DNA from: Saccharothrix sp.
GTDB taxonomy: Bacteria > Actinomycetota > Actinomycetes > Mycobacteriales > Pseudonocardiaceae
Direction: 5' to 3'
DNA: 64,000 nt
Assembly: GCF_031180885.1 (NCBI RefSeq)
Contig: NZ_JAPSLK010000004.1
Coordinates: forward strand, 62,001-126,000
Under the pieces are notes generated by a model that searched no databases, was not told the DNA's origin, and saw only the letters and a list, made by a program, of their open reading frames with translations. This document shows, piece after piece, positions 1 to 64,000 of the stretch. The position numbers and the translations under genes are program-made. The first letter of the stretch is position 1. The number at the start of each line of letters is the position of its first letter.

Positions 1-912
1 TACCGGATCAGCCCGCTGATGATCGGCATGATGGTGATCTGCGGCGCGCACGCCGGGGCGTTCTCGCCGATGGCGGTGTCCGGTGCGCTGGTGTACGGGA
101 TCGTGGCCAAGTCCGGCCTGGCGGTCTCCCACGCCGCGTTGTTCTTCGCCAGCCTCGGCTTCAACCTGCTGCTCGCGGCCGGCACCTACGTGCTGCTCCG
201 CCGCCGGGGCGAGGAGAGCTTCGTCGGGGAATCCGACGGTGTCCCAACCGGCGGAGGTGCGCCTGCGCCGACCGGTGGCGGGGTCGCCACCGCGGTCGAG
301 CCGCGGACGATCGCGGTGACCTGGCACCAGCGCGCCACGCTCACGGCGCTGGTCGTGCTCGTGGTCGGCGCGCTGGCCTTCCACCTCCAGATCGGCTTCC
401 TCGCGCTGGCCGCCGGCGCCGTGCTCGCCCTGTTCGACCGCGCGAACCTGGGCAAGGCCGTCGACGGCATCAGTTGGCCGACGATCCTGCTGGTCGCGGG
501 CATGGTCACCTACGTGGGCGTGCTGGAGCACTCCGGCACCATCGACTGGGTCGCGCACGGCGCGGTGGGGCTGGGAGCCCCGTTGCTGGTGGCGCTGGTG
601 CTGTGCATCGTCGTCGGTGTCACCTCGGCGTTCGCGTCCTCCACGGCGATCCTCACCGCGACCATCCCGATGGCGATCCCGTTGCTGCTCACCGGATCGC
701 TGCCGGTCGCGGGGGTCGTCGCCGCGATGGCCATCTCCACCACGATCGTCGACGTCTCCCCGTTCTCCACCAACGGCGCACTGGTCCTGGCGAATGCCCG
801 GGGGGTCGACCGGAACCGGTTCTACCGGCAGGTGATCTCCTACACCTGCGTGATCGTCGCGCTCGGGCCGGTCGCGGCGTGGGCGGCGCTGGTGCTGCCG
901 GGTTCGTTCTGA
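1..912 (+). CDS. MatC/SLC13-like carboxylate carrier, C-terminal part (5' end outside window)
   Basis: The reading frame is already open at base 1, so the start lies upstream; about 303 C-terminal residues are present. The protein is a polytopic membrane carrier. The first visible stretch (ICGAHAGAFSPMAVSG) resembles the re-entrant substrate loop of MatC/DASS-type dicarboxylate carriers, and a cluster of helices with a Thr/Ser-rich segment (TSAFASSTAILTATIP) follows. A variable, proline- and glycine-rich cytoplasmic loop separates the two halves. Substrate is probably a C3-C4 carboxylate such as malonate or malate, by family only. A strong hairpin follows the stop and separates it from the convergent beta-helix gene. 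Confidence 0.8.
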   Translation, partial: YRISPLMIGMMVICGAHAGAFSPMAVSGALVYGIVAKSGLAVSHAALFFASLGFNLLLAAGTYVLLRRRGEESFVGESDGVPTGGGAPAPTGGGVATAVEPRTIAVTWHQRATLTALVVLVVGALAFHLQIGFLALAAGAVLALFDRANLGKAVDGISWPTILLVAGMVTYVGVLEHSGTIDWVAHGAVGLGAPLLVALVLCIVVGVTSAFASSTAILTATIPMAIPLLLTGSLPVAGVVAAMAISTTIVDVSPFSTNGALVLANARGVDRNRFYRQVISYTCVIVALGPVAAWAALVLPGSF

Positions 913-918
913 GTGGTG

Positions 919-948
919 GGAAGGCCGCGGCGGGTGCCGCGGCCTTCC
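919..948. terminator. Bidirectional hairpin terminator
   Basis: Perfect 13-bp inverted repeat (919-931 and 936-948) with a 4-base loop, lying between the stops of two convergent genes that end at 912 and 951. There is no U-tract, as usual in high-GC actinomycetes. Confidence 0.8.
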
Positions 949-950
949 GG

Positions 951-3602
951 TCATCGGCTGGAGAAAGCGTCCAACGCGCACACGGTGTTGGTGGCGGCCG
1001 GGTTCTTCGTGCCCTTGCACACGACCTTGATCGTGTGCGACCCGACGGGCAGATCCGTCTTGCGGAACAGCGGGACCTGCTTGGTCACCGAAGGCGCATA
1101 GGCGTCGATGTCGGACTGCGCGAGCGTGCCGTCGATGTAGACGTCCACCTTGCCCATGTTGGGCTGCGTCATGCCGACGTACTGGACGGCCGCACCCGTG
1201 AACGTGTACTCGACCGAGCTGCCCGACTGGACGGTGAAGCTCTCCGAGCCGCGGAAGTCCCGGGTGTCGTTCCAGTTGCGCCACGTGCCCGTGTACTTCA
1301 CGCGGGTGTCCTTGTCGTCGACGTGGGTCCACTGCTGCCGGACGACCGACGTCGACTCCGCGGACCGGGTGCCCTGCGCGTCCACGACGTAGAGCTTGTA
1401 GTCGCCGGGCGATTCCGGGAGCGCGATGGTGGTCGCGGTGCCGCTCGCCCGGGTCATGGTGGGGCCGGGGGTGAAGGTCGTCGTGCCGGACGGGGCGAGC
1501 CAGATCGTCTTGGACGCGTCGCCGGTGCTCCTGATCGGGATCGACGACGCTCCGGTGTCGTTGAAGGTGGACGCCGGCAGTACCCGGTCGGGCCCGCCGC
1601 CGGGCACGATGTCCCGGTACGCCGGTTCGAGGCCGGCCTCCACGGTGATCCGGTACGCCGCCGAGGGCCAGACGTTGTCGGAGTAGGCGCGCACGTCCTC
1701 GATGGTGCTGTTCGGGACGTTCTTGTTGGCGATCTTGTTGATGGTGCCGTAGGTGTTGGTGATGCGCAGGTCGTGCTGGCGTCCCCACGTGCCCGAGTTG
1801 ATCGCGTACGCCACGTTCGGCGAAATGTGCAACACGTTGTCGTGGTGGTTGATGAACGCCGAACCCTCGTCGGGGTGCAGGCCGTAGGTGTGCCCGGCCG
1901 GCACGCCGTGCAGGTAGTTGTGGGCGATCGTGGTGCCGGGTTGGCTGCCCAGCGTGTAGATCGGCGCGGAGTCGGCCAGGCGCTGCATGGTGTCGACGAT
2001 GTGGTTGTGGCTGATGGTGTTGTTCCTGGCCGTGGTGGTCGGCACGTTCGGCACGACCGAGTTCGTGGAACCGTCGAAGTTCCACCAGCCCCAGCCGAGC
2101 GTGATGCCGTTCCACGGCGCCTTCTCGATCAGGTTGTGCCGCACGGACAGCGTGTCGACGAAGTAGGCCGACACGGGGCTGCTGCCGTTGAACAGCACCG
2201 CGCTGTCGTGGAGGTGGTTGTTCCTGATCTCGACGTCGCGGCTGACGCCCTCGACCGACGCGGGGTACTTCTCGTTGTTCGTGGCGGTGTGGTCGCCGAT
2301 GTAGACGTGCTGCGGGTGCCCGACGTTGACCGCCGACCCGGCGATGTCGTCGGTGCGGTTGCCGAGCAGCTTCGAGTCGCGGACGTCGTTGTTCAGGGTG
2401 ATGCCGTCGGCGCCGGTGTGCGCCACCTTGTTGCGCTCCAGGACGATGCCGGTCGCGTTCTGCAGCTCGACGGCTCCCGGCGGCAGTTCGACGTTGCGGT
2501 AGTGGTAGGCGTGGAAGTTCTTCCTGGCGTAGAAGCGGTTGCCGCCGTTGCCCTGCTGGGCCTGCTTGAAGGGTGAGCCCGCGACGTCGAACAGGTTCCA
2601 GTCCGAGTGCTCGACGGTGATGCCGCTGAAGGTCAGGTCGCGGACGTGGTTCGAGGTCGAGGTGCCGGCGATCTTGAGGACCGTGGGGACGTTGTTCGGC
2701 GCCCAGACGGACGCGGTCGTCATGTTGTCGGTGGGGGCTTTGTAGTAGTAGAGGGTCTGGTTGGCGCGGTCGAAGTGGAACTCGCCGGGCGTGTCCAGGA
2801 ACTCGTAGGCGTTCATGATCTTGTGGGTGCCGGTGGGCTGGAAGTCGCCGTTGTACGCGCCCTGGGCGATGGCCGCGCCCGGCTGCTGGAACAGGGCGAC
2901 GCGGTTGTCGGCGGTCGCGGTGACCTGCCGGACGCCCACGATGGCCGTGGTCCACGTCGTCCTGGTCTCGATCTCGAGGTCGGTCTGGTTCGCGGCGATC
3001 GCGGGGAGGTCGGACAGGCTGTACCGGGACCCGTCGCACTCCGAGCCGGACTCCCACGCCCAGGGGGCCTGGCCGGCGGTGACGGTGTAGGTGCCGTGGC
3101 AGCCGAGCGAGGTGATCGTCTTCGCGGCCATGGACGCGCGTTCGTCGTTGACGTAGAGCGCGCGCAGCTTGGTCGAGCGCGTGAGCGGGGCCTTCCAGAT
3201 GTTGCCGCTGTGCTGGGTCCAGCCGGTCACCTTGACGCCCGCGTTGAGGACCGGCGTCTCACCCGGGTGGGCGGAGTAGAGCACCCGGTGGCCGTTCGTG
3301 CCCGAATCCCTTGGCGTGAAGTCGATCGTGGTGGAGATCGGGTAGGTCCCGCCGCGCAGGAAGACGCGGATGTCGCCGGTCATGGCGGAGTTGACCGTGC
3401 GGACGACGTCCCGGGCGCGCTGGACCGTGCGGAACGGTGCGGTGATCGTCCCGGGGTTGGCGTCGTTGCCGGACGGTGAGACGTAGTAGGTCGCCTGGAC
3501 GGCGGCTGCCGCGGGCTGCGCGGAACCGGTGAGCGAGAGCGCGGAGAGCGTCAACGCCAGCGACCACGACAGGGTTCGCCTGGCGGGTAAGAGTGGGGCC
3601 AC
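951..3602 (-). CDS. Secreted right-handed beta-helix glycoside hydrolase-like protein
   Basis: A GTG start at 3602 is chosen because GAGAGG lies just upstream and the protein then begins with a normal signal peptide (basic RR, hydrophobic core, AxA cleavage near residue 33). The mature N-terminus (YYVSPSGNDANPGT, then PFRTVQRARD) is the hallmark of parallel beta-helix hydrolases and lyases of the GH120/GH141 type, followed by many short N-rich coils (NNTISHNHIVDT) to about residue 640. The last ~120 residues form a beta-sandwich that looks like a carbohydrate-binding module (VDVYIDG ... LPVGSHTIKV). Length is 883 residues. The exact substrate is not visible; a pectin or hemicellulose side chain is inferred from the neighbouring GH43, GH29 and GH62 enzymes. 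It diverges from the GH43 gene across an intergenic region holding LacI-type sites. Confidence 0.8.
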   Translation of the reverse strand: MAPLLPARRTLSWSLALTLSALSLTGSAQPAAAAVQATYYVSPSGNDANPGTITAPFRTVQRARDVVRTVNSAMTGDIRVFLRGGTYPISTTIDFTPRDSGTNGHRVLYSAHPGETPVLNAGVKVTGWTQHSGNIWKAPLTRSTKLRALYVNDERASMAAKTITSLGCHGTYTVTAGQAPWAWESGSECDGSRYSLSDLPAIAANQTDLEIETRTTWTTAIVGVRQVTATADNRVALFQQPGAAIAQGAYNGDFQPTGTHKIMNAYEFLDTPGEFHFDRANQTLYYYKAPTDNMTTASVWAPNNVPTVLKIAGTSTSNHVRDLTFSGITVEHSDWNLFDVAGSPFKQAQQGNGGNRFYARKNFHAYHYRNVELPPGAVELQNATGIVLERNKVAHTGADGITLNNDVRDSKLLGNRTDDIAGSAVNVGHPQHVYIGDHTATNNEKYPASVEGVSRDVEIRNNHLHDSAVLFNGSSPVSAYFVDTLSVRHNLIEKAPWNGITLGWGWWNFDGSTNSVVPNVPTTTARNNTISHNHIVDTMQRLADSAPIYTLGSQPGTTIAHNYLHGVPAGHTYGLHPDEGSAFINHHDNVLHISPNVAYAINSGTWGRQHDLRITNTYGTINKIANKNVPNSTIEDVRAYSDNVWPSAAYRITVEAGLEPAYRDIVPGGGPDRVLPASTFNDTGASSIPIRSTGDASKTIWLAPSGTTTFTPGPTMTRASGTATTIALPESPGDYKLYVVDAQGTRSAESTSVVRQQWTHVDDKDTRVKYTGTWRNWNDTRDFRGSESFTVQSGSSVEYTFTGAAVQYVGMTQPNMGKVDVYIDGTLAQSDIDAYAPSVTKQVPLFRKTDLPVGSHTIKVVCKGTKNPAATNTVCALDAFSSR

Positions 3603-3747
3603 ACCGGTTCCTCTCGTGGATCTTCGTTGATCGCCGAAACCGCAAAGCGCCGTACACCGTCCACAGTGGAGTGGTGCTGTTCCGTGGGTCGGCTCCGGCA
3701 CCGTAGCGCAAGTTTTTCGAGGCCGGCAAGGGTCCGACCGGGCGGAT

Positions 3748-3761
3748 TGTTATCGTTCACA
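3748..3761. promoter_or_regulatory. LacI-family operator-like site (perfect to TGTnAnCGnTnACA)
   Basis: TGTTATCGTTCACA matches all ten fixed positions of the symmetric pattern TGTnAnCGnTnACA around a central CG. It sits in the 352-bp divergent intergenic region 3603-3954 that separates the beta-helix gene (start 3602) from the GH43 gene (start about 3955). Related sites occur at 3881, 29519 and 29586. No LacI-family gene lies in this window, so the regulator would be encoded elsewhere. Confidence 0.6.
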
Positions 3762-3880
3762 TGAATTGCCTCCGATTGGAGTCGGCGAGGCTGTGGCCGA
3801 TGGAGCCTACGTACTGATTAGTAGGTACGGGCCGGCTTTGCGGTCTTCGAATCGAGGTCTTGGGTATTCCCGCGCGCCGG

Positions 3881-3894
3881 TGTTAGCGTTAACG
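3881..3894. promoter_or_regulatory. LacI-family operator-like site upstream of GH43
   Basis: TGTTAGCGTTAACG matches nine of ten fixed positions of TGTnAnCGnTnACA. It lies about 60 bases before the GTG start of the secreted GH43 gene, a position suited to repression. Its 12-base core is repeated, inverted, at 29587-29598 in front of another glycosidase pair. The rest of 3603-3954 shows no gene. Confidence 0.6.
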
Positions 3895-3954
3895 TCGCGG
3901 ACCTTGGCTCGGAAGGTCCACAGCGGACACACACCCGAACAGCGCAGATTGGGA

Positions 3955-5325
3955 GTGGTCACCATCGAGACTTCACGCGAACGTCGTGCCGTCAGTCGAA
4001 ACGTCCTCAGCGGTGTCCTGACCGCGGGCGTCCTCGTGGGTTCCATGGTCGTCGGGGTGCCGTCGGCGAGCGCCGCGAACCCGATCATCCCGGACCGCTT
4101 CATCGCGGACCCGTCCGCACACGTGTTCAACGGGCGGGTGCACCTCTACCTCACCGACGACCAGACCAACAGCGGCACGTACTGGGACTCCAAGTCGTGG
4201 CGGTCCTACTCGTCGTCGAACCTGGTCGACTGGACCGATCACGGCGACGTCTTCTCGATCGCGGGCTTCTCCTGGGCCAGCCGGTACGCGTGGGCACCCG
4301 GTGCGACGGAGCGCAACGGCCGCTACTACCTCTACCTGCCCGTCGACCGGACCAAGATCGGCGTCGCGGTCTCGTCCTCGCCCACGGGTCCGTTCACCGA
4401 CGCGCGGGGCAGCGCGCTGGTGGACCGCGCCCGGGACACCAACGTCGGCGACGAGCCCATCGACCCGATGATCTTCACCGACGACGACGGGTCGTCCTAC
4501 ATGTACTTCGGCACGCGCACGCCGAAGGTGGTCCGGTTGGGCGCGGACATGGCGTCCACGGCCGGGCCGATCACCGACGTGGGCCTGACCGGCGCGACCA
4601 AGTACGGCGAGGCGCCGCACCTGCACAAGTTCGGCGACACGTACTACTTCTCGTACTCGACCGGCTGGCCGGGCCAGATCCACTACGCCACCGGCTCCTC
4701 GCCGCTGGGTCCGTTCACCTACCGGGGCGTGCTCCTGGACTACGTCAACGTCAGCACCAACCACCACTCGCTGTTCCAGTACCAGGGGCAGTGGTACGTC
4801 GCCTACCACAAGAACGCCCTTGAGGGTGGTGGCGGCTACAAGCGGTCGGTGGTGATGGACCGGCTGGTCCACAACGCCGACGGCACGATCCGCACGGTGG
4901 TGCAGACCCCGGGCGGCGTGGGGCCGTTCGCCACGTTCACCGCGCAGCACAGCGGCCTGCGGCTGGACACCTCCGGTTCCGCGGTCCAGCAGGCGACCGC
5001 GTCGACCGCGGAGTCCCAGCACTGGCAGCTGCGCGCGAAGCCGGGCGGCTACGTCGAGGTGATCAACCGGGCGACCGGCTCGTGCCTGGACGTGTCGGGC
5101 AGTTCGACCGCGAACGGCGCGGACGTCGTGCAGTGGCGCTGCCACGGCGGCCTCAACCAGCAGTGGACCGTGCGCACCATCGACGCGACCACCGTGTCAC
5201 TGGTCAACCGGGCCAGCGGCAAGTGCCTCGACGTGCCCTCGGCCGCCACGACCAGCGGGACCCGGCTCATCCAGTGGACCTGCACCGGCAGCGCGAACCA
5301 GCGCTGGCGCCAGGCGTCCGTCTGA
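3955..5325 (+). CDS. Secreted GH43 arabinosidase/arabinanase-like enzyme with C-terminal CBM13
   Basis: Starting at GTG 3955 gives a 456-residue protein with a signal peptide (RNVLSGVLTAGVLVGS, cleavage after ASA near residue 40). No start with a clear Shine-Dalgarno is visible, so the start is the least certain part. Residues 43-340 form a five-bladed GH43 propeller; the candidate catalytic triad is D52 (FIADPS), D170 (IDPMIF) and E219 (GEAPHLHK). The last ~130 residues are a ricin-type beta-trefoil (CBM13) with Q-x-W repeats (QHWQL, QQWTV, QRWRQ). GH43 enzymes with this layout release arabinose or xylose from plant polysaccharides. The next GH43 gene begins 36 bases downstream, so the two are probably co-transcribed. 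Confidence 0.85.
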   Translation: MVTIETSRERRAVSRNVLSGVLTAGVLVGSMVVGVPSASAANPIIPDRFIADPSAHVFNGRVHLYLTDDQTNSGTYWDSKSWRSYSSSNLVDWTDHGDVFSIAGFSWASRYAWAPGATERNGRYYLYLPVDRTKIGVAVSSSPTGPFTDARGSALVDRARDTNVGDEPIDPMIFTDDDGSSYMYFGTRTPKVVRLGADMASTAGPITDVGLTGATKYGEAPHLHKFGDTYYFSYSTGWPGQIHYATGSSPLGPFTYRGVLLDYVNVSTNHHSLFQYQGQWYVAYHKNALEGGGGYKRSVVMDRLVHNADGTIRTVVQTPGGVGPFATFTAQHSGLRLDTSGSAVQQATASTAESQHWQLRAKPGGYVEVINRATGSCLDVSGSSTANGADVVQWRCHGGLNQQWTVRTIDATTVSLVNRASGKCLDVPSAATTSGTRLIQWTCTGSANQRWRQASV

Positions 5326-5361
5326 GTTGTCGTTGTCGCGGAGAATGGAAGGGGCGGGATC

Positions 5362-7407
5362 GTGGACATCACCAGGCGACAGCTCGGCCGGCTCACCGCC
5401 GTCGGCACCGGGGCGCTCGTGCTGCCGGGCCTCCTGCCGCCGAGCGCCGCGGCGGCCCCGCCCCCGGCCGGGACGTGGGGCGACCAGGGTGACGGCACCT
5501 ACGTCAACCCGATCGTCCCGGCCGACCTCAGCGACTGGGACTGCATCCGGGTCGGCTCCGACTACTACGGCATCACCAGCACGTTCGGGTACTCGCCCGG
5601 CATGGCCGTCCTGCACTCGAAGGACCTGGTCAACTGGCGGACGATCGGCGGCGCGGTCGACGACGTCACCCGCATCGGACCCGAGCTGAACTGGGACCGG
5701 ATGAACCGCTACGGCCGCGGCGTGTGGGCCGGGTCGATCCGCCACCACGCGGGGCGGTTCTGGGTGTACTTCAACACGCCGGACGAGGGGTTCTTCATGA
5801 CGTCGGCCCCGTCGCCGAGCGGGCCGTGGGAGCCGTTGCACGCGCTGTGGCGGACCAGCGGCTGGAACGACGTGTGCCCGTTCTGGGACGACGACGGCCA
5901 GGGTTACCTGGTCACCACGAACTACGCGGACGCCTACAAGGTGCACCTGTTCAAGCTGTCCGCGGACGGGAAGTCGCTGGTCGGTCCGTCCACGGTCATC
6001 CACCAGTCGCGGGGGAGCGAGGCCAACAAGCTCTACAAGATCAACGGCACTTACTACCACCTGTTCAGCGAGGTGAAGTCCGAGGGCCGGGTGGTCATGA
6101 TGAACCGGGGCAGCAGCCTCTACGGGCCGTTCGAGACCAGGCAGTTGCTGCACGTCTCGCGCGCGGTGGGCCGGGAGCCCAACCAGGGCGGGCTGGTGCA
6201 GGCGCCGGACGGGGCTTGGTACTGGGTGACCCACCACGGCACGGGGCAGTGGGAGGGGCGCGTGCTGTCCCTGCTGCCGGTGACCTGGGTGGACGGCTGG
6301 CCGATCATGGGCGAGGTGGGCGCCGACGGCATCGGCAACATGGTGTGGACGGGTCGGGTGCCGGCGGGTGGCACGCCGGGTCTGCCGGTCGACGCGCTGC
6401 CTGGGGTGGTGACGAGTGACCTGTTCACCGATGCCCGTTTGAAGCCGCAGTGGGAGTGGCACTACCAGCCGCGTGCGGACCGGTGGTCGTTGACGGAGCG
6501 TCCCGGTTTTCTGCGGTTGAAGGCTTTCGCGCCGCTGGTGGCCGACAACTTGACCAAGGTCGGGAACACGCTCACCCAACGGGTGCTGCGCACGGCTGGT
6601 GGCGCGACGGTCACCGTCCGTCTTGAGCTGGCCGGTCTGGCGGATGGCCAGCACGCGGGGTTGTGCCACTACGCGGCGACCTATGCCGGGTTGGGAGTGC
6701 GGCGTTCTGGTTCTGCTACGACGCTGGCGCACAACGTGGGCGGTAGCGTGACCAGTGGGCCGGTGATCACGCAGAACGCCGTGTGGTTGCGCACGTCGTG
6801 GGATGTGAACGGGGTTAGCCGGTTCTCCTACAGCGTGGACGGGAGCACGTTCACGCCGTTCGGTGAGACTTACCAGCTGACGTGGGGCGGTTATCGCGGT
6901 GACCGGGTCGGCATCTATACGTACAACCCCAATGGCACCGGGTATGTGGATGTGGATTCGGTGCAGTACACGATCGCGCCTCCTAGGTCCTACAAGTGCG
7001 TCAGCGTACGCAGTGGCAAGGTGGTCGACGTCTCCGGCGGGTCGATGGCGGACGGTGCCGCGGTGATCCAGTGGCGTGACACCGGGGCTGCCAACCAGCA
7101 GTGGATGTTCCAGTCCACAGTGGATGGTTATCACACGATCACGTGCGTGCGTAGCGGCAAGGTGCTCGACGTGGCGGGGTCGTCGCTGGCGGACGGCGCT
7201 CGGGTCGTGCAGGCGAGCGCGGACGGTCGGGCGAGTCAGCAGTGGCAGTTGCGTCCGGAGTCCGGTGGGGTGTTCGTCGTGGTCAACCGCCACAGCGGCA
7301 AGGTCCTCGACGTAGGCGGGGGAAGCACGGCCGACGGCGTTGCGCTGATCCAGTACCGCGACACCGGCGGCTCCAACCAACGGTGGACCTTCCGTCGCGC
7401 TGCGTAA
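5362..7407 (+). CDS. Secreted GH43 beta-xylosidase/arabinofuranosidase-like enzyme with beta-sandwich and CBM13
   Basis: GTG at 5362 is preceded by GGAAGGGGCGGG and yields a Tat-like signal (TRRQLGRL then a hydrophobic run ending in AAA). Residues 45-345 are a GH43 propeller of the xylosidase type (TYVNPIV, ITSTFGYSPG); candidate catalytic residues are D58, D171 and E221. Residues about 350-530 form a concanavalin-like beta-sandwich (FTDARLKPQWEW, and DVDSVQY near the end) typical of the C-terminal domain of beta-xylosidases. The final ~145 residues are a ricin-type trefoil (SGKVVDVSGGS, QQWQLRP, QRWTFR). Third-position GC is noticeably lower in the last third (6400-7000), suggesting this part has a different history. 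It likely acts outside the cell on xylan or arabinan oligosaccharides with the upstream GH43. Confidence 0.85.
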   Translation: MDITRRQLGRLTAVGTGALVLPGLLPPSAAAAPPPAGTWGDQGDGTYVNPIVPADLSDWDCIRVGSDYYGITSTFGYSPGMAVLHSKDLVNWRTIGGAVDDVTRIGPELNWDRMNRYGRGVWAGSIRHHAGRFWVYFNTPDEGFFMTSAPSPSGPWEPLHALWRTSGWNDVCPFWDDDGQGYLVTTNYADAYKVHLFKLSADGKSLVGPSTVIHQSRGSEANKLYKINGTYYHLFSEVKSEGRVVMMNRGSSLYGPFETRQLLHVSRAVGREPNQGGLVQAPDGAWYWVTHHGTGQWEGRVLSLLPVTWVDGWPIMGEVGADGIGNMVWTGRVPAGGTPGLPVDALPGVVTSDLFTDARLKPQWEWHYQPRADRWSLTERPGFLRLKAFAPLVADNLTKVGNTLTQRVLRTAGGATVTVRLELAGLADGQHAGLCHYAATYAGLGVRRSGSATTLAHNVGGSVTSGPVITQNAVWLRTSWDVNGVSRFSYSVDGSTFTPFGETYQLTWGGYRGDRVGIYTYNPNGTGYVDVDSVQYTIAPPRSYKCVSVRSGKVVDVSGGSMADGAAVIQWRDTGAANQQWMFQSTVDGYHTITCVRSGKVLDVAGSSLADGARVVQASADGRASQQWQLRPESGGVFVVVNRHSGKVLDVGGGSTADGVALIQYRDTGGSNQRWTFRRAA

Positions 7408-7575
7408 TGCATTCCTCGCCGACCGCTCACTCCGCGCCGCCGTGCGGGCTCCGTGTCCTAATGAGATGGAGGGCTTGGCTTGCGGCTCCACAAAGGACAC
7501 ACTTGGTCCCGAGTTGACAATGATCTCCATGTCCAACTTGTGGGTCGAGTGTTCCCGTGGTGAAGGAAGTCATCG

Positions 7576-8652
7576 GTGAGACTGGCACTCCGCTTGGCCA
7601 CCCTCGCGGTGGTGGCCGCCCTGCGCCTGCCCGACCGGGTGATTCGCGCGATCGTCGGCCCGCCCGTCGAGGTCGAGGGCGCGCGGACGAGTCCGACGGC
7701 TCAGTTGTTGATCGCGCTGGAGCGGTTCGTGCCGAGGGCCGACCCCAAGGTGGTGCCCGACCTCGGGGCGGCCCGGCGGGACTTCGACATCGTGTCGTCC
7801 GTGCTGAACGCGGGCATCGCGCGTGATGTGCGGACCTACGACACCGTCGTGCCCGGTGCACGCGGCCCGCTCCGGGCGCGGGTCTACGGCCCGCCCGGCG
7901 CGTCCGGTCCGCTGCCCCTGATGGTGTTCTTCCACGGCGGCGGCTTCGCGATCGGCAGCATCACCAGCCACGACGGGATCTGCCGGTTCCTCAGCCGGCA
8001 CGGTGGCGTGCGGGTCGTGTCCGTCGAGTACGCCCTCGCCCCGGAGCACCCGTACCCGGCCGCGGTCGACGACGCCCACGCGGCGTTCCGGCACGTCGTG
8101 GCCAACGCGGAGCGCTTCGGCGGTGGCGCGGCGAGGGTGGGGGTCGGTGGTGACAGCGCGGGCGGGGCGCTCGCGGCTGTCGTGGCGCAGCGGTGCGTCG
8201 ACGAGGCTGCGCCGTCGCCGGCCTTCACGCTGATGCTCTACCCGGCCGTGGACGGGTTGGGTGAGCACCGGTCGCGGCAGCTCTTCGGGCGCGGGTACTT
8301 CCTCGACAGCGACATGGTCGACTGGTACCGGTCGTGCTACTCGCCGCACCCCGTGCGGCTGCACGAGCCGTACGCCTCGCCGTTGCGCGCTCCCGACTTC
8401 CGCGGGCTGCCGCCGACGTGCGTGGTCACGGCGGGGTTCGACCCGTTCCGGGACGAGGGGACGGAGTACGCGGAGCGGCTGAGGGCCGCCGGGGTGCAGG
8501 TGACCCACCTGCACCGCGACGGGCTGGTGCACGGGTTCGCGTCGTTCCTGGGTTGCGACCGGCACGCTCGGGCAGCGATGCGGGACGTCGCGGCGGAACT
8601 GCGTCGCATGGCCGCCGGGGCCGGTGTCGGTCCGCAAGCCAACGGCGTCTGA
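7576..8652 (+). CDS. Alpha/beta hydrolase, hormone-sensitive-lipase family esterase
   Basis: A 358-residue protein from GTG 7576, with GAAGGA upstream. It has the HSL signature: oxyanion motif HGGG (120-123), nucleophile in GDSAGG (S194), acid D289 (GFDPFRDEG) and H319 (LVHGF). The hydrophobic N-terminus (residues 1-18) could anchor or export it but is short. Family members hydrolyse short acyl or acetyl esters. Its place after two xylan/arabinan-type GH43 enzymes makes de-esterification of side chains possible but unproven. The 168 bases upstream (7408-7575) show no gene and only a weak TTGACA at 7514. Confidence 0.8.
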   Translation: MRLALRLATLAVVAALRLPDRVIRAIVGPPVEVEGARTSPTAQLLIALERFVPRADPKVVPDLGAARRDFDIVSSVLNAGIARDVRTYDTVVPGARGPLRARVYGPPGASGPLPLMVFFHGGGFAIGSITSHDGICRFLSRHGGVRVVSVEYALAPEHPYPAAVDDAHAAFRHVVANAERFGGGAARVGVGGDSAGGALAAVVAQRCVDEAAPSPAFTLMLYPAVDGLGEHRSRQLFGRGYFLDSDMVDWYRSCYSPHPVRLHEPYASPLRAPDFRGLPPTCVVTAGFDPFRDEGTEYAERLRAAGVQVTHLHRDGLVHGFASFLGCDRHARAAMRDVAAELRRMAAGAGVGPQANGV

Positions 8653-8956
8653 AACGGCTCTGACTCGGCCCCCGCCCCCTGGCTCCGGCCCGCGACTCCC
8701 GCGGCTCCCGGTCCGCGGCTCCGGCCCGCGACTCCCGTTCCGCGGCTCCCGGCTCCGGCCCCGACTCCTGTTGCCTCCGGCCGCGACTCCCGTGGCCTCC
8801 GGCCCCCGACTCCATTCTCCCACGGGGTACCGACAGAGTCGGCCGAAGCGGCGACCGAAGCGACCGAAGCGGCGGTGGAAGCGGGCGGAAGCCGGGAGCG
8901 GAAGCGAAGGCCGGAGCGGCGGAAGCGGCGGAAGTGGGGCCGGAGCGGCGGCGGAG
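8653..8956. repeat. Low-complexity GC-rich intergenic stretch of degenerate short repeats
   Basis: The non-coding region after the esterase starts with degenerate copies of GGCTCCGGCCCGCGACTCCCG-type units on the plus strand (about 8680-8815). It switches near 8840 to short AAGCGGCGACCG/GAAGCG-type units (about 8840-8940). Open frames across it have biased, repetitive composition and are not credible genes. Confidence 0.65.
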
Positions 8957-9070
8957 GTGTGGGTGGGGATGCCGGCTGGGTGGGTCAGTGGCCGGTGGCC
9001 TTGGGTGGGGCAGCACGGCGGCGGGAGTGTGGGTGGGGATGCCGGCTGGGTGGGTCAGTAGCCGATGGCC
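8957..9070. repeat. Direct repeat, two ~44-bp copies 70 bp apart
   Basis: Bases 8957-9000 and 9027-9070 are direct copies with two mismatches; the first 33 bases are identical and contain GTGTGGGTGGGG and CCGGCTGGGTGGG. The second copy runs into the 3' end of the LUD-domain gene and supplies its stop codon region, so that gene's end borders the repeat. Confidence 0.8.
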
Positions 9071-9688
9071 TCGCGGAGCAGGAGCACCGTGGCGCGGCCG
9101 GGGCGGGGGTCGGCGTTGAGGATGAGTAGGCGGTTGATGGCGCTGGGGCATGCCGTAGACCGCCTGCGCGCGGGCGGTCTCCAATGGCAGGGCGTGTTCC
9201 TCGACGCGGCGCAGGGCCGTGGGCAGGTCGGGCACGACCTTCTGCGCGCCGATGATCCAGACCGCGTGACCCGCACCGCCCGCGTTGGCGGGGAGTTGGC
9301 TGCCGCTGCCCGAGGCCAGCACCAGCGACCCCGTCTCGGTGACCGCGGCGACGCTGTTGACGACGAAGTCCGGGGTCGAGACCAGCCTGCGGATCTCGTC
9401 ACCGCCCGTCGCGCGGTCGACGGTCAGGATGCGGGGCCTGATGGCGTCGTACCGGCCGCCGGCGTTGAGGTCGTCGTCGATGCCGGACAGCCGGAGGGTT
9501 TCGCTGGCTCCGGTGAGCACGCTGGAACCCTCGGGGATCAGGTCCTTGACGCGGACGCGCGCGGCTGCGGCATCGTCCAGGATCTCTGCGGCGAAGCCGT
9601 TGGCGCGCAACGCCTCGGCGACGCGCTCCAGTTGCGGGGCCGAGGCCGGGTCGGTGAACGACGCGGTCGGGGTGGTGTCGTGCAGCAA
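9055..9688 (-). pseudogene. LUD-domain (LutC/YkgG-like) lactate-utilisation protein, single-base frameshift
   Basis: A TTG start at 9688 has AAGGAG eight bases upstream. The first 181 residues read as a LUD domain (GSSVLTGASETL, TPDFVVNSVAAVTETGSLV, AGGAGHAVWIIGAQKVV, YGMP). At a run of four C on the coding strand (9145-9148) the frame is lost. Dropping one C restores the family C-terminus (SAINRLLILNADPRPGRATV ... IGY) ending at 9055 and giving the usual ~210 residues. The break is either a real frameshift or a homopolymer error. LUD proteins act with LutA/LutB iron-sulfur proteins in L-lactate oxidation, but no such partners lie here; the nearby fucose pathway is expected to make lactate. 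Confidence 0.8.
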
Positions 9689-9720
9689 GGTCCTGTCTCC
9701 TTCTTGTCGTCCTCACCCGA

Positions 9721-9783
9721 TACGACAACGCAGCCCCTCGAAATGTCAGGCGACCTGACAAATCGGGTGGCTGCGTTGTCGTA
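9721..9783. promoter_or_regulatory. Nested perfect inverted repeats between divergent genes
   Basis: Outer arms of 15 bp (9721-9735 and 9769-9783) are perfect complements. Inside them TGTCAGG (9744-9750) and CCTGACA (9754-9760) form a second perfect palindrome with a 3-base centre. The unit lies between the LUD-domain gene (start 9688, minus) and the SnoaL-like gene (start 9810, plus). The inner palindrome looks like a dimeric repressor operator; the outer one could be a cruciform or a second site. Confidence 0.65.
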
Positions 9784-9809
9784 ATGGGAGAGGGCAAGCG
9801 AGGTCGCCC

Positions 9810-10253
9810 ATGGCCTCCTCCGCCCGCCGCCGCGTCCGCGCCGCACGGACCCCGGCCGGCCCGAAAGCCGAACAGGCGGGCATCGTCCGGCCGTTCAAGA
9901 CCGCCTGGGAGACCAAGGGCATCGACGCCCTGATCAGCCTGCTCGACCCCGACGCCACCGAGACCGCCGAGGGCGGCGGGCTGACCGTCACCCACCTGCG
10001 GCCGATCGTCGGCGGTGCGCGGATCGCCCGCGCCTACGCCGAGATCGCCCGGGTCTCCGGCCACCGCACGACGTTCCACGAGACCACCGGCAACGGCCTG
10101 CCCGGCCTGGGGGCCGAGCAGGACGGCGACCTCGCCACCGTGTTCGCGTTCGAGATCGCGGGCGACTGGATCAGCAACATCTGGGCGGCGCGGAACCCCG
10201 ACGAGCTCCGGCGCCGGCGGATCGGGGCTATTCCTGGGCCTTGCCCCCGGTGA
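9810..10253 (+). CDS. SnoaL-like protein resembling the C-terminal domain of SigJ/ECF41 sigma factors; probable remnant
   Basis: The 147 residues read like the tail of an ECF41 sigma factor: MASSARRRVRAAR resembles the end of sigma region 4, followed by a SnoaL-like fold (GIDALISLLDPDAT, PIVGGARIARAYAEIA) and the IWAARNPDEL ending. No sigma-2 or sigma-4 region precedes it. Its last 26 bases overlap the convergent permease gene, because the frame reads on past the NPDEL end (RRRRIGAIPGPCPR). It is probably a truncated sigma-factor gene, though a stand-alone SnoaL-like protein is possible. The start is weakly supported (CGAGG six bases upstream). Confidence 0.55.
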   Translation: MASSARRRVRAARTPAGPKAEQAGIVRPFKTAWETKGIDALISLLDPDATETAEGGGLTVTHLRPIVGGARIARAYAEIARVSGHRTTFHETTGNGLPGLGAEQDGDLATVFAFEIAGDWISNIWAARNPDELRRRRIGAIPGPCPR

Positions 10254-11271
10254 CGCGGGACAGGGCCAGCGCGATGAGGATGATCGTGCCGTTGAGCGCG
10301 CCGATCCACTGGGCCGGCACACCGCCGAGGGTGAGCACGTTCTGGATCAGGAACAGCAGCAGGATGCCGGTGAACGCGCCGAACATGGTGCCCTTGCCGC
10401 CGTTGAGGCTGATGCCGCCGATCACGGCCGCCGCGAACACGGTGAAGATGTACCCGTTGCCCTGCGCCGACGCGACCGACGCCAGCCGCCCGGACAGCAG
10501 CAGGCCGCCGAGCGCCGCGAGCAGGCTCGCCGAGACGATCACGATCCACAGGACCCGGTCGGTGCGGATGCCCGCCGCCTTCGCCGCGTCCACGTTGCCG
10601 CCGATCGCGTAGAGGGACCGGCCGAAGCTGGTGAACCCGAGCAGCACGATGCCGGCCGCGAACAGCGCCAGGCACAGCCACACCGACGCGGGCACGCCGA
10701 GCCACTGCGTGGTGCCCAGGTAGAGCATCGACTCCGGGAGCTGGAAGAACGTCTGGCCGCCGGAGATGCCGGTGAGGATGCCGCGCAGCACGATCAGCAT
10801 GCCGAGCGTGACGATGAAGCCGTTGAGGCCGAACCGGATGATGAACAGCGCGTTGACCACGCCGATCAGCACGCCGACCGCGAGGGTGATGGGCACCGAC
10901 CAGCCACCGGGCAGCAGGCCCAGTCCGTGGCCGGCGCCCACGGGCACGGTCAGCCACGCGGCGACCCCGGGCGCGAGCCCGACGGTGGACTCCAGCGACA
11001 GGTCCATCTTCTTGACGATCAGGACCAGCGTCTGGGCCAGTACGAGGACCGCGATCTCGGACATGGTCTGCAGGACGTTGACCAGGTTGTCCGGCTGGAG
11101 GAACACCGGGCTGACCAGCTGGCCGACGATCGCGATCACGACGATCGCGGGGATCAGCGCCAGGTCGCGCATCCGGGCGAACGCGATCCGCCGGCCACCG
11201 GCGACCCGGCCCCCCGGACCGCCCGCCGCGCCGTCCCCGGTGACCGGGGCTGCGGTCGTGGTCTCAGCCAT
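10228..11271 (-). CDS. Sugar ABC transporter permease (RbsC/AraH type)
   Basis: A 347-residue membrane protein with about ten hydrophobic helices. It has the family motifs around KMDLSLESTVGLAPGVAAWL and GGISLNGGKGTMFGA (RbsC-type permeases carry the DLSVG and GKGT motifs at these places). It is last in a minus-strand operon; its start overlaps the ATPase gene by eight bases. As the membrane channel of a CUT2 sugar importer it would pair with the ATPase and lipoprotein encoded just upstream. Substrate is inferred from context to be L-fucose or a related deoxysugar. Confidence 0.9.
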   Translation of the reverse strand: MAETTTAAPVTGDGAAGGPGGRVAGGRRIAFARMRDLALIPAIVVIAIVGQLVSPVFLQPDNLVNVLQTMSEIAVLVLAQTLVLIVKKMDLSLESTVGLAPGVAAWLTVPVGAGHGLGLLPGGWSVPITLAVGVLIGVVNALFIIRFGLNGFIVTLGMLIVLRGILTGISGGQTFFQLPESMLYLGTTQWLGVPASVWLCLALFAAGIVLLGFTSFGRSLYAIGGNVDAAKAAGIRTDRVLWIVIVSASLLAALGGLLLSGRLASVASAQGNGYIFTVFAAAVIGGISLNGGKGTMFGAFTGILLLFLIQNVLTLGGVPAQWIGALNGTIILIALALSRVTGGKAQE

Positions 11272-12769
11272 CGAGGTCCACTCCTTCCATCGCGGCCACG
11301 AGCTGGTGGTCGTGCCAGCCGCGGGGGATCTCGGCGACCACCCGGCCCTGGAACACCACCAGGACCCGGTCGCACATGCGCAGGTCGTCGAGTTCGTCGG
11401 AGGCGATGAGCACCCCGGTGCCGGACTCGGCGACCTCCTCGACCTTGCCGAGCAGGAACTCCTTGGACCGCACGTCCACGCCGGCGGTCGGGTTGATCAG
11501 CACCAGCAGCCTCGGGTCGTTGGCCAGCGCGCGGGCCATGACGACCTTCTGCTGGTTGCCGCCGGACAGGCCGGACACCGGCAGCTCCGGTCCGGGGGTC
11601 TTGATCGCGAGCTTGCCGATCATGGTCCGGGCGAACCGGTCCCGGCGGCGGCCGTCGATGAACCCGGCCGGGCCCAGCCGGTCCGGGATGGTCAGGGTGC
11701 CGTTGTCCGCGATGGACATCTCCGGCACGAACCCCTGGTGGTGGCGGTCCTGCGGGACGAAACCCACGCCCGCCGCCAGCGCCGCCGGCACACTGCCCGG
11801 CCGGGGCCGGTGGCCGGCGATTTCGACGACACCGCCAAAGGCGGCCCGCAAGCCGACGACAGTCTCCGCGATCTCGATGCGACCGCTGCTCGCGGCACCG
11901 GCCAGACCGACGATCTCGCCGGCGCGGATGCGGAACGACACGTCGTCGTAGGCGCCGGGAAGAGACGCGCTGTCCACCGTGAGCACGTCCGGGGCGTCCG
12001 CGGACGGGCCGTGGCGCTCGCCGGCGGTTTCCGAGGCGGCTTCGCCGGTCATGGCGGCGACGAGGTCGGCGCGCGGCAGGTCGTCGACCGGAGCGGTCAG
12101 GACGTGCCGGGCGTCGCGGAACACCGTGACGGTGTCGCAGATCTCGTAGACCTCTTGCAGGTGGTGGCTGATGAACAGGAACGTCACGCCCTGCCGTTGG
12201 AGGTCGCGGATCCGGTTGAACAGCCTGTTGATGGCGGACGCGTCCAACTGGGCGGTCGGCTCGTCCAGGATGATGAACCGCGCTCCGAACGACAGCGCCC
12301 GGGCGATTTCCACGAACTGCCGCTGCTCGACGTCCAGTTCCTTCGCGGGCGTGCGCACGTCCACGTCGACCGACCACGTGTCGAGCAGGTCCCGGGCCTT
12401 GGCCCGCACCGTCTTCCACCGGATCAGCCCGGTGCGGCCGTGGTCGTGCCGGTTGAGGAAGAGGTTCTCGGCCACGGTCAGCTCGGGGATGATCGTGGAC
12501 TTCTGGTAGACGCACGCCACCCGCTGCCGCCACGCGTCCCGGTCGGCCAGGCGCGGCGCGGGCTCGCCGGCGAAGGTCACCGCGCCCTCGTCCGCCGCTT
12601 GGAGCCCGGTGAGGATGGACACCAGGGTCGACTTGCCCGCCCCGTTGCGCCCCACCAGCGCGTGGGTCTGCCCGGGCTCGATCGTGATGCCGGCCTCGTG
12701 CAGGGCCACGGTGGACCCGAACCGCTTCGTTATCCCCGTCGCCTCGACCACGGGTGCGGCGGCAGCCAT
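11264..12769 (-). CDS. Sugar ABC transporter ATP-binding protein (CUT2, tandem ATPase)
   Basis: Start ATG 12769 gives 501 residues with two nucleotide-binding domains, as in RbsA/MglA. The first has Walker A GRNGAGKST (40-48), an LDVEQRQFVEIARAL segment and IILDEPTAQLD. The second has a degenerate Walker A (AGAASSGRIEIAE) and an intact signature (LSGGNQQKVVMARAL) with LINPTAGVD. This asymmetry is normal for the family. It drives the importer formed with the permease and substrate-binding protein of the same operon. Confidence 0.92.
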   Translation of the reverse strand: MAAAAPVVEATGITKRFGSTVALHEAGITIEPGQTHALVGRNGAGKSTLVSILTGLQAADEGAVTFAGEPAPRLADRDAWRQRVACVYQKSTIIPELTVAENLFLNRHDHGRTGLIRWKTVRAKARDLLDTWSVDVDVRTPAKELDVEQRQFVEIARALSFGARFIILDEPTAQLDASAINRLFNRIRDLQRQGVTFLFISHHLQEVYEICDTVTVFRDARHVLTAPVDDLPRADLVAAMTGEAASETAGERHGPSADAPDVLTVDSASLPGAYDDVSFRIRAGEIVGLAGAASSGRIEIAETVVGLRAAFGGVVEIAGHRPRPGSVPAALAAGVGFVPQDRHHQGFVPEMSIADNGTLTIPDRLGPAGFIDGRRRDRFARTMIGKLAIKTPGPELPVSGLSGGNQQKVVMARALANDPRLLVLINPTAGVDVRSKEFLLGKVEEVAESGTGVLIASDELDDLRMCDRVLVVFQGRVVAEIPRGWHDHQLVAAMEGVDLDG

Positions 12770-12792
12770 GTCGCTCCTCGCCTTCCGATGGG

Positions 12793-13845
12793 CTAGTTGC
12801 CCCACAGGGACTTGTCGTCGTTCTTCACGCTGGGGACCCCGTCGTATGTGCCGCCGTCGGCGGTGACCAGGGGTGCGGACAGTTGGTCCTCCAACACGCC
12901 GTCGCGGACCTGGATGATCGTGCTGTCGTGGTCGGTCTTGCCGGGGGAGAACGTCTTCCCGTCGATCGCGGCCTTCAGGTAGTACAGGGCGTACTTGGCG
13001 TAGAGGTCGGCCGGCTGGGAGACGGTGGCGTCGATCTTGCCCTCGGCGATGTTCTTGAGTTCCTCCGGGATGCCGTCGTTGGAGACCACGAACACGTGCC
13101 TCGGGTCGCTCGGCGGGACCAGCAGGTCCTTCTGCTTGAGCACCTGGAGCGTCCCGGCGAGCGCGAAGCTGGACTGCATGTAGACGCCCTTGATGTCGGG
13201 GTGGGCGGTCAGGTCGGTCTGGAGCTTCTGCGCCGCGACCGCGCCGTCCCAGTTCGTGGCCTCGCCGAACACCGTGATGCCCGGGTAGTTGGCCTTCATG
13301 CAGTCGTTGAACGCCTCGGTGCGGTCCCGGCCGTTGATCGAGGCGAGGTCGCCCTGCAGCATCACGACCTTGCCCTTGCCGCCCAGCTTCGCGCCCAGGA
13401 AGCGGCACGCCTTCTCGCCGTAGGCGCGGTTGTCCGCGCGGACCACCATGAACACCTTGCCGGTGTCGGGCCGGGTGTCCACGGTGACGACGGGGATCTT
13501 CTTCGCTTCCAGTTGCGCCAGGGTCGGCGCGATGGCGGCGGTGTCCTGCGGGGCCATCGCGACGCCCTTGACGCCCTGGCTGATGAACGTCTGGGCGTTG
13601 GCGGTGAGCTTCGCGACGTCGTTCTGCGAGTTGGTGGTCTTGAGGTCCAGACCGAGTTCCTTCGCGAACTCGGGGGTGTACTTGATGTAGGAGTTCCAGA
13701 AGTCGGTGTCGGAGCGCGGGTAGTCGACACCGACCACCGGGGCGCCACCGGTCTGCCCGGTGCCCGTCGCGCCGCACGCGGCGAGCGTGGCGGCGAGGGC
13801 GGTGACGAGGCCGAGACGTGCGTAGGTGCGGGCTGTGCTCTTCAC
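12793..13845 (-). CDS. Sugar ABC transporter substrate-binding lipoprotein
   Basis: A 350-residue periplasmic-binding-protein-like lipoprotein. The signal ends in a lipobox LAAC with C24 as the lipidated residue, so it is anchored outside the membrane. The mature part begins with PVVGVDYPRSDTDFW and has the type-I fold of RbsB-like proteins (FISQGVKGVAMAPQDTAAIAP, KIPVVTVDTRP, VVSNDGIPEELK). It lies between the SDR gene and the ATPase gene. Next to fuconate dehydratase, L-fucose is the most likely ligand, but other deoxy- or pentose sugars cannot be excluded. Confidence 0.9.
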   Translation of the reverse strand: MKSTARTYARLGLVTALAATLAACGATGTGQTGGAPVVGVDYPRSDTDFWNSYIKYTPEFAKELGLDLKTTNSQNDVAKLTANAQTFISQGVKGVAMAPQDTAAIAPTLAQLEAKKIPVVTVDTRPDTGKVFMVVRADNRAYGEKACRFLGAKLGGKGKVVMLQGDLASINGRDRTEAFNDCMKANYPGITVFGEATNWDGAVAAQKLQTDLTAHPDIKGVYMQSSFALAGTLQVLKQKDLLVPPSDPRHVFVVSNDGIPEELKNIAEGKIDATVSQPADLYAKYALYYLKAAIDGKTFSPGKTDHDSTIIQVRDGVLEDQLSAPLVTADGGTYDGVPSVKNDDKSLWGN

Positions 13846-13884
13846 GGCGGTTTCTCCTAGCGGGCGGGAGCCGGGGGCGCCAGA

Positions 13885-14640
13885 TCAGGTGCGGGGGCGG
13901 GTGCGCAGGCCGCTCATGCCGCCGTCGACGGCGAGGTCGGTGCCGGTGGTCGAGCCGGACAGCGGGCTCGCCAGGTAGGCGATGGCGTGCGCGACCTCGT
14001 CGGCGGTCACCAGGCGGCCCATGGGCTGGCGGGCGTTGAGCGCGGCCCGTTCCGCCTCCGGGTCGGCGGCGCGGGCCAGCAGCCGGTCGATCCACGGCGT
14101 GTCGGCGGTGCCCGGGTTGACGCAGTTGACCCGGATGCCGCTGCGCACGAGGTCGGCGGCGGTGGCGCGGGTGAGCGCCAGCACCGCGCCCTTGGTGGCC
14201 GAGTACAGGACGCGGTCGGGCAGGCCCGCGGTGGCCGCGATGGAACAGGTGTTGACGATGGCCGCGCTGGACGACCGGCGCAGGTGCGGCAGCGCGGCGC
14301 GGGTGGTGCGGACGATGCCGAAGACGTTGACGTCGAAGACTTTCCGCCACTCGTCGTCGGGGTTGTCCTCGATGCCGCCCTGCGCGCCGATGCCGGCGTT
14401 GTTGACCAGGACGTCGATGCCGCCGAGCCGCTGGGCGGCCTGCTCGACGGCCGCTTTCACGGTGTCGTCGTCGGCCACGTCCGCCCGGATGCCGATCAGC
14501 GGCTCCGGAACCCCCTCGGGGGTGAGGTCGAGGCAGGCGACGCGGGCGCCGCGCGCGGCCAGCAGTCGCGCGGTGGCCAGTCCGATGCCGGAAGCGCCGC
14601 CGGTCACCACGGCGGACAGCCCGGCCAGTTCCCCGGTCAT
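13885..14640 (-). CDS. SDR-family sugar (acid) dehydrogenase of the L-fucose pathway
   Basis: A 251-residue classical short-chain dehydrogenase: cofactor motif TGGASGIG (13-20), NNAG (80-83), catalytic S133, Y146 and K150, and the NPGTADTPW segment. D38 after the second strand (ACLDL) predicts NAD rather than NADP. In non-phosphorylative L-fucose degradation two NAD steps are needed: L-fucose to the lactone, and 2-keto-3-deoxy-L-fuconate to the diketo acid. This is the only SDR here, so it could do either or both. Its ATG overlaps the stop of the fuconate dehydratase gene by four bases (ATGA), showing translational coupling. Confidence 0.85.
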
Positions 14641-15944
14641 GCGGTGGCCTGCCGGTTCCAGACAGGCCCGTCCGGGAAGCGGTGGGCGGCGATCGAGGCG
14701 GGGAGCAGTTCGGCGCCGATGCCCGGCGCGGTCGGCGCGAGGTAGCGGCCGGCGCGGATGCGGACCGGGTCGGTGAAGTGCTCGTGCAGGTGGTCGACGT
14801 ACTCGATCACGCGGTCCTCCGTGGTGCCGCTGACCGCCACGTAGTCGAACATCGCCAGGTGCTGGACCATCTCGCACAGCCCGACACCACCCGCGTGCGG
14901 GCACACCGGGACGCCGAACTTGGCCGCCAGCAACAGGATCGCGACGTTCTCGGTGACGCCGGCGGTGCGGCTGGCGTCGAGCTGGAGGACGTCCAGCGCG
15001 CCGGCCTGGAGCAGTTGCTTGAACATCACCTGGTTGTGGGTGTGCTCCCCGGTGGCGACCTTGACCGGTGCGACGGCCCGCCGGATCTCGGCGTGGCCCA
15101 GGACGTCGTCGGGCGAGGTGGGTTCCTCGATCCAGTACGGGTCGTAGGGTTTGAGCGCGGCCATCCACTCGATGGCCTGCCGCACGCCCCACGCCTGGTT
15201 GGCGTCCACGGCGATCCGGATGTCCGGCCCGACCGCCTCGCGGGCCAGTCGCAGGCGGCGCAGGTCGTCGGCGGGGTGGGCGCCGACCTTCAGCTTGATC
15301 TGGGTGAACCCGTCGGCGACGGCCTCTTTCGCCAGCCGCACCAGCTTTTCGTCGTCGTAGCCGAGCCAGCCGGGGGTGGTGGTGTAGGCGGGGTAGCCGT
15401 CTCTCAGGAGGCGTTCGGTGCGTTCGGCGCGGCCGGGTTCGGCGCGGCGCAGGATGTCCAGCGCCTCGTCGCGGGTGAGGGCGTCCTCCAGGTAGCGGAA
15501 GTCGACCAGGTCGACCAGTTGCTCGGGGGACAGGTCGGCGAGCAGCCGCCACACGGGTTTGCCCTCGCGGCGGCCGTACAGGTCCCACACGGCGTTGACG
15601 ATCGCGGCGGCGGCCATGTGGATGACGCCCTTCTCCGGGCCGAGCCAGCGCAGTTGGCTGTCGCCGGTCAGCCGGCGGGAGAACGCGCCGAGGTCGCCCA
15701 GGACCTCGTCCACGGGCAGGCCGACCACCAGCGGCGCCAACGCCCGCACGGCCGCGACTTCGACGTCGTTGCCCCGTCCCACGGTGAAGGCCAGGCCGTG
15801 GCCCTCGGCCCCGGCGCTGGTGCGGATCGTGACGTAGGCGGCGGAGTAGTCGGGTTCGGGGTTCATCGCGTCGGAGCCGTCGAGGTCGCGCGAGGTGGGG
15901 AACCGCACGTCGACCGCGTCGACGGCGGTGATCAGCTCAGTCAC
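14637..15944 (-). CDS. L-fuconate dehydratase (enolase superfamily)
   Basis: GTG 15944 is chosen since GGGGGCGG lies upstream and the family N-terminus follows ([19 protein letters not shown]). The 435 residues carry the complete fuconate dehydratase active site: K217 and K219 (IKLKV), metal ligands D247, E273 and E300, and the D323/H350 dyad. Each lies one residue before its counterpart as I recall it for the Xanthomonas enzyme (K218, K220, D248, E274, E301, D324, H351). The enzyme dehydrates L-fuconate to 2-keto-3-deoxy-L-fuconate. It is first in a five-gene minus operon with the SDR and the ABC importer, divergent from the regulator. Confidence 0.93.
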
Positions 15945-16046
15945 CAGGCCGCCCCCGTTCGTGTGTCTGTGGCGTGTCAGCCAGGCAACAACCGGCACTG
16001 GACATGGGATGGATTTATAGGTTGCCGGGGGTGGCCGTGTCCAGAT

Positions 16047-16091
16047 CGCTGACCAAATGAGTCACGGAATCCGCAAAGTGGCTGGTCAGCG
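16047..16091. promoter_or_regulatory. Inverted repeat in the divergent fucose promoter region
   Basis: CGCTGACCA (16047-16055) and TGGTCAGCG (16083-16091) are perfect 9-bp inverted arms, 36 bp from start to start. They lie between the fuconate dehydratase start (15944) and the GntR start (16196). They could be paired binding sites of the GntR/FCD regulator. No other gene is seen in 15945-16195. Confidence 0.45.
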
Positions 16092-16195
16092 CTTCCTGGT
16101 GGGGGCGGCCGAGGTTTTGAGACGTCGGAGGTCTTCCGCGAAGATGGGATGTATTGCTAGCGTCCGGCCGCAGTGCAGATCACCGGGGAGCCGCC

Positions 16196-16900
16196 GTGTC
16201 ACTGACCGACAAGGCCATCGACCGCATCAGGGACCTGATCCAGTCGGGCGAGCTGCCGCCGGGGTCGAAACTGCCCCCCGAGCAGCAGTTGGCCGCCGAA
16301 CTGGGCCTGTCCCGCAACCTGATGCGGGAGGCGGTCAAGGCGCTGGTCGTGGCCCGGGTGCTGGAGATCCGGCGGGGCGACGGCACGTACGTGACGAGCC
16401 TGGAACCCGAGGTGGTGCTGGGCGGGATCGCGTCGGCCGTGGAGCTGCTGCGCGGCGAGACCCTGCTGGAGCTGACCGAGGTGCGCCGGCTGTTCGAACC
16501 GGTCGCCACCGGGCTCGCGGCGACCCGGATCAGCGCCGCCGAACTCGCCGTGGTCGAGGGGCACCTCGACGCCATGCGCGCGGCGAAGGACGACGTGGAA
16601 CTGCTCAACCAGCACGACGCCGCCTTCCACCGCGCGGTCGTCGCCGCCACCGGCAACGCCACCCTGACGACCCTGCTCGAAGGCATCTCCGGCCGCACGG
16701 TCCGGGCCCGGGTGTGGCGCGGACTGGTCGACGACAACGCCGCCAGCCGCACCCTCGCCGAACACGAGGCGATCTTCAACGCCCTGCTCGACCGGGACGC
16801 CGCACTGGCCCAGGCCGCCGCCCTCATGCACGTGACCACCACCGAGCGCTGGCTGCGCGAGCACGTCGAGCGGGACGACGACATCCCGCCCACCGGCTGA
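16196..16900 (+). CDS. GntR-family (FadR/FCD) transcriptional regulator of the fucose operons
   Basis: GTG 16196 follows GGGGAG at the right distance and gives 234 residues. Residues 4-66 form a GntR winged helix (SKLPPEQQLAAELGLSRNLMREAVKAL; RRGDGTYV). The rest is an FCD ligand domain with the usual metal-binding set D141, H145, H190 and H212. FCD regulators typically sense sugar acids or hydroxyacids, so 2-keto-3-deoxy-L-fuconate, L-fuconate or lactate are plausible effectors. It is divergent from the dehydratase/transporter operon and heads the catabolic plus-strand operon. Confidence 0.9.
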   Translation: MSLTDKAIDRIRDLIQSGELPPGSKLPPEQQLAAELGLSRNLMREAVKALVVARVLEIRRGDGTYVTSLEPEVVLGGIASAVELLRGETLLELTEVRRLFEPVATGLAATRISAAELAVVEGHLDAMRAAKDDVELLNQHDAAFHRAVVAATGNATLTTLLEGISGRTVRARVWRGLVDDNAASRTLAEHEAIFNALLDRDAALAQAAALMHVTTTERWLREHVERDDDIPPTG

Positions 16901-16925
16901 CCCCTCCGTTCTCCGGGAGAGACCG

Positions 16926-17777
16926 ATGAGACTTCTGCGCGTAGGTGCGGCAGGGCACGAGCGCCCCGCCGTCCTCGACACCGACGGCACCGCCTACGAC
17001 CTGACCCCGTTGACCGCCGACATCGACGGCGCGTTCCTGGCCGGCGGCGGTGTGGACCGGGTCCGCGCGGCCCTGGCGTCCGGCGGGTTGTCGCCGGTGG
17101 ACATCGCCGGGCAACGCGTCGGCGCCCCGGTCGCCCGCCCGGGGAAGGTCGTGTGCATCGGGCTCAACTACGCCGACCACGCCGCCGAGACCGTCACGCC
17201 CCCGCCCGCGGAACCGGTCGTGTTCATGAAGGCCGCCAACACGGTGATCGGCCCCGATGACACCGTGCTCGTCCCGCGCGGCAGCGTGAAGACCGACTAC
17301 GAGATCGAACTCGCCGTGGTCATCGGCGCGACCGCGCGCTACCTGGACTCGCCCGACGACGCGGACAGTGTCATCGCGGGCTACGCCATCGCCGACGACG
17401 TCACCGAACGGGCGTTCCAGCACGAGCGGGGCGGCCAGTGGGACAAGGGCAAGTCGTGCGAGACGTTCAACCCGCTCGGCCCCTGGCTGGTGACCCCGGA
17501 CGAGGTCGGCGACCCGCAGGGGCTGGCGATGCGGTTGCGGGTCAACGGCGAACCGCGCCAGGACGGCCACACCAAGAACATGATCTTCGGTGTCCGGCAC
17601 GTCGTCTGGTACCTCAGCCAGTTCATGGTCCTGGAACCGGGTGACGTGATCAACACCGGTACTCCGGCGGGCGTCGCGTTCGGCGCCAACGACTTCCCGT
17701 ACCTGCGGGCCGGTGACGTGGTCGAGGCCGAGATCGACGGGTTGGGCCGGCAGCGGCACGTCCTGGGGCAGGCGTGA
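16926..17777 (+). CDS. FAH-family hydrolase, probable 2,4-diketo-3-deoxy-L-fuconate hydrolase
   Basis: A 283-residue fumarylacetoacetate-hydrolase-fold protein. Motifs are KVVCIGLNYADHAAE, the metal-binding DYEIELAVVIG, GKSCETFNPLGPWLV and NTGTPAGV. Homologues in L-fucose and L-rhamnose pathways split the 2,4-diketo-3-deoxy acid into pyruvate and L-lactate; the location with fuconate dehydratase and lactonase supports that role. ATG 16926 follows GGGAGA. Its stop overlaps the lactonase GTG by four bases. Confidence 0.85.
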   Translation: MRLLRVGAAGHERPAVLDTDGTAYDLTPLTADIDGAFLAGGGVDRVRAALASGGLSPVDIAGQRVGAPVARPGKVVCIGLNYADHAAETVTPPPAEPVVFMKAANTVIGPDDTVLVPRGSVKTDYEIELAVVIGATARYLDSPDDADSVIAGYAIADDVTERAFQHERGGQWDKGKSCETFNPLGPWLVTPDEVGDPQGLAMRLRVNGEPRQDGHTKNMIFGVRHVVWYLSQFMVLEPGDVINTGTPAGVAFGANDFPYLRAGDVVEAEIDGLGRQRHVLGQA

Positions 17778-18631
17778 ACGCCGTGATCCGGGTCGACGCG
17801 CACCACCACCTCTGGGACCTCGCCGCCCGGCCGCAGGACTGGCTCGACGAACCCGCCCTCGCCCCCATCCGGCGCGACTACGGCCAGGACGACCTGCGCG
17901 CGGTGACCACGGCGGCCGGGGTGGACGCCACCGTGCTGGTCCAGGTGCTCCCCGACATCGACGAGACCGCCGAGTTCCTCGCGCTGGCCGGGAAGTCCGA
18001 CCTGATCGCCGGGGTCGTGGGGTGGGTGGACCTGACCGCGCCCGACGTCGCCGAACAACTGGACCGGCTGCGGTCCGGGCCGGGCGGCGACCGGCTGGTG
18101 GGCGTGCGGCACCTGGTGCAGTCCGAGCCCGACCCGGAGTGGCTGACCCGCCCGGACGTCCTGGCCGGGCTGCGGGCGGTGCGCGACGCCGGGCTGGTCT
18201 ACGACCTGCTGACCCGGCCGCACCAGCTACCCGCGGCGGTGCGGGCCGTGCGGGCGTTACCGGACCTGGTGTTCGTGCTCGACCACCTGTCCAAACCGGA
18301 CATCGCGGGCGGGTCGTGGGAGCCGTGGGCGAGCGGGATCGCCGAGCTGGCCGCCGAACCGAACGTGGTCGCCAAGCTGTCCGGGCTGGTCACCGAGGCT
18401 GGTCCACTGTGGACGGTGGAGGAGTTGTGGCCGTTCGTCGACGTGGCGCTGGAGGCGTTCGGGCCGGAGCGGCTGGCGGTCGGCTCGGACTGGCCGGTGT
18501 GCCTGCTCGCCGCGTCCTACGCCGAGGTCGTGGGCGCCGCCGAGGAGTTGACCGCGAGCCTGGGCGACGCCGAGCGCGCCGCGGTCTTCGGCGGCACGGC
18601 CACCCGCGTCTACCGGTTGGGGCAGCGGTGA
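17774..18631 (+). CDS. Amidohydrolase-family L-fuconolactonase
   Basis: A 285-residue TIM-barrel hydrolase of the COG3618 lactonase group: VDAHHHLWD at residues 7-15 (metal HxH), VGVRHLVQ, FVLDHLSKP and AVGSDWPVC. It would open L-fucono-1,5(1,4)-lactone to L-fuconate, the step between fucose dehydrogenase and fuconate dehydratase. It starts at a GTG inside the FAH gene's stop and ends overlapping the larA ATG by one base (TGATG), so the block is tightly coupled. Confidence 0.87.
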   Translation: MNAVIRVDAHHHLWDLAARPQDWLDEPALAPIRRDYGQDDLRAVTTAAGVDATVLVQVLPDIDETAEFLALAGKSDLIAGVVGWVDLTAPDVAEQLDRLRSGPGGDRLVGVRHLVQSEPDPEWLTRPDVLAGLRAVRDAGLVYDLLTRPHQLPAAVRAVRALPDLVFVLDHLSKPDIAGGSWEPWASGIAELAAEPNVVAKLSGLVTEAGPLWTVEELWPFVDVALEAFGPERLAVGSDWPVCLLAASYAEVVGAAEELTASLGDAERAAVFGGTATRVYRLGQR

Positions 18632-19908
18632 TGGAGACCGTCCGGCTGGCCTACGGCGAGACCGGGCTGGACTTGCGCGTGGACCCGGCGGTGACCACGG
18701 TGGTGACGCCGAGGCACCACCAGGCCACCGAGCCACCACGGGACGTCCTGCGCAGGGCGCTGCGGTCCCCGGTGGCGGGTCCTCCGCTGCGCGAGCGGGT
18801 GCGACGCGGCCAGACCGTGGCGATCTCCGCCTGCGACGGGACCCGACCGCAGCCGCGCGAGCTGATGATCCCCGCGATCCTCGAAGAACTCGACGGCCTG
18901 GTCGACCTCGACGACGTCGTGGTGCTGGTCGCCACCGGCACCCACCGGGGCAACTCCGACGCCGAGCTGCGCCGGATGTTCGGTGACGACGTGGTCGATT
19001 CGGTGCGGATCGTCAACCACGACGCCCGCGACCCCGGAAGCCTGACCTGGGTGGGGGAGTTGGGCGCGGGCGTGCCGGTGTGGCTCAACAGCGAGTGGCT
19101 GAACGCGGACGTGCGCATCACGACCGGGTTCGTCGAGCCGCACTTCTTCGCCGGGTTCTCCGGTGGCCCCAAGCTGGTCGCGCCCGGCCTGGCCGCGCTG
19201 GAGACGGTGCTGGTGCTGCACGACGCGCGCCGGATCGGCCACCCGCGGGCGGCGTGGGGGATCATCGAGGGCAACCCGGTGCACGACGACGTCCGGGCGA
19301 TCGCGGCGGCGACCGGCGTGACCTTCGGGTTCGACGTGGTCCTCAACCAGGACAAGCAGGTCGTGGCCGCGTTCGGCGGGGACCTGCTCGCCATGCACGC
19401 CGAGGCCGTGCGCACCGCCCGTGAGATCGCGATGCGGCCGGTGCCGCACCGGTTCGACGTGGTGGTGACCACCAACTCGGGCTATCCGCTGGACCAGAAC
19501 CTCTACCAGGCGGTGAAGGGGATGTCGGCGGCCTACCAGGTGGTCGCGCCCGGCGGCACGATCGTGTGCGCGGCCGAGTGCCGGGACGGCTTCCCCGACC
19601 ACGGCTCCTACCGCGAGGTGCTGGCCTCGGCCGACTCGCCGGCGGCGCTGCTCGCCGAGATCTCCGCGCGGACGGCCACCGTGCCCGACCAGTGGCAGGT
19701 GCAGATCCAGGCCCGCATCCAGGCCGAGTGCCGGGTCGTCATGCACACCTCGTACCTCAGCGAGGCCGAGCTTGCGTCCGCGCACCTGAGCCAGACCGAC
19801 GACGTCTCGGCGACCGTCGCTCAGGCCTTGGCGGCGGCGGGACCGGGCGCGCGGCTGTGCGTGCTGCCCGAAGGACCGCAGACGATCCCGTACGTCCAGG
19901 GAGGCTGA
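18631..19908 (+). CDS. larA: LarA-family nickel-pincer 2-hydroxyacid racemase/epimerase
   Basis: The 425-residue protein has the full LarA active site: H105 (ATGTHRG), H171 (EPHFFAGFSGGPK), K181 and H197. These sit three residues before H108, H174, K184 and H200 as I recall them for the Lactobacillus plantarum lactate racemase, with identical spacing. K181 would hold the nickel-pincer nucleotide; H105 and H171 are the general acid/base pair. LarA enzymes racemise lactate; homologues are known that act on malate, longer 2-hydroxyacids and sugar acids. Here it is translationally coupled to a fuconolactonase and followed by larB, larC and larE. Substrate is therefore either L-lactate released by the pathway or a sugar acid. 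It is cytoplasmic. Confidence 0.9.
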   Translation: METVRLAYGETGLDLRVDPAVTTVVTPRHHQATEPPRDVLRRALRSPVAGPPLRERVRRGQTVAISACDGTRPQPRELMIPAILEELDGLVDLDDVVVLVATGTHRGNSDAELRRMFGDDVVDSVRIVNHDARDPGSLTWVGELGAGVPVWLNSEWLNADVRITTGFVEPHFFAGFSGGPKLVAPGLAALETVLVLHDARRIGHPRAAWGIIEGNPVHDDVRAIAAATGVTFGFDVVLNQDKQVVAAFGGDLLAMHAEAVRTAREIAMRPVPHRFDVVVTTNSGYPLDQNLYQAVKGMSAAYQVVAPGGTIVCAAECRDGFPDHGSYREVLASADSPAALLAEISARTATVPDQWQVQIQARIQAECRVVMHTSYLSEAELASAHLSQTDDVSATVAQALAAAGPGARLCVLPEGPQTIPYVQGG

Positions 19909-19910
19909 GC

Positions 19911-20594
19911 ATGGCGGGACCGGACGTGGTCGACCTCGGGTTCGCCCGGGTCGACGTGGATCGCGAGGCGCGCCAAGGCCTGCCGGAAGTGGTGTACGGC
20001 AGCGGGAAGACGCCCGACCAAGTCGTCGGGATCGTGCGGACGTTGTTGCGGCACAACGACGGGCCGGTGCTGGTCACACGGGTGGAGCCGGACGCGGCGG
20101 AAACCGTGCTGGCCGACGTGCCGGACGGTGCCTACGACGACGGGGCGCGGCTGCTGGTGTGGCGGCCGGCCGCGCCGACCGGGTTCGACGTGGTCGTGGC
20201 GGCGGCGGGCACGGCCGACCTGCCCGTGGCGCGGGAGGCCGCCGCCGTCGCCGCCGCGGTGGGGCTGGGCGTCACGACGGTCACCGACGTGGGTGTGGCG
20301 GGTCTGCACCGGTTGCTGGCCGAACGGGAGCGACTGTCCACTGCGGACAGTGTCATCGTGGTGGCGGGCATGGAGGGCGCGCTGGCGAGCGCGATCGGTG
20401 GCCTGGTCGCGTGCCCGGTGGTCGCCGTGCCCACCTCGACCGGGTACGGGGCCGGCCTGGAGGGGATCACCGCGTTGCTGGCGATGCACGCCTCCTGCGC
20501 GGCGGGGATCACGGTGGTCAACATCGACTCCGGGTTCGGGGCGGCGATGGCCGCGTTCCGGCTCGCGCGCGTGGTGGGGCGGAGGACGGGGTGA
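19911..20594 (+). CDS. larB: Nickel-pincer cofactor biosynthesis protein LarB
   Basis: A 227-residue LarB/PurE-like protein: ARQGLPEVVYGSGKTPDQ at the N-terminal domain, then the AIR-carboxylase-like domain with AAAGTADLPVAREAA, GMEGALASAIGGLV and PTSTGYGAG. LarB carboxylates and hydrolyses nicotinic acid adenine dinucleotide to pyridinium-3,5-biscarboxylate mononucleotide, the first cofactor step. GGGAGG lies upstream of ATG 19911. The stop overlaps the larC GTG by four bases. Confidence 0.93.
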   Translation: MAGPDVVDLGFARVDVDREARQGLPEVVYGSGKTPDQVVGIVRTLLRHNDGPVLVTRVEPDAAETVLADVPDGAYDDGARLLVWRPAAPTGFDVVVAAAGTADLPVAREAAAVAAAVGLGVTTVTDVGVAGLHRLLAERERLSTADSVIVVAGMEGALASAIGGLVACPVVAVPTSTGYGAGLEGITALLAMHASCAAGITVVNIDSGFGAAMAAFRLARVVGRRTG

Positions 20595-21739
20595 GCCGGG
20601 TCTGCCTGATCTCGCCGTTCACCGGGCTGGCCGGGGACATGCTGCTGGCCGCGCTGGTCGACGCGGGCGCGCCGCTCGACGCGATCCGGGCGGCCGTCGC
20701 CGACACCGGCCTGACCGGGTGGGACCTCGCCGTCACCCCGGTGCTCACCCACGGGCTCACCGGGCGGCGGGCGGTCGTGACGGTGACCGACGACGCCACG
20801 AGCCGCGCGGCGGGGGAGTTGATCGCCATGGCCGGTCGGGTGCGCGACCGGGCCGTGGCGGACACCGCGGTCGCCGCGCTGCGCGCCATCGCCGAGGTCG
20901 AGGCACGCCTGCACGGCGAGGACCCCGAGCGGGTCCACCTGCACGAACTCGGCGGCCACGACACCCTCGTCGACATCGTCGGCGTGGCCGCCGCGCTGCA
21001 CGCCTTGGACGTGCGGACCGTGCACTGCGAGGCGTTGCCGATCGGCGCCGGGTCGGTCCGCACGGCGCACGGGGTGCTGCCCTGCCCGGCCCCGGCGACC
21101 TCGGCGCTGCTGACCGGCGCCCGGGTCGTGGGCACCTCCCTGCCCGGCGAGACCGTGACCCCGACCGCCGCCGCCCTGCTGCACGCGATCGGTGCCGACT
21201 ACGACCCCGCGCCGCCGATGCGGATGCGGGCCACCGGCTACGGCGTGGGCACCCGGACGCTGCCCGACCGACCGAACGTGGCGGTGGTCCGGCTCGGCGA
21301 CCGGGAGGCCGCGGACATCCGCGACCTGGTCGTGCTGGAGACCACCGTGGACGACGTCACCGGCGAGGTCCTCGGATACGTCGTCGCGCTCCTGCTCGAC
21401 TCGGGCGCGCTGGACAGCTGGATCACCCCGGCCACGATGAAGAAGGGCCGCCCGGGGCACGTGCTCCACGCGCTCGTCACGCCCGAAACCGCGGACGAGG
21501 TCGAACGGCGGATGTTCACCGAGACCGGCACGCTCGGGGTGCGGCGGACGAGCGTGCGGCGCGCCGCCCTGCCCAGGACCACCGACACCGTCGACGTCCA
21601 CGGGATGCCCGTGCGCCGCAAACACGGTCCGCACCACGGAAAACCCGAGTACGACGACGCCGTGGCCGTCGCCCGCCAGACCGGTCTGCCCCTGCGCACC
21701 GTTCTCGCCATGGCCACTCACAGCCCGGGGGAGCGGTGA
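20591..21739 (+). CDS. larC: Nickel insertase LarC, single continuous reading frame
   Basis: A 382-residue protein from GTG 20591 containing both halves of LarC in one frame: the N-terminal part (FTGLAGDMLLAAL, HLHELGGHDTLVDIVG, GETVTPTAAALL) and the C-terminal part (LETTVDDVTGEVLGY, KKGRPGHVLHAL, TLGVRR). In Lactobacillus plantarum the two halves are joined by programmed frameshifting; none is needed here. LarC uses CTP to insert nickel into the dithiocarboxylated nucleotide. The stop overlaps the larE ATG by one base. Confidence 0.93.
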   Translation: MSRVCLISPFTGLAGDMLLAALVDAGAPLDAIRAAVADTGLTGWDLAVTPVLTHGLTGRRAVVTVTDDATSRAAGELIAMAGRVRDRAVADTAVAALRAIAEVEARLHGEDPERVHLHELGGHDTLVDIVGVAAALHALDVRTVHCEALPIGAGSVRTAHGVLPCPAPATSALLTGARVVGTSLPGETVTPTAAALLHAIGADYDPAPPMRMRATGYGVGTRTLPDRPNVAVVRLGDREAADIRDLVVLETTVDDVTGEVLGYVVALLLDSGALDSWITPATMKKGRPGHVLHALVTPETADEVERRMFTETGTLGVRRTSVRRAALPRTTDTVDVHGMPVRRKHGPHHGKPEYDDAVAVARQTGLPLRTVLAMATHSPGER

Positions 21740-22560
21740 TGGACACCAGCGCGGCCGCCGAACGGCTCGTGGCACACCTGACCGCGATCGGCCCGGTCGC
21801 CGTGGCGTTCTCCGGCGGTGCGGACTCCGCCCTCGTCCTCGCCGCCGCCGCGCGCGCCAACGGCCCCGACGCGGTGCTCGCGGTCACCGCCGACTCGGCG
21901 AGCCTCGCCACCGCCGAGCTGGAGGGCGCGGTCGCGTTCGCCGAAAGCCTCGGCGTGCGGCACGTGGCACCCCGGACCGCCGAGCTGGACAACCCCGCGT
22001 ACGCGGCCAACGGCCGGAACCGTTGCTACTTCTGCAAGTCCACCGTGCTGGACACCATCACCGCCGTCGCACGGGATCACGGCCTCGACGCGGTGGCCAC
22101 CGGCGTGAACGCCGACGACGCGGTAGACCCGTTCCGGCCGGGCATCCGCGCCGGCGACGAGATCGGCGTGCGCACACCGCTGCGCGACCTCGGAATGACC
22201 AAGGCCGCCGTCCGCGCGGTGAGCCGACACTGGCGACTGTCCACATGGGACAAACCTGCCATGCCGTGCCTGGCGAGCCGGGTGCGGTACGGGGTGGCGA
22301 TCACCCCCGCGCGCCTGGCCAGGGTCGAACGCGCCGAAGTGGCCGTCCGGGCCTGGCTCGCGAGCGCCGGCACCCCGACCCGCGACCTGCGCGTGCGCGA
22401 CCTCGGCGACACCGGGCGGGTCGAACTCGACCCCGACCTGGTCGACCGGCCGGAGATCAGACCCGCCCTTACCGAACTCGTGCGCGCGGCCGGGTTCGAC
22501 GCGGTCGAACTGGCGGTGTTCCGGTCGGGCGCCCTGAACCACGAGCCGCACCGCGGCTGA
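21739..22560 (+). CDS. larE: ATP-dependent sulfur transferase LarE
   Basis: A 273-residue PP-loop enzyme: FSGGADSAL (24-32), NRCYFCK (94-100) and the sulfur-donor region PCLASRVRYG with C177, matching C176 of the sacrificial-sulfur LarE of Lactobacillus plantarum as I recall it. Some LarE proteins instead use an iron-sulfur cluster held by three clustered cysteines. Here the only others in the list are C96 and C99 of the usual NRCYFCK motif, so the single-cysteine type is more likely. It supplies two sulfurs to the pincer nucleotide and completes the larBCE set for LarA. Confidence 0.92.
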   Translation: MDTSAAAERLVAHLTAIGPVAVAFSGGADSALVLAAAARANGPDAVLAVTADSASLATAELEGAVAFAESLGVRHVAPRTAELDNPAYAANGRNRCYFCKSTVLDTITAVARDHGLDAVATGVNADDAVDPFRPGIRAGDEIGVRTPLRDLGMTKAAVRAVSRHWRLSTWDKPAMPCLASRVRYGVAITPARLARVERAEVAVRAWLASAGTPTRDLRVRDLGDTGRVELDPDLVDRPEIRPALTELVRAAGFDAVELAVFRSGALNHEPHRG

Positions 22561-22576
22561 CGGCAAGAAATACACA

Positions 22577-22600
22577 CGACACCGCATCGCGGCGGTGTCG
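22577..22600 (+). terminator. Hairpin after the lar operon
   Basis: Perfect 9-bp stem (22577-22585 and 22592-22600) with a 6-base loop, just after the larE stop and 14 bases before the fucosidase ATG. It may end the lar transcript or act as an attenuator for the fucosidase genes. Confidence 0.5.
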
Positions 22601-22614
22601 AGACGGGAGTGTCG

Positions 22615-24534
22615 ATGACGACATCCGGATTGTCCCGACGAGGTTTCCTGGCCGCCACCGGCATCGCGGCGGCATCGGCCGCGGTACCGGGCCTGACCGG
22701 GTACGCGGCGGCGGACCCCCAGACCGATCTGGCGAACCTGGTCAACCTGAGGTTCGGCATGTTCAACCACTTCAACCTCGGCACCTTCACCAACGAGGAG
22801 TGGGCGGCGGGCGGCCAGAGCCCGTTGAAGTTCGCGCCGCCCTCCGTGGACTGCGCGCAGTGGGCGGCGGCGGCCGCTGCGGCGAAGATGAGCTACGGCG
22901 TGCTCACCACCAAGCACCACGACGGCTTCTCCTTGTGGCCCACGGCGTTCAGCACGCAGAACGTGGCCTACTCGGGCTACAAGCAGGACGTCGTGCGCCA
23001 GTACGTCGACGCGTTCCGCGCCCAGGGCCTGCGGGTCGGGCTGTACTACTCGGTCTGGGACCGCACGCACACCATCCAGGCCTACGGCGGCTATCACGTC
23101 AAGGACCCGTACCAGGCCATCGAGCCGGGCGACATGACCGTGGTGCTCGGCCAGATCCGCGAGCTGCTGACCAACTACGGCACGATCGACGTGTTCATCA
23201 CCGACGGCTACGCCTGGCAGATGGGCCAGCAGCAGATCTCCTACCAGGAGGTCCGCAACCTGGTGAAGTCGCTGCAACCGCACTGCGTGATGGTCGACCA
23301 CGGCGCCCTGGTGCAGCCCTGGCTCGGCGACGCGATCTACTTCGAGGCCCCGCTGGGCATCCGGGCGCCGGCGGGGAACACGTTCGCGGGCATGCAGGGC
23401 GAGACGATCAGCCGCGGCTGGTTCTGGCACCCGCACACGGCCACCGAAGCGCCCCGCAGCCGTGACGCCATCCTGGCCGACCTGCGCGACCTGGAACCCA
23501 AGTACACCTCGTACCTGCTGAACTGCCCGCCCAACCGCGAGGGCAGGCTCGACACCAACATCGTCAACCGGCTCGCGGAGGTCGGCGCGGCCTGGAGCCC
23601 GAACCCGTCGCGCCCGCCGCTGCCCGCCCAGCCGCTGCGCGTGGAGTGGCCGGTGAACGCGGTGGCGGCCTACGCGTCGTCCTACAACCCCGGCGAGGTC
23701 GCCTACCACGCGATCGACAACCGCAGCGACCGGAACTTCGAGACGTGCTGGTCGACCTGGGGCGGCGGTCGCACCCTCCCGCAGACGATCACGATCGACC
23801 TCGGTGGGGTGTGGAGCAACGTCTCCACGCTGGAATACCTGCCCAAGCAGTGGAACCGGACCAACTCCACCGACGGCGACATCACCGCGGCCACCATCGC
23901 CACCAGCACCGACGGCGTCACCTTCACCACGGTGGCCACCGTGAACTGGGCCGCGGACGCGCGACTCAAGCTCGCCGAGTGGACCAACCGGGACGTCGGT
24001 TTCGTGCGCATCACCGTCACGGCGGCCAGCGGCGGCTACGCCAACATCAACGGCGTGCACATCGGCGGCCGCAGCGTCCGTCCCCAACTGGTGTCGCGCT
24101 TCCCCCTGGCGAACACGGTCTACCGCATCGAGGCCCGCCACAGCGGCAAGGTGCTCGACGTGCGCGGCTCCGGCACCGCCAACAACACCCCGGTGCAGCA
24201 GTGGCCGTGGCGGAACAGCGCGAACCAGAAGTGGACCTTCATCTCCACCGGGGACGGCTACTTCAAGATCCGCGACCAGAACAGCGGCAAGCTGCTGGAG
24301 GTCGGCGGCCGATCCCGGGACAACGGCGGCACGATGAACATCTGGGGCGACGCGAACGTCCACCAGCAGCACTGGGCCGTCACGCCCGTCGGCGACGGCT
24401 ACTTCCTGCTCACCAACCGGCTCAGCCAGCGGGTCTTGGAGGTCCCGGGCGGGTCCACCGCCGACGGCACGGTCCTCGACCAGTGGGACCACAACGGCGG
24501 CGGCCACCAGCAGTTCCGCCTGATCCGGGCCTGA
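22615..24534 (+). CDS. Secreted GH29 alpha-L-fucosidase with discoidin-like domain and CBM13
   Basis: ATG 22615 (GGGAG five bases upstream) begins a Tat signal (SRRGFLAATG, then AAA). Residues 40-330 are a GH29 barrel: LRFGMFNHFN, TTKHHDGFSLW (100-109), GLYYSVWDR, and candidate nucleophile D197 in VFITDGYAW. Residues ~345-480 form an F5/8-type (discoidin/CBM32-like) sandwich beginning AVAAYASSYNPGE. The last ~145 residues are a ricin-type trefoil (HSGKVLDVRGSG, QKWTFI, QQHWAV). It would release L-fucose from extracellular glycans, directly feeding the fucose importer and pathway encoded upstream. 639 residues. Confidence 0.88.
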   Translation: MTTSGLSRRGFLAATGIAAASAAVPGLTGYAAADPQTDLANLVNLRFGMFNHFNLGTFTNEEWAAGGQSPLKFAPPSVDCAQWAAAAAAAKMSYGVLTTKHHDGFSLWPTAFSTQNVAYSGYKQDVVRQYVDAFRAQGLRVGLYYSVWDRTHTIQAYGGYHVKDPYQAIEPGDMTVVLGQIRELLTNYGTIDVFITDGYAWQMGQQQISYQEVRNLVKSLQPHCVMVDHGALVQPWLGDAIYFEAPLGIRAPAGNTFAGMQGETISRGWFWHPHTATEAPRSRDAILADLRDLEPKYTSYLLNCPPNREGRLDTNIVNRLAEVGAAWSPNPSRPPLPAQPLRVEWPVNAVAAYASSYNPGEVAYHAIDNRSDRNFETCWSTWGGGRTLPQTITIDLGGVWSNVSTLEYLPKQWNRTNSTDGDITAATIATSTDGVTFTTVATVNWAADARLKLAEWTNRDVGFVRITVTAASGGYANINGVHIGGRSVRPQLVSRFPLANTVYRIEARHSGKVLDVRGSGTANNTPVQQWPWRNSANQKWTFISTGDGYFKIRDQNSGKLLEVGGRSRDNGGTMNIWGDANVHQQHWAVTPVGDGYFLLTNRLSQRVLEVPGGSTADGTVLDQWDHNGGGHQQFRLIRA

Positions 24535-24563
24535 CGCGACCATCCCAGGAAGGGGTTACGGCC

Positions 24564-26552
24564 ATGTCCTCCTCATCGAACGGCTTCACCCGCAGGCGAT
24601 TGCTCACCGCGGCGGGCGCCACCGGGATTGGCGCGGCGAGCGGCGTGCTGCGGGTCGGCACCGCCCACGCCACCGCCGGCCCGAGCAGCTACACGCCCAC
24701 GTGGGAGTCGGTGGACCAGCACCCGCCGGCGCCGGAGTGGTTCCAGGACGCCAAGTTCGGCATCTACTTCCACTGGGGCGTGTTCAGCGTCCCGGCGTTC
24801 GCGAACGAGTGGTACCCGCGCTCGATGTACTTCAGCGGTTCGTCGGAGCACACGCACCACGTCAACACCTACGGCGATCCGTCGGTGTGGCCGTACCACA
24901 ACTTCATCAACGGCGCCCGGGACAAAGCCGGGAACTGGGTGCAGTTCGCGCCGAAACTCCGCTCCGCGGGTGGCAACTTCGACCCCGACGAGTGGGCGCA
25001 ACTGTTCCTCGACGCCGGCGCGCGGTTCGCCGGGCCGGTCGCGGAGCACCACGACGGCTACTCGATGTGGAACAGCACGGTCAACGAGTGGAACTCCGTG
25101 CGCACCGGCCCCAAGCTGGACCTGGTGAAGCTGCACGCCGACGCGATCCGCCGCAAGGGCATGAAGCTCCTGCTGGCCATGCACCACGCGTACAACTTCA
25201 CCGGGTTCTTCGAACGGGTCCCGACCCAGTCGGACGCGAGCCTGCGCAAGCTGTACGGCCAGCTCGGCGGGCCGGCGCAGAACCAGCTGTGGATCGACAA
25301 GCTCAAGGAGGTCGTGGACGGCTACCAGCCCGACATCCTCTGGCAGGACTTCAACCTCGACAAGGTCGACGAGTCGCGGCGGCTGGAGTTCCTGGCCCAC
25401 TACTACAACCGCGCCGTCGCGTGGAACAAGGACGTCGTCGCCACCTACAAGGACGGCTTCAACAACCGCGGCCAGGTGTTCGACTACGAACGCGGCGGCC
25501 CGGCGGGTCTCCAGTACCCGTACTGGCTGACCGACGACAGCATCTCCAGCTCCAGCTGGTGCTACACGGTCGGGATCGGGTACTACTCGCTCAACGCGAT
25601 GGTGCACTCGCTGATCGACCGGATCAGCAAGAACGGCAACGTCCTGCTCAACATCGCACCGATGGCCGACGGCACGATCCCGTCCGGGCAGCGGTCGATC
25701 CTGCTGGGGATCGGCGACTACCTCAAGCGCTTCGGCGAGTCGATCTATTCGACCCGCGCGTGGACCAGCTTCGGCGAGGGGCCGACCCCGATGGGCGGCG
25801 GGTCGTTCACCCAGCCCCGCGAGGGCACCAACCGGGACATCCGGTTCACCCGCACCAAGGACAACACGGTCCTCTACGTCACCGTCATGGGCTGGCCGGG
25901 CAGCACTCTGGACATCACCACCCTCAACTCCAACCGGATCAACCTGTCCACCCTGGTCTCGGCCCGCCTGCTCAACTCCACCGCCGGTTCCTACATCGAC
26001 CTGCCGGGTCGCAGGCAGGACGGCACCGCCCTCCACCTGACCATGCCGTCGTCGACGCCCCCGTTCGCCGCTCCGGCCTACGTGGTCAAGTTGACGTTCT
26101 CCGGCCAGATCCCCAACCTGGGCGCGGGTCCGGTGCCCACGGGCTGGGCGCGGATCACCAACGCCACCACCGGTCTGGTGCTCGACAGCGGCGGCGACGT
26201 CGGCTCCGGGTCGCGGCTCAAGCAGTGGAACTGGGACGGCAGCACGAACCTCCAGTGGCAGCTCGTGGACGCGGGCGGCGGCTACGTCCGCATCGTCAAC
26301 CGCACCAACGGCATGGTCGCCGACAGCTGGGGCAACACCGCCAACGGGGCACCGGCCCAGCAGGCGCCGTGGAACGGCGGCAACAACCAGCAGTGGCGCC
26401 TGGTCAGCGTCGGCGACGGCCGCTACCAGATCGTCAACCGCGGCACCGGCACCGCGTTGGACGGCATGGGCGACTCGACCACGGGCGCCACCTGCGCCAT
26501 GTGGACCCCCAACTCCAGCCCGAACAACCACTGGACCATCACGGCCGTGTGA
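24564..26552 (+). CDS. Secreted GH29 alpha-L-fucosidase with CBM13
   Basis: ATG 24564 follows AGGAAGGGG and starts a Tat-type signal (TRRRLLTAAGATG ... THA near residue 36). The barrel (residues 50-430) has FGIYFHWGVFSVPAF, AEHHDGYSMW (160-169) and candidate nucleophile D262 in ILWQDFN, where many relatives have WFDG. A C-terminal barrel-associated beta domain follows (DIRFTRTKDNTVLYVTVMGWP). The last ~130 residues are a ricin trefoil (LQWQLVD, QQWRLVS, NHWTIT). It is paralogous to, but clearly different from, the GH29 gene 29 bases upstream; the two probably have different linkage preferences. Confidence 0.88.
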   Translation: MSSSSNGFTRRRLLTAAGATGIGAASGVLRVGTAHATAGPSSYTPTWESVDQHPPAPEWFQDAKFGIYFHWGVFSVPAFANEWYPRSMYFSGSSEHTHHVNTYGDPSVWPYHNFINGARDKAGNWVQFAPKLRSAGGNFDPDEWAQLFLDAGARFAGPVAEHHDGYSMWNSTVNEWNSVRTGPKLDLVKLHADAIRRKGMKLLLAMHHAYNFTGFFERVPTQSDASLRKLYGQLGGPAQNQLWIDKLKEVVDGYQPDILWQDFNLDKVDESRRLEFLAHYYNRAVAWNKDVVATYKDGFNNRGQVFDYERGGPAGLQYPYWLTDDSISSSSWCYTVGIGYYSLNAMVHSLIDRISKNGNVLLNIAPMADGTIPSGQRSILLGIGDYLKRFGESIYSTRAWTSFGEGPTPMGGGSFTQPREGTNRDIRFTRTKDNTVLYVTVMGWPGSTLDITTLNSNRINLSTLVSARLLNSTAGSYIDLPGRRQDGTALHLTMPSSTPPFAAPAYVVKLTFSGQIPNLGAGPVPTGWARITNATTGLVLDSGGDVGSGSRLKQWNWDGSTNLQWQLVDAGGGYVRIVNRTNGMVADSWGNTANGAPAQQAPWNGGNNQQWRLVSVGDGRYQIVNRGTGTALDGMGDSTTGATCAMWTPNSSPNNHWTITAV

Positions 26553-26558
26553 CCCACA

Positions 26559-26598
26559 CGAGGAGGGGGCGGGCGCCCGGGCGTCCACCCCCTCCTCG
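26559..26598. terminator. Bidirectional hairpin terminator
   Basis: Perfect 11-bp arms (26559-26569, 26588-26598) around a GC-rich centre, between the stops of convergent genes ending at 26552 and 26603. Confidence 0.75.
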
Positions 26599-26602
26599 GT
26601 GT

Positions 26603-28054
26603 TCAGTTCGTCACGGCGAAGGTGGCGTCACTGCGGGCGACGGCGGTGGTGATCGGGTCGAGCTTCAACTGGTAGGCGTAGTGGCGGATGTGGCGGTCGG
26701 GGTGGTTGTAGGACTGGAAGGAACTGGCCGACGACGACGCCAGCCCCGGGACCTGGCGGAACGTCGCGTCCGCCTGGAACTGGGCGGTGCCGTCGTAGGG
26801 TGCCAGGACGAAGTCGTAGTTGGTGTGCCGCAGGTAGTAGCCGGGGTAGTTGACGGACTGGATCGACACGGCCGACGAGTCGGCCAGGCCGGGCGTGATC
26901 CGGAACCGGGAGTCCTGGACCGGGCTGACGTTGGCGTCGATGCGCACGTCGAAGTTGGCGTGGCGGACGTACCGGTCCGGGAAGTTGACCGACTGGAGCC
27001 GGTTGATCGGCCTGGACACGCCGTACTTGCCCAGCACGCGGCTCTCCTCGGCGGCGGTCAGGCTCATGATCCCGCCGTGGCGCTTGCGGTTGGCGCCGAC
27101 CGAGTAGTCCGACACGGTGCGGAAGTTGGTGGTGCTGCCGAGGTTGGTGGACGTGATGGGCATGTACCCGCGGCCGGTCTTGAACTGGTCCAGCCACAGG
27201 GCCCACTCGGTGCGGCCGTTGAACGGCATCCACATCGGGCCCTCGACGACGTTGCCGCCGGTGGTGCCGTTGGAGATGCCCATGTGCGACAGGTCGCCGA
27301 TCCTCGTCCAGGAGCCGAGGATCGTGTTGCTGCCCTCGATGGTGATGTGCCCGTCGGCGGAGGCCCGGTAGTACCGGAACCCGCCGACGCTCGTGGGTGA
27401 CTCGACGATCTGCGTGTCGATGACGAACTGGCTGCCCGGTCGGTCGATGTAGACCTGCGGCGCGGTGAACGAGACGAAGTCACGCGTCCGCGTGTAGTAG
27501 ATCCGGTGCTTCTTGATCCCGTTGAGCGTCGCGTTCGTGGCCCAGTACAGGATGTAGTCACCACTGGCGGGGTCGAAGATCGCCTCGGGCGCCCACGCGG
27601 TGCCCGCGCCCGGGATGCCGCCGGCCACGTTCAGCAGGCGTGGCGCGGACCAGTTCACCAGGTCGGTGGATTCCCAGACGACCAGCGAGGTGCTGCCGCG
27701 GTTGACCGCGTCGCTCCACGGGATGCCGGAGGCGATGCGCAGGTCGGTCGCGATGATCCAGTACCGGTCGCCGTTGGGGGAGCGGACGAGCGCGGGGTCG
27801 CGCACGCCCTTGGTGCCCACGGTGGACAGCAGGACCGGGGCGCCGTCGTTCAGGTCGTTCCAGTGCAGGCCGTCCTTGCTGTGGGAGAAGTAGATCTGCT
27901 CCCCGATCGCGGTCTCGCCGGTGAAGTGCACCATCAGGTACCCGGTGAACGGGTCGGCGGCCGACGCCCGGTCCACCGCGACCAGGACGTGGGCGGTGAG
28001 CAGGAGCAACGCGGTGAGCAGGGTCGCGCCTACCCGCGACAGCGTTCCTTGCAC
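26603..28054 (-). CDS. Secreted GH43-like glycosidase with C-terminal CBM42 (AbfB) domain
   Basis: GTG 28054 is preceded by GGAGGAAG and gives 483 residues with a signal peptide (LLTALLLLTAHVLVA ... ASA). The central region (YLMVHFTGE, GVRDPALVRSPNGDRYW, AWAPEAIFDPASGDYILYWA) is a five-bladed propeller of the GH43 type; the usual triad cannot be placed with confidence. The last ~140 residues hold three AbfB repeats (QSVNFPDRYVRHANF, QSVNYPGYYLRHTNY, QSYNHPDRHIRHYAY), which bind arabinofuranose side chains. It follows the 28072-29469 gene by 17 bases, so they form one operon. Confidence 0.78.
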   Translation of the reverse strand: MQGTLSRVGATLLTALLLLTAHVLVAVDRASAADPFTGYLMVHFTGETAIGEQIYFSHSKDGLHWNDLNDGAPVLLSTVGTKGVRDPALVRSPNGDRYWIIATDLRIASGIPWSDAVNRGSTSLVVWESTDLVNWSAPRLLNVAGGIPGAGTAWAPEAIFDPASGDYILYWATNATLNGIKKHRIYYTRTRDFVSFTAPQVYIDRPGSQFVIDTQIVESPTSVGGFRYYRASADGHITIEGSNTILGSWTRIGDLSHMGISNGTTGGNVVEGPMWMPFNGRTEWALWLDQFKTGRGYMPITSTNLGSTTNFRTVSDYSVGANRKRHGGIMSLTAAEESRVLGKYGVSRPINRLQSVNFPDRYVRHANFDVRIDANVSPVQDSRFRITPGLADSSAVSIQSVNYPGYYLRHTNYDFVLAPYDGTAQFQADATFRQVPGLASSSASSFQSYNHPDRHIRHYAYQLKLDPITTAVARSDATFAVTN

Positions 28055-28071
28055 GATCTTCCTCCTGGCGG

Positions 28072-29469
28072 TCAGAGGGTGGGGACGATCGGGGCGATGG
28101 TGCCGTCGGCGTTGAACGTCATCCGGTCGACGGTGACCTCGCGGTTGGTGCCGTTGCCCCCGGGCACGGCGAAGCGGTGGTAGGCGACCTGCCAGGTGTC
28201 GGTGCCCGGCACCCGGACCACGGAGTGGTGGCCGGTGCCCTTGATGCCGAGGTCCAGGCGCTTCTGGAGCACGACACCGCGCTTGGTCCACGGGCCCAGC
28301 GGTGACGCTCCGGTGGCGTAGGCGACCTGGTAGTTCTCGTCCCGGGTGTCGTTCTCGGACCACATGAAGTAGTAGGTGCCGTTGCGCTTGAGCACGAACG
28401 ACGCCTCGTTGTACCCCGTCGTGGTGATGTTGCGGACCGCCGCCGGGTCGAAGGAGACCATGTCGTCGTTCAGCGGCACCACGTGCGCCGTGCCCTGGCC
28501 CCAGTACAGGTAGGACTTGCCGTCGTCGTCGGTGAACACCATGGGGTCGATGGCCTGCCCGGGGTAGGTGCCGCCCCGGACCAGCGGTTTGCCCAGGGCG
28601 TCGCGGAACGGCCCGGTGGGGGAGTCGGACACGGCGACGCCGAGGTGCTTGCGGGTGTCACCGGAGGCCGCGCCGCCGCTGAAGTACAGGTAGTAGCGGC
28701 CGTTCTTGGCCACCACCGCCGGGGCCCACGCCGAGTTGTCCGCCCAGGACACGTCCGGGCCGTGGTCGAGGATCACGCCGTGGTCGGTCCAGTTCACCAG
28801 ATCGGTGGAGGAGAACGCCTTGTAGTGGGGCGCGGCCCAGCTCGCGTAGCCGTCCGTCGTCGGGTACAGGTAGTACCGGCCGTTGAAGTGGGTGATGTGC
28901 GGGTCGGCGAACAGCCCGGGGATGACCGGTCCCTTGGTCGTCTTCGGCGTCCAGGGCGCGGTGATCCGGAACGAGCTGTCCGCGCGGAAGCGGGCGGTGT
29001 CCTCGAAGGTGTCCAGCCACAGCTCGTAGTTGCGGTGCCGCAGCCGCCGGTCGGGGTAGTTGAACGACACCAGCGACACCGAGCCCGCCACCGACCCGTC
29101 CACCGGGCAGAACGTGGCGTCCGCGCGGAAGGTCGGGGTGCCGGTGTTGGACTCCAGGCGGACGCGGTAGTCGTAGTGCCGCAGGAACATCCCGTTGGCC
29201 GCCTGGAACGAGTAGCACGACGGCGAGGCCAGGCCGGAGACGACGGTGAACGTGGCGTCGGACTTCGTCTGCGCCGAACTGCCCGAGGTCACGGGGTCGA
29301 TGCGGCCCAGGTGGTCGAGGTGCCGGAGGAACCGACCGGGGTAGTTGACCGATTCCAGCGACCGGGTCCCGGTGGGCAGGGTGGCCGCGGACGCCGGGGC
29401 GGCGGGCAGGGCGAGCGTCGAGGCGAGGACGAGGGATGACACCGCGAGCAGACGCGCTCGTCGGTCCAT
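28072..29469 (-). CDS. Secreted GH43 arabinosidase-like enzyme with N-terminal CBM42 (AbfB) domain
   Basis: ATG 29469 begins a signal peptide (ASTLALPAAPASA). Residues 30-170 are an AbfB (CBM42) trefoil with three RHxxY/H-type repeats (ESVNYPGRFLRHLDH, MFLRHYDY, NYPDRRLRHRNY). Residues 180-465 are a GH43 propeller with a complete candidate triad: D189 (LFADPH), D308 (IDPMVF) and E355 (YNEASF). The order (binding module first) is the reverse of its operon partner. Arabinofuranosidase or arabinanase activity is inferred. It is divergent from the GH31 gene across a promoter region with four operator-like palindromes. Confidence 0.85.
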   Translation of the reverse strand: MDRRARLLAVSSLVLASTLALPAAPASAATLPTGTRSLESVNYPGRFLRHLDHLGRIDPVTSGSSAQTKSDATFTVVSGLASPSCYSFQAANGMFLRHYDYRVRLESNTGTPTFRADATFCPVDGSVAGSVSLVSFNYPDRRLRHRNYELWLDTFEDTARFRADSSFRITAPWTPKTTKGPVIPGLFADPHITHFNGRYYLYPTTDGYASWAAPHYKAFSSTDLVNWTDHGVILDHGPDVSWADNSAWAPAVVAKNGRYYLYFSGGAASGDTRKHLGVAVSDSPTGPFRDALGKPLVRGGTYPGQAIDPMVFTDDDGKSYLYWGQGTAHVVPLNDDMVSFDPAAVRNITTTGYNEASFVLKRNGTYYFMWSENDTRDENYQVAYATGASPLGPWTKRGVVLQKRLDLGIKGTGHHSVVRVPGTDTWQVAYHRFAVPGGNGTNREVTVDRMTFNADGTIAPIVPTL

Positions 29470-29518
29470 GGTGTGCTCCGATCTGCGTTGAGCGGGGCGG
29501 TGGCACGTTCGACACGGA

Positions 29519-29532
29519 AGTGAGCGCTAACA
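29519..29532. promoter_or_regulatory. LacI-family operator-like site, 50 bp upstream of GH43/CBM42 gene
   Basis: AGTGAGCGCTAACA matches nine of ten fixed positions of TGTnAnCGnTnACA. It lies just upstream of the ATG at 29469 on the minus strand. Confidence 0.6.
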
Positions 29533-29585
29533 ACACGTGCCTACGAGTGCGAACAGGTAGCCATCTCGGCGGGGTTAAAGCATGT

Positions 29586-29599
29586 TGTTAACGCTAACT
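29586..29599. promoter_or_regulatory. LacI-family operator-like site, second copy
   Basis: TGTTAACGCTAACT matches nine of ten fixed positions of TGTnAnCGnTnACA. Its 12-base core GTTAACGCTAAC is the exact reverse complement of the core at 3882-3893. The two sites at 29519 and 29586 are 67 bp apart, a spacing compatible with cooperative binding. Confidence 0.6.
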
Positions 29600-29661
29600 T
29601 CAACAGCCGGGCTACATGAGAACACGGTGGTAACGCGCACGTCAACGGGGGTCTCTTGCGG

Positions 29662-29675
29662 TCGAATCGGTTCGA
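29662..29675. promoter_or_regulatory. Operator-like palindrome, TCGAAnCGnTTCGA type, distal copy
   Basis: TCGAATCGGTTCGA shares both half sites with the perfect palindrome at 29729 and differs only at the bases flanking the central CG. It lies about 90 bases before the GH31 start. Confidence 0.6.
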
Positions 29676-29728
29676 ATGCGAGTGCGCTCTTGAACGACGG
29701 CGCATCGATCATCTAGCCTCCCCATCGG

Positions 29729-29742
29729 TCGAAGCGCTTCGA
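29729..29742. promoter_or_regulatory. Operator-like perfect palindrome upstream of GH31
   Basis: TCGAAGCGCTTCGA is a perfect 14-bp palindrome ending 22 bases before the GH31 ATG. The form resembles LacI-family operators but its sequence class is distinct from TGTnAnCGnTnACA, so a second regulator is likely for the GH31 gene. Confidence 0.65.
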
Positions 29743-29764
29743 TAGCCGCCCTTTGGGGGACGTG

Positions 29765-31765
29765 ATGCCTGCTTACGTTCGTGACGCCGGTGGCCTGGAG
29801 CTGCGCACCCCGCACGAGATCGTGTGGATCGAACCCTGGGGGCCGAACGCGGTGCGCGTGCGCGCCGCGGTGACCGCGATCAAGACCGACCTGCCCGGTG
29901 CGCTCGACGCTCCACTGCCCTCGCCCGACGCCGAGCGGGTGGTGCTGGACGACGGATCGGCCCGGCTGGTCAACGGCAGGCTCGTCGTCGAAGTGGACCC
30001 CGGCGGCCGGATCCGTTTCCTGCACACCGCGACCGGCCGTGAACTGCTCGCGGAGAAGCAGCCGCCCGTCGGCGTCCCCGGACCGCGGGTCTTCTCGCCG
30101 CGCGGCGACGGCAGCTACCACGTGCAGCAGTACTTCGCGGCGTACGACGACGAGCGGATCTTCGGGCTGGGCCAGCACCCGAACGGCCGGCTGGACCAGA
30201 AGGGCCTGGTGGTCGACCTGGTCCAGGCGAACACCGTGGCCGCGATCCCGTTCCTGCACTCGTCGCGCGGCTACGGGCTGCTGTGGCACAACCCCGCGCT
30301 GGGCCGGGTGGAGCTGGGCGCGGACACCACCCGCTGGGTCGCGGAGTCGACCGGTCAGCTCGACTACTGGGTCATCGCCGGCGACACCCCGGCCGAGATC
30401 ATGGCCGGTTACGCGGACGCCACCGGCCACCCGCCGTTGCTGCCGGAGTGGGCGAGCGGCTTCTGGCAGTCGAAACTCCGCTACCGCGACCAGGAGGAGC
30501 TGCTGTCCGTCGCCCGCGAGTACGCCCGACGCGACCTGCCGCTGTCGGTCATCGTGTGCGACTTCTTCCACTGGCCCCACATGGGGGACTGGCGGTTCGA
30601 GCCCGGCGAGTGGCCCGACCCGGCGGCGATGGTGAAGGAGCTGTCGGAGCTGGGGGTGCAGCTCGCGGTGTCGGTGTGGCCGATCGTCGAGCCCGGCAGC
30701 GACAACCACGACGCGCTGCGCGCCGAGGGCCTGCTGGTCCGCGACGCCCACGGCGGTCTGCTCACCGCGTACCTGCCGTCGCGCGAGCCGGGGCCCGCCT
30801 ACCAGCCGATGGCCCACTACGACGCCACCCATCCGCGCGCTCGCCAGTTGCTGTGGCAGGAGCTGAGCGAGCACTACCACGCACACGGCATCAGCCTGTT
30901 CTGGCTGGACGCCTGCGAACCGGACGTGGCCCCGCACCTGGCCGCCCGCGCCGTGTACGCCGCCGGTCCGGGTGCCCAGGTCGGCAACCTCTACCCGTTG
31001 CTGCACGCCCAGGGCGTGGCCGACGGCCTGCGTTCGACCGGCAACGACCGGCCCCTGACGCTGATCCGCAGCGCATGGGCCGGCAGCCAGCGCCACGGTG
31101 CCGCGCTGTGGTCCGGCGACATCCCCACCACGTTCGCCTCGCTGGCGACCCAAGTCCGGGCCGGCCTGAACGTGGCGCTGAGCGGCATCCCGTGGTGGAA
31201 CACCGACATCGGCGGCTTCCAGGGCGGCGACCCGGACGACCCGGCCTACCGCGAGGTCCTGATCCGCTGGTTCCAGTACGGCACGTTCAGCCCCGTCATG
31301 CGCCTGCACGGCGACCGGGCCCCGAACCAGGCATTCAGCACGTCGATGTCCGGCGGCCCCAACGAGGTGTGGTCCTACGGCGAGGAGGCCTACGAAATCC
31401 TGGCCGCCCACATCCGCCTACGCGAACGCCTCCGCCCTTACCTGGCCGAATTGTCCGAATCCGCCCACCACACCGGCGCCCCACCCATGCGCCCACTGTT
31501 CTTCGACTTCCCCGACGACGAGCAAGCCTGGACCGTCGACGACCAATTCCTCCTCGGCCCGGACCTCCTGGTAGCCCCAGTCACCGAAGCCGGCGCCCGC
31601 TCCCGGCCCGTCTACCTGCCGACGGGAACCCGCTGGCTCGACCCGACAACCGGCACGACCCACGACGGCGGCACCACCGTCGAGGCCCCGGCACCCCTCG
31701 ACCACATCCCGGTCTTCGTCCGCGAAGGCGCGGCGGTCGCCGAAGCGCTGGGGTCACCTGGATGA
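29765..31765 (+). CDS. GH31 alpha-glycosidase, probable alpha-xylosidase
   Basis: ATG 29765 follows GGGGGA; the protein has 666 residues and no signal peptide, so it is cytoplasmic. It has an N-terminal GH31 beta-sandwich (IFGLGQHPNGRLDQKG at 132-147) and a catalytic barrel with candidate nucleophile D382 (FWLDACEPD) and acid/base D452 (WSGDIPTTF). The WLDACEPD form is closer to bacterial alpha-xylosidases than to maltases. The C-terminal beta domain ends with LLVAPVTEAGARSRPVYLP. Cytoplasmic alpha-xylosidase next to extracellular fucosidases fits use of fucosylated xyloglucan fragments, but alpha-glucosidase cannot be ruled out. Confidence 0.82.
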   Translation: MPAYVRDAGGLELRTPHEIVWIEPWGPNAVRVRAAVTAIKTDLPGALDAPLPSPDAERVVLDDGSARLVNGRLVVEVDPGGRIRFLHTATGRELLAEKQPPVGVPGPRVFSPRGDGSYHVQQYFAAYDDERIFGLGQHPNGRLDQKGLVVDLVQANTVAAIPFLHSSRGYGLLWHNPALGRVELGADTTRWVAESTGQLDYWVIAGDTPAEIMAGYADATGHPPLLPEWASGFWQSKLRYRDQEELLSVAREYARRDLPLSVIVCDFFHWPHMGDWRFEPGEWPDPAAMVKELSELGVQLAVSVWPIVEPGSDNHDALRAEGLLVRDAHGGLLTAYLPSREPGPAYQPMAHYDATHPRARQLLWQELSEHYHAHGISLFWLDACEPDVAPHLAARAVYAAGPGAQVGNLYPLLHAQGVADGLRSTGNDRPLTLIRSAWAGSQRHGAALWSGDIPTTFASLATQVRAGLNVALSGIPWWNTDIGGFQGGDPDDPAYREVLIRWFQYGTFSPVMRLHGDRAPNQAFSTSMSGGPNEVWSYGEEAYEILAAHIRLRERLRPYLAELSESAHHTGAPPMRPLFFDFPDDEQAWTVDDQFLLGPDLLVAPVTEAGARSRPVYLPTGTRWLDPTTGTTHDGGTTVEAPAPLDHIPVFVREGAAVAEALGSPG

Positions 31766-31826
31766 CGGTCGACTGATCGCGTGGTTCCGACGTGCGGGTG
31801 GGGTTGGTGCGCCTCATGGTGTAGCG

Positions 31827-33161
31827 ATGACCCGCACGACGGTGGTGGCGCCGGGAGGCTGGCCGGTGGTCGGTCATGCGTGGCCGATGATGCGTGACCC
31901 GGTTCGGTTCACGGGGTCGCTGTCCCAGCTCGGTGACCTGGTGGAGGTGCGGCTGGGACCGGTGCGGGCGCTGGTGCCGTGCCACCCCGAGCTGCTGTGG
32001 CGGGTGCTGACCGACGACCGGGTGTTCGACAAGGGCGGTCCGTTGTTCGACCGGGTCCGGGCCACGATCGGCAACGGGGTCGGCAGCTGCCCCTACGCCG
32101 AGCACCGCCGGCAGCGACGGCTGATCCAGCCCGCGTTCCACCACTCCCGCCTGGACCGCTACACGGAGGTCATGGCACAAGAGGCGGCGGCGCTGGCATC
32201 GCGGTGGCGGAACCGACAAGTGGTCGACGTCTACCCGGCCCTGTTCGGTGCCGCCCTGCGCACAGTCCTCCGATCCCTGTTCACCACCCGTGCCGACGAC
32301 ACGTCAGTGGACCGGATGCGGCGGTCGGTGGAAACCCTCCTGCACCAGATCACCGCCCGCATGTTCGTCCCCAACGTCCTCCAACGCCTGCCCCTCCCCA
32401 TCAACCGCCGCTTCGACCGCGCCCTGACCGACCTCCGCCGCCACATCGACGCCCTCGTCGCGGACTACCGCCACACCGACGACGACCGCGGTGACCTCCT
32501 CTCCTCACTGCTGTCCGCCCGCGACGAAGACGAGCGCCTGACCGACACCGAGGTCGGTGACCAGGCACTGACCATGCTCGTAGCCGGTTCCGACAGCGTC
32601 GCCGCAACGGTGTCCTGGGCACTGCACCTGCTGGACCGTCACCCGAACGTCAGAGCCGCACTCCACCAGGAAGTGGACACCGTCCTCGGCGGCGAACCCG
32701 CCCGTGCCACCGACCTGACCAGACTGCCCCACACCGGCCGCGTGATCAACGAGGCGCTGCGCCTGTACCCGCCGGGGTGGCTGTTCACCCGGATCACCAC
32801 CGAAGACGTCGACCTGGGCGGCCACCGCCTACCCGCCGGCACCACCGTCGCGTTCTGCCCCTCCGCCGTGCACCTGCGCGCCGAAGTGCACGACCGACCA
32901 AACGCCTTCGACCCCGACCGCTGGCTACCCGAGCGCGCCCGCCACCTCCCGCGAGGCGCGTTCGTCACCTTCGGCGGCGGCGCCCGCAAGTGCGCAGGCC
33001 AGGAGTTCGGCCTCGCCGAGAGCACCCTGCTGCTGGCCACCCTGGCGAGCCGGTGGCGCCTGCGCAGCGCTCCCGGCAGCGACCCCCGCCCGGTCGCCCT
33101 GTCCACCGCCCTGCGCCCGCGCCGCCTCCTGCTCGAACCCACCACACGACCCGGCCGGTGA
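31827..33161 (+). CDS. Cytochrome P450
   Basis: A 444-residue P450 with an I-helix [13 protein letters not shown], an ExxR motif in [10 protein letters not shown], and the heme loop [14 protein letters not shown] with C389 as the iron ligand. The sequence style ([10 protein letters not shown] start, [23 protein letters not shown]) is that of actinomycete terpene-cyclase-linked P450s such as the pentalenene oxygenase group. No N-terminal membrane anchor is seen. A terpene synthase remnant starts inside its stop codon, so the original partner was a terpene cyclase. No ferredoxin or reductase gene is nearby. Confidence 0.9.
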
Positions 33162-33588
33162 GCCCCGTGCCACCCGACCAGGCCATGACCGTCGAACTCC
33201 CGCCCCGCTACTGCCCACTGCCACCGACCCGACACCCCGACGAAGTCGTTCTGGCGCAACGAACCACCGACTGGATCACCGGTTTCGGCCTCGACCTGTC
33301 GCCCCGACACCTGGACCGGATGCGCGGCAACGACTGCCCCGGCTTCTACGGCCGGATCTGCCTCACGCACCCACTCACCGCCTGCAACTGGCGGTGGACT
33401 GGTGCACCGTCATGCTCCACTTCGACGACGCCCACTACGGCCTCGGATTCGACCACCCCGACACCGTCGAGGCCCTGCGGCAGTTGACGGCACTCCGCAG
33501 CGTGCAGATCCGTTCGACAGCGCCGTTCGACTTGTCGGCGCTGGCCGCGCGACTCGCCCACGTCACGGTGACCGCAATGACCGGGTGA
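33158..33588 (+). pseudogene. Class I terpene synthase, N-terminal remnant with frameshift and truncation
   Basis: GTG 33158 overlaps the P450 stop (GTGA). Frame one gives a terpene-synthase N-terminus ([35 protein letters not shown]). Near 33357 the frame is lost; adding one base restores [20 protein letters not shown], which contains the Asp-rich metal motif (FDDAH). The restored frame ends at 33588 after about 140 residues in all, whereas functional enzymes need roughly 300 or more and an NSE/DTE motif, which is absent. The gene is therefore broken twice: a one-base deletion and loss of the C-terminal half. Confidence 0.8.
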
Positions 33589-33618
33589 TGCCGTCGACCG
33601 CCACCCGATCTCGACCCG

Positions 33619-33645
33619 GCTAAAAATATCGACGATTTTTTTAGC
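33619..33645. terminator. AT-rich hairpin with T-run
   Basis: GCTAAAAA (33619-33626) pairs with TTTTTAGC (33638-33645), with a run of seven T from 33636 to 33642. It is the most AT-rich spot in the window and lies in the gene-free stretch 33589-33876 after the terpene synthase remnant. It could end transcription from either side. The rest of that stretch shows nothing recognisable except a GAACGTTC palindrome at 33825. Confidence 0.45.
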
Positions 33646-33876
33646 ATTCGACAACGCGCCCGTTCCCGTTCTGCCCGAAACATTTTCGACGCATCTTGAC
33701 CGGGCCGAGGTCATCCTCCAGAGTTTGGAGAATGCGACCGCCACCTGCGGCAGTGGTACCCCCCGACATAATCGTCGTCCATCCACTGGGTGCTTAACCG
33801 GCCCACTCGGCGGAGCGGTCGCTCGAACGTTCCCCTGCTGCGGTTCGCTTCAACCTCGACGAAGAGGAGTTCCCCC

Positions 33877-35397
33877 ATGGTCGGATCAGGCCATCACCCG
33901 CCCACCGCCGTCAGACGAGCCCGGGGGCGTCGCGTGGCCGGGATCGTCGCTGCCGTCACCGCACTGGTCGGCGGGATGGTGGCGGCCTTCAGCGCCGCGC
34001 CGGCGTCCGCGGCGACCGTCGACACGACCGCCTGGTACGTGCTGGTCAACCGCAACAGCGGCAAGGCCCTGGACGTCTACAACCTCTCCACCAGCGATGG
34101 CGCCCGCATCACCCAGTGGACGCGCAACGACGGCAACCAGCAGCAGTGGCAGTTCGTCGACTCGGGCGGCGGCTACTACCGGCTCAAGTCGCGGCTGTCG
34201 AACAAGGTCCTCGACGTCTCCGGCGCTTCCACCGCGGACGGCGGCGCCATCATCCAGTGGTCCGACCACAACGGTGCCAACCAGCAGTTCCGCCTGGCCG
34301 ATTCGCCCGACGGGTACGTGCGGCTGATCAACCGCAACAGCAACAAGGCCGTCGAGGTCCAGGGCGCGGCGACCAACGACGGCGCCAACGTCGTGCAGTA
34401 CAGCGACTGGGGCGGCGCCAACCAGCAGTGGCAGCTCGTCCGCGTCGGCGGCACCGGCCCCACCACCACGACGACCACCCAGCCGGGGACGTGCTCCCTC
34501 CCGTCCACGTACCGCTGGAGTTCCACGGGTCCGCTGGCGCAGCCGAGGCAGGGTTGGGTGTCGCTCAAGGACTTCACCCACGTCATGTACAACGGCAAGC
34601 ACCTGGTCTACGCGACGACCCACGACACCGGGACGTCCTGGGGCTCGATGAACTTCGGCACCTTCACCAACTGGTCCGACATGGCCACCGCGCCCCAGCA
34701 GGCGATGAATTCCGGCACCGTGGCGCCCACGCTGTTGTACTTCGCCCCGAAGAACATCTGGGTGCTCGCCTACCAGTGGGGCGGGACGGCGTTCAGCTAC
34801 CGGACGTCGACCGACCCCACCAACCCGAACGGCTGGTCGGCCCAGCAGGTCCTCTCCACCGCCAGCATCACCGGCTCCGGCACCGGCCCGATCGACCAGA
34901 CACTCATCGGCGACGGCCAGAACATGTACCTGTTCTTCGCCGGCGACAACGGCAAGATCTACCGCCAGACCATGCCGCTCGGGAACTTCCCGGGCAACTT
35001 CGGCTCGTCCTACACCACGATCATGAGCGACACGACGGCGAACCTGTTCGAAGCCGTCGAGGTCTACAAGGTCCAGGGCCAGAACCAGTACCTGATGATC
35101 GTCGAAGCGATGGGCGCGAACGGCCGCTTCTTCCGCTCGTTCACCTCCAGCAGCCTCAACGGCAACTGGACCCCGCAGGCCGCGACGGAGAGCAACCCGT
35201 TCGCCGGCAAGGCCAACAGCGGTGCGACGTGGACCAACGACATCAGCCACGGCGACCTGATCCGCGTCAACCCCGACCAGACCAAGACCATCGACCCGTG
35301 CAACCTCCAATTCCTCTACCAGGGCCGCGACCCCCGGTCCGGCGGCGACTACGGCCTCCTGCCCTACCGCCCGGGCTTGCTGACCCTGCAACGCTGA
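33877..35397 (+). CDS. Secreted GH62 alpha-L-arabinofuranosidase with N-terminal CBM13
   Basis: ATG 33877 has GAAGAGGAG upstream; 506 residues. The signal peptide ends at ASA-A near residue 46. Residues 50-190 are a ricin-type trefoil (three [13 protein letters not shown] repeats, QQQWQF, QQFRLA, QQWQLV). A Thr linker (196-201) joins it to a GH62 domain (205-506) with [21 protein letters not shown], candidate base D232, [20 protein letters not shown] and the [13 protein letters not shown] ending. GH62 enzymes remove arabinofuranose from arabinoxylan. The Thr-rich linker is typical of streptomycete-type secreted enzymes. A strong terminator follows. Confidence 0.92.
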
Positions 35398-35427
35398 TCA
35401 CCTGAACACACATCCTCCTGCACCAAA

Positions 35428-35463
35428 CCGGCGCCCTCACCCCACAGCGGGTGAGGGCGCCGG
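35428..35463 (+). terminator. Strong hairpin terminator after GH62
   Basis: Perfect 15-bp stem (35428-35442 and 35449-35463) with a 6-base loop, 30 bases after the GH62 stop. Confidence 0.85.
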
Positions 35464-35562
35464 CCCATGAGGAGGACACGCAGCAGCCGACCGACGTACT
35501 GGGCGAGGGCCCGGCGCGGGGGACGTCGAGCATGGCACGATGCCGAGAGGGGGTGTGATCAC

Positions 35563-36525
35563 ATGCTGACCCTTCGGGGCATGACCTACCTGGTGGACGA
35601 CGCTCCAGAGCACGTCGTCCGGCGGGACCTCCAGGCGATCCACGACGAACTGCACTGCACGACCGTGTCGGTGATCGGCCCTGACGGTGACCAGCTCATC
35701 GCGGCGGCCGAGTACGCGCTGGAGGTCGGGCTGGACGTGTGGATCCGACCGAACCTGGTGGACCGCCGCGAGCCCGAGGTGCTGGCCCACCTGGAGAACA
35801 TCGGCGTGGCGGCCGAGGAACTGCGCGCACGCCATCCAGGCCGTGTGACGTTGCTCGTCGGCAGCGAGTTCTCCCACACCGTTCGCGGCATCGTGCCCGG
35901 CCGGTGGTCCTTCCTGCGGCTGCGGGTCATCTTCAAGGCACGCATGCTCCTGCGACGGCGGATGAACCGGCGGCTCGACGTCCTGCTCGGCCGGGCCGCG
36001 GAGACGGCGCGGCGGGTGTTCCGCGGCCCGGTCGGCTACGGGGCGGCCGGCTGGGAGGAGGTCGACTGGTCCCGGTTCGACTCGGTGGCTGTCAACCTCT
36101 ACCGGACGGGAACCGACGATGCCGCTTACGCCCGCCGCGTGACAGATCTGGTGCGGGACAACGACAAGCCGGTGATCATCAACGAGTTCGGCTGTGGCGC
36201 CTACCAGGGCGCCGAACGCAGGGGACCGGCCTCGTTCCGGATCGTCGACTGGTTCGCCGAGGAACCCACGATCAAGGGCGATCACCCCAGAGACGAGCAA
36301 ACCCAGGCCCGCTACCTGGGCGAGCTGATCGATCTCTACAACGAGACCGGCGTGCACGGCTGCTTCGTCTTCACCTTCGCCATGCCCGACTACCCCCACC
36401 ACGACGACCCGCGCCGCGACCTGGACAAGGCCGGGTTCGGCATCGTGAAGGTCCCGGCCGACGACCCGACCACCTGGACCCCGAAGGCGGCCTTCCACGA
36501 GGTGGCCAAGCGCTACGGCGGCTAA
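35563..36525 (+). CDS. TIM-barrel glycosidase-like protein of unknown function (sometimes named abortive-infection protein)
   Basis: ATG 35563 has GAGAGGGGG upstream; 320 residues, no signal peptide. The fold reads as a cellulase-like barrel: LRGMTYLVDD, VRRDLQAIHDELHCTTVSVIG, YALEVGLDVWIRPNLVD, LLVGSEFSHT, FDSVAVNLYRT, PVIINEFGCGAYQGA and GCFVFTFAMPDYPHH. E in GSEF and E in INEFG are at the places of the acid/base and nucleophile of GH-A enzymes, so a glycosidase is possible. Similar actinobacterial proteins are often annotated as abortive infection proteins without firm evidence. No defence genes are nearby. Confidence 0.65.
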   Translation: MLTLRGMTYLVDDAPEHVVRRDLQAIHDELHCTTVSVIGPDGDQLIAAAEYALEVGLDVWIRPNLVDRREPEVLAHLENIGVAAEELRARHPGRVTLLVGSEFSHTVRGIVPGRWSFLRLRVIFKARMLLRRRMNRRLDVLLGRAAETARRVFRGPVGYGAAGWEEVDWSRFDSVAVNLYRTGTDDAAYARRVTDLVRDNDKPVIINEFGCGAYQGAERRGPASFRIVDWFAEEPTIKGDHPRDEQTQARYLGELIDLYNETGVHGCFVFTFAMPDYPHHDDPRRDLDKAGFGIVKVPADDPTTWTPKAAFHEVAKRYGG

Positions 36526-36717
36526 GCCTGCCCGTGCCACCGACCGGAACCCGGGAGGTCTGCCGGCCGCGAACGGCACGAGCCGGCGCCCGCCCGATCA
36601 CGGTCCGGCGAGCCTGGTCGCCGCGGTCACCGCATTTCAGCGGTCCGGTGAAAGTGCGGGGCTATGTCGAGGCAATCGGTTCTCCCGATCCTGCACATTC
36701 ACCTCGCCGTATCCGGG

Positions 36718-36876
36718 CGATCACCGCCCACGTGTGGGGCGATTCCGAGGCGACGGTCCACCGCAAGCGCGGCCATGGCGGTACTCGTCGCGATCTTGCG
36801 CACCACACTCGGCTCACGCGGCCTGCCCACCGACTCCATGGTCACCGCCCACGGCATCGGCTACTACTGCCGCGCG
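36718..36876 (+). pseudogene. Possible fragment of an OmpR/SARP-type winged-helix domain
   Basis: Two frames together resemble the end of a winged-helix transcriptional regulator: AHVWGDSEATVHRK (first frame, from about 36727) and ILRTTLGSRGLPTDSMVTAHGIGYYCR (second frame, to about 36873), like the pattern VWG..s..TVdrhi..LR.kLG......TvrGvGY. A frameshift between them and no intact reading frame make this a decayed fragment at best. The rest of 36526-37113 shows no gene I can support. Confidence 0.3.
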
Positions 36877-37113
36877 CCGAGCCGGCCCACGCACCCGGCC
36901 TCCGGCGCGCGGATCGGCTACGGACACGCTGAACGGCTCCCGCCTGGCGAGCAGGGAGCCGCGGAGTAAGCAGTGACTGTTGGACCGCGGGAGGGCCGAA
37001 CGACGACCCGTACGGAGTATCCGGAGTGGACTCGTTCGGTGGGAACCTGGCTGCGCGGCGTCGGTGCCGAGCCGGTGGTCGCGTGCACGTGACCACCGGC
37101 TCGGGTCGGGTCC

Positions 37114-38694
37114 TCAGTCCTTCAGCGTCGCCGCCAGTGCCGAACGGCGCAGCTTGCCGATACCGGTCTTCGGTACCTGGTCCGCCGTCACGGCGACAAC
37201 TCGGCGCACGGGCACGGACATCCGCGTTGACACGTGGTCGACGATGCGCCACGCCTCGGCGTCCGAGCCGGTGCCGGAGCGTGGGACGTAGAAGATCACC
37301 AGGTCGCCGTTCACCGGGCACGCCACCGTGTAGGACGGTGCGACGAACGGCAGTTCCTCCACCACCGCCTCGATCTCGTGGCCGAAGTACCCGACGCCGT
37401 CGATCTCGACCACGTCGTCCACGCGGCCGGTGACGGTGAGGACGCCGTTGCGCACGTAGGCCAGGTCGCCGGTCTTGAACCAGCCGTCCGCGGAGAACGA
37501 CTGGGCGTTCTGCTCGGGGTTGTTGTAGTAGCCCGGCGTGATCGGCAGGCCGGTCACGTGGAGGCGGCCCTCCACGCCCTCGGGCACCACCTCGCCCGCC
37601 TCGTCGACCACCCGCAGCGACAGGCCGGGGTGCGGGACGCCCACGGGGATGAACCGGGTGTCCTCGTCCATCCCGGCCGGGTAGACGCAGTCCACCACGC
37701 CCGCGGTCGTCTCCGACATGCCCCAGCCCGGGTGCATGGCGGTGGACGGCAGGCCGAACGGGGCCAGCAGGCTCAAGAACCGGTTGGCCACGCGCGGCTT
37801 GATCGGCTCGCCGCCGTTCATGATGTAGCCGAGCCTGCTGAGGTCCCAGGACTTGCCGGCGATCCGGTCGGCGCGGTCGACGACGAGCCCGAACGCGAAG
37901 TTGGGTGCCCACGTCGTGTCGCAGCGGTGCGCGCTGATGACGTCCAGCCAGCGCAACGGGTCCTGGAGCACCCACGAGATCGGGGCGTGCACTTGGCGGC
38001 AGCCCAGGTAGGTGTCCCGGGCGTGGAACATGACCAGCCCGCCGACGTGGTCCAGCGGCATCCAGTTGAACGTGCGGTTGGCCGACGTCAGGCCGCGCAC
38101 CGCCGCCGCCGCGGCGGACCGGCTGACGATGTTGCGGTGGGTCAGCGTGACGGCCTTGGGCAACCCCGTGCTCCCGGAGGTGAGCAGCAGCACGGCGGGG
38201 GAGTCGGGGTCGGGCCGGTGGAACTCCGTCGCCGGTGCGTTCGCGCGCAAGGAGTCGACGTCGCCCACGTAAGAGGTGGGGAACTCGCGGTCGGCGAGCA
38301 CCCACGCCCCGTCCAGCATGCCCCACACCCCCGCGAGGAGTCCCGCGGCGTCGTAGGCGCTGTTGGGTGGCGGGGACGTGGTGACCGGGACGGGCACGAA
38401 CCCGCCCAGGACGCACGCCCAGAACGCGGCCAGCAGGTTGGGCGCGCGTTCGACCTGCATCACCACCTTGTCGCCGGGGTGAACGCCCGCGGCGCGCAGT
38501 CCGGTGAGGACGCGGGCGGCATCGGCGAGCAGGTCCTGGTAGGACCACGTCTCCTCGCCGTCCGGTCCGATGTGGACGATGCCGCCGGTGCCGGCGGCAG
38601 CCGCGCGCCGCAGCACCTCGACGAGGTCGCGGCACACGGGCTCGGGCAGCGGGCCGCCGTCGACCATCGACAGGGCTTCGAGTGTTCTCGTCAT
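37114..38694 (-). CDS. Adenylate-forming ligase (FAAL/PKS-loading-like AMP-binding enzyme)
   Basis: A 526-residue stand-alone AMP-forming ligase: A3 motif LLTSGSTGLPKAVTLTH, A5 GWGMSETTAG, A7 FKTGDLAYV, A8 region GRVDDVVEIDGVGYFGHEIE and A10 PKTGIGKLRR with the catalytic lysine. The central NWMPLDHVGGLVMFH ... APISWVLQDPLRWLDV block is typical of adenylation enzymes that load carboxylic acids onto PKS/NRPS carrier proteins. It carries no carrier domain, so it would load a protein encoded elsewhere, for example the discrete carriers near 57-62 kb. Its ATG overlaps the stop of the PPOX-like gene by four bases. Confidence 0.85.
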   Translation of the reverse strand: MTRTLEALSMVDGGPLPEPVCRDLVEVLRRAAAAGTGGIVHIGPDGEETWSYQDLLADAARVLTGLRAAGVHPGDKVVMQVERAPNLLAAFWACVLGGFVPVPVTTSPPPNSAYDAAGLLAGVWGMLDGAWVLADREFPTSYVGDVDSLRANAPATEFHRPDPDSPAVLLLTSGSTGLPKAVTLTHRNIVSRSAAAAAVRGLTSANRTFNWMPLDHVGGLVMFHARDTYLGCRQVHAPISWVLQDPLRWLDVISAHRCDTTWAPNFAFGLVVDRADRIAGKSWDLSRLGYIMNGGEPIKPRVANRFLSLLAPFGLPSTAMHPGWGMSETTAGVVDCVYPAGMDEDTRFIPVGVPHPGLSLRVVDEAGEVVPEGVEGRLHVTGLPITPGYYNNPEQNAQSFSADGWFKTGDLAYVRNGVLTVTGRVDDVVEIDGVGYFGHEIEAVVEELPFVAPSYTVACPVNGDLVIFYVPRSGTGSDAEAWRIVDHVSTRMSVPVRRVVAVTADQVPKTGIGKLRRSALAATLKD

Positions 38695-39614
38695 CGGGGT
38701 TCCTCCGGTGTCGTCGTCCGTTGTGCCGGTACTGGCGGGTTGAACCTGGAGTAGCCGTGCAGCGACCAGCGCAGCGGGCTCGCGCCGTCGATCTGCACCA
38801 CCCGTTCGACGTGGAAGTCGACCACCCGCAGCGCCCCGGGCAGCGCGGCGGCCCGCCGCGCCTGCCAGTCGACGCGGCAGCGCCCGGTCACCTGGAGCGT
38901 CGAGCCGGTGGCCCAGTCGAGGAACACCAGTCCCGCCTTGGGGTTCAGTTCGATGTTGCCCAGCGTCATGAAGAAGGAGTTGCCGGGGTAGTCGGGCCAG
39001 CTCAGCCGGTCCGGCGCGGACACGGTGACGAAGCCGGGCAGACCGCCCCGGTGCGACGCGTCCGCGCCGTCGGCGGGCGACCTGCTGCCGATGAAGAACG
39101 TGTCGGCCGACTCGACCCACTTCCGTTGCGCCGGGGTGAGCGCGGTGCCGACGCGGGCCTGCCCCGGCGGGTCGTCCACGACGGCGGTGACGTCGCGGAC
39201 CTGGAGGTACTTGGGGCAGTTGCCCAGGACCTGCTCGGTGCGCACGACCAGTCGGCCCCCTTCACGCCTGGCTTTGCCGTTGACCCGGACCCGCCGCGCG
39301 GACTCCGGCGACATCACGACCATCCCGATGTCGCGGGGCTCGCGGAACGCTCCGGCCAGCGGGTCGCCGTCCGGCGGTGCGGCGTGCAGGACGACGGTCC
39401 GCTCGTCAACCGCGTCGACGAAGCCCTGTGGGCCGCTCAGGACCGTGCACCACATGCGGTCGTCGTCGTCCTCACCGCTGATCGCGACGAGGCGCTGCGC
39501 GGCCATGAATGCCCTGAAACCTGGTGGTATGTCGGCGTCGAACATCGGCGAGCCCCAGTGCGGACCGCCTTCGCCGGCTTTTCTCTGCATTTTCTGTTCG
39601 CCTGCGTGCGGCAT
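38691..39614 (-). CDS. Pyridoxamine 5'-phosphate oxidase-like flavin/heme-binding protein
   Basis: ATG 39614 is chosen because the family N-terminus begins there (MPHAGEQKMQRKAGEGG); 307 residues. It has two split-barrel regions (FRAFMAAQRLVAISGED ... RDIGMVVMSPESARRVRVNG and DTFFIGSRSPADGADASHRGG ... NSFFMTLGNIELNPKAGLVFLDWATGS), the layout of the PNPOx-like FMN-binding family. HRGG is a usual flavin-contact motif. It is translationally coupled to the adenylating ligase and may be a tailoring oxidoreductase; the activity cannot be read from sequence. Confidence 0.78.
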   Translation of the reverse strand: MPHAGEQKMQRKAGEGGPHWGSPMFDADIPPGFRAFMAAQRLVAISGEDDDDRMWCTVLSGPQGFVDAVDERTVVLHAAPPDGDPLAGAFREPRDIGMVVMSPESARRVRVNGKARREGGRLVVRTEQVLGNCPKYLQVRDVTAVVDDPPGQARVGTALTPAQRKWVESADTFFIGSRSPADGADASHRGGLPGFVTVSAPDRLSWPDYPGNSFFMTLGNIELNPKAGLVFLDWATGSTLQVTGRCRVDWQARRAAALPGALRVVDFHVERVVQIDGASPLRWSLHGYSRFNPPVPAQRTTTPEEPR

Positions 39615-39649
39615 GCGCAGATCCTGTTCTCGAAAGTGGCCGGCGCGGT

Positions 39650-40639
39650 TCACGCCGCGCCGGCGAGGAGCAGGTTCCGGAGTTCGCTGGGCGTGACGCC
39701 GTATTGACCGCGGAATTGTCGGCTGAAGTGCGAGGCGTTGAGCAGCCCCCAACGCTCGCCGATCGTCGCCACCGAGAGGTGGCGTTTCGCGGGGTTGCGC
39801 AGGTCGTCGTGGCAGCGCGCGAGGCGCTCGGCCCGGATCCAACGCGCCGGGCTCGTGCCGCGCTCGGCGAACAGTTGCTGCAGGCGCCGGATCGACATGT
39901 GGTGGGCCCGCGCGACCGCCCGCGGGGTCAGGTCGACGTCGTCGAGGTGCTCGAGGCAGTAGCGCATGACCTCCTCCAGCAGCGCCTCGCGCGAGGCGGC
40001 GGAGTCGTGGGCCTCGGTGTCCCGGTGTTGCCTGATGAGCATCGCCAGCAGGTTGACGAAACTCGCCCCGATCAGGCCTGCGATGTCGTCGTCCAGGTCT
40101 CCGGCGTACTGCCCGAAGCCCGCCAGCGCCTCGCCCACCACCTTGACCAGGCCCGGTTCGCGCGACCAGGGCAGCGCCGTCACGCGGGCGGTGTCGGCCG
40201 CCCGTACCCGCAGCACCGAGTGCGGCACGCGGATCGCGACGATCGAGGACTTCTCAGGCACGGTGAGACCGAAGCGGCGGCTGCTGTCGAGGCACACGAG
40301 GCCCTGGCGGGGCACCTCCGCCCGGCGGCCGTCCTGCGCCAGCACGGCGGAACCCGACACCACCAGCAGGAAGTGCACGTGGGCGTGGGCAGGCGAGGGT
40401 TTCGCGGTGACGGTGTGGGGGCCCGCCCGGAGCACGCTCAGGGACGCGGTGCCCAAGGTCCCGCAGCGCAGGCCACCGAGGCGGGAAGAACCTTCGCCGA
40501 CGTTCACGCGGACGCTTGTGCCAAAATGGTCGCGCCACATTTCGGACAATTCTTCGGTGGTGACGACGGGTGTTTCGGAATTTCTGCGGAAAGTAGCCTC
40601 GAAAGGCCTGCGTAACGCGGGCTGTGATTCCTTCGCCAT
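39650..40639 (-). CDS. AraC-family transcriptional regulator
   Basis: ATG 40639 follows GGGGAGG; 329 residues. The N-terminal half is an AraC-binding-domain-like cupin (VRVNVGEGSSRLGG, HVHFLLVVSGSAVLAQDGR). The C-terminal ~100 residues are a double helix-turn-helix (LTPRAVARAHHMSIRRLQQLFAERGTSPARWIRAERL, then GLLNASHFSRQFRGQYGVTPSELR). It lies 35 bases upstream of the PPOX/ligase pair on the same strand and probably controls it. It resembles the AraC protein at 50117-51127 over the whole HTH region. Confidence 0.88.
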   Translation of the reverse strand: MAKESQPALRRPFEATFRRNSETPVVTTEELSEMWRDHFGTSVRVNVGEGSSRLGGLRCGTLGTASLSVLRAGPHTVTAKPSPAHAHVHFLLVVSGSAVLAQDGRRAEVPRQGLVCLDSSRRFGLTVPEKSSIVAIRVPHSVLRVRAADTARVTALPWSREPGLVKVVGEALAGFGQYAGDLDDDIAGLIGASFVNLLAMLIRQHRDTEAHDSAASREALLEEVMRYCLEHLDDVDLTPRAVARAHHMSIRRLQQLFAERGTSPARWIRAERLARCHDDLRNPAKRHLSVATIGERWGLLNASHFSRQFRGQYGVTPSELRNLLLAGAA

Positions 40640-40924
40640 CTCTTGGCCTCCCCAGGAAGGACGTCGATGATCAGGCGTCGCCGTACCGTACCGGCGACGT
40701 GTAAATATCGGCAACAGCAAGGTTCGGATGTGCGAATAAAACTCGGCCGGGCTAAGTGCGGTGTCGTGCGGTGAAACAGTTCGGTGGAACTTGATTTCTC
40801 CACCGTGATCGCGCGGCTCTGGTCGGTTGAACCGCTGCCCGGCTCGCGTGACACGGCGCGATGGCCGGGTGGGCGCCGCGCGGTCCGGCACGTGCGCCGG
40901 CGCGGACGCGCGAGGTCGCGCTCG

Positions 40925-41518
40925 TCATGTCGGCCACACCTTCATCGCCAGGTCGACGATGGCGTGCAGCCCGGGGCGATCGCGACCGTCCCGGGCGTGG
41001 ATCGACAGTCCATACAGGACCGAGTGGTAGTAGGCCGCGAGGGCGCCGGGGTCGGCGTGGCCGGGCAGCTCGCCCTCGGTCACGGCGCGCGCCAGGCGGG
41101 CGCTCAGCGCGGCCTCGTCGCGCCTGCGCAGCTCGGAGGCGAATTCCTGCACGGCTGCGTTGCCGGCCGTGGCGTTCGTCGCCGCGAGCACCACCATGCA
41201 GCCACTGGGCAGCGATCGGTCGGTGAAGCGGTCCGCGCTCTGGCGCAGCATCGTCTCCACCGCCTGGCGGGCCGTGTCGCTGGTCGTCAGGGCCCGGCGG
41301 GCGATGGCACCCTCGTGCTCGCCGTAGTAGGCCACGGCCTCGCGGAACAGCGACTGCTTGTCGCCGAACGCGGCGTAGAGGCTGGACTGGCTGATGCCCA
41401 TGCTGCCCGCCAGCTCCGTGGTCGACACGGACTCGTAGCCGCGCGCCCAGAACGCCAACATCGCCGTGCGCAACGCGTGGTCGCGGTCGAAGGCCCGCGG
41501 TCTGCCTCGGGTCGCCAT
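40925..41518 (-). CDS. TetR-family transcriptional regulator
   Basis: A 197-residue TetR protein: HTH at residues 10-55 (AMLAFWARGYESVSTTELAGSMGISQSSLYAAFGDKQSLF) and a ligand domain of the type seen in YcdC-like or AcrR-like regulators (SGCMVVLAATNATAGN). It diverges from the flavin reductase/monooxygenase/MFS operon and is its likely repressor. The 301 bases between the two genes (41519-41819) contain no credible gene; I could not identify a clear palindromic operator there. Confidence 0.88.
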   Translation of the reverse strand: MATRGRPRAFDRDHALRTAMLAFWARGYESVSTTELAGSMGISQSSLYAAFGDKQSLFREAVAYYGEHEGAIARRALTTSDTARQAVETMLRQSADRFTDRSLPSGCMVVLAATNATAGNAAVQEFASELRRRDEAALSARLARAVTEGELPGHADPGALAAYYHSVLYGLSIHARDGRDRPGLHAIVDLAMKVWPT

Positions 41519-41819
41519 GACGTGCTCCGTTCCACTCGCTTGACCTCGGATCTTAGTCGGCGGTAATTTATGGACAGGTCACTACAGAAAGGATACGCCG
41601 TGAGGTCGACACACCGCTACCCACGCGCGCCGGCACTTGCCGCCGGCCTGGCGTGCGCGAATGGGACAGCGACCGTGCGCTCCGTTCGAGCCGCGGGCGG
41701 GCGAGGACCGCTAGCGTCGAGGCGTCGTCCCCCGGACGGCACGATCACCTCGAAGTGAGGACGCCTCCCTGCGCCGGCGCGGTCGTCGCCGGTCGCCCCG
41801 GGTCGATCCAGGAGACACC

Positions 41820-42314
41820 GTGCACCGTGAACTCCGCCTCGCCATGCGCAACTTCGCCACCGGCGTCTGCATCGCGTCGACCTTCCGGGACGGTCCGGAC
41901 GGCCGCGAGCACGACGCGGTGACGGTCAACTCCCTGCTGTCCCTGTCACTCCAACCGCCGCTGGTGGCCCTGTCGCTGCACCAGGACTCGAGCTTCCTGC
42001 GGGACCTGCTGGCCTCGGGGGTGTGGTCGGTGTCCATATTGGACATCGGAGCGGACGACGTCGCCCGCACCTTCGCCCGGGGCCGCGTCGAGCGCGCCCA
42101 CGCGATCGACACGTTGTCCGCCTCCGTCGGCACGCGGACGGGCACGCTCGTCGTCGACGCGCCCAGCTGGATGGAGTGCGAACTGCGACGGCACATAGAA
42201 GTCGGTGACCACGTGATGGTCGTCGGGGAAGTCGTCGCCGTGGGCCTCCAGGAACGCCGTCCTCCGCTGATCTTCCTGCACGGCCGGTACCAGACCCTCG
42301 GTGAAGTCCGCTGA
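41820..42314 (+). CDS. Flavin reductase of a two-component monooxygenase
   Basis: GTG 41820 is preceded by AGGAG; 164 residues. The fold is that of the FMN reductase (HpaC/SnaC) family: NFATGVCIAST, DAVTVNSLLSLSLQPPLVALSL, SVSILD and VGDHVMVVGEVVAVG. It uses NAD(P)H to reduce free flavin for the oxygenase encoded 55 bases downstream. Confidence 0.88.
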   Translation: MHRELRLAMRNFATGVCIASTFRDGPDGREHDAVTVNSLLSLSLQPPLVALSLHQDSSFLRDLLASGVWSVSILDIGADDVARTFARGRVERAHAIDTLSASVGTRTGTLVVDAPSWMECELRRHIEVGDHVMVVGEVVAVGLQERRPPLIFLHGRYQTLGEVR

Positions 42315-42369
42315 CCACGCGCCGGAAACGTCGGCACACGCCCACCAGTGACCCAAGGAGAAAGCTGTC

Positions 42370-43590
42370 ATGACCAGCTTGGACGTCCGCACCCCCGAAG
42401 CCACCCGCGACGAGGGGCCGACCACCGCCGACGAGATCTTCGCCCGGGCCAGGGCAGCGGTGCCGTTGTTACGCGCGCGCTCCGAGGAGATCGAGCGGAA
42501 CCGGCACCTGCCCGCCGACGTCGTCGAGTTGCTGCGCTCCACGGGCGTGTTCCGGATGGCCCTCGCGGCCGAGCGCGGCGGCCCGGAACTGACCTCCGCC
42601 CAGCAGACCGAGGTCATCGAGATTTTGTCCTACGGCGACACCTCGGCCGGCTGGTGCGCCATGATCGGCATGGACACCCCGCTGTACTCGGCGTTCCTGA
42701 GCGAGGACGCCGTCGCGGAGATGTTCCCGCACAAGGACATGATCACCGCGGGCCTGATCTTCCCGTCGGGGCGCGCCGAGCGGGTGCCGGGCGGCTACCG
42801 GCTGAGCGGTCGCTGGCAGTTCGGCAGCGGCATCACCCACGCGGACTGGGTGTCGGCAGGCAGCTTCATCACCAACGGGGGCGAGCTGGAGACCGGGCCC
42901 GACGGCAAGCCGGTGTGGCGCCTGATGCTCGTTCCGCCGGAGCAGGTCCGCACGATCGACACCTGGCACACCACCGGGCTGCGCGGCAGCGGCAGCCGCG
43001 ACTACGAGATCACCGACGTGTTCGTGCCCGAGTCGCACTCGTTCAGCTTCGGCACCCCGTTGAGCCGCACCGGGCCACTGGCCGCGCCGGAAGCGTTCGT
43101 GCGCAACATGCCCGGAGTGCCGCTGGGCCTCGCGCGGGCCGCGCTGGACTTCGTGCGGGAGCACGCGATCGAGCGCGTGAACCGGCAGACCGGGGAGCGC
43201 TGGGCGGACAACTACCGCGTCCAGCTCACCCTCGGCGAGGCGGAGATGGACTTCCAGGCCGCCCGCCACGCGGTCTACGGCAGCCTGAACCAGCAGTGGG
43301 CGCTGCTCGAGTCCGGCAAGACCCTCGACGACTTCACCGACGACGAGCGCATCGGCACGATGTTGCCGCGCGTCAACGCCTTCCGAGCCGCCCGCCGGAT
43401 CGTCACCAAGCTCTACGATCTGCTCGCCACCACCTCCATCTACCAACCGTCCCCGATGGACCGGTGGCTGCGCGACATCACCACCATGTGCCAGCACGTC
43501 GTCGTGCAGGACCTGATCGTCCAATCGGCCGGAGCGCACCTGCTCGGCGGCACCCCGCTGTTCCCGTTCGCCCTGGGGATCGTGGACTGA
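42370..43590 (+). CDS. Acyl-CoA-dehydrogenase-fold flavin monooxygenase (group D-like oxygenase component)
   Basis: A 406-residue ACAD-fold protein: DEIFARARAAVPLLRARSEEIERNRHLP at the N-terminus, SYGDTSAGWCAMIG, GRWQFGSGITHADW, TWHTTGLRGSGSRDYEI and a C-terminal helical domain (AGAHLLGGTPL). This arrangement matches HpaB/KijD3-type and HsaA-like oxygenases that use reduced flavin from a partner reductase, rather than true acyl-CoA dehydrogenases. The flavin reductase gene next door supports this. Likely substrate is an aromatic or amino-sugar-like intermediate; aromatic N- or C-hydroxylation is an inference from the shikimate genes nearby. Confidence 0.82.
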   Translation: MTSLDVRTPEATRDEGPTTADEIFARARAAVPLLRARSEEIERNRHLPADVVELLRSTGVFRMALAAERGGPELTSAQQTEVIEILSYGDTSAGWCAMIGMDTPLYSAFLSEDAVAEMFPHKDMITAGLIFPSGRAERVPGGYRLSGRWQFGSGITHADWVSAGSFITNGGELETGPDGKPVWRLMLVPPEQVRTIDTWHTTGLRGSGSRDYEITDVFVPESHSFSFGTPLSRTGPLAAPEAFVRNMPGVPLGLARAALDFVREHAIERVNRQTGERWADNYRVQLTLGEAEMDFQAARHAVYGSLNQQWALLESGKTLDDFTDDERIGTMLPRVNAFRAARRIVTKLYDLLATTSIYQPSPMDRWLRDITTMCQHVVVQDLIVQSAGAHLLGGTPLFPFALGIVD

Positions 43591-43721
43591 GAAGACCGGG
43601 CGGTCGCGCGGTGCGGCTTCCCCCGCCGCCCCCCCGCGACCGCCGCCCCCACCCACGCGGTCGGGACACCCCATCCGGTCTGGATCGCTCGTGGTCCACC
43701 CGTTACGAGGAGAACCCCAAC

Positions 43722-45203
43722 ATGTCTGCTAGGAGTGACACCAAGACCGACCGCGGGTCCGCGACGGTCGCGCCACCGGAGAAGGAAATGCCCGGCTGGG
43801 GCTTCCGGATCTGGGCGATGCTGATCGTGGTGTGCGGTGCGTTCATGCTCGACGCGCTCGACAACATCATGGTCGGCATCGCGACCCCGCCGATCCAGGC
43901 CGAGTTCGGCATGTCCAACAACACGCTGCAGTGGGTCGTGAGCGCCTACGTGCTGGGCTTCGGCGGCTTCCTGCTGCTCGGGGGTCGGGCGGCGGACCTG
44001 GCGGGACGCCGCCGCGTCTTCCTCGTCGGCGTCTCCGTGTTCGCGGTCGGGTCGCTGCTGGGCGGCCTCGGCGACACGAGCGTCATGGTGATCGCGGGCC
44101 GGTTCATCATGGGTGTCGGCGCGGCCTTCACCGCCCCCTCCGCGCTGTCGATCATCATCACGTCCTTCCCCGCCGGCGCGCAGCGCAACCGCGCGCTGGG
44201 CATCTACACCGCGTGCGGCGCGGTCGGGTACTCGACCGGTGTCATCGTCGGCGGCCTGCTGACCGAGCTGGGCTGGCGCTGGACGTTCCTGCTGCCGGTG
44301 CCGATCGTCGTCGTGGTGTTCCTGGGTGGCCTGTTCCTGGTGCCCAAGGACCCCGCTCCCGTGCGCGGGCGCAAGTACGACGTCGCGGGCGCGGTCACGA
44401 TCACCGCCGCCATGCTGCTGCTGGTGTTCGCGATCGTGGAGGCGCCGGCCTCGGGCCTGCTCGCCCCGCGCACCGCGGGCGCGTTCGTCGCCGCGATCGT
44501 CCTCATCGGACTGTTCGTCGCGATCGAGCGCCGGGCGGCGGAGCCGCTGCTGCGCTTGGCCCTGCTGCGCGTGCCGTCGCTGGTGGGGGCGAGCCTCGTC
44601 GCCGCCGCCATCCTCGGCACCTACATGAGCTTCCAGTTCATCGGCGGCCTCTACCTCCAGTCCTACCTGGGGTGGTCGCCGCTGCAGATGGGCCTGGCAT
44701 TCCTGCCCGTCGGCCTGCTGATCATGACCATCGCGCCCCGCGCGGGCAAGCTGATCGGGCGGTTCGGCCTGCACGGCATGATGTTCGCGGGCTTCGTCGC
44801 CTACACCCTGTCCTACGCGCTGTTCCTGCGCATCGACGAAACCGCCTCCTACTGGTGGGTGGTGTTCCCGAGCGTGGCGTTGATCGGCATCGCGTTCCCG
44901 TTCTCCTTCCCGGCGGCCAACGTCCTGGCGACCTCGCAGGTCGCCGACGACGAGCAGGGCGTCGCGGCGGGCATCCTGCAGACCGGCTACCAGGTCGGCG
45001 CGGCGATCGTGCTGGCGGTCATCGCGGCGATCTCCACGCTGGACGCGAGCACCCCGGGCGACCGGGCCGCGCAGCTGGAGAGCTACCACACCTCGCTCTA
45101 CGTCCTGCTCGGCATCTCGGTGCTGACCACGGTGCTGACGCTCGTCCCGGTCCTGCGCGCCGCCGCGCGCAAGCGGACCCAACCGGTTCCCGCGTCCAGC
45201 TGA
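43722..45203 (+). CDS. MFS drug:H+ antiporter-2 (EmrB/QacA) exporter
   Basis: ATG 43722 follows GAGGAGA; 493 residues and about 14 membrane helices. Family motifs are LDALDNIMVGIATPPIQ in helix 1 (DHA2 motif D1 region), GRAADLAGRRRVFLVG (motif A) and GAVGYSTGVIVGGLL (motif C). It probably exports the product of the cluster and gives self-resistance, controlled by the divergent TetR protein. Confidence 0.92.
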   Translation: MSARSDTKTDRGSATVAPPEKEMPGWGFRIWAMLIVVCGAFMLDALDNIMVGIATPPIQAEFGMSNNTLQWVVSAYVLGFGGFLLLGGRAADLAGRRRVFLVGVSVFAVGSLLGGLGDTSVMVIAGRFIMGVGAAFTAPSALSIIITSFPAGAQRNRALGIYTACGAVGYSTGVIVGGLLTELGWRWTFLLPVPIVVVVFLGGLFLVPKDPAPVRGRKYDVAGAVTITAAMLLLVFAIVEAPASGLLAPRTAGAFVAAIVLIGLFVAIERRAAEPLLRLALLRVPSLVGASLVAAAILGTYMSFQFIGGLYLQSYLGWSPLQMGLAFLPVGLLIMTIAPRAGKLIGRFGLHGMMFAGFVAYTLSYALFLRIDETASYWWVVFPSVALIGIAFPFSFPAANVLATSQVADDEQGVAAGILQTGYQVGAAIVLAVIAAISTLDASTPGDRAAQLESYHTSLYVLLGISVLTTVLTLVPVLRAAARKRTQPVPASS

Positions 45204-45294
45204 CGCGCCCGCGATCGCGTGCGGTGGTCCACCAGTCCCGGGCCACCGCACGCGCTGTGCTGAGCACGACCCACCGTCCAGAAAGGTTCCCGCG

Positions 45295-46029
45295 ATGGCG
45301 TTCGAGTTCCCCGGTGACATCTACGAGACCATCCGCGCGAGCATGCGCGACCTGGCGGCCGAGACCGACTACCTCGCGGGCCTGCTGCCCGCGGGTGGCC
45401 GAGTTTTGGACCTGGGCTCCGGCGCGGGCACCACGCTGCACGCCCTGGCCGAGCGCGGCTTCCAGGGGGTCGGTGTCGACCGGAGCGCCACCTTCACAGA
45501 CCACGCCAAGGGCCGGGCGAGCACCGCCGAGCGCTACGTCCACGCCACGTTCGCCGAGTTCGACACCGACGAGACCTTCGACCTGGTGACCTGCCTGTTC
45601 GCCACGGTCAACATGGTCGACCCGGTCGAGCTGCCCGCCCTGCTGGACAAGGTTCGCCGCTTCCTCAAGCCGGGCGGGCGGCTGGTGCTGGAGGCGGCGC
45701 ACCTGCTCAACTTCGTCGACGGCTTCCAGCCCGCGCAGGTCACCCACCACGTCGCCGGCGACGGCTCCGTGGTGACCCGGCTCGCCCGGATCTCCGTGCG
45801 CCCGCACGACGCGGTGTGGCGCAACGACGAGACGCTCGTCGTCGGTGTGTCGGGCGGTCCGGCCACGCTGCACCACAACTTCTTCGACCAGTGGGTGCTC
45901 ACGGCGCCCGAGCTGCGCAACCTGCTCGCCGCCGCGGGCTTCAGCGTCACGGCCGAGCACGGGTCGTTCCGGTCGACGCCGGCCACCGGGCGCGGCCCGC
46001 TGATCCAGGTCGCGGAGGTCGTGTCCTGA
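45295..46029 (+). CDS. Class I SAM-dependent methyltransferase
   Basis: A 244-residue protein with a Rossmann SAM-binding motif I (RVLDLGSGAGTTLHAL), motif II region FDLVTCLFATVNMV and KPGGRLVLEAAHLLNF. An AGAAAGG-like ribosome site lies upstream of ATG 45295. O-, N- or C-methylation cannot be distinguished. It is last in the plus-strand operon and ends before a long palindromic terminator. Confidence 0.88.
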   Translation: MAFEFPGDIYETIRASMRDLAAETDYLAGLLPAGGRVLDLGSGAGTTLHALAERGFQGVGVDRSATFTDHAKGRASTAERYVHATFAEFDTDETFDLVTCLFATVNMVDPVELPALLDKVRRFLKPGGRLVLEAAHLLNFVDGFQPAQVTHHVAGDGSVVTRLARISVRPHDAVWRNDETLVVGVSGGPATLHHNFFDQWVLTAPELRNLLAAAGFSVTAEHGSFRSTPATGRGPLIQVAEVVS

Positions 46030-46045
46030 ACACCGCGCGTACGGC

Positions 46046-46083
46046 GAACCGGCCGGGCCCGCGATCGCGGGCCCGGCCGGTTC
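46046..46083. terminator. 38-bp perfect palindrome, bidirectional terminator
   Basis: Bases 46046-46083 are a perfect 38-bp palindrome without a loop, centred on GCGATCGC, sitting between the stops of two convergent genes (46029 and 46194). RNA from either strand would form a very stable hairpin. Confidence 0.8.
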
Positions 46084-46193
46084 CGGGTGTCCGGGTGGGG
46101 AGATCCCCGGACGACCACGCCGGTCCTGCCGCCGTCGCAACGGGACCGACGGCTCGTGTCGGTCGCCCGGGGGCGTCCGCGCGCCCGGAGCCC

Positions 46194-47060
46194 TCAGCGG
46201 CGGGCGCGCAGCGCGTCGAGCAGCTCCGCGCGCCCCTGGCAGCCGCGCACCAGCAGCTCGGTCACCTGGTCCAGCGCGCGCCGGTCGCCCATCTCGGCGA
46301 CCTCCGCCAGCGCGATCGCCACCCAGCTCAGGTTCGTGGCCACGTCGACCAGCTCCCGCGCGACGTGCCGGGCGTTGTCGCGCAGGATCTGCGTCCACAA
46401 CTCGGGGTCGCCCGCCGCGATCCGCGTCGTGTCGAGGCCACCCCGGCCCGTCAGCGCGAGCACCTCCGGCCTCGCGCCCCGCAGCGCCGCCGCCAGCGCG
46501 CTGGCGACCACGTGCGGCACGTGCGACACGAGGGCCACGGCGCGGTCGTGCTCGTCGGCATCCATCTCCAGCGGCGAGGCATCGCACAGCGCGACCAGTT
46601 CGCGGACGGTGTCCAGCGCCGCCGCCGCGGTGCGCGGCCCGGGGCACAGCACCCACGCCGCCCCGCGGAACAGCGCCTCGTCAGCCGCGTCCGGGCCGGA
46701 TCTCTCGGCTCCGGCCATGGGGTGGCCCGGCACGAAGTCGGGCGTCCCGCCGCCGCGGCGCACGATCTCGCCCTTGGTGCTCGCCACGTCGGTGTAGAAC
46801 GCGGCGAGCCGGCGCTCGCGCGCGTCCCGCAGGACCTCGGGCACCGCGCGGGGCGGCACCGCCACCACCGCCAGGTCCGCGGGCGACCCGCCGCCGGCGA
46901 GGGGTGTGCCCGCGCCTCGTGCGACGGCGGCGGCCAGCGCCCGCTCGTCGCGGTCCTCCAGCACGACGTGGACCCCGGCGGAGCGGGCGGCCAGCGCGAT
47001 CGAGGTTCCGATCAGGCCGGTGCCCACCACCGCCAGGGTCCCGATCCGGGACGGCGTCAC
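46194..47060 (-). CDS. tyrA: Prephenate dehydrogenase
   Basis: GTG 47060 overlaps the stop of the chorismate mutase gene (GTGA); 288 residues. It has the NAD motif VVGTGLIGTSIALA, ASTKGEIV, GHPMAGAERSG and the catalytic His region VSHVPHVVASAL, then a helical dimerisation domain (GGLDTTRIAAGDPELWTQIL). There is no C-terminal ACT domain, so feedback control by tyrosine through that domain is not expected. It converts prephenate to 4-hydroxyphenylpyruvate, in series with the upstream chorismate mutase. Confidence 0.9.
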   Translation of the reverse strand: MTPSRIGTLAVVGTGLIGTSIALAARSAGVHVVLEDRDERALAAAVARGAGTPLAGGGSPADLAVVAVPPRAVPEVLRDARERRLAAFYTDVASTKGEIVRRGGGTPDFVPGHPMAGAERSGPDAADEALFRGAAWVLCPGPRTAAAALDTVRELVALCDASPLEMDADEHDRAVALVSHVPHVVASALAAALRGARPEVLALTGRGGLDTTRIAAGDPELWTQILRDNARHVARELVDVATNLSWVAIALAEVAEMGDRRALDQVTELLVRGCQGRAELLDALRARR

Positions 47061-47437
47061 CGAGGACTCGCCGCGACGAGGTCGGGCCGCAGGGCGGCAG
47101 CACCACCCAGGTACACGTGCCGCACCTGTCGGGCGGGGTCGGGGACCACGACGTGCGCCATCGCCCGCACCACCCTCGGCAGACCGCCGGGCACCGCGAT
47201 CTCGGTCGCGCACATCACCGGGACCCCGTCCAGGGGGCCGTTGCGCGCCGCGGTCGCGGGGTACGCGCTGACCAGGTCCGGTGTCACGGTGAACAGCACG
47301 CTGATCACCTCGTCGCGGGCCAACCCGTTCTCCGCCAACATCGCCTGGACCAGTGCGACCGTGCCCTCGGCGATCGCGTCGGGGGCGTCGAGGTCCACCT
47401 GGACCGCCCCGCGCACCGCGCGAACCGCGCCTGTCAT
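47057..47437 (-). CDS. aroH: Chorismate mutase, AroH type
   Basis: ATG 47437 has GGAGGTGAG upstream; 126 residues. It matches the trimeric AroH class rather than the helical AroQ class: VRAVRGAVQVDLD (active-site Arg), TVALVQAMLAENGLARDEVISVLFT, CATEIAVPGGLPRVVRAMAHV (active-site Glu and Arg) and VYLGGAAALRPDL. It turns chorismate into prephenate. An alternative in-frame ATG lies ten residues upstream, overlapping the end of the aldolase gene. Confidence 0.9.
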   Translation of the reverse strand: MTGAVRAVRGAVQVDLDAPDAIAEGTVALVQAMLAENGLARDEVISVLFTVTPDLVSAYPATAARNGPLDGVPVMCATEIAVPGGLPRVVRAMAHVVVPDPARQVRHVYLGGAAALRPDLVAASPR

Positions 47438-47459
47438 CGGCTGCTCACCTCCGTGCGAC

Positions 47460-48266
47460 TCACTCATCCAACAACTCCGGGTGGGAGGCGGTGATCTCCT
47501 CGTACAGCAACTGGAAGCTGAACCAGCCGAGCTGCCGGTCACCGAACCCGTGCTTGGCCGCCATCGCCTGGTCGTGGTTCATCGACTCCGGCTTGCCCGC
47601 CGCCGCCGCGAGCAGCTGCACCTGCGCGCAGCTGTCGTAGGTGAAGAACCAGTGCACGGCCTCCTCGATGGAGCCGCCCACCGTGATCAGCCCGTGGTGG
47701 CGCAGCAGGATCGCGCGCCGGTCGCCGAGCTTCTCCGCGATGTCCTGGCCCTGTTCGATCGCGATCGAGGGACCCCGGTAGTCGTCGTAGAGCACCTGGT
47801 CCTGGTAGAAGGCGGCCGACTCCTGGTCCAGCGGCTCCAGCAGGCGCCCCAGCGCGCCCAGCGCCCGGGAGTGCGCGGTGTGGGCGTGGGCGGCGGCCTC
47901 GGCGGCCGGGTTGAGCTCGTGGATCTTCGAGTGGATGACGAACGCGCTCGGGTTCACGGGGTGCGCGCCCTCGACGACCGTGCCGGTCGAGTCGACCAGG
48001 ATCAGGTCCTTGACCCGCACGAGGTTGAACGAGACGCCGAACGGGTTGACCCAGAACCGGTCGTGGTGCTCGGGGTCGCGCACCGAGATGTGCCCGGAGA
48101 TGCCCTCGCCGAACCCGTACTGGCCGAACAGCCGCAGCGCCGCGGTCAGCCGCTGCTTGCGGTGGCGGCGTTCCTCCTCGATCGTGCGCTGCTCGCGGTC
48201 GGGCATCGGCAGGCCGGTCCGGGTGTCGGCGAGGTAGCCCGGGGTCCTGTCTTCCACGGTGGTCAT
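47460..48266 (-). CDS. Class II aldolase/adducin-family protein
   Basis: A 268-residue protein of the fuculose-phosphate-aldolase fold: LTAALRLFGQYGFGEGISGHISVRDPE, zinc ligands in AAHAHTAHSRALG and LLRHHGLITVGGS, and FFTYDSCAQVQLLAAAAGKP. Such proteins catalyse retro-aldol or decarboxylation reactions, or act in secondary metabolism. It is co-transcribed with chorismate mutase and prephenate dehydrogenase, so it more likely serves this cluster than the fucose pathway 25 kb away. Specific reaction unknown. Confidence 0.82.
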   Translation of the reverse strand: MTTVEDRTPGYLADTRTGLPMPDREQRTIEEERRHRKQRLTAALRLFGQYGFGEGISGHISVRDPEHHDRFWVNPFGVSFNLVRVKDLILVDSTGTVVEGAHPVNPSAFVIHSKIHELNPAAEAAAHAHTAHSRALGALGRLLEPLDQESAAFYQDQVLYDDYRGPSIAIEQGQDIAEKLGDRRAILLRHHGLITVGGSIEEAVHWFFTYDSCAQVQLLAAAAGKPESMNHDQAMAAKHGFGDRQLGWFSFQLLYEEITASHPELLDE

Positions 48267-48305
48267 GGACGGTTCTCCTCACGTCGGTGTACGCCGCGGT
48301 GGGCG

Positions 48306-49862
48306 TCAGATCAACTGGAGGCTGTCGTCGTCGGAGCGGTCGGCGGGGACGAGCGCGGGCGTCGTCCAGCGGGCGCGCATCGACTCGACGATGTCGACGG
48401 CGCGGTCGACCAGCGACTGCACGCCGAAGGTGAAGAACAGGCTCCCGCGTGCCGGGTCGCCCAAGGCGTGCAGGCGCGAGTCGGCCACCCCGCCCGCGAC
48501 CAGCTCGCTGGTGGCGCGCAGCACGCGCACGCCGCCGCGCGGGTGCGGTTCGGCGAGGCCTGCGGCGGCCAGGGACTCCAGCAGCGGCATCGCCGCGCCG
48601 GATCGCCGGTGCAGTCGCGCGTTCACCGCGTTGACCACGACCTCCGCCGCGGACTCCACCCCGTTGGCGGTCATGGTGAAACCGCCGCCGGGACGTGCCC
48701 GCACGTCGGTCACCCCGCGCACGAACTCGACCCGGCCCGCCTCGGCCAGCGACAGCAGCCGGGCCGCGCTGGCGGGCGGCATGGGGCAGCACAGGCTCAT
48801 CACGGTCCGGTCGTGCTCGGCCATGAGCCATGTCCGCGCCGCCTCGTCGAGCAGGGGCCACACGTCGGGGCCCGCTTCCGGGACGGCCTGCTGGAGCACC
48901 CGCAGCGCGATGCTCGGGGAGTCGACCTCGGCCAGCCCGCGCCGCAACCGCTGCACAGGGTCCTCCCGGGTCATGGCGGCGATCTCCGCGCGCACCGGGG
49001 TGAGGTCCTCGCCGACCGAATTCAGCTCGGTCTCCATCAGCGACACCACCTCGGACAGCGTCACCGTCCCGCCCGCGGCGGCGATGCGCCGGAAGTGGGC
49101 GGGGGTGAAGTGCCGCAGCCTGTGGTGCACGGGCCGCTGACGCACGCCCGGCAGCACGCCGCGCCGGGAGACCAGGCGGATGCGGCCCTCGTGGCCGACG
49201 TGGTCCAGCCCGAGGACCACGTCCACCGCGGTCAGGCCGGAACCGACGACCACCACGTCGGCGTCGGGGGCCACGCGGGTCAGGGCGCTCGCGATCGGGT
49301 AGGGCTCGGCGATGAAACCCGCGGTCCCCGCGAGCCCGAACACGTCGACCGGTCTGCCCGCGCCGAAGCACAGGACGGCGTGGTCCACGGTGACGGCGTC
49401 CCCCGCCGAGGTGTGCAGGACCAACTCGTCCGGCCCCGACTCCGCCGCCCGGACCACGTGGTCCCGCACGATCCGCACGCCCCATCCGGCAGCCACCAGC
49501 GAGCGCAGCGCCGCTCGCGCGGACTGCTCCAGGTAGTCGCCGAACACCGCGCGCGGCACGAAGGTGGCGCCGCTGTGGGGATCCCGGTGCGCTCCCGCGC
49601 TGGACGTGAGCAGCGTCCGGCTCACCAACCAGTCGGCGAAGTGGGCTGTGTCGCCCGCTCTGACCGACATGTCCTCGGGCACGGCGTTGACCCTCACCAC
49701 CTCGAGGTCCGGCTGGTACGGCCGACCCCGCCACAGGTGGCCGGACGGCTCGAACACCACGACCTCGCCCGGTGGCACGCCACCGTCCCGCGCCAAGGCG
49801 TCGAGCAGGCACACCGCCGACGCGCCCCCACCCACTACCGCGATTCTGGGAACTGATGACAT
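48306..49862 (-). CDS. FAD/NAD(P)-binding protein (NAD_binding_9 family)
   Basis: ATG 49862 gives 518 residues beginning PRIAVVGGGASAVCLLDAL, an FAD dinucleotide motif. It continues with GHLWRGRPYQPDLEVVRVNAVPEDMSV, FVPRAVFGDYLEQ, a second nucleotide site ADVVVVGSGLTAVDVVLGL, LVSRRGVLPGVRQRP and LHALGDPARGSLFFTFGVQSLVDRA. This is the actinobacterial FAD-NAD(P)-binding family related to ornithine/lysine N-monooxygenases and hydroxyacyl oxidoreductases. It heads the minus operon with the aldolase, chorismate mutase and prephenate dehydrogenase. The substrate is not known. Confidence 0.8.
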   Translation of the reverse strand: MSSVPRIAVVGGGASAVCLLDALARDGGVPPGEVVVFEPSGHLWRGRPYQPDLEVVRVNAVPEDMSVRAGDTAHFADWLVSRTLLTSSAGAHRDPHSGATFVPRAVFGDYLEQSARAALRSLVAAGWGVRIVRDHVVRAAESGPDELVLHTSAGDAVTVDHAVLCFGAGRPVDVFGLAGTAGFIAEPYPIASALTRVAPDADVVVVGSGLTAVDVVLGLDHVGHEGRIRLVSRRGVLPGVRQRPVHHRLRHFTPAHFRRIAAAGGTVTLSEVVSLMETELNSVGEDLTPVRAEIAAMTREDPVQRLRRGLAEVDSPSIALRVLQQAVPEAGPDVWPLLDEAARTWLMAEHDRTVMSLCCPMPPASAARLLSLAEAGRVEFVRGVTDVRARPGGGFTMTANGVESAAEVVVNAVNARLHRRSGAAMPLLESLAAAGLAEPHPRGGVRVLRATSELVAGGVADSRLHALGDPARGSLFFTFGVQSLVDRAVDIVESMRARWTTPALVPADRSDDDSLQLI

Positions 49863-50116
49863 GGCGACCCCGATATCCCTTCGCCGCGACCCGGCCGCAT
49901 TCCGCGGTATGGCGTCGTGAATGAATTCGGCGCCCACCCTAGCCCCGTGCGGTCGGCCCCGGCTGGTGTTTGCGCGCGCGCCGCGTTGCGGAAGAGCGCA
50001 ACGACCGCATCCGGGAATGGGACGATCGGCGTATTCCGTTTTCCCGTATCGCTGTTACGGTTGCCGCGGGGGACCTTGTCGCACGAAGTCGGCACACACC
50101 GTGACGGAGCATTGCG

Positions 50117-51127
50117 ATGATCCTGGAAAGCGATGTGCGATCCGACGCTGCCTCGCGTCGCACAACCGGGCCGCCGATACCGCCCGGACCCGGGCGTCCG
50201 ACTCGGGGCTCCACCCGACACCTCGGGCCGGTGCTGGCGTCCGTGCCGGCGTTGGACGCCGGTCCGCTGGGCGTCCCGATCCTCGACGGGGCCGGTCTGG
50301 GGGGCCGACTGGGCGTCGCGCTGTGCCTGTCCGGCGCGGTGGAGGTGAGCCAGGACGGTGTGGACACCGTCCTGCGCGAGGGACAGCTGACCTGCGTCGA
50401 CGGGACCAGGCCCCACTGGCTCGCGGCGCTGGTGCCGTCGGTGCTGGTCGTCGTGGGCGCGGAGCACCACCGGGTCGGCCTGCCGCCCGAGGGCACCCGC
50501 GGGATGACCGCCGCGGCCTGGTCCGGCGAGGCCGGCGTGTACGGGCTGATGGCCGACACGGTCGGCTGCCTGGCGGCCGACCTGGACCGGCTCAGCGACA
50601 CTGAGGGCAACGCCCTGGGGCTGATGATCCTCGACCTGATCGGCTGCCTGCTGGCCGAGCAGCTCCGGAAGCGGGCGGTCGAACCCGCCGGCGGCCGGCG
50701 GTTGCTGACCCTGAAGATCCTCTGCCACGTGCGGAGCAGGCTCGGCGACGCGAACCTGATGCCCGAGCACATCGCCCGGCACTTCGGCATTTCGCTGCGG
50801 TACCTGCAGGTCCTGTTCGCCGAGCTGGGCACGAGCCCCGCCCGGTGGATCCGGGACGAGCGGCTGAGCCGGCTGCGCGACGACCTGGCCGACGCGGGTC
50901 TGGACCACCTGCCGGTCAGCGTCCTGGGGGAGAAGTGCGGAATCCCCGGCGCGTCGCAGGTCAGCCGGCTGTTCCGGGCCACCTACGGGCTCACGCCGAG
51001 CGAGTACCGGCGTGCGCGGGAGGCGATTCGCGAATCCGCCGGCCGGTCTGCGCCCGGTGCGCACGCCGGACCGACGACGCCGGTTAATGTCGGCGAGCGG
51101 GTGAAATGTGGGCCCGAGTCCCGATGA
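50117..51127 (+). CDS. AraC-family transcriptional regulator
   Basis: A 336-residue protein. The N-terminal part is a cupin-like sensing domain (LGVALCLSGAVEVSQDGVDTVLREGQLTCVDGTRPHWL). The C-terminal part has a first HTH (LMPEHIARHFGISLRYLQVLFAELGTSPARWIRDERL) and a second, weaker one (GIPGASQVSRLFRATYGLTPSEYRR). It closely resembles the AraC protein at 39650-40639. It is divergent from the FAD enzyme operon and precedes the DAHP synthase gene by 11 bases, so it probably controls the aromatic supply genes in both directions. The 254 bases upstream contain no gene. Confidence 0.87.
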   Translation: MILESDVRSDAASRRTTGPPIPPGPGRPTRGSTRHLGPVLASVPALDAGPLGVPILDGAGLGGRLGVALCLSGAVEVSQDGVDTVLREGQLTCVDGTRPHWLAALVPSVLVVVGAEHHRVGLPPEGTRGMTAAAWSGEAGVYGLMADTVGCLAADLDRLSDTEGNALGLMILDLIGCLLAEQLRKRAVEPAGGRRLLTLKILCHVRSRLGDANLMPEHIARHFGISLRYLQVLFAELGTSPARWIRDERLSRLRDDLADAGLDHLPVSVLGEKCGIPGASQVSRLFRATYGLTPSEYRRAREAIRESAGRSAPGAHAGPTTPVNVGERVKCGPESR

Positions 51128-51138
51128 GGAGTCCTGGC

Positions 51139-52176
51139 GTGGTCATCGTCATGCAGCCGAACGCGGCCGAGCACGAATTGCAAGGGATCGTCGAATTCAT
51201 CTCCGGTGCCAACTGCGAGGCATTCGTCAGTCACGGCGTGAACCGCACCGTCATCGGCGTCGTGGGAGATGTGGAGCAATTCGACGAGCACCAGATGCGC
51301 AGTCTGCCGGGAGTGGCCGACGTCGTGCGCATCTCCGCGAAGTACAAATTGGTCAGCCGCGAGCACCACCCCCACCGCTCAACTGTGCGCGTCGGCGGGG
51401 TTCCCATCGGGCCGAGCACCGTGACGCTCATCGCCGGCCCGTGCGCGGTGGAGACCTTCGACCAGACGCTGGAGGCGGCCAAGATGGCCCGCGACGCCGG
51501 CGCGACCCTGCTGCGCGGTGGCGCGTACAAGCCGCGCACCTCGCCGTACGCCTTCCAGGGGCTGGGCCCGCTGGGGCTGCGCATCCTGGCCGAGGTGCGC
51601 GAGGCGACCGGCCTGCCGGTGGTCACGGAGGTCGTCAGCCCCGCGGACGTGGACATCGTCGCCGAGCACGTCGACATGATCCAGATCGGGACCCGGAACA
51701 TGCAGAACTTCGCGTTGCTGCAAGCGGTCGGCGCCGTCGGCAAGCCGGTGATGCTCAAGCGCGGCATGAGCGCGACGATCGAGGAGTGGCTGATGGCCGC
51801 GGAGTACATCGCCCAGCGCGGCAACCTCGACATCGTGCTGTGCGAACGGGGCATCCGCACGTTCGAGTCGCAGACGCGCAACACCCTGGACATCTCGGCG
51901 GTGCCGGTCGCACAGCAACTGTCGCACCTGCCCGTGATCATCGACCCGTCGCACTCCGGCGGTCGCCGCGACCTGGTGCTGCCGCTGGCCAGGGCCGCCA
52001 TCGCGGTGGGTGCGGACGGGATCATCGTCGACGTGCACGGCGCCCCCGACACGGCGTTGTGCGACGGCCCGCAGGCGCTGGTGCACGCCGACATCCCCCT
52101 GTTGGCCGCGGCGGTCGAAGACTTCGCCGCCGCGACCGGCCGCGAGGTGGCCCGGGCCGACCGGGTCGCGGTCTGA
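51139..52176 (+). CDS. aroF: 3-deoxy-7-phosphoheptulonate (DAHP) synthase, type I-beta
   Basis: GTG 51139 follows GAGGAG; 345 residues. The first ~90 residues are a ferredoxin-like/ACT-type regulatory domain (VIVMQPNAAEHELQGIVEFI). The barrel follows: LIAGPCAVETFDQTLEAA, LRGGAYKPRTSPYAFQG, QIGTRNMQNFALL, VMLKRGMSAT, LCERGIRTFE and IDPSHSGGRRD, with the metal/PEP-site residues of the Bacillus/Thermotoga-type enzyme. The last metal-site segment reads VDVHGAPDTAL where relatives have a Glu (VEVHPDP), a conservative change worth noting. It commits erythrose-4-phosphate and PEP to the shikimate pathway, a likely dedicated copy for this cluster. Confidence 0.92.
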   Translation: MVIVMQPNAAEHELQGIVEFISGANCEAFVSHGVNRTVIGVVGDVEQFDEHQMRSLPGVADVVRISAKYKLVSREHHPHRSTVRVGGVPIGPSTVTLIAGPCAVETFDQTLEAAKMARDAGATLLRGGAYKPRTSPYAFQGLGPLGLRILAEVREATGLPVVTEVVSPADVDIVAEHVDMIQIGTRNMQNFALLQAVGAVGKPVMLKRGMSATIEEWLMAAEYIAQRGNLDIVLCERGIRTFESQTRNTLDISAVPVAQQLSHLPVIIDPSHSGGRRDLVLPLARAAIAVGADGIIVDVHGAPDTALCDGPQALVHADIPLLAAAVEDFAAATGREVARADRVAV

Positions 52177-52186
52177 CGGGGAGCGC

Positions 52187-52732
52187 GTGGACCACTTCGC
52201 CCTGGTGCTGCCCGAGGAACCGACCGCGGTCCGGCTGCTCAACACCCGGTGGTGGGACCGCGGTCGGCTCCGCGACGGCCTGGCGGAGCCCGAACACCTC
52301 CGGCGCTGGGTCGCCGCCGTCCGGCCGGAAGTGCCGGTCCAGGACGGCGACCTGGCGGCGTTCCGGAGCTTGCGCGACGCCCTGCACGCGCTCGTCGGCC
52401 ACGCCCTGGGCGAGGACGTCGCCGCGGAGGAGCCGCTCGCGGTGGTCAACGCCGTGGTGGCGAACGCGCCGAGCCGGCCGGAGTACGTGCTGACCCCGGC
52501 CGGCGTCGCCCGCCGGACCGGCCGCGACGCCACCCCGGTCGAACGCCTGCTCGCCGACGTCGCCGAAGAACTGCTGGAACTGCTCCTCGCCGGCCGCCTG
52601 GCCCGGTGCCAAGCGCACGGCTGCGGCCACCTCTACACGCAAAAGCCCCGCCACCGCCAGTGGTGCTCGGCCAAGTGCGGCAATCGCGTCCGCGTCGCCC
52701 GGCACTACCAACGCCACCGCGAGGACGCGTGA
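52187..52732 (+). CDS. CGNR zinc-finger (ABATE-domain) regulator-like protein
   Basis: GTG 52187 follows GGGGAG; 181 residues. The N-terminal ABATE domain (LVLPEEPTAVRLLNTRWW ... LAAFRSLRDALHALV) is followed by a C-terminal zinc finger (RCQAHGCGHLYTQKPRHRQWCSAKCGNRVRVARHY) with four Cys and the CGNR motif. These proteins are stress-related putative transcription factors. It lies 10 bases after the DAHP synthase gene on the same strand but is probably unrelated in function. Confidence 0.88.
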   Translation: MDHFALVLPEEPTAVRLLNTRWWDRGRLRDGLAEPEHLRRWVAAVRPEVPVQDGDLAAFRSLRDALHALVGHALGEDVAAEEPLAVVNAVVANAPSRPEYVLTPAGVARRTGRDATPVERLLADVAEELLELLLAGRLARCQAHGCGHLYTQKPRHRQWCSAKCGNRVRVARHYQRHREDA

Positions 52733-52802
52733 CCGCGTCGGCGGGTTCGACGATCGCCGCGCGGCGCCGCAGGACATCCGGGTCGTCCCGCCGCGTCGCG
52801 AA

Positions 52803-53174
52803 CTACCCGCCCAATCCCTTTCGGGCGAAGTCGACGGCTTCGGCGAGCAGCGCCTGCCAGAGAGCCCGGTCGGGCTCGGGGATCGACACCCACTCCCGGA
52901 AGACCCGGCCGGCCGGCGCGAACGGTTCGCCGCGGCCGCTCTCGACCAGTTCGGCGACCCGTTCGCGAGGCAGCTTCACGACCAGGTGGCCGGTCTGGTC
53001 GTCGTAGGACGCCAGGAACCTCCCGGCCAGCCGCACGCACGGGTAGCCCATCATCGTGGCCCGGCCGATGGCGGGGTCGTAGAGCAGGTCGTCGGTGAGC
53101 GCGTCGTAGAGGTCGCGCGCGAGGTCCCCGTCGGATCGCTCCGACGGGGACGCGCGGTTGCGCTCGCGTGCCAT
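52803..53174 (-). CDS. TfoX N-terminal-domain protein
   Basis: A 123-residue protein: RATMMGYPCVRLAGRFLASYDDQTGHLVVKLPRERVAELV and the FREWVSIPEP segment are typical of the TfoX/Sxy N-terminal domain family. The function in actinomycetes is unknown. Its ATG overlaps the stop of the VOC gene by one base. Confidence 0.78.
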   Translation of the reverse strand: MARERNRASPSERSDGDLARDLYDALTDDLLYDPAIGRATMMGYPCVRLAGRFLASYDDQTGHLVVKLPRERVAELVESGRGEPFAPAGRVFREWVSIPEPDRALWQALLAEAVDFARKGLGG

Positions 53175-53563
53175 CACGCCGCCGGCGGGCTGAAGATCCC
53201 GAACTGGTTGCCGGACGGGTCGCGCAGGTAGGCGAACGTCGGGGCGCCGGGTGCGGGGTCGAGGTGCTTGCTCACCACCGAGCCGCCGAGTTGTTCCGCG
53301 GCGGCGCACGTGGCTTCGACGTCGGCGACGAGGATGTAGAACACGGCGTGGCCGGGCTGCTGCCCGCCGGTGCCGAAGATGCCGCCCATCGGGCCGGCGG
53401 CGCCCGGTGCCGTGATGTTGCGGTAGTCCAGGCCGCCGGACGCCGCCGGGCCGTCGGCCTCGAAGGTCCAGTCGAAGAGGGCGCCGTAGAACTTCTCGGC
53501 GCCGTCCGGGTCGCTGGTGGCGACTTCGAACCAGGCGAGGGTGCCGGGAGCGGGAGCGGTCAT
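53174..53563 (-). CDS. VOC-family (glyoxalase-like) protein
   Basis: A 129-residue two-module VOC protein: GTLAWFEVATSDPDGAEKFYGALFDWTFE, GHAVFYILVADVEATCAAAEQLGG and FAYLRDPSGNQFGIFSP. It resembles the small actinobacterial glyoxalase/bleomycin-resistance-like proteins. No specific substrate is visible. It is coupled to the TfoX-domain gene and follows the WYL regulator by 24 bases. Confidence 0.85.
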   Translation of the reverse strand: MTAPAPGTLAWFEVATSDPDGAEKFYGALFDWTFEADGPAASGGLDYRNITAPGAAGPMGGIFGTGGQQPGHAVFYILVADVEATCAAAEQLGGSVVSKHLDPAPGAPTFAYLRDPSGNQFGIFSPPAA

Positions 53564-53587
53564 GGGTGCCTCCTTGGTCGGGGTGGT

Positions 53588-54376
53588 TCACCCGCCGGAG
53601 CGGCGGGCGGCACCCACTTTCGCGGTGCTTCGCGACAGCCCTGTGTCGGTGTTTCGCGGAATGTCGGCGGGACGCAGCGCCGCCGCTGGCAGCTTCGTCT
53701 CGTGACCGTCCACGATGGGCTCGGGGACGGTGCCGCGCGGGCGTGGCGGCGTGGCGGTCCGCTCGGCCCGGGTGATGCGGTCGAGGCGGAACACCCGGTC
53801 TTCGGCGCGCAGGTGGCACCAGGCGGTGACGTACGAGCCGTGGGGGCCGACGACGATCTGGTGGGGTTCGACGTCGCGCTCGGTCTCGACACCGCCGACG
53901 TCGGTGTAGTGGATGCGCAGCACGTGGTTGTCGCGCACGGCCCGCCAGATCGTCTCGGCGACGTCTGAGTCGGGGCTCGGCGCCGGCAGCACGAGCAGCC
54001 TGACCTTGCCGGCGGTCGCGCGGGCCTCGTCGAGAGCCCGCTCGGGCATGGCGGCGACGATCTTCTGCAGGGCGCTGCGCGCGTCGCGGGCGAACAGGAC
54101 GTTGTCGTCGCGGCTGAGCGCCACGGCGACGGCGGCGGCCTCGCGGGGCGTGAAGTTCAACGGCGGCAGGCTCATCGAGCGGTCCACTGTGTAGCCCCCG
54201 GTGCGTCCCTGCTTCGTCGCGATCGGGACGCCCGCCTGCCCCAGCGCGCTCAGGTCGCGCTCGATCGTCCGGACGCTGACCTCGAAGTGGGCGGCCAACT
54301 GCCGTGCCGTGCGCCCCCGCGAGCCGGCCGCCCGCAACTCCTCGACCAGGGCGTACAAGCGGTCGATGCGGTTCAT
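53588..54376 (-). CDS. WYL-domain (YafY-type) transcriptional regulator
   Basis: A 262-residue protein from ATG 54376. The N-terminal HTH (RLYALVEELRAAGSRGRTARQLAAHFEVSVRTIERDLSAL) is followed by a linker (PPLNFTPREAAAVAVAL) and a WYL domain (NHVLRIHYTDVGGVETERDVEPHQIVVGPHGSYVTAWCHLRAEDRVFRLDRI). It probably regulates its own operon with the VOC and TfoX genes. This four-gene block looks like housekeeping or stress DNA lying inside the putative cluster. Confidence 0.88.
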   Translation of the reverse strand: MNRIDRLYALVEELRAAGSRGRTARQLAAHFEVSVRTIERDLSALGQAGVPIATKQGRTGGYTVDRSMSLPPLNFTPREAAAVAVALSRDDNVLFARDARSALQKIVAAMPERALDEARATAGKVRLLVLPAPSPDSDVAETIWRAVRDNHVLRIHYTDVGGVETERDVEPHQIVVGPHGSYVTAWCHLRAEDRVFRLDRITRAERTATPPRPRGTVPEPIVDGHETKLPAAALRPADIPRNTDTGLSRSTAKVGAARRSGG

Positions 54377-54444
54377 GGCGGGAGCGTAGACGCGGGGTCC
54401 GACAGTCGCCGGACGTCTGGGCCGGGTGGCGGATCCGACGGTTC

Positions 54445-54492
54445 GGCGACGTCCGGCCACGGCGACGTCCGGCCACGGCGACGTCCGGCCAC
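54445..54492. repeat. Three perfect tandem copies of a 16-bp unit
   Basis: GGCGACGTCCGGCCAC is repeated at 54445-54460, 54461-54476 and 54477-54492, just upstream of the WYL regulator start. Each unit contains GACGTC. Sixteen is not a multiple of three, so it is not a coding repeat. Confidence 0.85.
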
Positions 54493-54729
54493 GGCGGCGG
54501 GTGCGGGCGGTGACGGGCGCCGGCGTCGGGCGGGTGCGTGTTCTGCTCAACGGCGGCTGGACGGTGTGGACGCGGTCTGCCACCAGGCGGTGGTCGTCGG
54601 GCACGGCCTGGACCCGCCCGACGCGCCCCGCTACGCCCACCACAACGACTTCGGCACCGCCGTCCTGCTCGCCGCGATGGCCGCCGCCGTGTCGCCCAGT
54701 TGGCGTTCCAGGTGGGTGATCTGGTGCGG
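54493..54729 (+). other. Gene-free stretch with a possible coding remnant
   Basis: Part of the 353-base gap 54377-54729. One plus frame (about 54550-54700) has protein-like content (VVVGHGLDPPDAPRYAHHNDFGTAVLLAAMAAAVS) without a credible start or a family I recognise. It may be the remnant of a gene disrupted when the downstream cluster arrived. Confidence 0.25.
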
Positions 54730-56457
54730 TCAGCGACCGGTGCCGGAGGTCAGCGGTGGGTCGGTGAGAGCGGAGGGGTGGAGCACGTAGTGGCGTGGTG
54801 TCAGGGCCGCGGGGTAGCGGGGGAGTGCGGCCATGCAACGGTTGTGGGCGTCTTCCGGTGTGCGGACCTCGGGGGTGGCGGTCAGGTGGGCCACCAGGGG
54901 GGTGCCGTTCTCGGCGGGCAGGATTCGGCTGGTGGACGGTGCCAGGGCGTCGTCCAGCAGTGCCTGCACCTCGGTCAGGTCCACCCAGCAGTTGTCCACG
55001 AAGCGCCAGTTGTCGGGGCGGGTGATGGGCGGTAGGGCTATCGCTTCCCGCTGCCGCGCGGGGGTCAGGTCCGCGTGGGCCGCGGCGAGGAGCAGGCGCT
55101 CCACCGCCGAGAGCAGGGACTCGACCTCCTCCCGCGGGACCAGGCCGGTGTCGGCGGTCCAGACGTCCAGGACCAGGTGGGGCTCGACGCTGGTCAGGCC
55201 GAAGCGCAACGGGGTGCCGTTGCGGGGGGCCGGGCGCCAGCGGATCGTCGTCTCGTCGAGGGTGGGAGGTGCGGGGGCTCGGCGGGTGAAGGGGGTGTTG
55301 GGGCCGAACCACGACTCCGGCACCGTGCTGTTGAACAGCGGGTCGTAGCCGAACACCAGGCCGCGGTCGCGCTCGATCCGCTCGTCCGACGCCGCCCGTG
55401 CCGCGGCGTCGTACCGGCCGTGCCTGCTGGACTCCAGGACGGCCGTCCAGGTGTGCTTGACCAGGGCGTCGAAGTCGTGGTCCGCCACGTCCACGGCGGC
55501 CAGGCAGCCCTGGGCCAGGGTCCCCACGTACCCGGTCAGGGCGCGGTCGAAGCGGTTGCCCGACAGCAGGGGCAGGATCAGCTCCCGGTAGCCGGTGCGG
55601 TGGGACAGGACGGCGCTGATCGCCGCCAGGACGGTGCTGGAGCGGCTCGCCCTGGTCCGGGCGGCGATCCGGCGCAGCGCCCGACCCGCCGCCGGGGACG
55701 ACATCTCCACCGCCACCGACTCGCCGGTGGCGCGGGCGCCGGGGAGCAGGTAGAGCGTGCGGGGGGTGCGGCGGGACATCGAGTCCAGGTAGGCGAGCGC
55801 CGCCCGCGCCCGGCGTCGTTCCAGCGGGGTGGCCTCGATCTCCGCCTGGTCCAGCGGTTGGCGACGCGGTGGGCCGACCTCGCGGAGGGACGGGGTGCCG
55901 GTCAGTTCCCGGAACTCGTGCTTGAGCACCTCGATCGCCGCCCGGTCCACGGCCATGTGGGAGAACTCGGCGGCGCAGGCCACCACCAGGTCGCCGCGCT
56001 CCGGGGCCACCGCCACCGCCAGGCGCACAGCGGGCCGCGTGCCGTCGGGGGTGTCCTTCAGCCACCGCAGGAGCGCCGACGCCGCCGCGGGCTGGTCGGA
56101 TTCGTCCCACGTGCCTTCGCCCAGGGAGCAGACGACCACCGGGACCACCCCGGACGCCGCCACGGTCTGACGGGGGTCCTCACGGCCCGAGTACGAGGTG
56201 CGCAGGCCCTCGTGGCGGGCCACCAGGACGGCTACGGCCGCGGTCACGTCCGGAACGCGGACGCCTCGGGGCACCGGCATGTCCACGGCCAGGGTGGCGT
56301 GGAAGTGGTCCGGGGTCCGGATCAGCCAGCGCAGGATGTTGAGCTGCCCGAGGGCCAGCGGTCCTTCGCGGTGGCTCAGACCGGCGAACTCGACCGCCTC
56401 CGAGCGCACAGCGGTCAGTCGCACCCGTCGTTTCCGGGGCCGGGTGGGGGCGTTCAT
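54730..56457 (-). CDS. Stand-alone condensation-domain-like protein
   Basis: A 575-residue protein with the two lobes of NRPS condensation domains: LALGQLNILRWL, LVARHEGLRTSYSG and YVGTLAQGCLAAVDVADHDFDALVKHTW. The active-site motif reads SHMAVDR (166-172) where HHxxxDG is canonical: the second His (H167) and Asp (D171) are kept, the first His and the Gly are not. Activity with a free or carrier-bound acceptor is possible. About 110 extra C-terminal residues follow the fold (IALPPITRPDNWRFVDN ...). It is last in a six-gene minus operon of discrete assembly-line parts. Confidence 0.8.
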   Translation of the reverse strand: MNAPTRPRKRRVRLTAVRSEAVEFAGLSHREGPLALGQLNILRWLIRTPDHFHATLAVDMPVPRGVRVPDVTAAVAVLVARHEGLRTSYSGREDPRQTVAASGVVPVVVCSLGEGTWDESDQPAAASALLRWLKDTPDGTRPAVRLAVAVAPERGDLVVACAAEFSHMAVDRAAIEVLKHEFRELTGTPSLREVGPPRRQPLDQAEIEATPLERRRARAALAYLDSMSRRTPRTLYLLPGARATGESVAVEMSSPAAGRALRRIAARTRASRSSTVLAAISAVLSHRTGYRELILPLLSGNRFDRALTGYVGTLAQGCLAAVDVADHDFDALVKHTWTAVLESSRHGRYDAAARAASDERIERDRGLVFGYDPLFNSTVPESWFGPNTPFTRRAPAPPTLDETTIRWRPAPRNGTPLRFGLTSVEPHLVLDVWTADTGLVPREEVESLLSAVERLLLAAAHADLTPARQREAIALPPITRPDNWRFVDNCWVDLTEVQALLDDALAPSTSRILPAENGTPLVAHLTATPEVRTPEDAHNRCMAALPRYPAALTPRHYVLHPSALTDPPLTSGTGR

Positions 56458-57341
56458 CGCGGTGCCGTGCGCAGTGCCGTGCGCAGTGCGGTCGTCAGGT
56501 CGCCCGCCTGGTGCCGGCGGACGGTCACGTCGTCGGGCCAGGTGTTCGCCGTCTCGCCGAAGACGTCGACCGGAGCGGTTGACGGCGACGGCCGCCACGC
56601 GGCGACGGCCCCGACCAACGCCGCACGCACTCGCGTCACCCGTGCCACGAACGCCGGTGTCGTGTCGGACGGGACCAGATCGCGTGCTTTCCAGTCCGCC
56701 AGCGCCTGCTCCGGGTCTGCGACGTCGGAGGTTCCCGCCTCGACCAGGCCGGGGTCGAGGTCGGCGATCAGGCGCACGTCCGGGAGCAGAGCGGCGACTT
56801 CGAAGGCGATCACCGCGCCCGCGCCCGCGCCGCCCAGGACGTAGGGGCCGGACGGGTGGGCGGCCCGGATCTCGTCGGCGTAGGCCCGGGCCAGGGCCGG
56901 CACCGAATCGACGGGCGCCGTGTCGCCGTACAGGCCGGGGGCCTGGAGGCCGTGCACCGCGCAGTCCTCGCCGATGTCCTGCGCGAGTCGGGCGTAGCGG
57001 GCCACTTGGCCGTCGTCGGGGTGGATCAGGAACAACGGGGTGCCGGCGCCGCTCTGGACGGGCACCAGAGGGCCCGCCAGGCGGCCGTTGTGCTCGCGCA
57101 GGGTCGCGGCGAGTGATTCGACCGTGGGGTGTTCCGCCATGACGTTCAGGGGTAGGCGGACGTCCAGTTCGGTGAGCACCGCGTTGATCACGCGGGCCGC
57201 GTCCAGCGAGTTGCCGCCTATGCCGAAGAAGTGCTCCCTGATGCCCACGCCGAAGCCGAGGACGTCCTGCCAGACGCGGGACAGCCAGAGCTCGACGGGG
57301 TCGCGGGGGCGGTGGTAGTCGGTGTCGACGGGTGTGTTCAT
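56454..57341 (-). CDS. Peptidyl carrier - thioesterase-like didomain with missing nucleophile
   Basis: A 295-residue protein. Residues 13-85 are a carrier domain (DPVELWLSRVWQDVLGFGVGIREHFFGIGGNSLDAAR) with phosphopantetheine Ser S45. Residues 90-295 resemble a type I thioesterase (TPLFLIHPDDGQVARYARLAQDI, VHGLQAPGLYGD), but the nucleophile elbow GxSxG is GAGAG (171-175) with Gly173 in place of Ser, and no GDH-type catalytic His is seen near the C-terminus. The TE part is therefore probably inactive, or serves as a binding or gating domain. Its stop overlaps the condensation gene's ATG by four bases. Confidence 0.85.
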   Translation of the reverse strand: MNTPVDTDYHRPRDPVELWLSRVWQDVLGFGVGIREHFFGIGGNSLDAARVINAVLTELDVRLPLNVMAEHPTVESLAATLREHNGRLAGPLVPVQSGAGTPLFLIHPDDGQVARYARLAQDIGEDCAVHGLQAPGLYGDTAPVDSVPALARAYADEIRAAHPSGPYVLGGAGAGAVIAFEVAALLPDVRLIADLDPGLVEAGTSDVADPEQALADWKARDLVPSDTTPAFVARVTRVRAALVGAVAAWRPSPSTAPVDVFGETANTWPDDVTVRRHQAGDLTTALRTALRTAPR

Positions 57342-58723
57342 CGGGGTGGTGCACCGCCCTCGGAGTCGGGAGACAGGCGCCAGCGCTGGATCTTTCCGGC
57401 CGCCGTGCGCGGGAGTTGGTCGACGAAGGTGAAGTGCTTGGGGATCTTGTAGCCCGCCAGCAGGCGTCCGCAGTGCGCGGCCAGCTCGGCTCGGCGGGCC
57501 GTCTTGTCCGGGCGCAGGACCACGTGCACGCCCACCACCGACCCGAGGCTTTCGTGGGGGACGGCCAGCGCCACGGCGTCGAGCACCGCGTGGTGGTGGC
57601 GCAGTGCCGCCTCCACCTCGTCGGGGTCCACCTTCTCGCCGCCCACGTTGATCGTGTCGTGCGCACGGGGTTCCAGGTACAGGTAGCCGTCCTCGTCGAG
57701 CCTGCCGCGGTCGCCCACGGTGGCGAAGCCGTCCGGGGTGGTGCGGACGGTCCTGCGGTCCAGGTAGTCGGCGCGGGTGATCGCGTTCGGGGTGCGCAGG
57801 TAGACGGTGCCGGGGGTGCCTGGCGGGGTCGGGCGTCCGGTGTCGTCTTGGATGCGGATCCGGGTGAGGACTCCGCGGCCCACGGTGCCGGGGCGGGACA
57901 GCCATTCGTCGCCGCGGGCCAGCGTCACGCCGATGCCCTCGGTCGCGCCGTACAGCTCGAAGACCCGCTTGGGGCCCAGTAGTTCGAGCCAGCCGCGTTT
58001 GGTGTCGTCGTCGCACTTGGCGGCGGTGTGGAGGATGGCGCGCAGGCTGTCGAAGTGGGCCGGGTCCGGGGTGGTCGTCAGGATCTCGCGCATGTGCGTG
58101 GGAGTCAGTTGCGCCCACTCGACGCCGTGTTCGCGGATAAGGTCGACAGTCCACTGCGGTGCGAAGAACCGTTGCAGCACAACGGTGTTGGCGTCGAGGA
58201 TCGCGTCCACGAACGACGTGAACGGCGCGGCGTGGTAGAGGGGGCCGACGATCAGGTGCCGTTGGCCGGTGCGCCACCCCGTCTGCCGGATGGCCAACGA
58301 CGGCGTTCTGCGCGGGTCGTAGCGCAGTGGGCCCGGTCGGGCGGCGATCTTGGGGATGCCCGTGCTCGCGCCGGTCGCCAGGAGGTAGGCGACGCCGTGG
58401 TCCTCCTGGTCGAAACGGGACTCCAGCTGCGACAGCAGGGCGTCTCGTTCGGCGGGTGGCGTCGCCGGGTTGAGCGGGAACACCGGCACCTCGGCCGCCA
58501 GGGCCGCGGCGATGGCGACGGCCGCGTCCACGGTGTTGGCGGCCTCCACGACGGAGTACGGGCCGGTTGTCCGGCCCGCGGTTTCCGTCACCCGGTCGGC
58601 GAACTCGCGCCACGACAGCGCCACCTCCGCCAGGTCGGCGTCGAAGCCGATCAGGGCGGGGCGGTCGGGCGCGTCGCGGGCGATGTCGGCGATCCGCCGG
58701 CGCACGGGGAGGTTCGTCGTCAT
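57338..58723 (-). CDS. Adenylating enzyme (AMP-binding ligase), compact
   Basis: A 461-residue ligase, shorter than a typical adenylation domain. A3 reads LLATGASTGIPKIA, A5 ELYGATEGIG, A7 VGDRGRLDEDGYLYL, A8 HDTINVGGEKVDPDEVE and A10 LPRTAAGKIQRW with the catalytic Lys. The order PTHMREILTT and RRFFAPQW-type segments recall benzoate/bile-acid CoA ligases, so an aromatic or aliphatic carboxylate may be the substrate. It overlaps both neighbours by four bases, so it works with the PCP-TE and ACP-fusion proteins. Confidence 0.83.
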   Translation of the reverse strand: MTTNLPVRRRIADIARDAPDRPALIGFDADLAEVALSWREFADRVTETAGRTTGPYSVVEAANTVDAAVAIAAALAAEVPVFPLNPATPPAERDALLSQLESRFDQEDHGVAYLLATGASTGIPKIAARPGPLRYDPRRTPSLAIRQTGWRTGQRHLIVGPLYHAAPFTSFVDAILDANTVVLQRFFAPQWTVDLIREHGVEWAQLTPTHMREILTTTPDPAHFDSLRAILHTAAKCDDDTKRGWLELLGPKRVFELYGATEGIGVTLARGDEWLSRPGTVGRGVLTRIRIQDDTGRPTPPGTPGTVYLRTPNAITRADYLDRRTVRTTPDGFATVGDRGRLDEDGYLYLEPRAHDTINVGGEKVDPDEVEAALRHHHAVLDAVALAVPHESLGSVVGVHVVLRPDKTARRAELAAHCGRLLAGYKIPKHFTFVDQLPRTAAGKIQRWRLSPDSEGGAPPR

Positions 58724-59202
58724 CGGAGGACTTCCGCCAGGCGGCGCACGCTGGACGCGGTCATGAACTCGTAGACGTCGACGGGGCGGTCGAACTCGGC
58801 CTCGATGGCGGAGATGATGCCCAGGGCGGAGAGCGAGTCGCCGCCCAGCTCCAGGAAGTCGTCGGTCGCGCCCACGGCGCGCACGTCGAGCTGCTCGGCC
58901 CAGATGGCGGCGACGCGGCGTTCGACGTCGTCCCGCGGGTCCTCGAACAGGGTGCAGCGGCCGTCCGCCAGGGCCGCGGCGAGGTCGTCGGAGGTCACCG
59001 GCAGGGAGTCCACGACCAGCACGCCGACCGGACCGTCCACGTGCTGCCGGACGTGGTTGCGCAGCACCGTGCCGCTCAGGTATTCGGTGGACTCCACGGC
59101 GGCCACGACGACGTCGCGTCCTTCGTGGCGCACGACCGCCGCCTCCACCCGGCCGACGCCGGGGTGCGACTGCAACAGCTCGGTCACCCGGGACGGGGTC
59201 AT
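58720..59202 (-). CDS. Carrier protein fused to a degenerate adenylation C-terminal-like subdomain
   Basis: A 160-residue protein. The C-terminal half is a carrier domain (ERRVAAIWAEQLDVRAVGATDDFLELGGDSLSALGII) with S123 as the phosphopantetheine site. The N-terminal ~85 residues (VGRVEAAVVRHEGRDVVVAAV, LRNHVRQHVDGPVGVLVVDSLPVTSDDL) look like the small C-terminal subdomain of adenylation enzymes, but the A10 lysine segment (PxxxxGKvdr) is replaced. It is either a relic of an A-PCP module or a docking piece. Confidence 0.78.
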   Translation of the reverse strand: MTPSRVTELLQSHPGVGRVEAAVVRHEGRDVVVAAVESTEYLSGTVLRNHVRQHVDGPVGVLVVDSLPVTSDDLAAALADGRCTLFEDPRDDVERRVAAIWAEQLDVRAVGATDDFLELGGDSLSALGIISAIEAEFDRPVDVYEFMTASSVRRLAEVLR

Positions 59203-59975
59203 GCCCGCACTCCTCTCAGGTGGGCGGTGACGTGGGCGCGCACCTGCTCGTCGCGCAGCAGCTCCCCGTGCTCCACGTCGAACACGGTCAGGTGAACGTC
59301 GCCGTCCACCGGCAGCGGGTGGTCCCGGGAGTGCACGAACTCGGGCTCGCCCGCCTTCAGCTCGAAGCGGCCCGCGGCGGCCAGGAGCAGGTAGTCCATG
59401 TAGGTGCGGAAGCCCTTGACCAGTTCGCCGCGGAAGTAGTCGTCGAGCGACAGGCGGGTGGCGACCGACCGCATCAGGTCGTCGTAGCGCGCGGCCAGGG
59501 CGTCGGCCACGAGGGGGAGGTCGTCGGGGTGCTCCTCGACCAGGGTGTCGGCGAGGGTCTGGGCGTCCTCCCGCTCCCGCTCGGTCAGGTGCTCGGCGGA
59601 GGCGTGGACGATGCCGCTGAACTCGCCCGCCAGGGAGCCCGCGCCGGTCCGCGCGGCGTCGAACAGCAGCACCCGCGGGGCGGGTTGCCGTTCGGCCACC
59701 GCGTCGGCCACGCAGGTGGCCAGCGACGCGCCGGCGCAGTAGCCCAGGACGGCGCGGACGGCGCCGCCGCGCGCCAGGGCCTCGTCCGCCCAGCGGGCGA
59801 CCACCTCGTCCAGCGGGCCCGCGCCGATCCGCGCCACGTGGAGGAAGGAGGCGTCGACGGGCGAGGAGGCCGCCAGGTCGGGGAAGCCCGCCGACGCCCT
59901 CCCGCCGGGGAAGTCGAGGCACAGCACCAGGTCAGGTCCCCGGTCGGACAGTCGACGCCAACTGCTCAGCTCCAC
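59199..59975 (-). CDS. Thioesterase with cysteine nucleophile (GxCxG)
   Basis: GTG 59975 follows GGGAGG and lies within the end of the upstream ligase gene; 258 residues. The alpha/beta-hydrolase core has LVLCLDFPGG, LGYCAGASLATCVA with C80 as nucleophile in GYCAG, and a C-terminal EHGELLRDEQVRAHV segment with the catalytic His. Cysteine-type thioesterases occur in some NRPS systems and can favour transfer or cyclisation over hydrolysis. It is the intact counterpart of the dead TE domain two genes downstream. Confidence 0.82.
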   Translation of the reverse strand: MELSSWRRLSDRGPDLVLCLDFPGGRASAGFPDLAASSPVDASFLHVARIGAGPLDEVVARWADEALARGGAVRAVLGYCAGASLATCVADAVAERQPAPRVLLFDAARTGAGSLAGEFSGIVHASAEHLTEREREDAQTLADTLVEEHPDDLPLVADALAARYDDLMRSVATRLSLDDYFRGELVKGFRTYMDYLLLAAAGRFELKAGEPEFVHSRDHPLPVDGDVHLTVFDVEHGELLRDEQVRAHVTAHLRGVRA

Positions 59976-61404
59976 CGCCGGACCTCCCGATGACTTCGGC
60001 CAATGCCCGGTAGTCGACCTTCCCGCCGGGGGTGCGCGGGAGTCGGTCGACCTGCCGGAGGACAACGTGCCGGCTCGGCACGCCGAGCGAATCGGCCAAT
60101 TGGCGTCGCTGCTGCTCGTGAACGGCGGCGTCGCCCGCGCCGACGAGGTAGACCACGTCGTCGTCGGCGATCACCGCGGTGGGGTGCTCCGGTCGTTCCA
60201 CGGTGCGCTCCAGGTCGTCCAGGCTCGTGCGGACGCCGAGCACCTTGGCGATGCGCTTGGTGCGGCCGGTCAGGTACAGGTAGCCGTCACGCAGGTAGCC
60301 CAGGTCGCCGGTGTCCAGCACGTCCACTTCGGCGCCCCGGGCCAGGTCCTCCCGGCGGGACGCGTAGCCCAGCATCACGCCGGGCCCCCGGTAGCGCACC
60401 GCGCCCTCGCCGGGGACGGCCCGGGCGTGCGATGGGCCGGGGGCGATGGTGAAGACGCCGCCCGGCACGGCCCGTCCGACCGAACCGAGGCGCTCGGGCA
60501 GGTCCGCCGGGTCGAGCACGGCCATCCGGGACGTCGACTCGGTCTGCCCGTACATCGCGAAGAACCGGCCGCCGCGCCGCTGCATCATCCGCGCCAGCCG
60601 GGTGGTCAGCTCGTCGGCCAGCCGTGCGCCCGCCTGGGTCATCGTGCGGATCGCCGTGCGCTCCAAGAGGTTCACGTGCGACGGTCCGAACGCCGCGTAG
60701 GTGGTCGGCACGGCCGCCAACGACGTCACACCCGTGCGGGCCAGCCGGTCCCACGTCGCGAGCGCCAGCGGCGGGCTGTCGGAGAGCACGACGCTCGCCC
60801 CGGCGATCAGGTGGCTGTTGAGCACGGAAAGCCCGTAGGCGTGGGTGATCGGCAACGTCGTGGCGGCGCGCTCGGCCGCGGTGATGCCCAGGGCCTCCAC
60901 GATGGCCCGGGAGTTGTCGGCGATCGCCGAGTAGGACAGCCTGACCGCCTTCGGGCTGCCCGTAGTCCCCGAAGTGGTGAGCAGGAGGGCCGTCTCGTCG
61001 GAGATCGGGGCGTGCGGGCCGGCGGAGGCGCGGCGGAAGACCGTTGTGCCGACCGGGGATTCGCCGGTCGGCCGGTAGCCGGCGGCGGTCAGGTCGTCGT
61101 GCCCGCCGGGCGCCGGGACGACGAAGTCCGGCCGGTAGGCGGACAGCACCTCGGCGGTCGCGGGAAGGAATGCGACCGTGTGGCCCAACCGCAGTGCGGC
61201 GAGATAGGCCAGCACCGTGGGCAGGTCGCGGTCGCCCGCGCACAACACGAGGGCCTTGTCGTTGTGCCGCAACGCTGTTCCGACCTGTCCCACCAGTGTG
61301 GACAGCTCGCCGTAGGTCAGCGCGCCACCGCCGGGCGGCACGACGGCGGCCGAGACCGACCGCGCGCCGGCGCCGGTCACCAGGTCCAGCGTGGTCGTCG
61401 CCAT
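59932..61404 (-). CDS. Adenylate-forming ligase (acyl/aryl-AMP ligase)
   Basis: ATG 61404 gives 490 residues; an in-frame GTG three codons upstream (61413) is also possible and neither has a clear ribosome site. Motifs: A3 LLTTSGTTGSPKAVRLSY, A5 FFAMYGQTESTSRM, A7 DVLDTGDLGYLRDGYLYL, A8 GRTKRIAKVLGVRTSLDDLE and A10 LPRTPGGKVDYRAL. These are complete. The A8 LGVR form is seen in acyl-CoA/ACP ligases rather than amino-acid domains. It is first in the minus operon and divergent from the ACP-KS genes, so it may load one of the discrete carriers. Confidence 0.85.
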   Translation of the reverse strand: MATTTLDLVTGAGARSVSAAVVPPGGGALTYGELSTLVGQVGTALRHNDKALVLCAGDRDLPTVLAYLAALRLGHTVAFLPATAEVLSAYRPDFVVPAPGGHDDLTAAGYRPTGESPVGTTVFRRASAGPHAPISDETALLLTTSGTTGSPKAVRLSYSAIADNSRAIVEALGITAAERAATTLPITHAYGLSVLNSHLIAGASVVLSDSPPLALATWDRLARTGVTSLAAVPTTYAAFGPSHVNLLERTAIRTMTQAGARLADELTTRLARMMQRRGGRFFAMYGQTESTSRMAVLDPADLPERLGSVGRAVPGGVFTIAPGPSHARAVPGEGAVRYRGPGVMLGYASRREDLARGAEVDVLDTGDLGYLRDGYLYLTGRTKRIAKVLGVRTSLDDLERTVERPEHPTAVIADDDVVYLVGAGDAAVHEQQRRQLADSLGVPSRHVVLRQVDRLPRTPGGKVDYRALAEVIGRSGGGAEQLASTVRPGT

Positions 61405-61529
61405 GCCGCACATTCTGTGGTCCCGAAGCGAGCGCGGTCCATAGCACCGGTTCGGCGAACGGTTGCTTGACGGCCACGACCCGATGGCAAAAAATCTCCC
61501 TTCACCGGCCGGGAAAGGGCGCGTGGACC

Positions 61530-61790
61530 ATGACCGCTGAGATCCGCGACTTCCTGCTGGAGTCGCTCACCGAGATGAAGTACCCCACCGACGAGATCGA
61601 CGAGGACACCGTGCTCGGCCCCGCGGGCGCCGACCTGGAGTCGCTGGCCCTGGCCGAACTCGCCCTGCGGGTGGAGGACCGCTACGGGGTGCGCTTCGAG
61701 GCCGACGAGGCCGATGCCTTCGCAGGCCTGACCGTCGGCGAGTTCTGCGCCGTCGTCGCCCAGCGGATCACCGCCTCGGCCGCGACGTGA
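61530..61790 (+). CDS. Discrete acyl carrier protein
   Basis: An 86-residue ACP: IRDFLLESLTEMKY, the modification site ADLESLALAELALRVEDRYGVRF with S38, and VGEFCAVVAQRI. GGGAAAGGG lies 10-20 bases upstream of ATG 61530. Its stop overlaps the ketosynthase GTG (GTGA), so ACP and KS are made together. The short region 61414-61529 is the divergent promoter and includes an AAAAAA run near 61490. Confidence 0.9.
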   Translation: MTAEIRDFLLESLTEMKYPTDEIDEDTVLGPAGADLESLALAELALRVEDRYGVRFEADEADAFAGLTVGEFCAVVAQRITASAAT

Positions 61791-63022
61791 CCACGCGGGC
61801 AGCCGTCACCGGCATCGGGCTCGTCACGCCGGTCGGCACGGCGGTGGGCGAGGTGTTCGACGCCGTCTGCGCCGGCCGCTCGGGGCTGTCCGCACCACCG
61901 GAGGACCACGTGCTGCGCGGTGTCGTGGACGTCGCCGCGTTCGCCCCGCCGATCGCCGCGGACACCGTGATCCCGGCCAAGGAGGCCCGGTTCGTGGACC
62001 GGTCGATCGTGATGGCGCTGCGGGCTGCCGAAGACGCGTTGGCGGACGCGGGCCTCGAAGTGGGCCGCGACGTGGACCCCTACCGGGTCGCCGTCGTGGT
62101 GTCGGGCGTCGGCGGGCTGGACACGCTGGCCGACCAGGCGGTGCGGCGGTCGCGGCAGGGGCGGCTGGGCGTCAGCCCGTTCCTGCTGCCCGGCGTGCTG
62201 CCGAACATGGCCGCCGCGCGCACCGCGATCAAGTTCGGCATCCGCGGCTACACCTCGTCGGTCGGCACGGCCTGCGCGGCCGGCGGCCAGTCCATCGGGG
62301 AGGCGCTGCGCATCCTGCGCGCCGGCGAGGCGGACGTGGTGGTGTGCGGTTGCTCGGAGGCCCCGCTGTTCCCGACTCTCGTCGACGCTTTCGGCAACGC
62401 CTTGGCGCTGGCCAAGGGCTGGCCCGACCCGACGACAGCCAGCCGCCCGTTCGACCGCCGCCGCAACGGCCTGGTGCTCGGCGAGGCCGCGGGCGTGCTG
62501 GTGCTGGAACGGCCGGGGTTCGCGCGGGCGCGCGGCGCGTCCGTCCACGCCGACGTGCTGGGCTGGGGCGCGACGACCGACGCCTACCACCCCACCACGC
62601 CCCGCCCGGACGGCTCCAGCGCCGCGGCCGGCATGGAGATCGCGCTGCGCGACGCGGGCCTGACCGCCGCGGACGTCGACTACCTCAACGCGCACGGCAC
62701 CGCCACCAAAGCCGGTGACGCCGCGGAGGCCAAGGCCATCACGAGCGTGTTCGGCGCCGCCATGCCGCCGGTGAGCTCGACCAAAGGGGTCACCGGGCAC
62801 ATGCTCGGCGCGTCCGGCGTGGTGGAGGCGGCCATCGGCATCGCCGCGCTGCGGCACGGGTTGCTGCCCCCGACGCACAACCTGGACGACCCGGACCCGT
62901 CGATCGACCTGAACCACATCCGGGACAAGGCCCTCGCCGCGCCCGCGCGCACCGTCATGTCCAACTCGTTCGGCTTCGGCGGCCACAACGTCAGCGTGAT
63001 CCTCGGGCACGCCGATGCGTGA
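61787..63022 (+). CDS. Beta-ketoacyl-ACP synthase (FabF-like ketosynthase)
   Basis: A 411-residue KS with the full decarboxylative triad C163 (GTACAAGGQS), H303 (NAHGTATKAGD) and H338 (TKGVTGHMLGASG), matching FabF numbering closely. There is no companion chain-length factor or acyltransferase in view. Paired with a discrete ACP, it would perform one or a few elongations of a starter, or act as an acyltransferase-like condensing enzyme. It is coupled to the ACP upstream and overlaps the condensation-domain gene downstream. Confidence 0.92.
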   Translation: MTTRAAVTGIGLVTPVGTAVGEVFDAVCAGRSGLSAPPEDHVLRGVVDVAAFAPPIAADTVIPAKEARFVDRSIVMALRAAEDALADAGLEVGRDVDPYRVAVVVSGVGGLDTLADQAVRRSRQGRLGVSPFLLPGVLPNMAAARTAIKFGIRGYTSSVGTACAAGGQSIGEALRILRAGEADVVVCGCSEAPLFPTLVDAFGNALALAKGWPDPTTASRPFDRRRNGLVLGEAAGVLVLERPGFARARGASVHADVLGWGATTDAYHPTTPRPDGSSAAAGMEIALRDAGLTAADVDYLNAHGTATKAGDAAEAKAITSVFGAAMPPVSSTKGVTGHMLGASGVVEAAIGIAALRHGLLPPTHNLDDPDPSIDLNHIRDKALAAPARTVMSNSFGFGGHNVSVILGHADA

Positions 63023-64000
63023 GCGCCGCGTCACCGTCCCGTTCTCCGGACCCGGCGCGGGCACCGCTCCCCTGACGTGGGGCCAGAAGGCGATCATGCG
63101 CGACATGCGCGCGACCGGCTGGCCGCACAACAACAGCGGCGCGCACCCGCTGCCCGAGGGCGTGACCGTCGCCGAGCTGGCGGCCCGGCTGGGCGAGATG
63201 ATGTGCCGCCACCCCGCGCTGCGGATGAGGCTCGGCGTCGGCGACGACGGCGAGCCGTGCCAGGTGGTCGTGGAGTCCGGCGAGATCGACGTCGAGGTGA
63301 CCGCTTTCGACGACGACGTGGACCCCGCCGAGGTCCTGAGGCACAGCCACAAGATCTGGTTCGAGTGGATGATGACCCCGTTCGACGGCCACACCCCGTG
63401 GCTGGTCCGCCTGGCGGTGCTGGAGCACCGCGGCCGGGCGGCGCACCTGGTGTTCGCGGTCAACCACCTCGTCGCCGACGGCACGGGCACGCTGCTGCTG
63501 ATGACCGGCCTGGGCATCGGCGAACTGGCCGACCGCCGGCTGGACCCCGACGCCATCACCGCGCTGGACCTCGCGCGCCGCGAGCAGACCCCCGAGGCGC
63601 GGCGCATCAGCGACGGCGCGATGCGCTACTGGGCGGAACGGCTCCGGGACCTGCCGCGCGCGACCTTCGGGGAGCCGAGGTACCCGGAAGGACGGCTCGG
63701 GCACCGCTACTGGCACGGCCGGTTCAGCTCCTCCGCCGCCCACCTGGGGGTGCTGGCCATCGCCCGCCGCACCCGCACCGACACCGCGCGGGTGCTGCTG
63801 GCCGTGCTGGCCATCGCGATCGGCCGCGCCACCGGCGTCGACCCGCTCACCACCAACGTCATCGTCAGCAACCGGTTCCGGCCCGGCTTCGCCGACGTGA
63901 TCGGCACGCTGAGCCAGAACTCGGTGCTGTCGCTGGACCTGCGCGGCACGGTGGACGAGGTGGTGGCGCGGACCCGGCACGCGGCGACGGCCGCGTGGAT
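63015..64000 (+). CDS. Condensation-domain-like protein, 3' end outside window
   Basis: ATG 63015 overlaps the KS stop by eight bases; the frame stays open to base 64000, so 328 residues are visible. The N-terminus (APLTWGQKAIMRDMRATGWPHNNSGAHPLP) and the motif NHLVADGTG (150-158, with H151, D155, G156) mark a condensation-fold acyltransferase; only the first His of HHxxxDG is replaced by Asn. Later segments (RRTRTDTARVLLAVLAIAIGRATG, VIVSNRFRPGFADVIGTLSQNSVLSLDL) fit the second lobe. It could join the KS product to an amine or alcohol. Confidence 0.8.
   Translation, partial: MRERRVTVPFSGPGAGTAPLTWGQKAIMRDMRATGWPHNNSGAHPLPEGVTVAELAARLGEMMCRHPALRMRLGVGDDGEPCQVVVESGEIDVEVTAFDDDVDPAEVLRHSHKIWFEWMMTPFDGHTPWLVRLAVLEHRGRAAHLVFAVNHLVADGTGTLLLMTGLGIGELADRRLDPDAITALDLARREQTPEARRISDGAMRYWAERLRDLPRATFGEPRYPEGRLGHRYWHGRFSSSAAHLGVLAIARRTRTDTARVLLAVLAIAIGRATGVDPLTTNVIVSNRFRPGFADVIGTLSQNSVLSLDLRGTVDEVVARTRHAATAAW

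What the first reader, a model, noticed from the sequence alone, without database searches (positions are those of the whole stretch)
16196..22560. Nickel-pincer racemase operon (larABCE) built into an L-fucose catabolic operon
Seen: regulator, FAH hydrolase, fuconolactonase, larA, larB, larC and larE follow each other with 1-4 base overlaps or small gaps, divergent from fuconate dehydratase, SDR and a sugar importer. LarA has H105, H171, K181 and H197 at the same spacing as the Lactobacillus enzyme. Known: the non-phosphorylative fucose/rhamnose pathway ends in pyruvate plus L-lactate; LarA relatives racemise lactate and other 2-hydroxyacids, including sugar acids. Inference: this LarA either converts pathway L-lactate to D-lactate for a D-specific oxidase, or epimerises C2 of fuconate or a related acid so the pathway accepts more sugars. 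Such a link between deoxysugar catabolism and the nickel-pincer cofactor is, to my knowledge, little described.
Basis: partly seen in the sequence, partly recalled or inferred. Interest (0 to 1): 0.88.

Follow-up and report, generated by a model that had tools for sequence, protein, structure and literature searches.

The report
Nickel racemase in L-fucose-type sugar operon
A soil actinomycete keeps its nickel-pincer racemase and the genes that make its cofactor inside an operon for breaking down L-fucose-like plant sugars, probably to flip the left-handed three-carbon acid left over at the end of the pathway so that the cell can use it.

Summary
Window 16196-22560 encodes a GntR/FCD regulator, FAH hydrolase, lactonase, LarA, LarB, LarC and LarE, almost gapless, divergent from an L-fuconate-dehydratase-like gene, SDR and ABC importer, and followed by two GH29 fucosidase genes. 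LarA and LarC have one copy each in the assembly. The linkage recurs: 49 of 56 related loci with larB, larC or larE near larA also carry fucose-pathway genes.

The LarA pocket (F, F, W, Q; 80 of 80 relatives) matches small-acid racemases, not sugar-acid epimerases. Two results shift the lactate reading towards glycerate: in 9 of 80 relatives a glycerate kinase gene lies between larA and larB, and this genome has a second fucose-type gene set without larA or larC. I propose a racemase for the terminal three-carbon acid: L-glycerate from L-galactose, made D for glycerate kinase, with L-lactate as alternative or second substrate. Nothing was tested biochemically. Against it: this operon has no kinase gene, family scores do not separate the two gene sets, and in Labedaea the loci may form one pathway.

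The parts
10228..11271 (-). sugar ABC permease (ribose-type importer)
   Evidence: ORF and gene caller; homologues at 73-91% identity in many relatives' loci; not scanned against Pfam itself
11264..12754 (-). sugar ABC ATPase, two ABC domains
   Evidence: PF00005, 2 stretches
12793..13845 (-). periplasmic sugar-binding protein
   Evidence: NCBIfam RbsB-like 101 bits, below its cut-off of 337
13885..14640 (-). SDR, candidate 2-keto-3-deoxy-L-fuconate 4-dehydrogenase
   Evidence: PF13561 204 bits; substrate inferred from pathway neighbours, no NCBIfam model over cut-off (best 25 of 231 shown)
14637..15944 (-). enolase-superfamily L-fuconate dehydratase (fucD type 1)
   Evidence: 672 bits over residues 5-431 to L-fuconate dehydratase 1yey
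16196..16900 (+). GntR/FCD regulator
   Evidence: PF00392 and PF07729
16926..17777 (+). FAH-family hydrolase, candidate 2,4-diketo-3-deoxy-acid hydrolase
   Evidence: PF01557 238 bits; 255 bits to L-2,4-diketo-3-deoxyrhamnonate hydrolase 8gsr; NF053535 317 bits, below cut-off 500
17774..18631 (+). amidohydrolase, candidate L-fucono-1,5-lactonase
   Evidence: PF04909 173 bits; NF052480 222 bits, below cut-off 400
18631..19908 (+). LarA, nickel-pincer-dependent short-chain 2-hydroxyacid racemase
   Evidence: NF033504 547 bits over cut-off 460; 266 bits to the broad-spectrum racemase 9eid and 249 bits to 5huq and 6c1w; only Lar_N match in the genome
19911..20594 (+). LarB, cofactor synthesis
   Evidence: NF033503 259 bits over cut-off 175
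20591..21739 (+). LarC, one ORF holding LarC1 and LarC2
   Evidence: PF01969 370 bits; both NCBIfam halves over cut-off; only PF01969 match in the genome
21739..22560 (+). LarE, sulfur transferase; cysteines 97, 100 and 178, numbered from the GTG at 21736
   Evidence: TIGR00268 277 bits over cut-off 150; cysteines listed
22577..22600 (.). perfect 9-bp inverted repeat, 6-nt loop, between larE and the first GH29 gene
22615..24534 (+). GH29 alpha-L-fucosidase with F5/8 and ricin-type lectin domains
   Evidence: PF01120 114 bits
24600..26552 (+). second GH29 alpha-L-fucosidase with ricin-type lectin domain
   Evidence: PF01120 301 bits; start by gene caller

Best explanation
The operon is an oxidative, non-phosphorylative pathway for an L-galacto-configured sugar freed by the fucosidases (L-fucose and/or L-galactose): lactone, aldonate, 2-keto-3-deoxy acid (FucD), 2,4-diketo acid (SDR), then pyruvate plus an L-2-hydroxy C3 acid (FAH hydrolase). 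L-fucose gives L-lactate; L-galactose, which differs only by a 6-hydroxyl, gives L-glycerate. LarA, charged with nickel-pincer cofactor made on the spot by LarB, LarC and LarE, inverts C2 of that C3 acid by proton-coupled hydride transfer. The reading I find likeliest is L-glycerate to D-glycerate, which glycerate kinase then phosphorylates into lower glycolysis; L-lactate is a plausible second substrate. Shown: gene content, order, conservation, catalytic residues, pocket signature, the kinase gene inside sister operons, the second gene set without larA or larC. Inferred: every substrate, transcription as one unit, the direction of inversion.
For: LarA is over the equivalog cut-off, with the small-acid racemase pocket F, F, W, Q in 80 of 80 relatives; the published racemase with Q at that place, LarAH43, is slightly better on glycerate (114e3 against 83e3 per M per s for lactate; PMC11770544). 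A glycerate kinase gene lies between larA and larB, same strand, in 9 of 80 loci (8 named genomes; S. luteola twice): six beside another enolase-family dehydratase (c14), one beside fucD, two with neither in view; two of the nine were scanned, the rest cluster with them. Also in sampled genomes G088 and G127; in G127 (the genome of L004) that cluster is followed by a gene 89% identical to the window's first GH29 gene. larA in 9 of 12 family genomes with fucD of at least 80% identity against 3 of 96 with only the 61-74% type (Fisher p 1e-8, not corrected for kinship). A second fucose-type gene set in this genome, with FAH, fucD, SDR, importer, AKR and lactonase but no larA or larC, on contigs C93 and C94. 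Published enzymes accept the L-galactose series: a 2-keto-3-deoxyfuconate dehydrogenase takes the galactonate analogue 5.3-fold less efficiently (PMC11199699), and an aldo/keto reductase oxidises D-arabinose, L-fucose and L-galactose (PMC6336799).
Against: No kinase gene in this window and none in 71 of 80 related loci; none near larA in 31 more distant actinomycete genomes, 10 of which have no PF02595 match at all. Glycerate kinase is common (190 of 200 family genomes), and in G015 one lies about 3 kb from a lar-free fucose operon. Q is not diagnostic: Isosphaera LarA also has Q and prefers lactate and 2-hydroxybutyrate, glycerate next (PMC11851776), and LarAs without fucose genes nearby carry it too. 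The window's FucD is, if anything, closer to the solved L-fuconate dehydratase than the second copy (672 against 643 bits), and lactonase and FAH scores do not separate the gene sets. The two loci are not always independent: the Labedaea operon beside lutABC shows no FAH or lactonase gene in the stretch seen, and these lie in its lar cluster instead; the second operons of G088 and G172 show no lactonase. [quoted passage not shown] Adjacent fucosidases point to L-fucose, hence L-lactate.
Confidence: 0.52

Rival explanations
1. LarA racemises pathway L-lactate to D-lactate, for a D-lactate oxidase, for cell-wall or export use, or simply to balance the two forms; glycerate plays no part.
For: L-fucose to pyruvate plus L-lactate is the documented outcome (PMC11199699); two fucosidase genes follow larE; NCBIfam names the enzyme lactate racemase; the lactate-group enzymes tested handle lactate, most of them well (PMC11770544). 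In Labedaea the lar cluster holds FAH and lactonase while the fucose operon that lacks them lies beside lutABC, so both may serve one route that ends in lactate.
Against: Only 1 of 80 larA loci has a gene like the nine lactate-oxidase queries I used, on the other strand about 6 kb away (L067). L-lactate-type oxidase families are as common with larA as without in 24 genomes. 93 of 96 family genomes with only the other FucD type lack larA. A glycerate kinase gene, not a lactate gene, follows larA in some relatives.
Confidence: 0.32
2. LarA is a C2 epimerase of an aldonate (fuconate, galactonate or a 2-epimer) that widens the range of sugars entering the pathway.
For: In many loci larA directly follows the lactonase gene, whose product would be an aldonate, and larA plus lactonase form a separate pair in G172. 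The LarA superfamily includes gluconate 2-epimerases (PMC7583248).
Against: Pocket F, F, W, Q instead of E, V, A, H (PMC11770544). LarA scores as lactate racemase over cut-off. Several larA loci show no lactonase near larA (L023, L027, L030, L034, L035, L043, L046, L047, L050), and in Microbispora the lactonase lies at the other end of the cluster.
Confidence: 0.07
3. The lar genes only share the operon as a convenient place; the racemase serves unrelated lactate metabolism.
For: larA genes without fucose genes nearby exist in Modestobacter, Geodermatophilus, Actinoallomurus and Pseudonocardia.
Against: The linkage persists in rearranged gene orders and in several families, and five lar loci without fucD, FAH or SDR nearby still have a regulator 73-82% identical to the window's (L019, L023, L028, L043, L053).
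Confidence: 0.08

Closest known systems
Lactate racemase LarA of Lactiplantibacillus plantarum with LarB, LarC and LarE
   Same: Same catalytic and cofactor-binding residues, same maturation genes, pocket F, F, W
   Different: Q instead of T at position 359; set inside a sugar operon with fuconate-pathway genes
LarAH43 of Enterocloster asparagiformis (PMC11770544)
   Same: Racemase of the lactate group with Q at the 359 position; glycerate best, lactate close behind
   Different: The paper leaves its physiological role open; its gene context was not seen
Non-phosphorylative L-fucose pathway, route 3 (PMC6336799, PMC11199699)
   Same: Fuconate dehydratase, SDR, FAH hydrolase, lactonase
   Different: No racemase is described in the passages read; no AKR-type sugar dehydrogenase gene in the window's operon
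D-gluconate 2-epimerase GntE (LarA superfamily)
   Same: Nickel-pincer enzyme associated with sugar-acid metabolism
   Different: Pocket E, V, A, H; acts on gluconate and mannonate (PMC11770544, PMC7583248)

Membership tests
LarA lactate racemase group (LAR) | score over the curated equivalog cut-off | tested here: met
   NF033504 547 bits, cut-off 460
LarA lactate racemase group (LAR) | two catalytic histidines, cofactor lysine, nickel histidine | tested here: met
   H105, H171, K181, H197 from the ATG
LarA lactate racemase group (LAR) | F, F, W, E/Q at positions 175, 176, 358, 359 | tested here: met
   F, F, W, Q (rule from PMC11770544)
LarA lactate racemase group (LAR) | racemises lactate or another small 2-hydroxy acid with bound NPN | not testable with these tools
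   needs purified NPN-loaded enzyme
GntE sugar-acid 2-epimerase | E, V, A, H at the same four positions | tested here: not met
   F, F, W, Q
NPN biosynthesis set | LarB, LarC and LarE over curated cut-offs | tested here: met
Non-phosphorylative L-fucose pathway, route 3 | fuconate dehydratase, SDR, diketo-acid hydrolase and lactonase families together | tested here: met
   lactonase and hydrolase are below the curated equivalog cut-offs, so substrate names stay open
Non-phosphorylative L-fucose pathway, route 3 | L-fucose dehydrogenase in the operon | tested here: not met
   no AKR gene among the operon's called genes, though 38 of 80 relatives' loci have one; the one homologue in the genome at 1e-30 (55% over 310 residues) lies at the start of contig C94 beside a lactonase gene
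Non-phosphorylative L-fucose pathway, route 3 | growth on L-fucose through these enzymes | not testable with these tools
   needs the strain

The most novel reading that the evidence does not exclude
The operon encodes a dedicated nickel-pincer glycerate racemase: L-galactose from plant polysaccharides is cut to pyruvate and L-glycerate, LarA turns L-glycerate into D-glycerate, and glycerate kinase passes it to glycolysis, running beside a separate L-fucose gene set without larA in the same cell.
Probability: 0.38. Interest if true: 0.75.

Novelty: new variant of a known kind. Interest (0 to 1): 0.6.

Why it matters
The natural role of many LarA enzymes is unknown; PMC11770544 says so of its glycerate-preferring member. 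A conserved operon that ties a complete nickel-pincer system to one sugar pathway, with a glycerate kinase gene inside some copies, gives a concrete and easily tested role, would put nickel supply into plant-sugar catabolism by soil actinomycetes, and would explain how the mirror-image C3 acid from an L-hexose is salvaged.

Tried and rejected
Aldonate 2-epimerase: rejected on pocket residues. 'Only a D-specific lactate oxidase is present': not supported (24 genomes chosen by me out of the 200 sampled). Shared FadR-like operator upstream of the regulators: a simple pattern found nothing in the window and hits in only 2 of 33 relatives' upstream regions, so co-regulation was not shown. Telling the two fucose-type gene sets apart by family scores of FucD, lactonase and FAH: no separation. 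Kinase linkage with more distant LarAs: 0 of 31. Phylum-wide linkage: 32 of 396 genomes have a LarA match at 1e-60, but only this one and two others are at 62% identity or more, so the sample says little; the contexts of those two were not read. The label 'gh29b' came from a query in a wrong reading frame and is not used; the first gene caller was poor and was replaced. The tree holds 70 rows, the window plus 69 of 80 loci; the other 11 loci were left out because their called LarA was shorter than 380 residues, and 3 of the 9 kinase loci are among them.
Full report
What is there. The + strand from 16196 to 22560 reads regulator, FAH hydrolase, lactonase, larA, larB, larC, larE, with junctions from a 25-nt gap to 4-nt overlaps. 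Divergent on the - strand lie fucD, SDR and a three-gene sugar importer (15944-10228). Two GH29 fucosidase genes follow larE after 54 nt, a space that holds a perfect 9-bp inverted repeat. Around them are glycosidase genes of families 43, 62 and 31, two genes with AbfB arabinofuranosidase-type modules and a GH141-like gene, which suggests hemicellulose as the food. The genome is 9.46 Mb in 125 contigs; the nearest LarAs in the tree are from Saccharothrix.

The lar genes. LarA, LarB, LarC and LarE all pass curated cut-offs. LarA and LarC are the only copies found in the genome; LarB and LarE were not searched genome-wide. The catalytic residues align with solved lactate racemases. The four specificity positions are F, F, W, Q in the window and in 80 of 80 relatives. 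PMC11770544 (outline, passages and sections 5-7 seen) gives F, F, W, E/Q for lactate-group racemases and E, V, A, H for gluconate epimerases, and reports a Q-bearing member that works best on glycerate. Because Isosphaera LarA also has Q and prefers lactate and 2-hydroxybutyrate, with L-glycerate next (PMC11851776, passages), Q alone does not decide.

Conservation. I took the 80 best LarA loci of named genomes (548 confirmed relatives, 80 kept), called genes and labelled neighbours by identity to the window's genes. Of 80 loci, 52 have at least one of fucD, FAH, lactonase or SDR near larA; of the 56 with larB, larC or larE near, 49 do; of the 24 without, 3 do. The list is ranked by similarity to the query and so favours kin; several loci are cut by contig ends. 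In a tree of 70 LarAs fucose-linked rows occur in Pseudonocardiaceae, Streptosporangiaceae, Streptomycetaceae and Catenulisporaceae, and the label clusters more than in any of 500 shuffles (7 changes against a mean of 18.2), which kinship alone can produce. Gene order differs: Microbispora loci carry larA-larB-larC-lactonase with larE on the other side, and a second architecture in Lentzea, Umezawaea and others uses another enolase-family dehydratase (cluster c14) and another importer. In an even sample of 200 genomes of the own family, larA occurs in 18, one of them only 25% identical, and fucD of at least 80% identity in 12. Nine of these 12 have larA; of the 96 genomes with only the 61-74% type, three do (Fisher p 1e-8, not corrected for kinship). 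Of the three with fucD of at least 80% and no larA, two (G163, G147) show no FAH or SDR gene beside fucD either; the third contig (G093) is too short to tell.

Glycerate kinase. In 9 of 80 loci (L002, L006, L007, L009, L010, L011, L012, L013, L024; L012 and L024 are one species) a gene of about 380 codons lies between larA and larB on the same strand. The two I scanned are glycerate kinases (PF02595, 420 and 404 bits; TIGR00045 over cut-off); the other seven are assigned by clustering with them. Six of the nine have the c14 dehydratase, one has fucD, two show neither. In G127 the order is larA (cut by the contig end), kinase, larB, larC, larE, then a gene 89% identical to the window's first GH29 gene. 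The window holds no such gene; its genome has five PF02595 matches (one place is listed). By comparison, nine lactate-oxidase queries (LutA, LutB, LutC; four FMN_dh; two FAD-oxidase) hit 1 of 80 larA loci, not adjacent. Against this, kinase genes are common in the family (190 of 200), none lies near larA in 31 more distant genomes, and in G015 one lies about 3 kb from a lar-free fucose operon with other genes between.

A second gene set in the same genome. Contig C93 ends in FAH, fucD, SDR, binding protein, ATPase and permease genes at 52-73% identity to the window's, and contig C94 begins with an aldo/keto reductase and a lactonase gene. In G170 and G109 the same genes follow each other in one stretch, so I infer, without joining them, that C93 and C94 are neighbours. 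Neither larA nor larC is there. Such a set is complete in the stretches of G170, G109, G141 and G015, but in G088 and G172 no lactonase is seen, and in Labedaea (G030) neither FAH nor lactonase. In Labedaea genes for LutA, LutB and LutC lie beside its regulator, and the FAH and lactonase genes lie in the lar cluster elsewhere in the genome. So where the set is complete, as here, the common fucose route seems to deal with L-lactate without a racemase; in Labedaea the two loci may form one pathway, which speaks against a strict split. Family scores of FucD, lactonase and FAH do not separate the two sets, so which serves which sugar is open.

Lactate oxidases. In 24 genomes of my choice (12 with larA out of 18, 12 without) the families LUD (22), FMN_dh (24) and FAD-oxidase_C (24) occur alike, 11 and 11, 12 and 12, 12 and 12. 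They are broader than lactate oxidation, so this only fails to support the idea that the larA genomes have a D-specific oxidase alone.

Mechanism. From the documented pathway (PMC11199699, passages and section 5; PMC6336799, passages) the hydrolase releases pyruvate and, from L-fucose, L-lactate. The L-galactose analogue gives, by the same chemistry (my deduction), L-glycerate. Some published enzymes tolerate the switch: a 2-keto-3-deoxyfuconate dehydrogenase oxidises the L-galactonate-derived acid 5.3-fold less efficiently, and an aldo/keto reductase takes D-arabinose, L-fucose and L-galactose; but another L-fucose dehydrogenase was strictly specific, and Halomonas fucose loci carry a different L-galactonate route (PMC5507952, passages). 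That Xanthomonas FucD also accepts L-galactonate, and that type I glycerate kinases need the D form, I recall and did not look up. A racemase that yields D-glycerate for a kinase is then useful, and the gene order larA-kinase-larB in sister operons fits. I put about 0.85 on a C3 acid as the physiological substrate, with glycerate a little ahead of lactate.

Print. Searches of the held library for 'glycerate racemase' (0 papers), 'lactate racemase' with 'fuconate' (0), L-galactonate with L-fuconate and L-glycerate (0) and nickel-pincer with fucose (2 records of one work; in the published version fucose is a crystallisation additive and a word in a reference title; the preprint was not opened) found no description of this link. 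A search for lactate racemase, fucose and LarA gave 5 papers, of which three were judged by title and abstract start only. Passages searched in PMC7583248, PMC11770544 and PMC11796402 hold no word beginning with 'fuc'. The library lacks most subscription papers. [quoted passage not shown]

Noticed in passing
window 8999-9688 (-): LUD-domain ORF (PF02589, 65 bits) whose C-terminal part appears, by eye on the sequence, to continue in another frame at a run of four G (+ strand) near 9145-9148; pseudogene or sequencing error. It lies beyond the importer with a + strand ORF between.
   Followed up: partly
L132 (own genome C93) and L183 (C94): Second fucose-type gene set without larA or larC, split over two contigs.
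   Followed up: yes
L178 8905-11659 (-): Labedaea: genes for LutC, LutB and LutA directly beside the regulator of a fucose operon that itself shows no FAH or lactonase gene.
   Followed up: yes
window 22577-22600: Perfect 9-bp inverted repeat between larE and GH29; the pattern scan calls it terminator-like on the - strand only.
   Followed up: partly
L004 11278-11460; L083, L100, L101, L147: Saccharothrix ALI-22-I (L004, the genome G127) has after larA only a stretch matching the first 61 residues of LarB and no larC or larE nearby; two further larA pieces of G127 lie at contig ends.
   Followed up: partly
L040, L042, L044, L055: Kribbella larA without larBCE nearby, beside a GH127-type gene (cluster label) and in some loci GH29, GH95-like and enolase-family genes; Pfam was run on L040 and L044 proteins only.
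   Followed up: partly
L071 11367-16367: Geodermatophilus larA followed by genes that look by eye like a four-carbon acid sugar kinase, a PdxA-like dehydrogenase, a second LarA-like protein and an altronate-dehydratase-like protein (names recalled, not searched).
   Followed up: no
L067 and L070, between larA and larB: RbsD/FucU-type mutarotase gene (cluster c33, Pfam run on the L014 member) at the place where other genomes hold glycerate kinase.
   Followed up: partly
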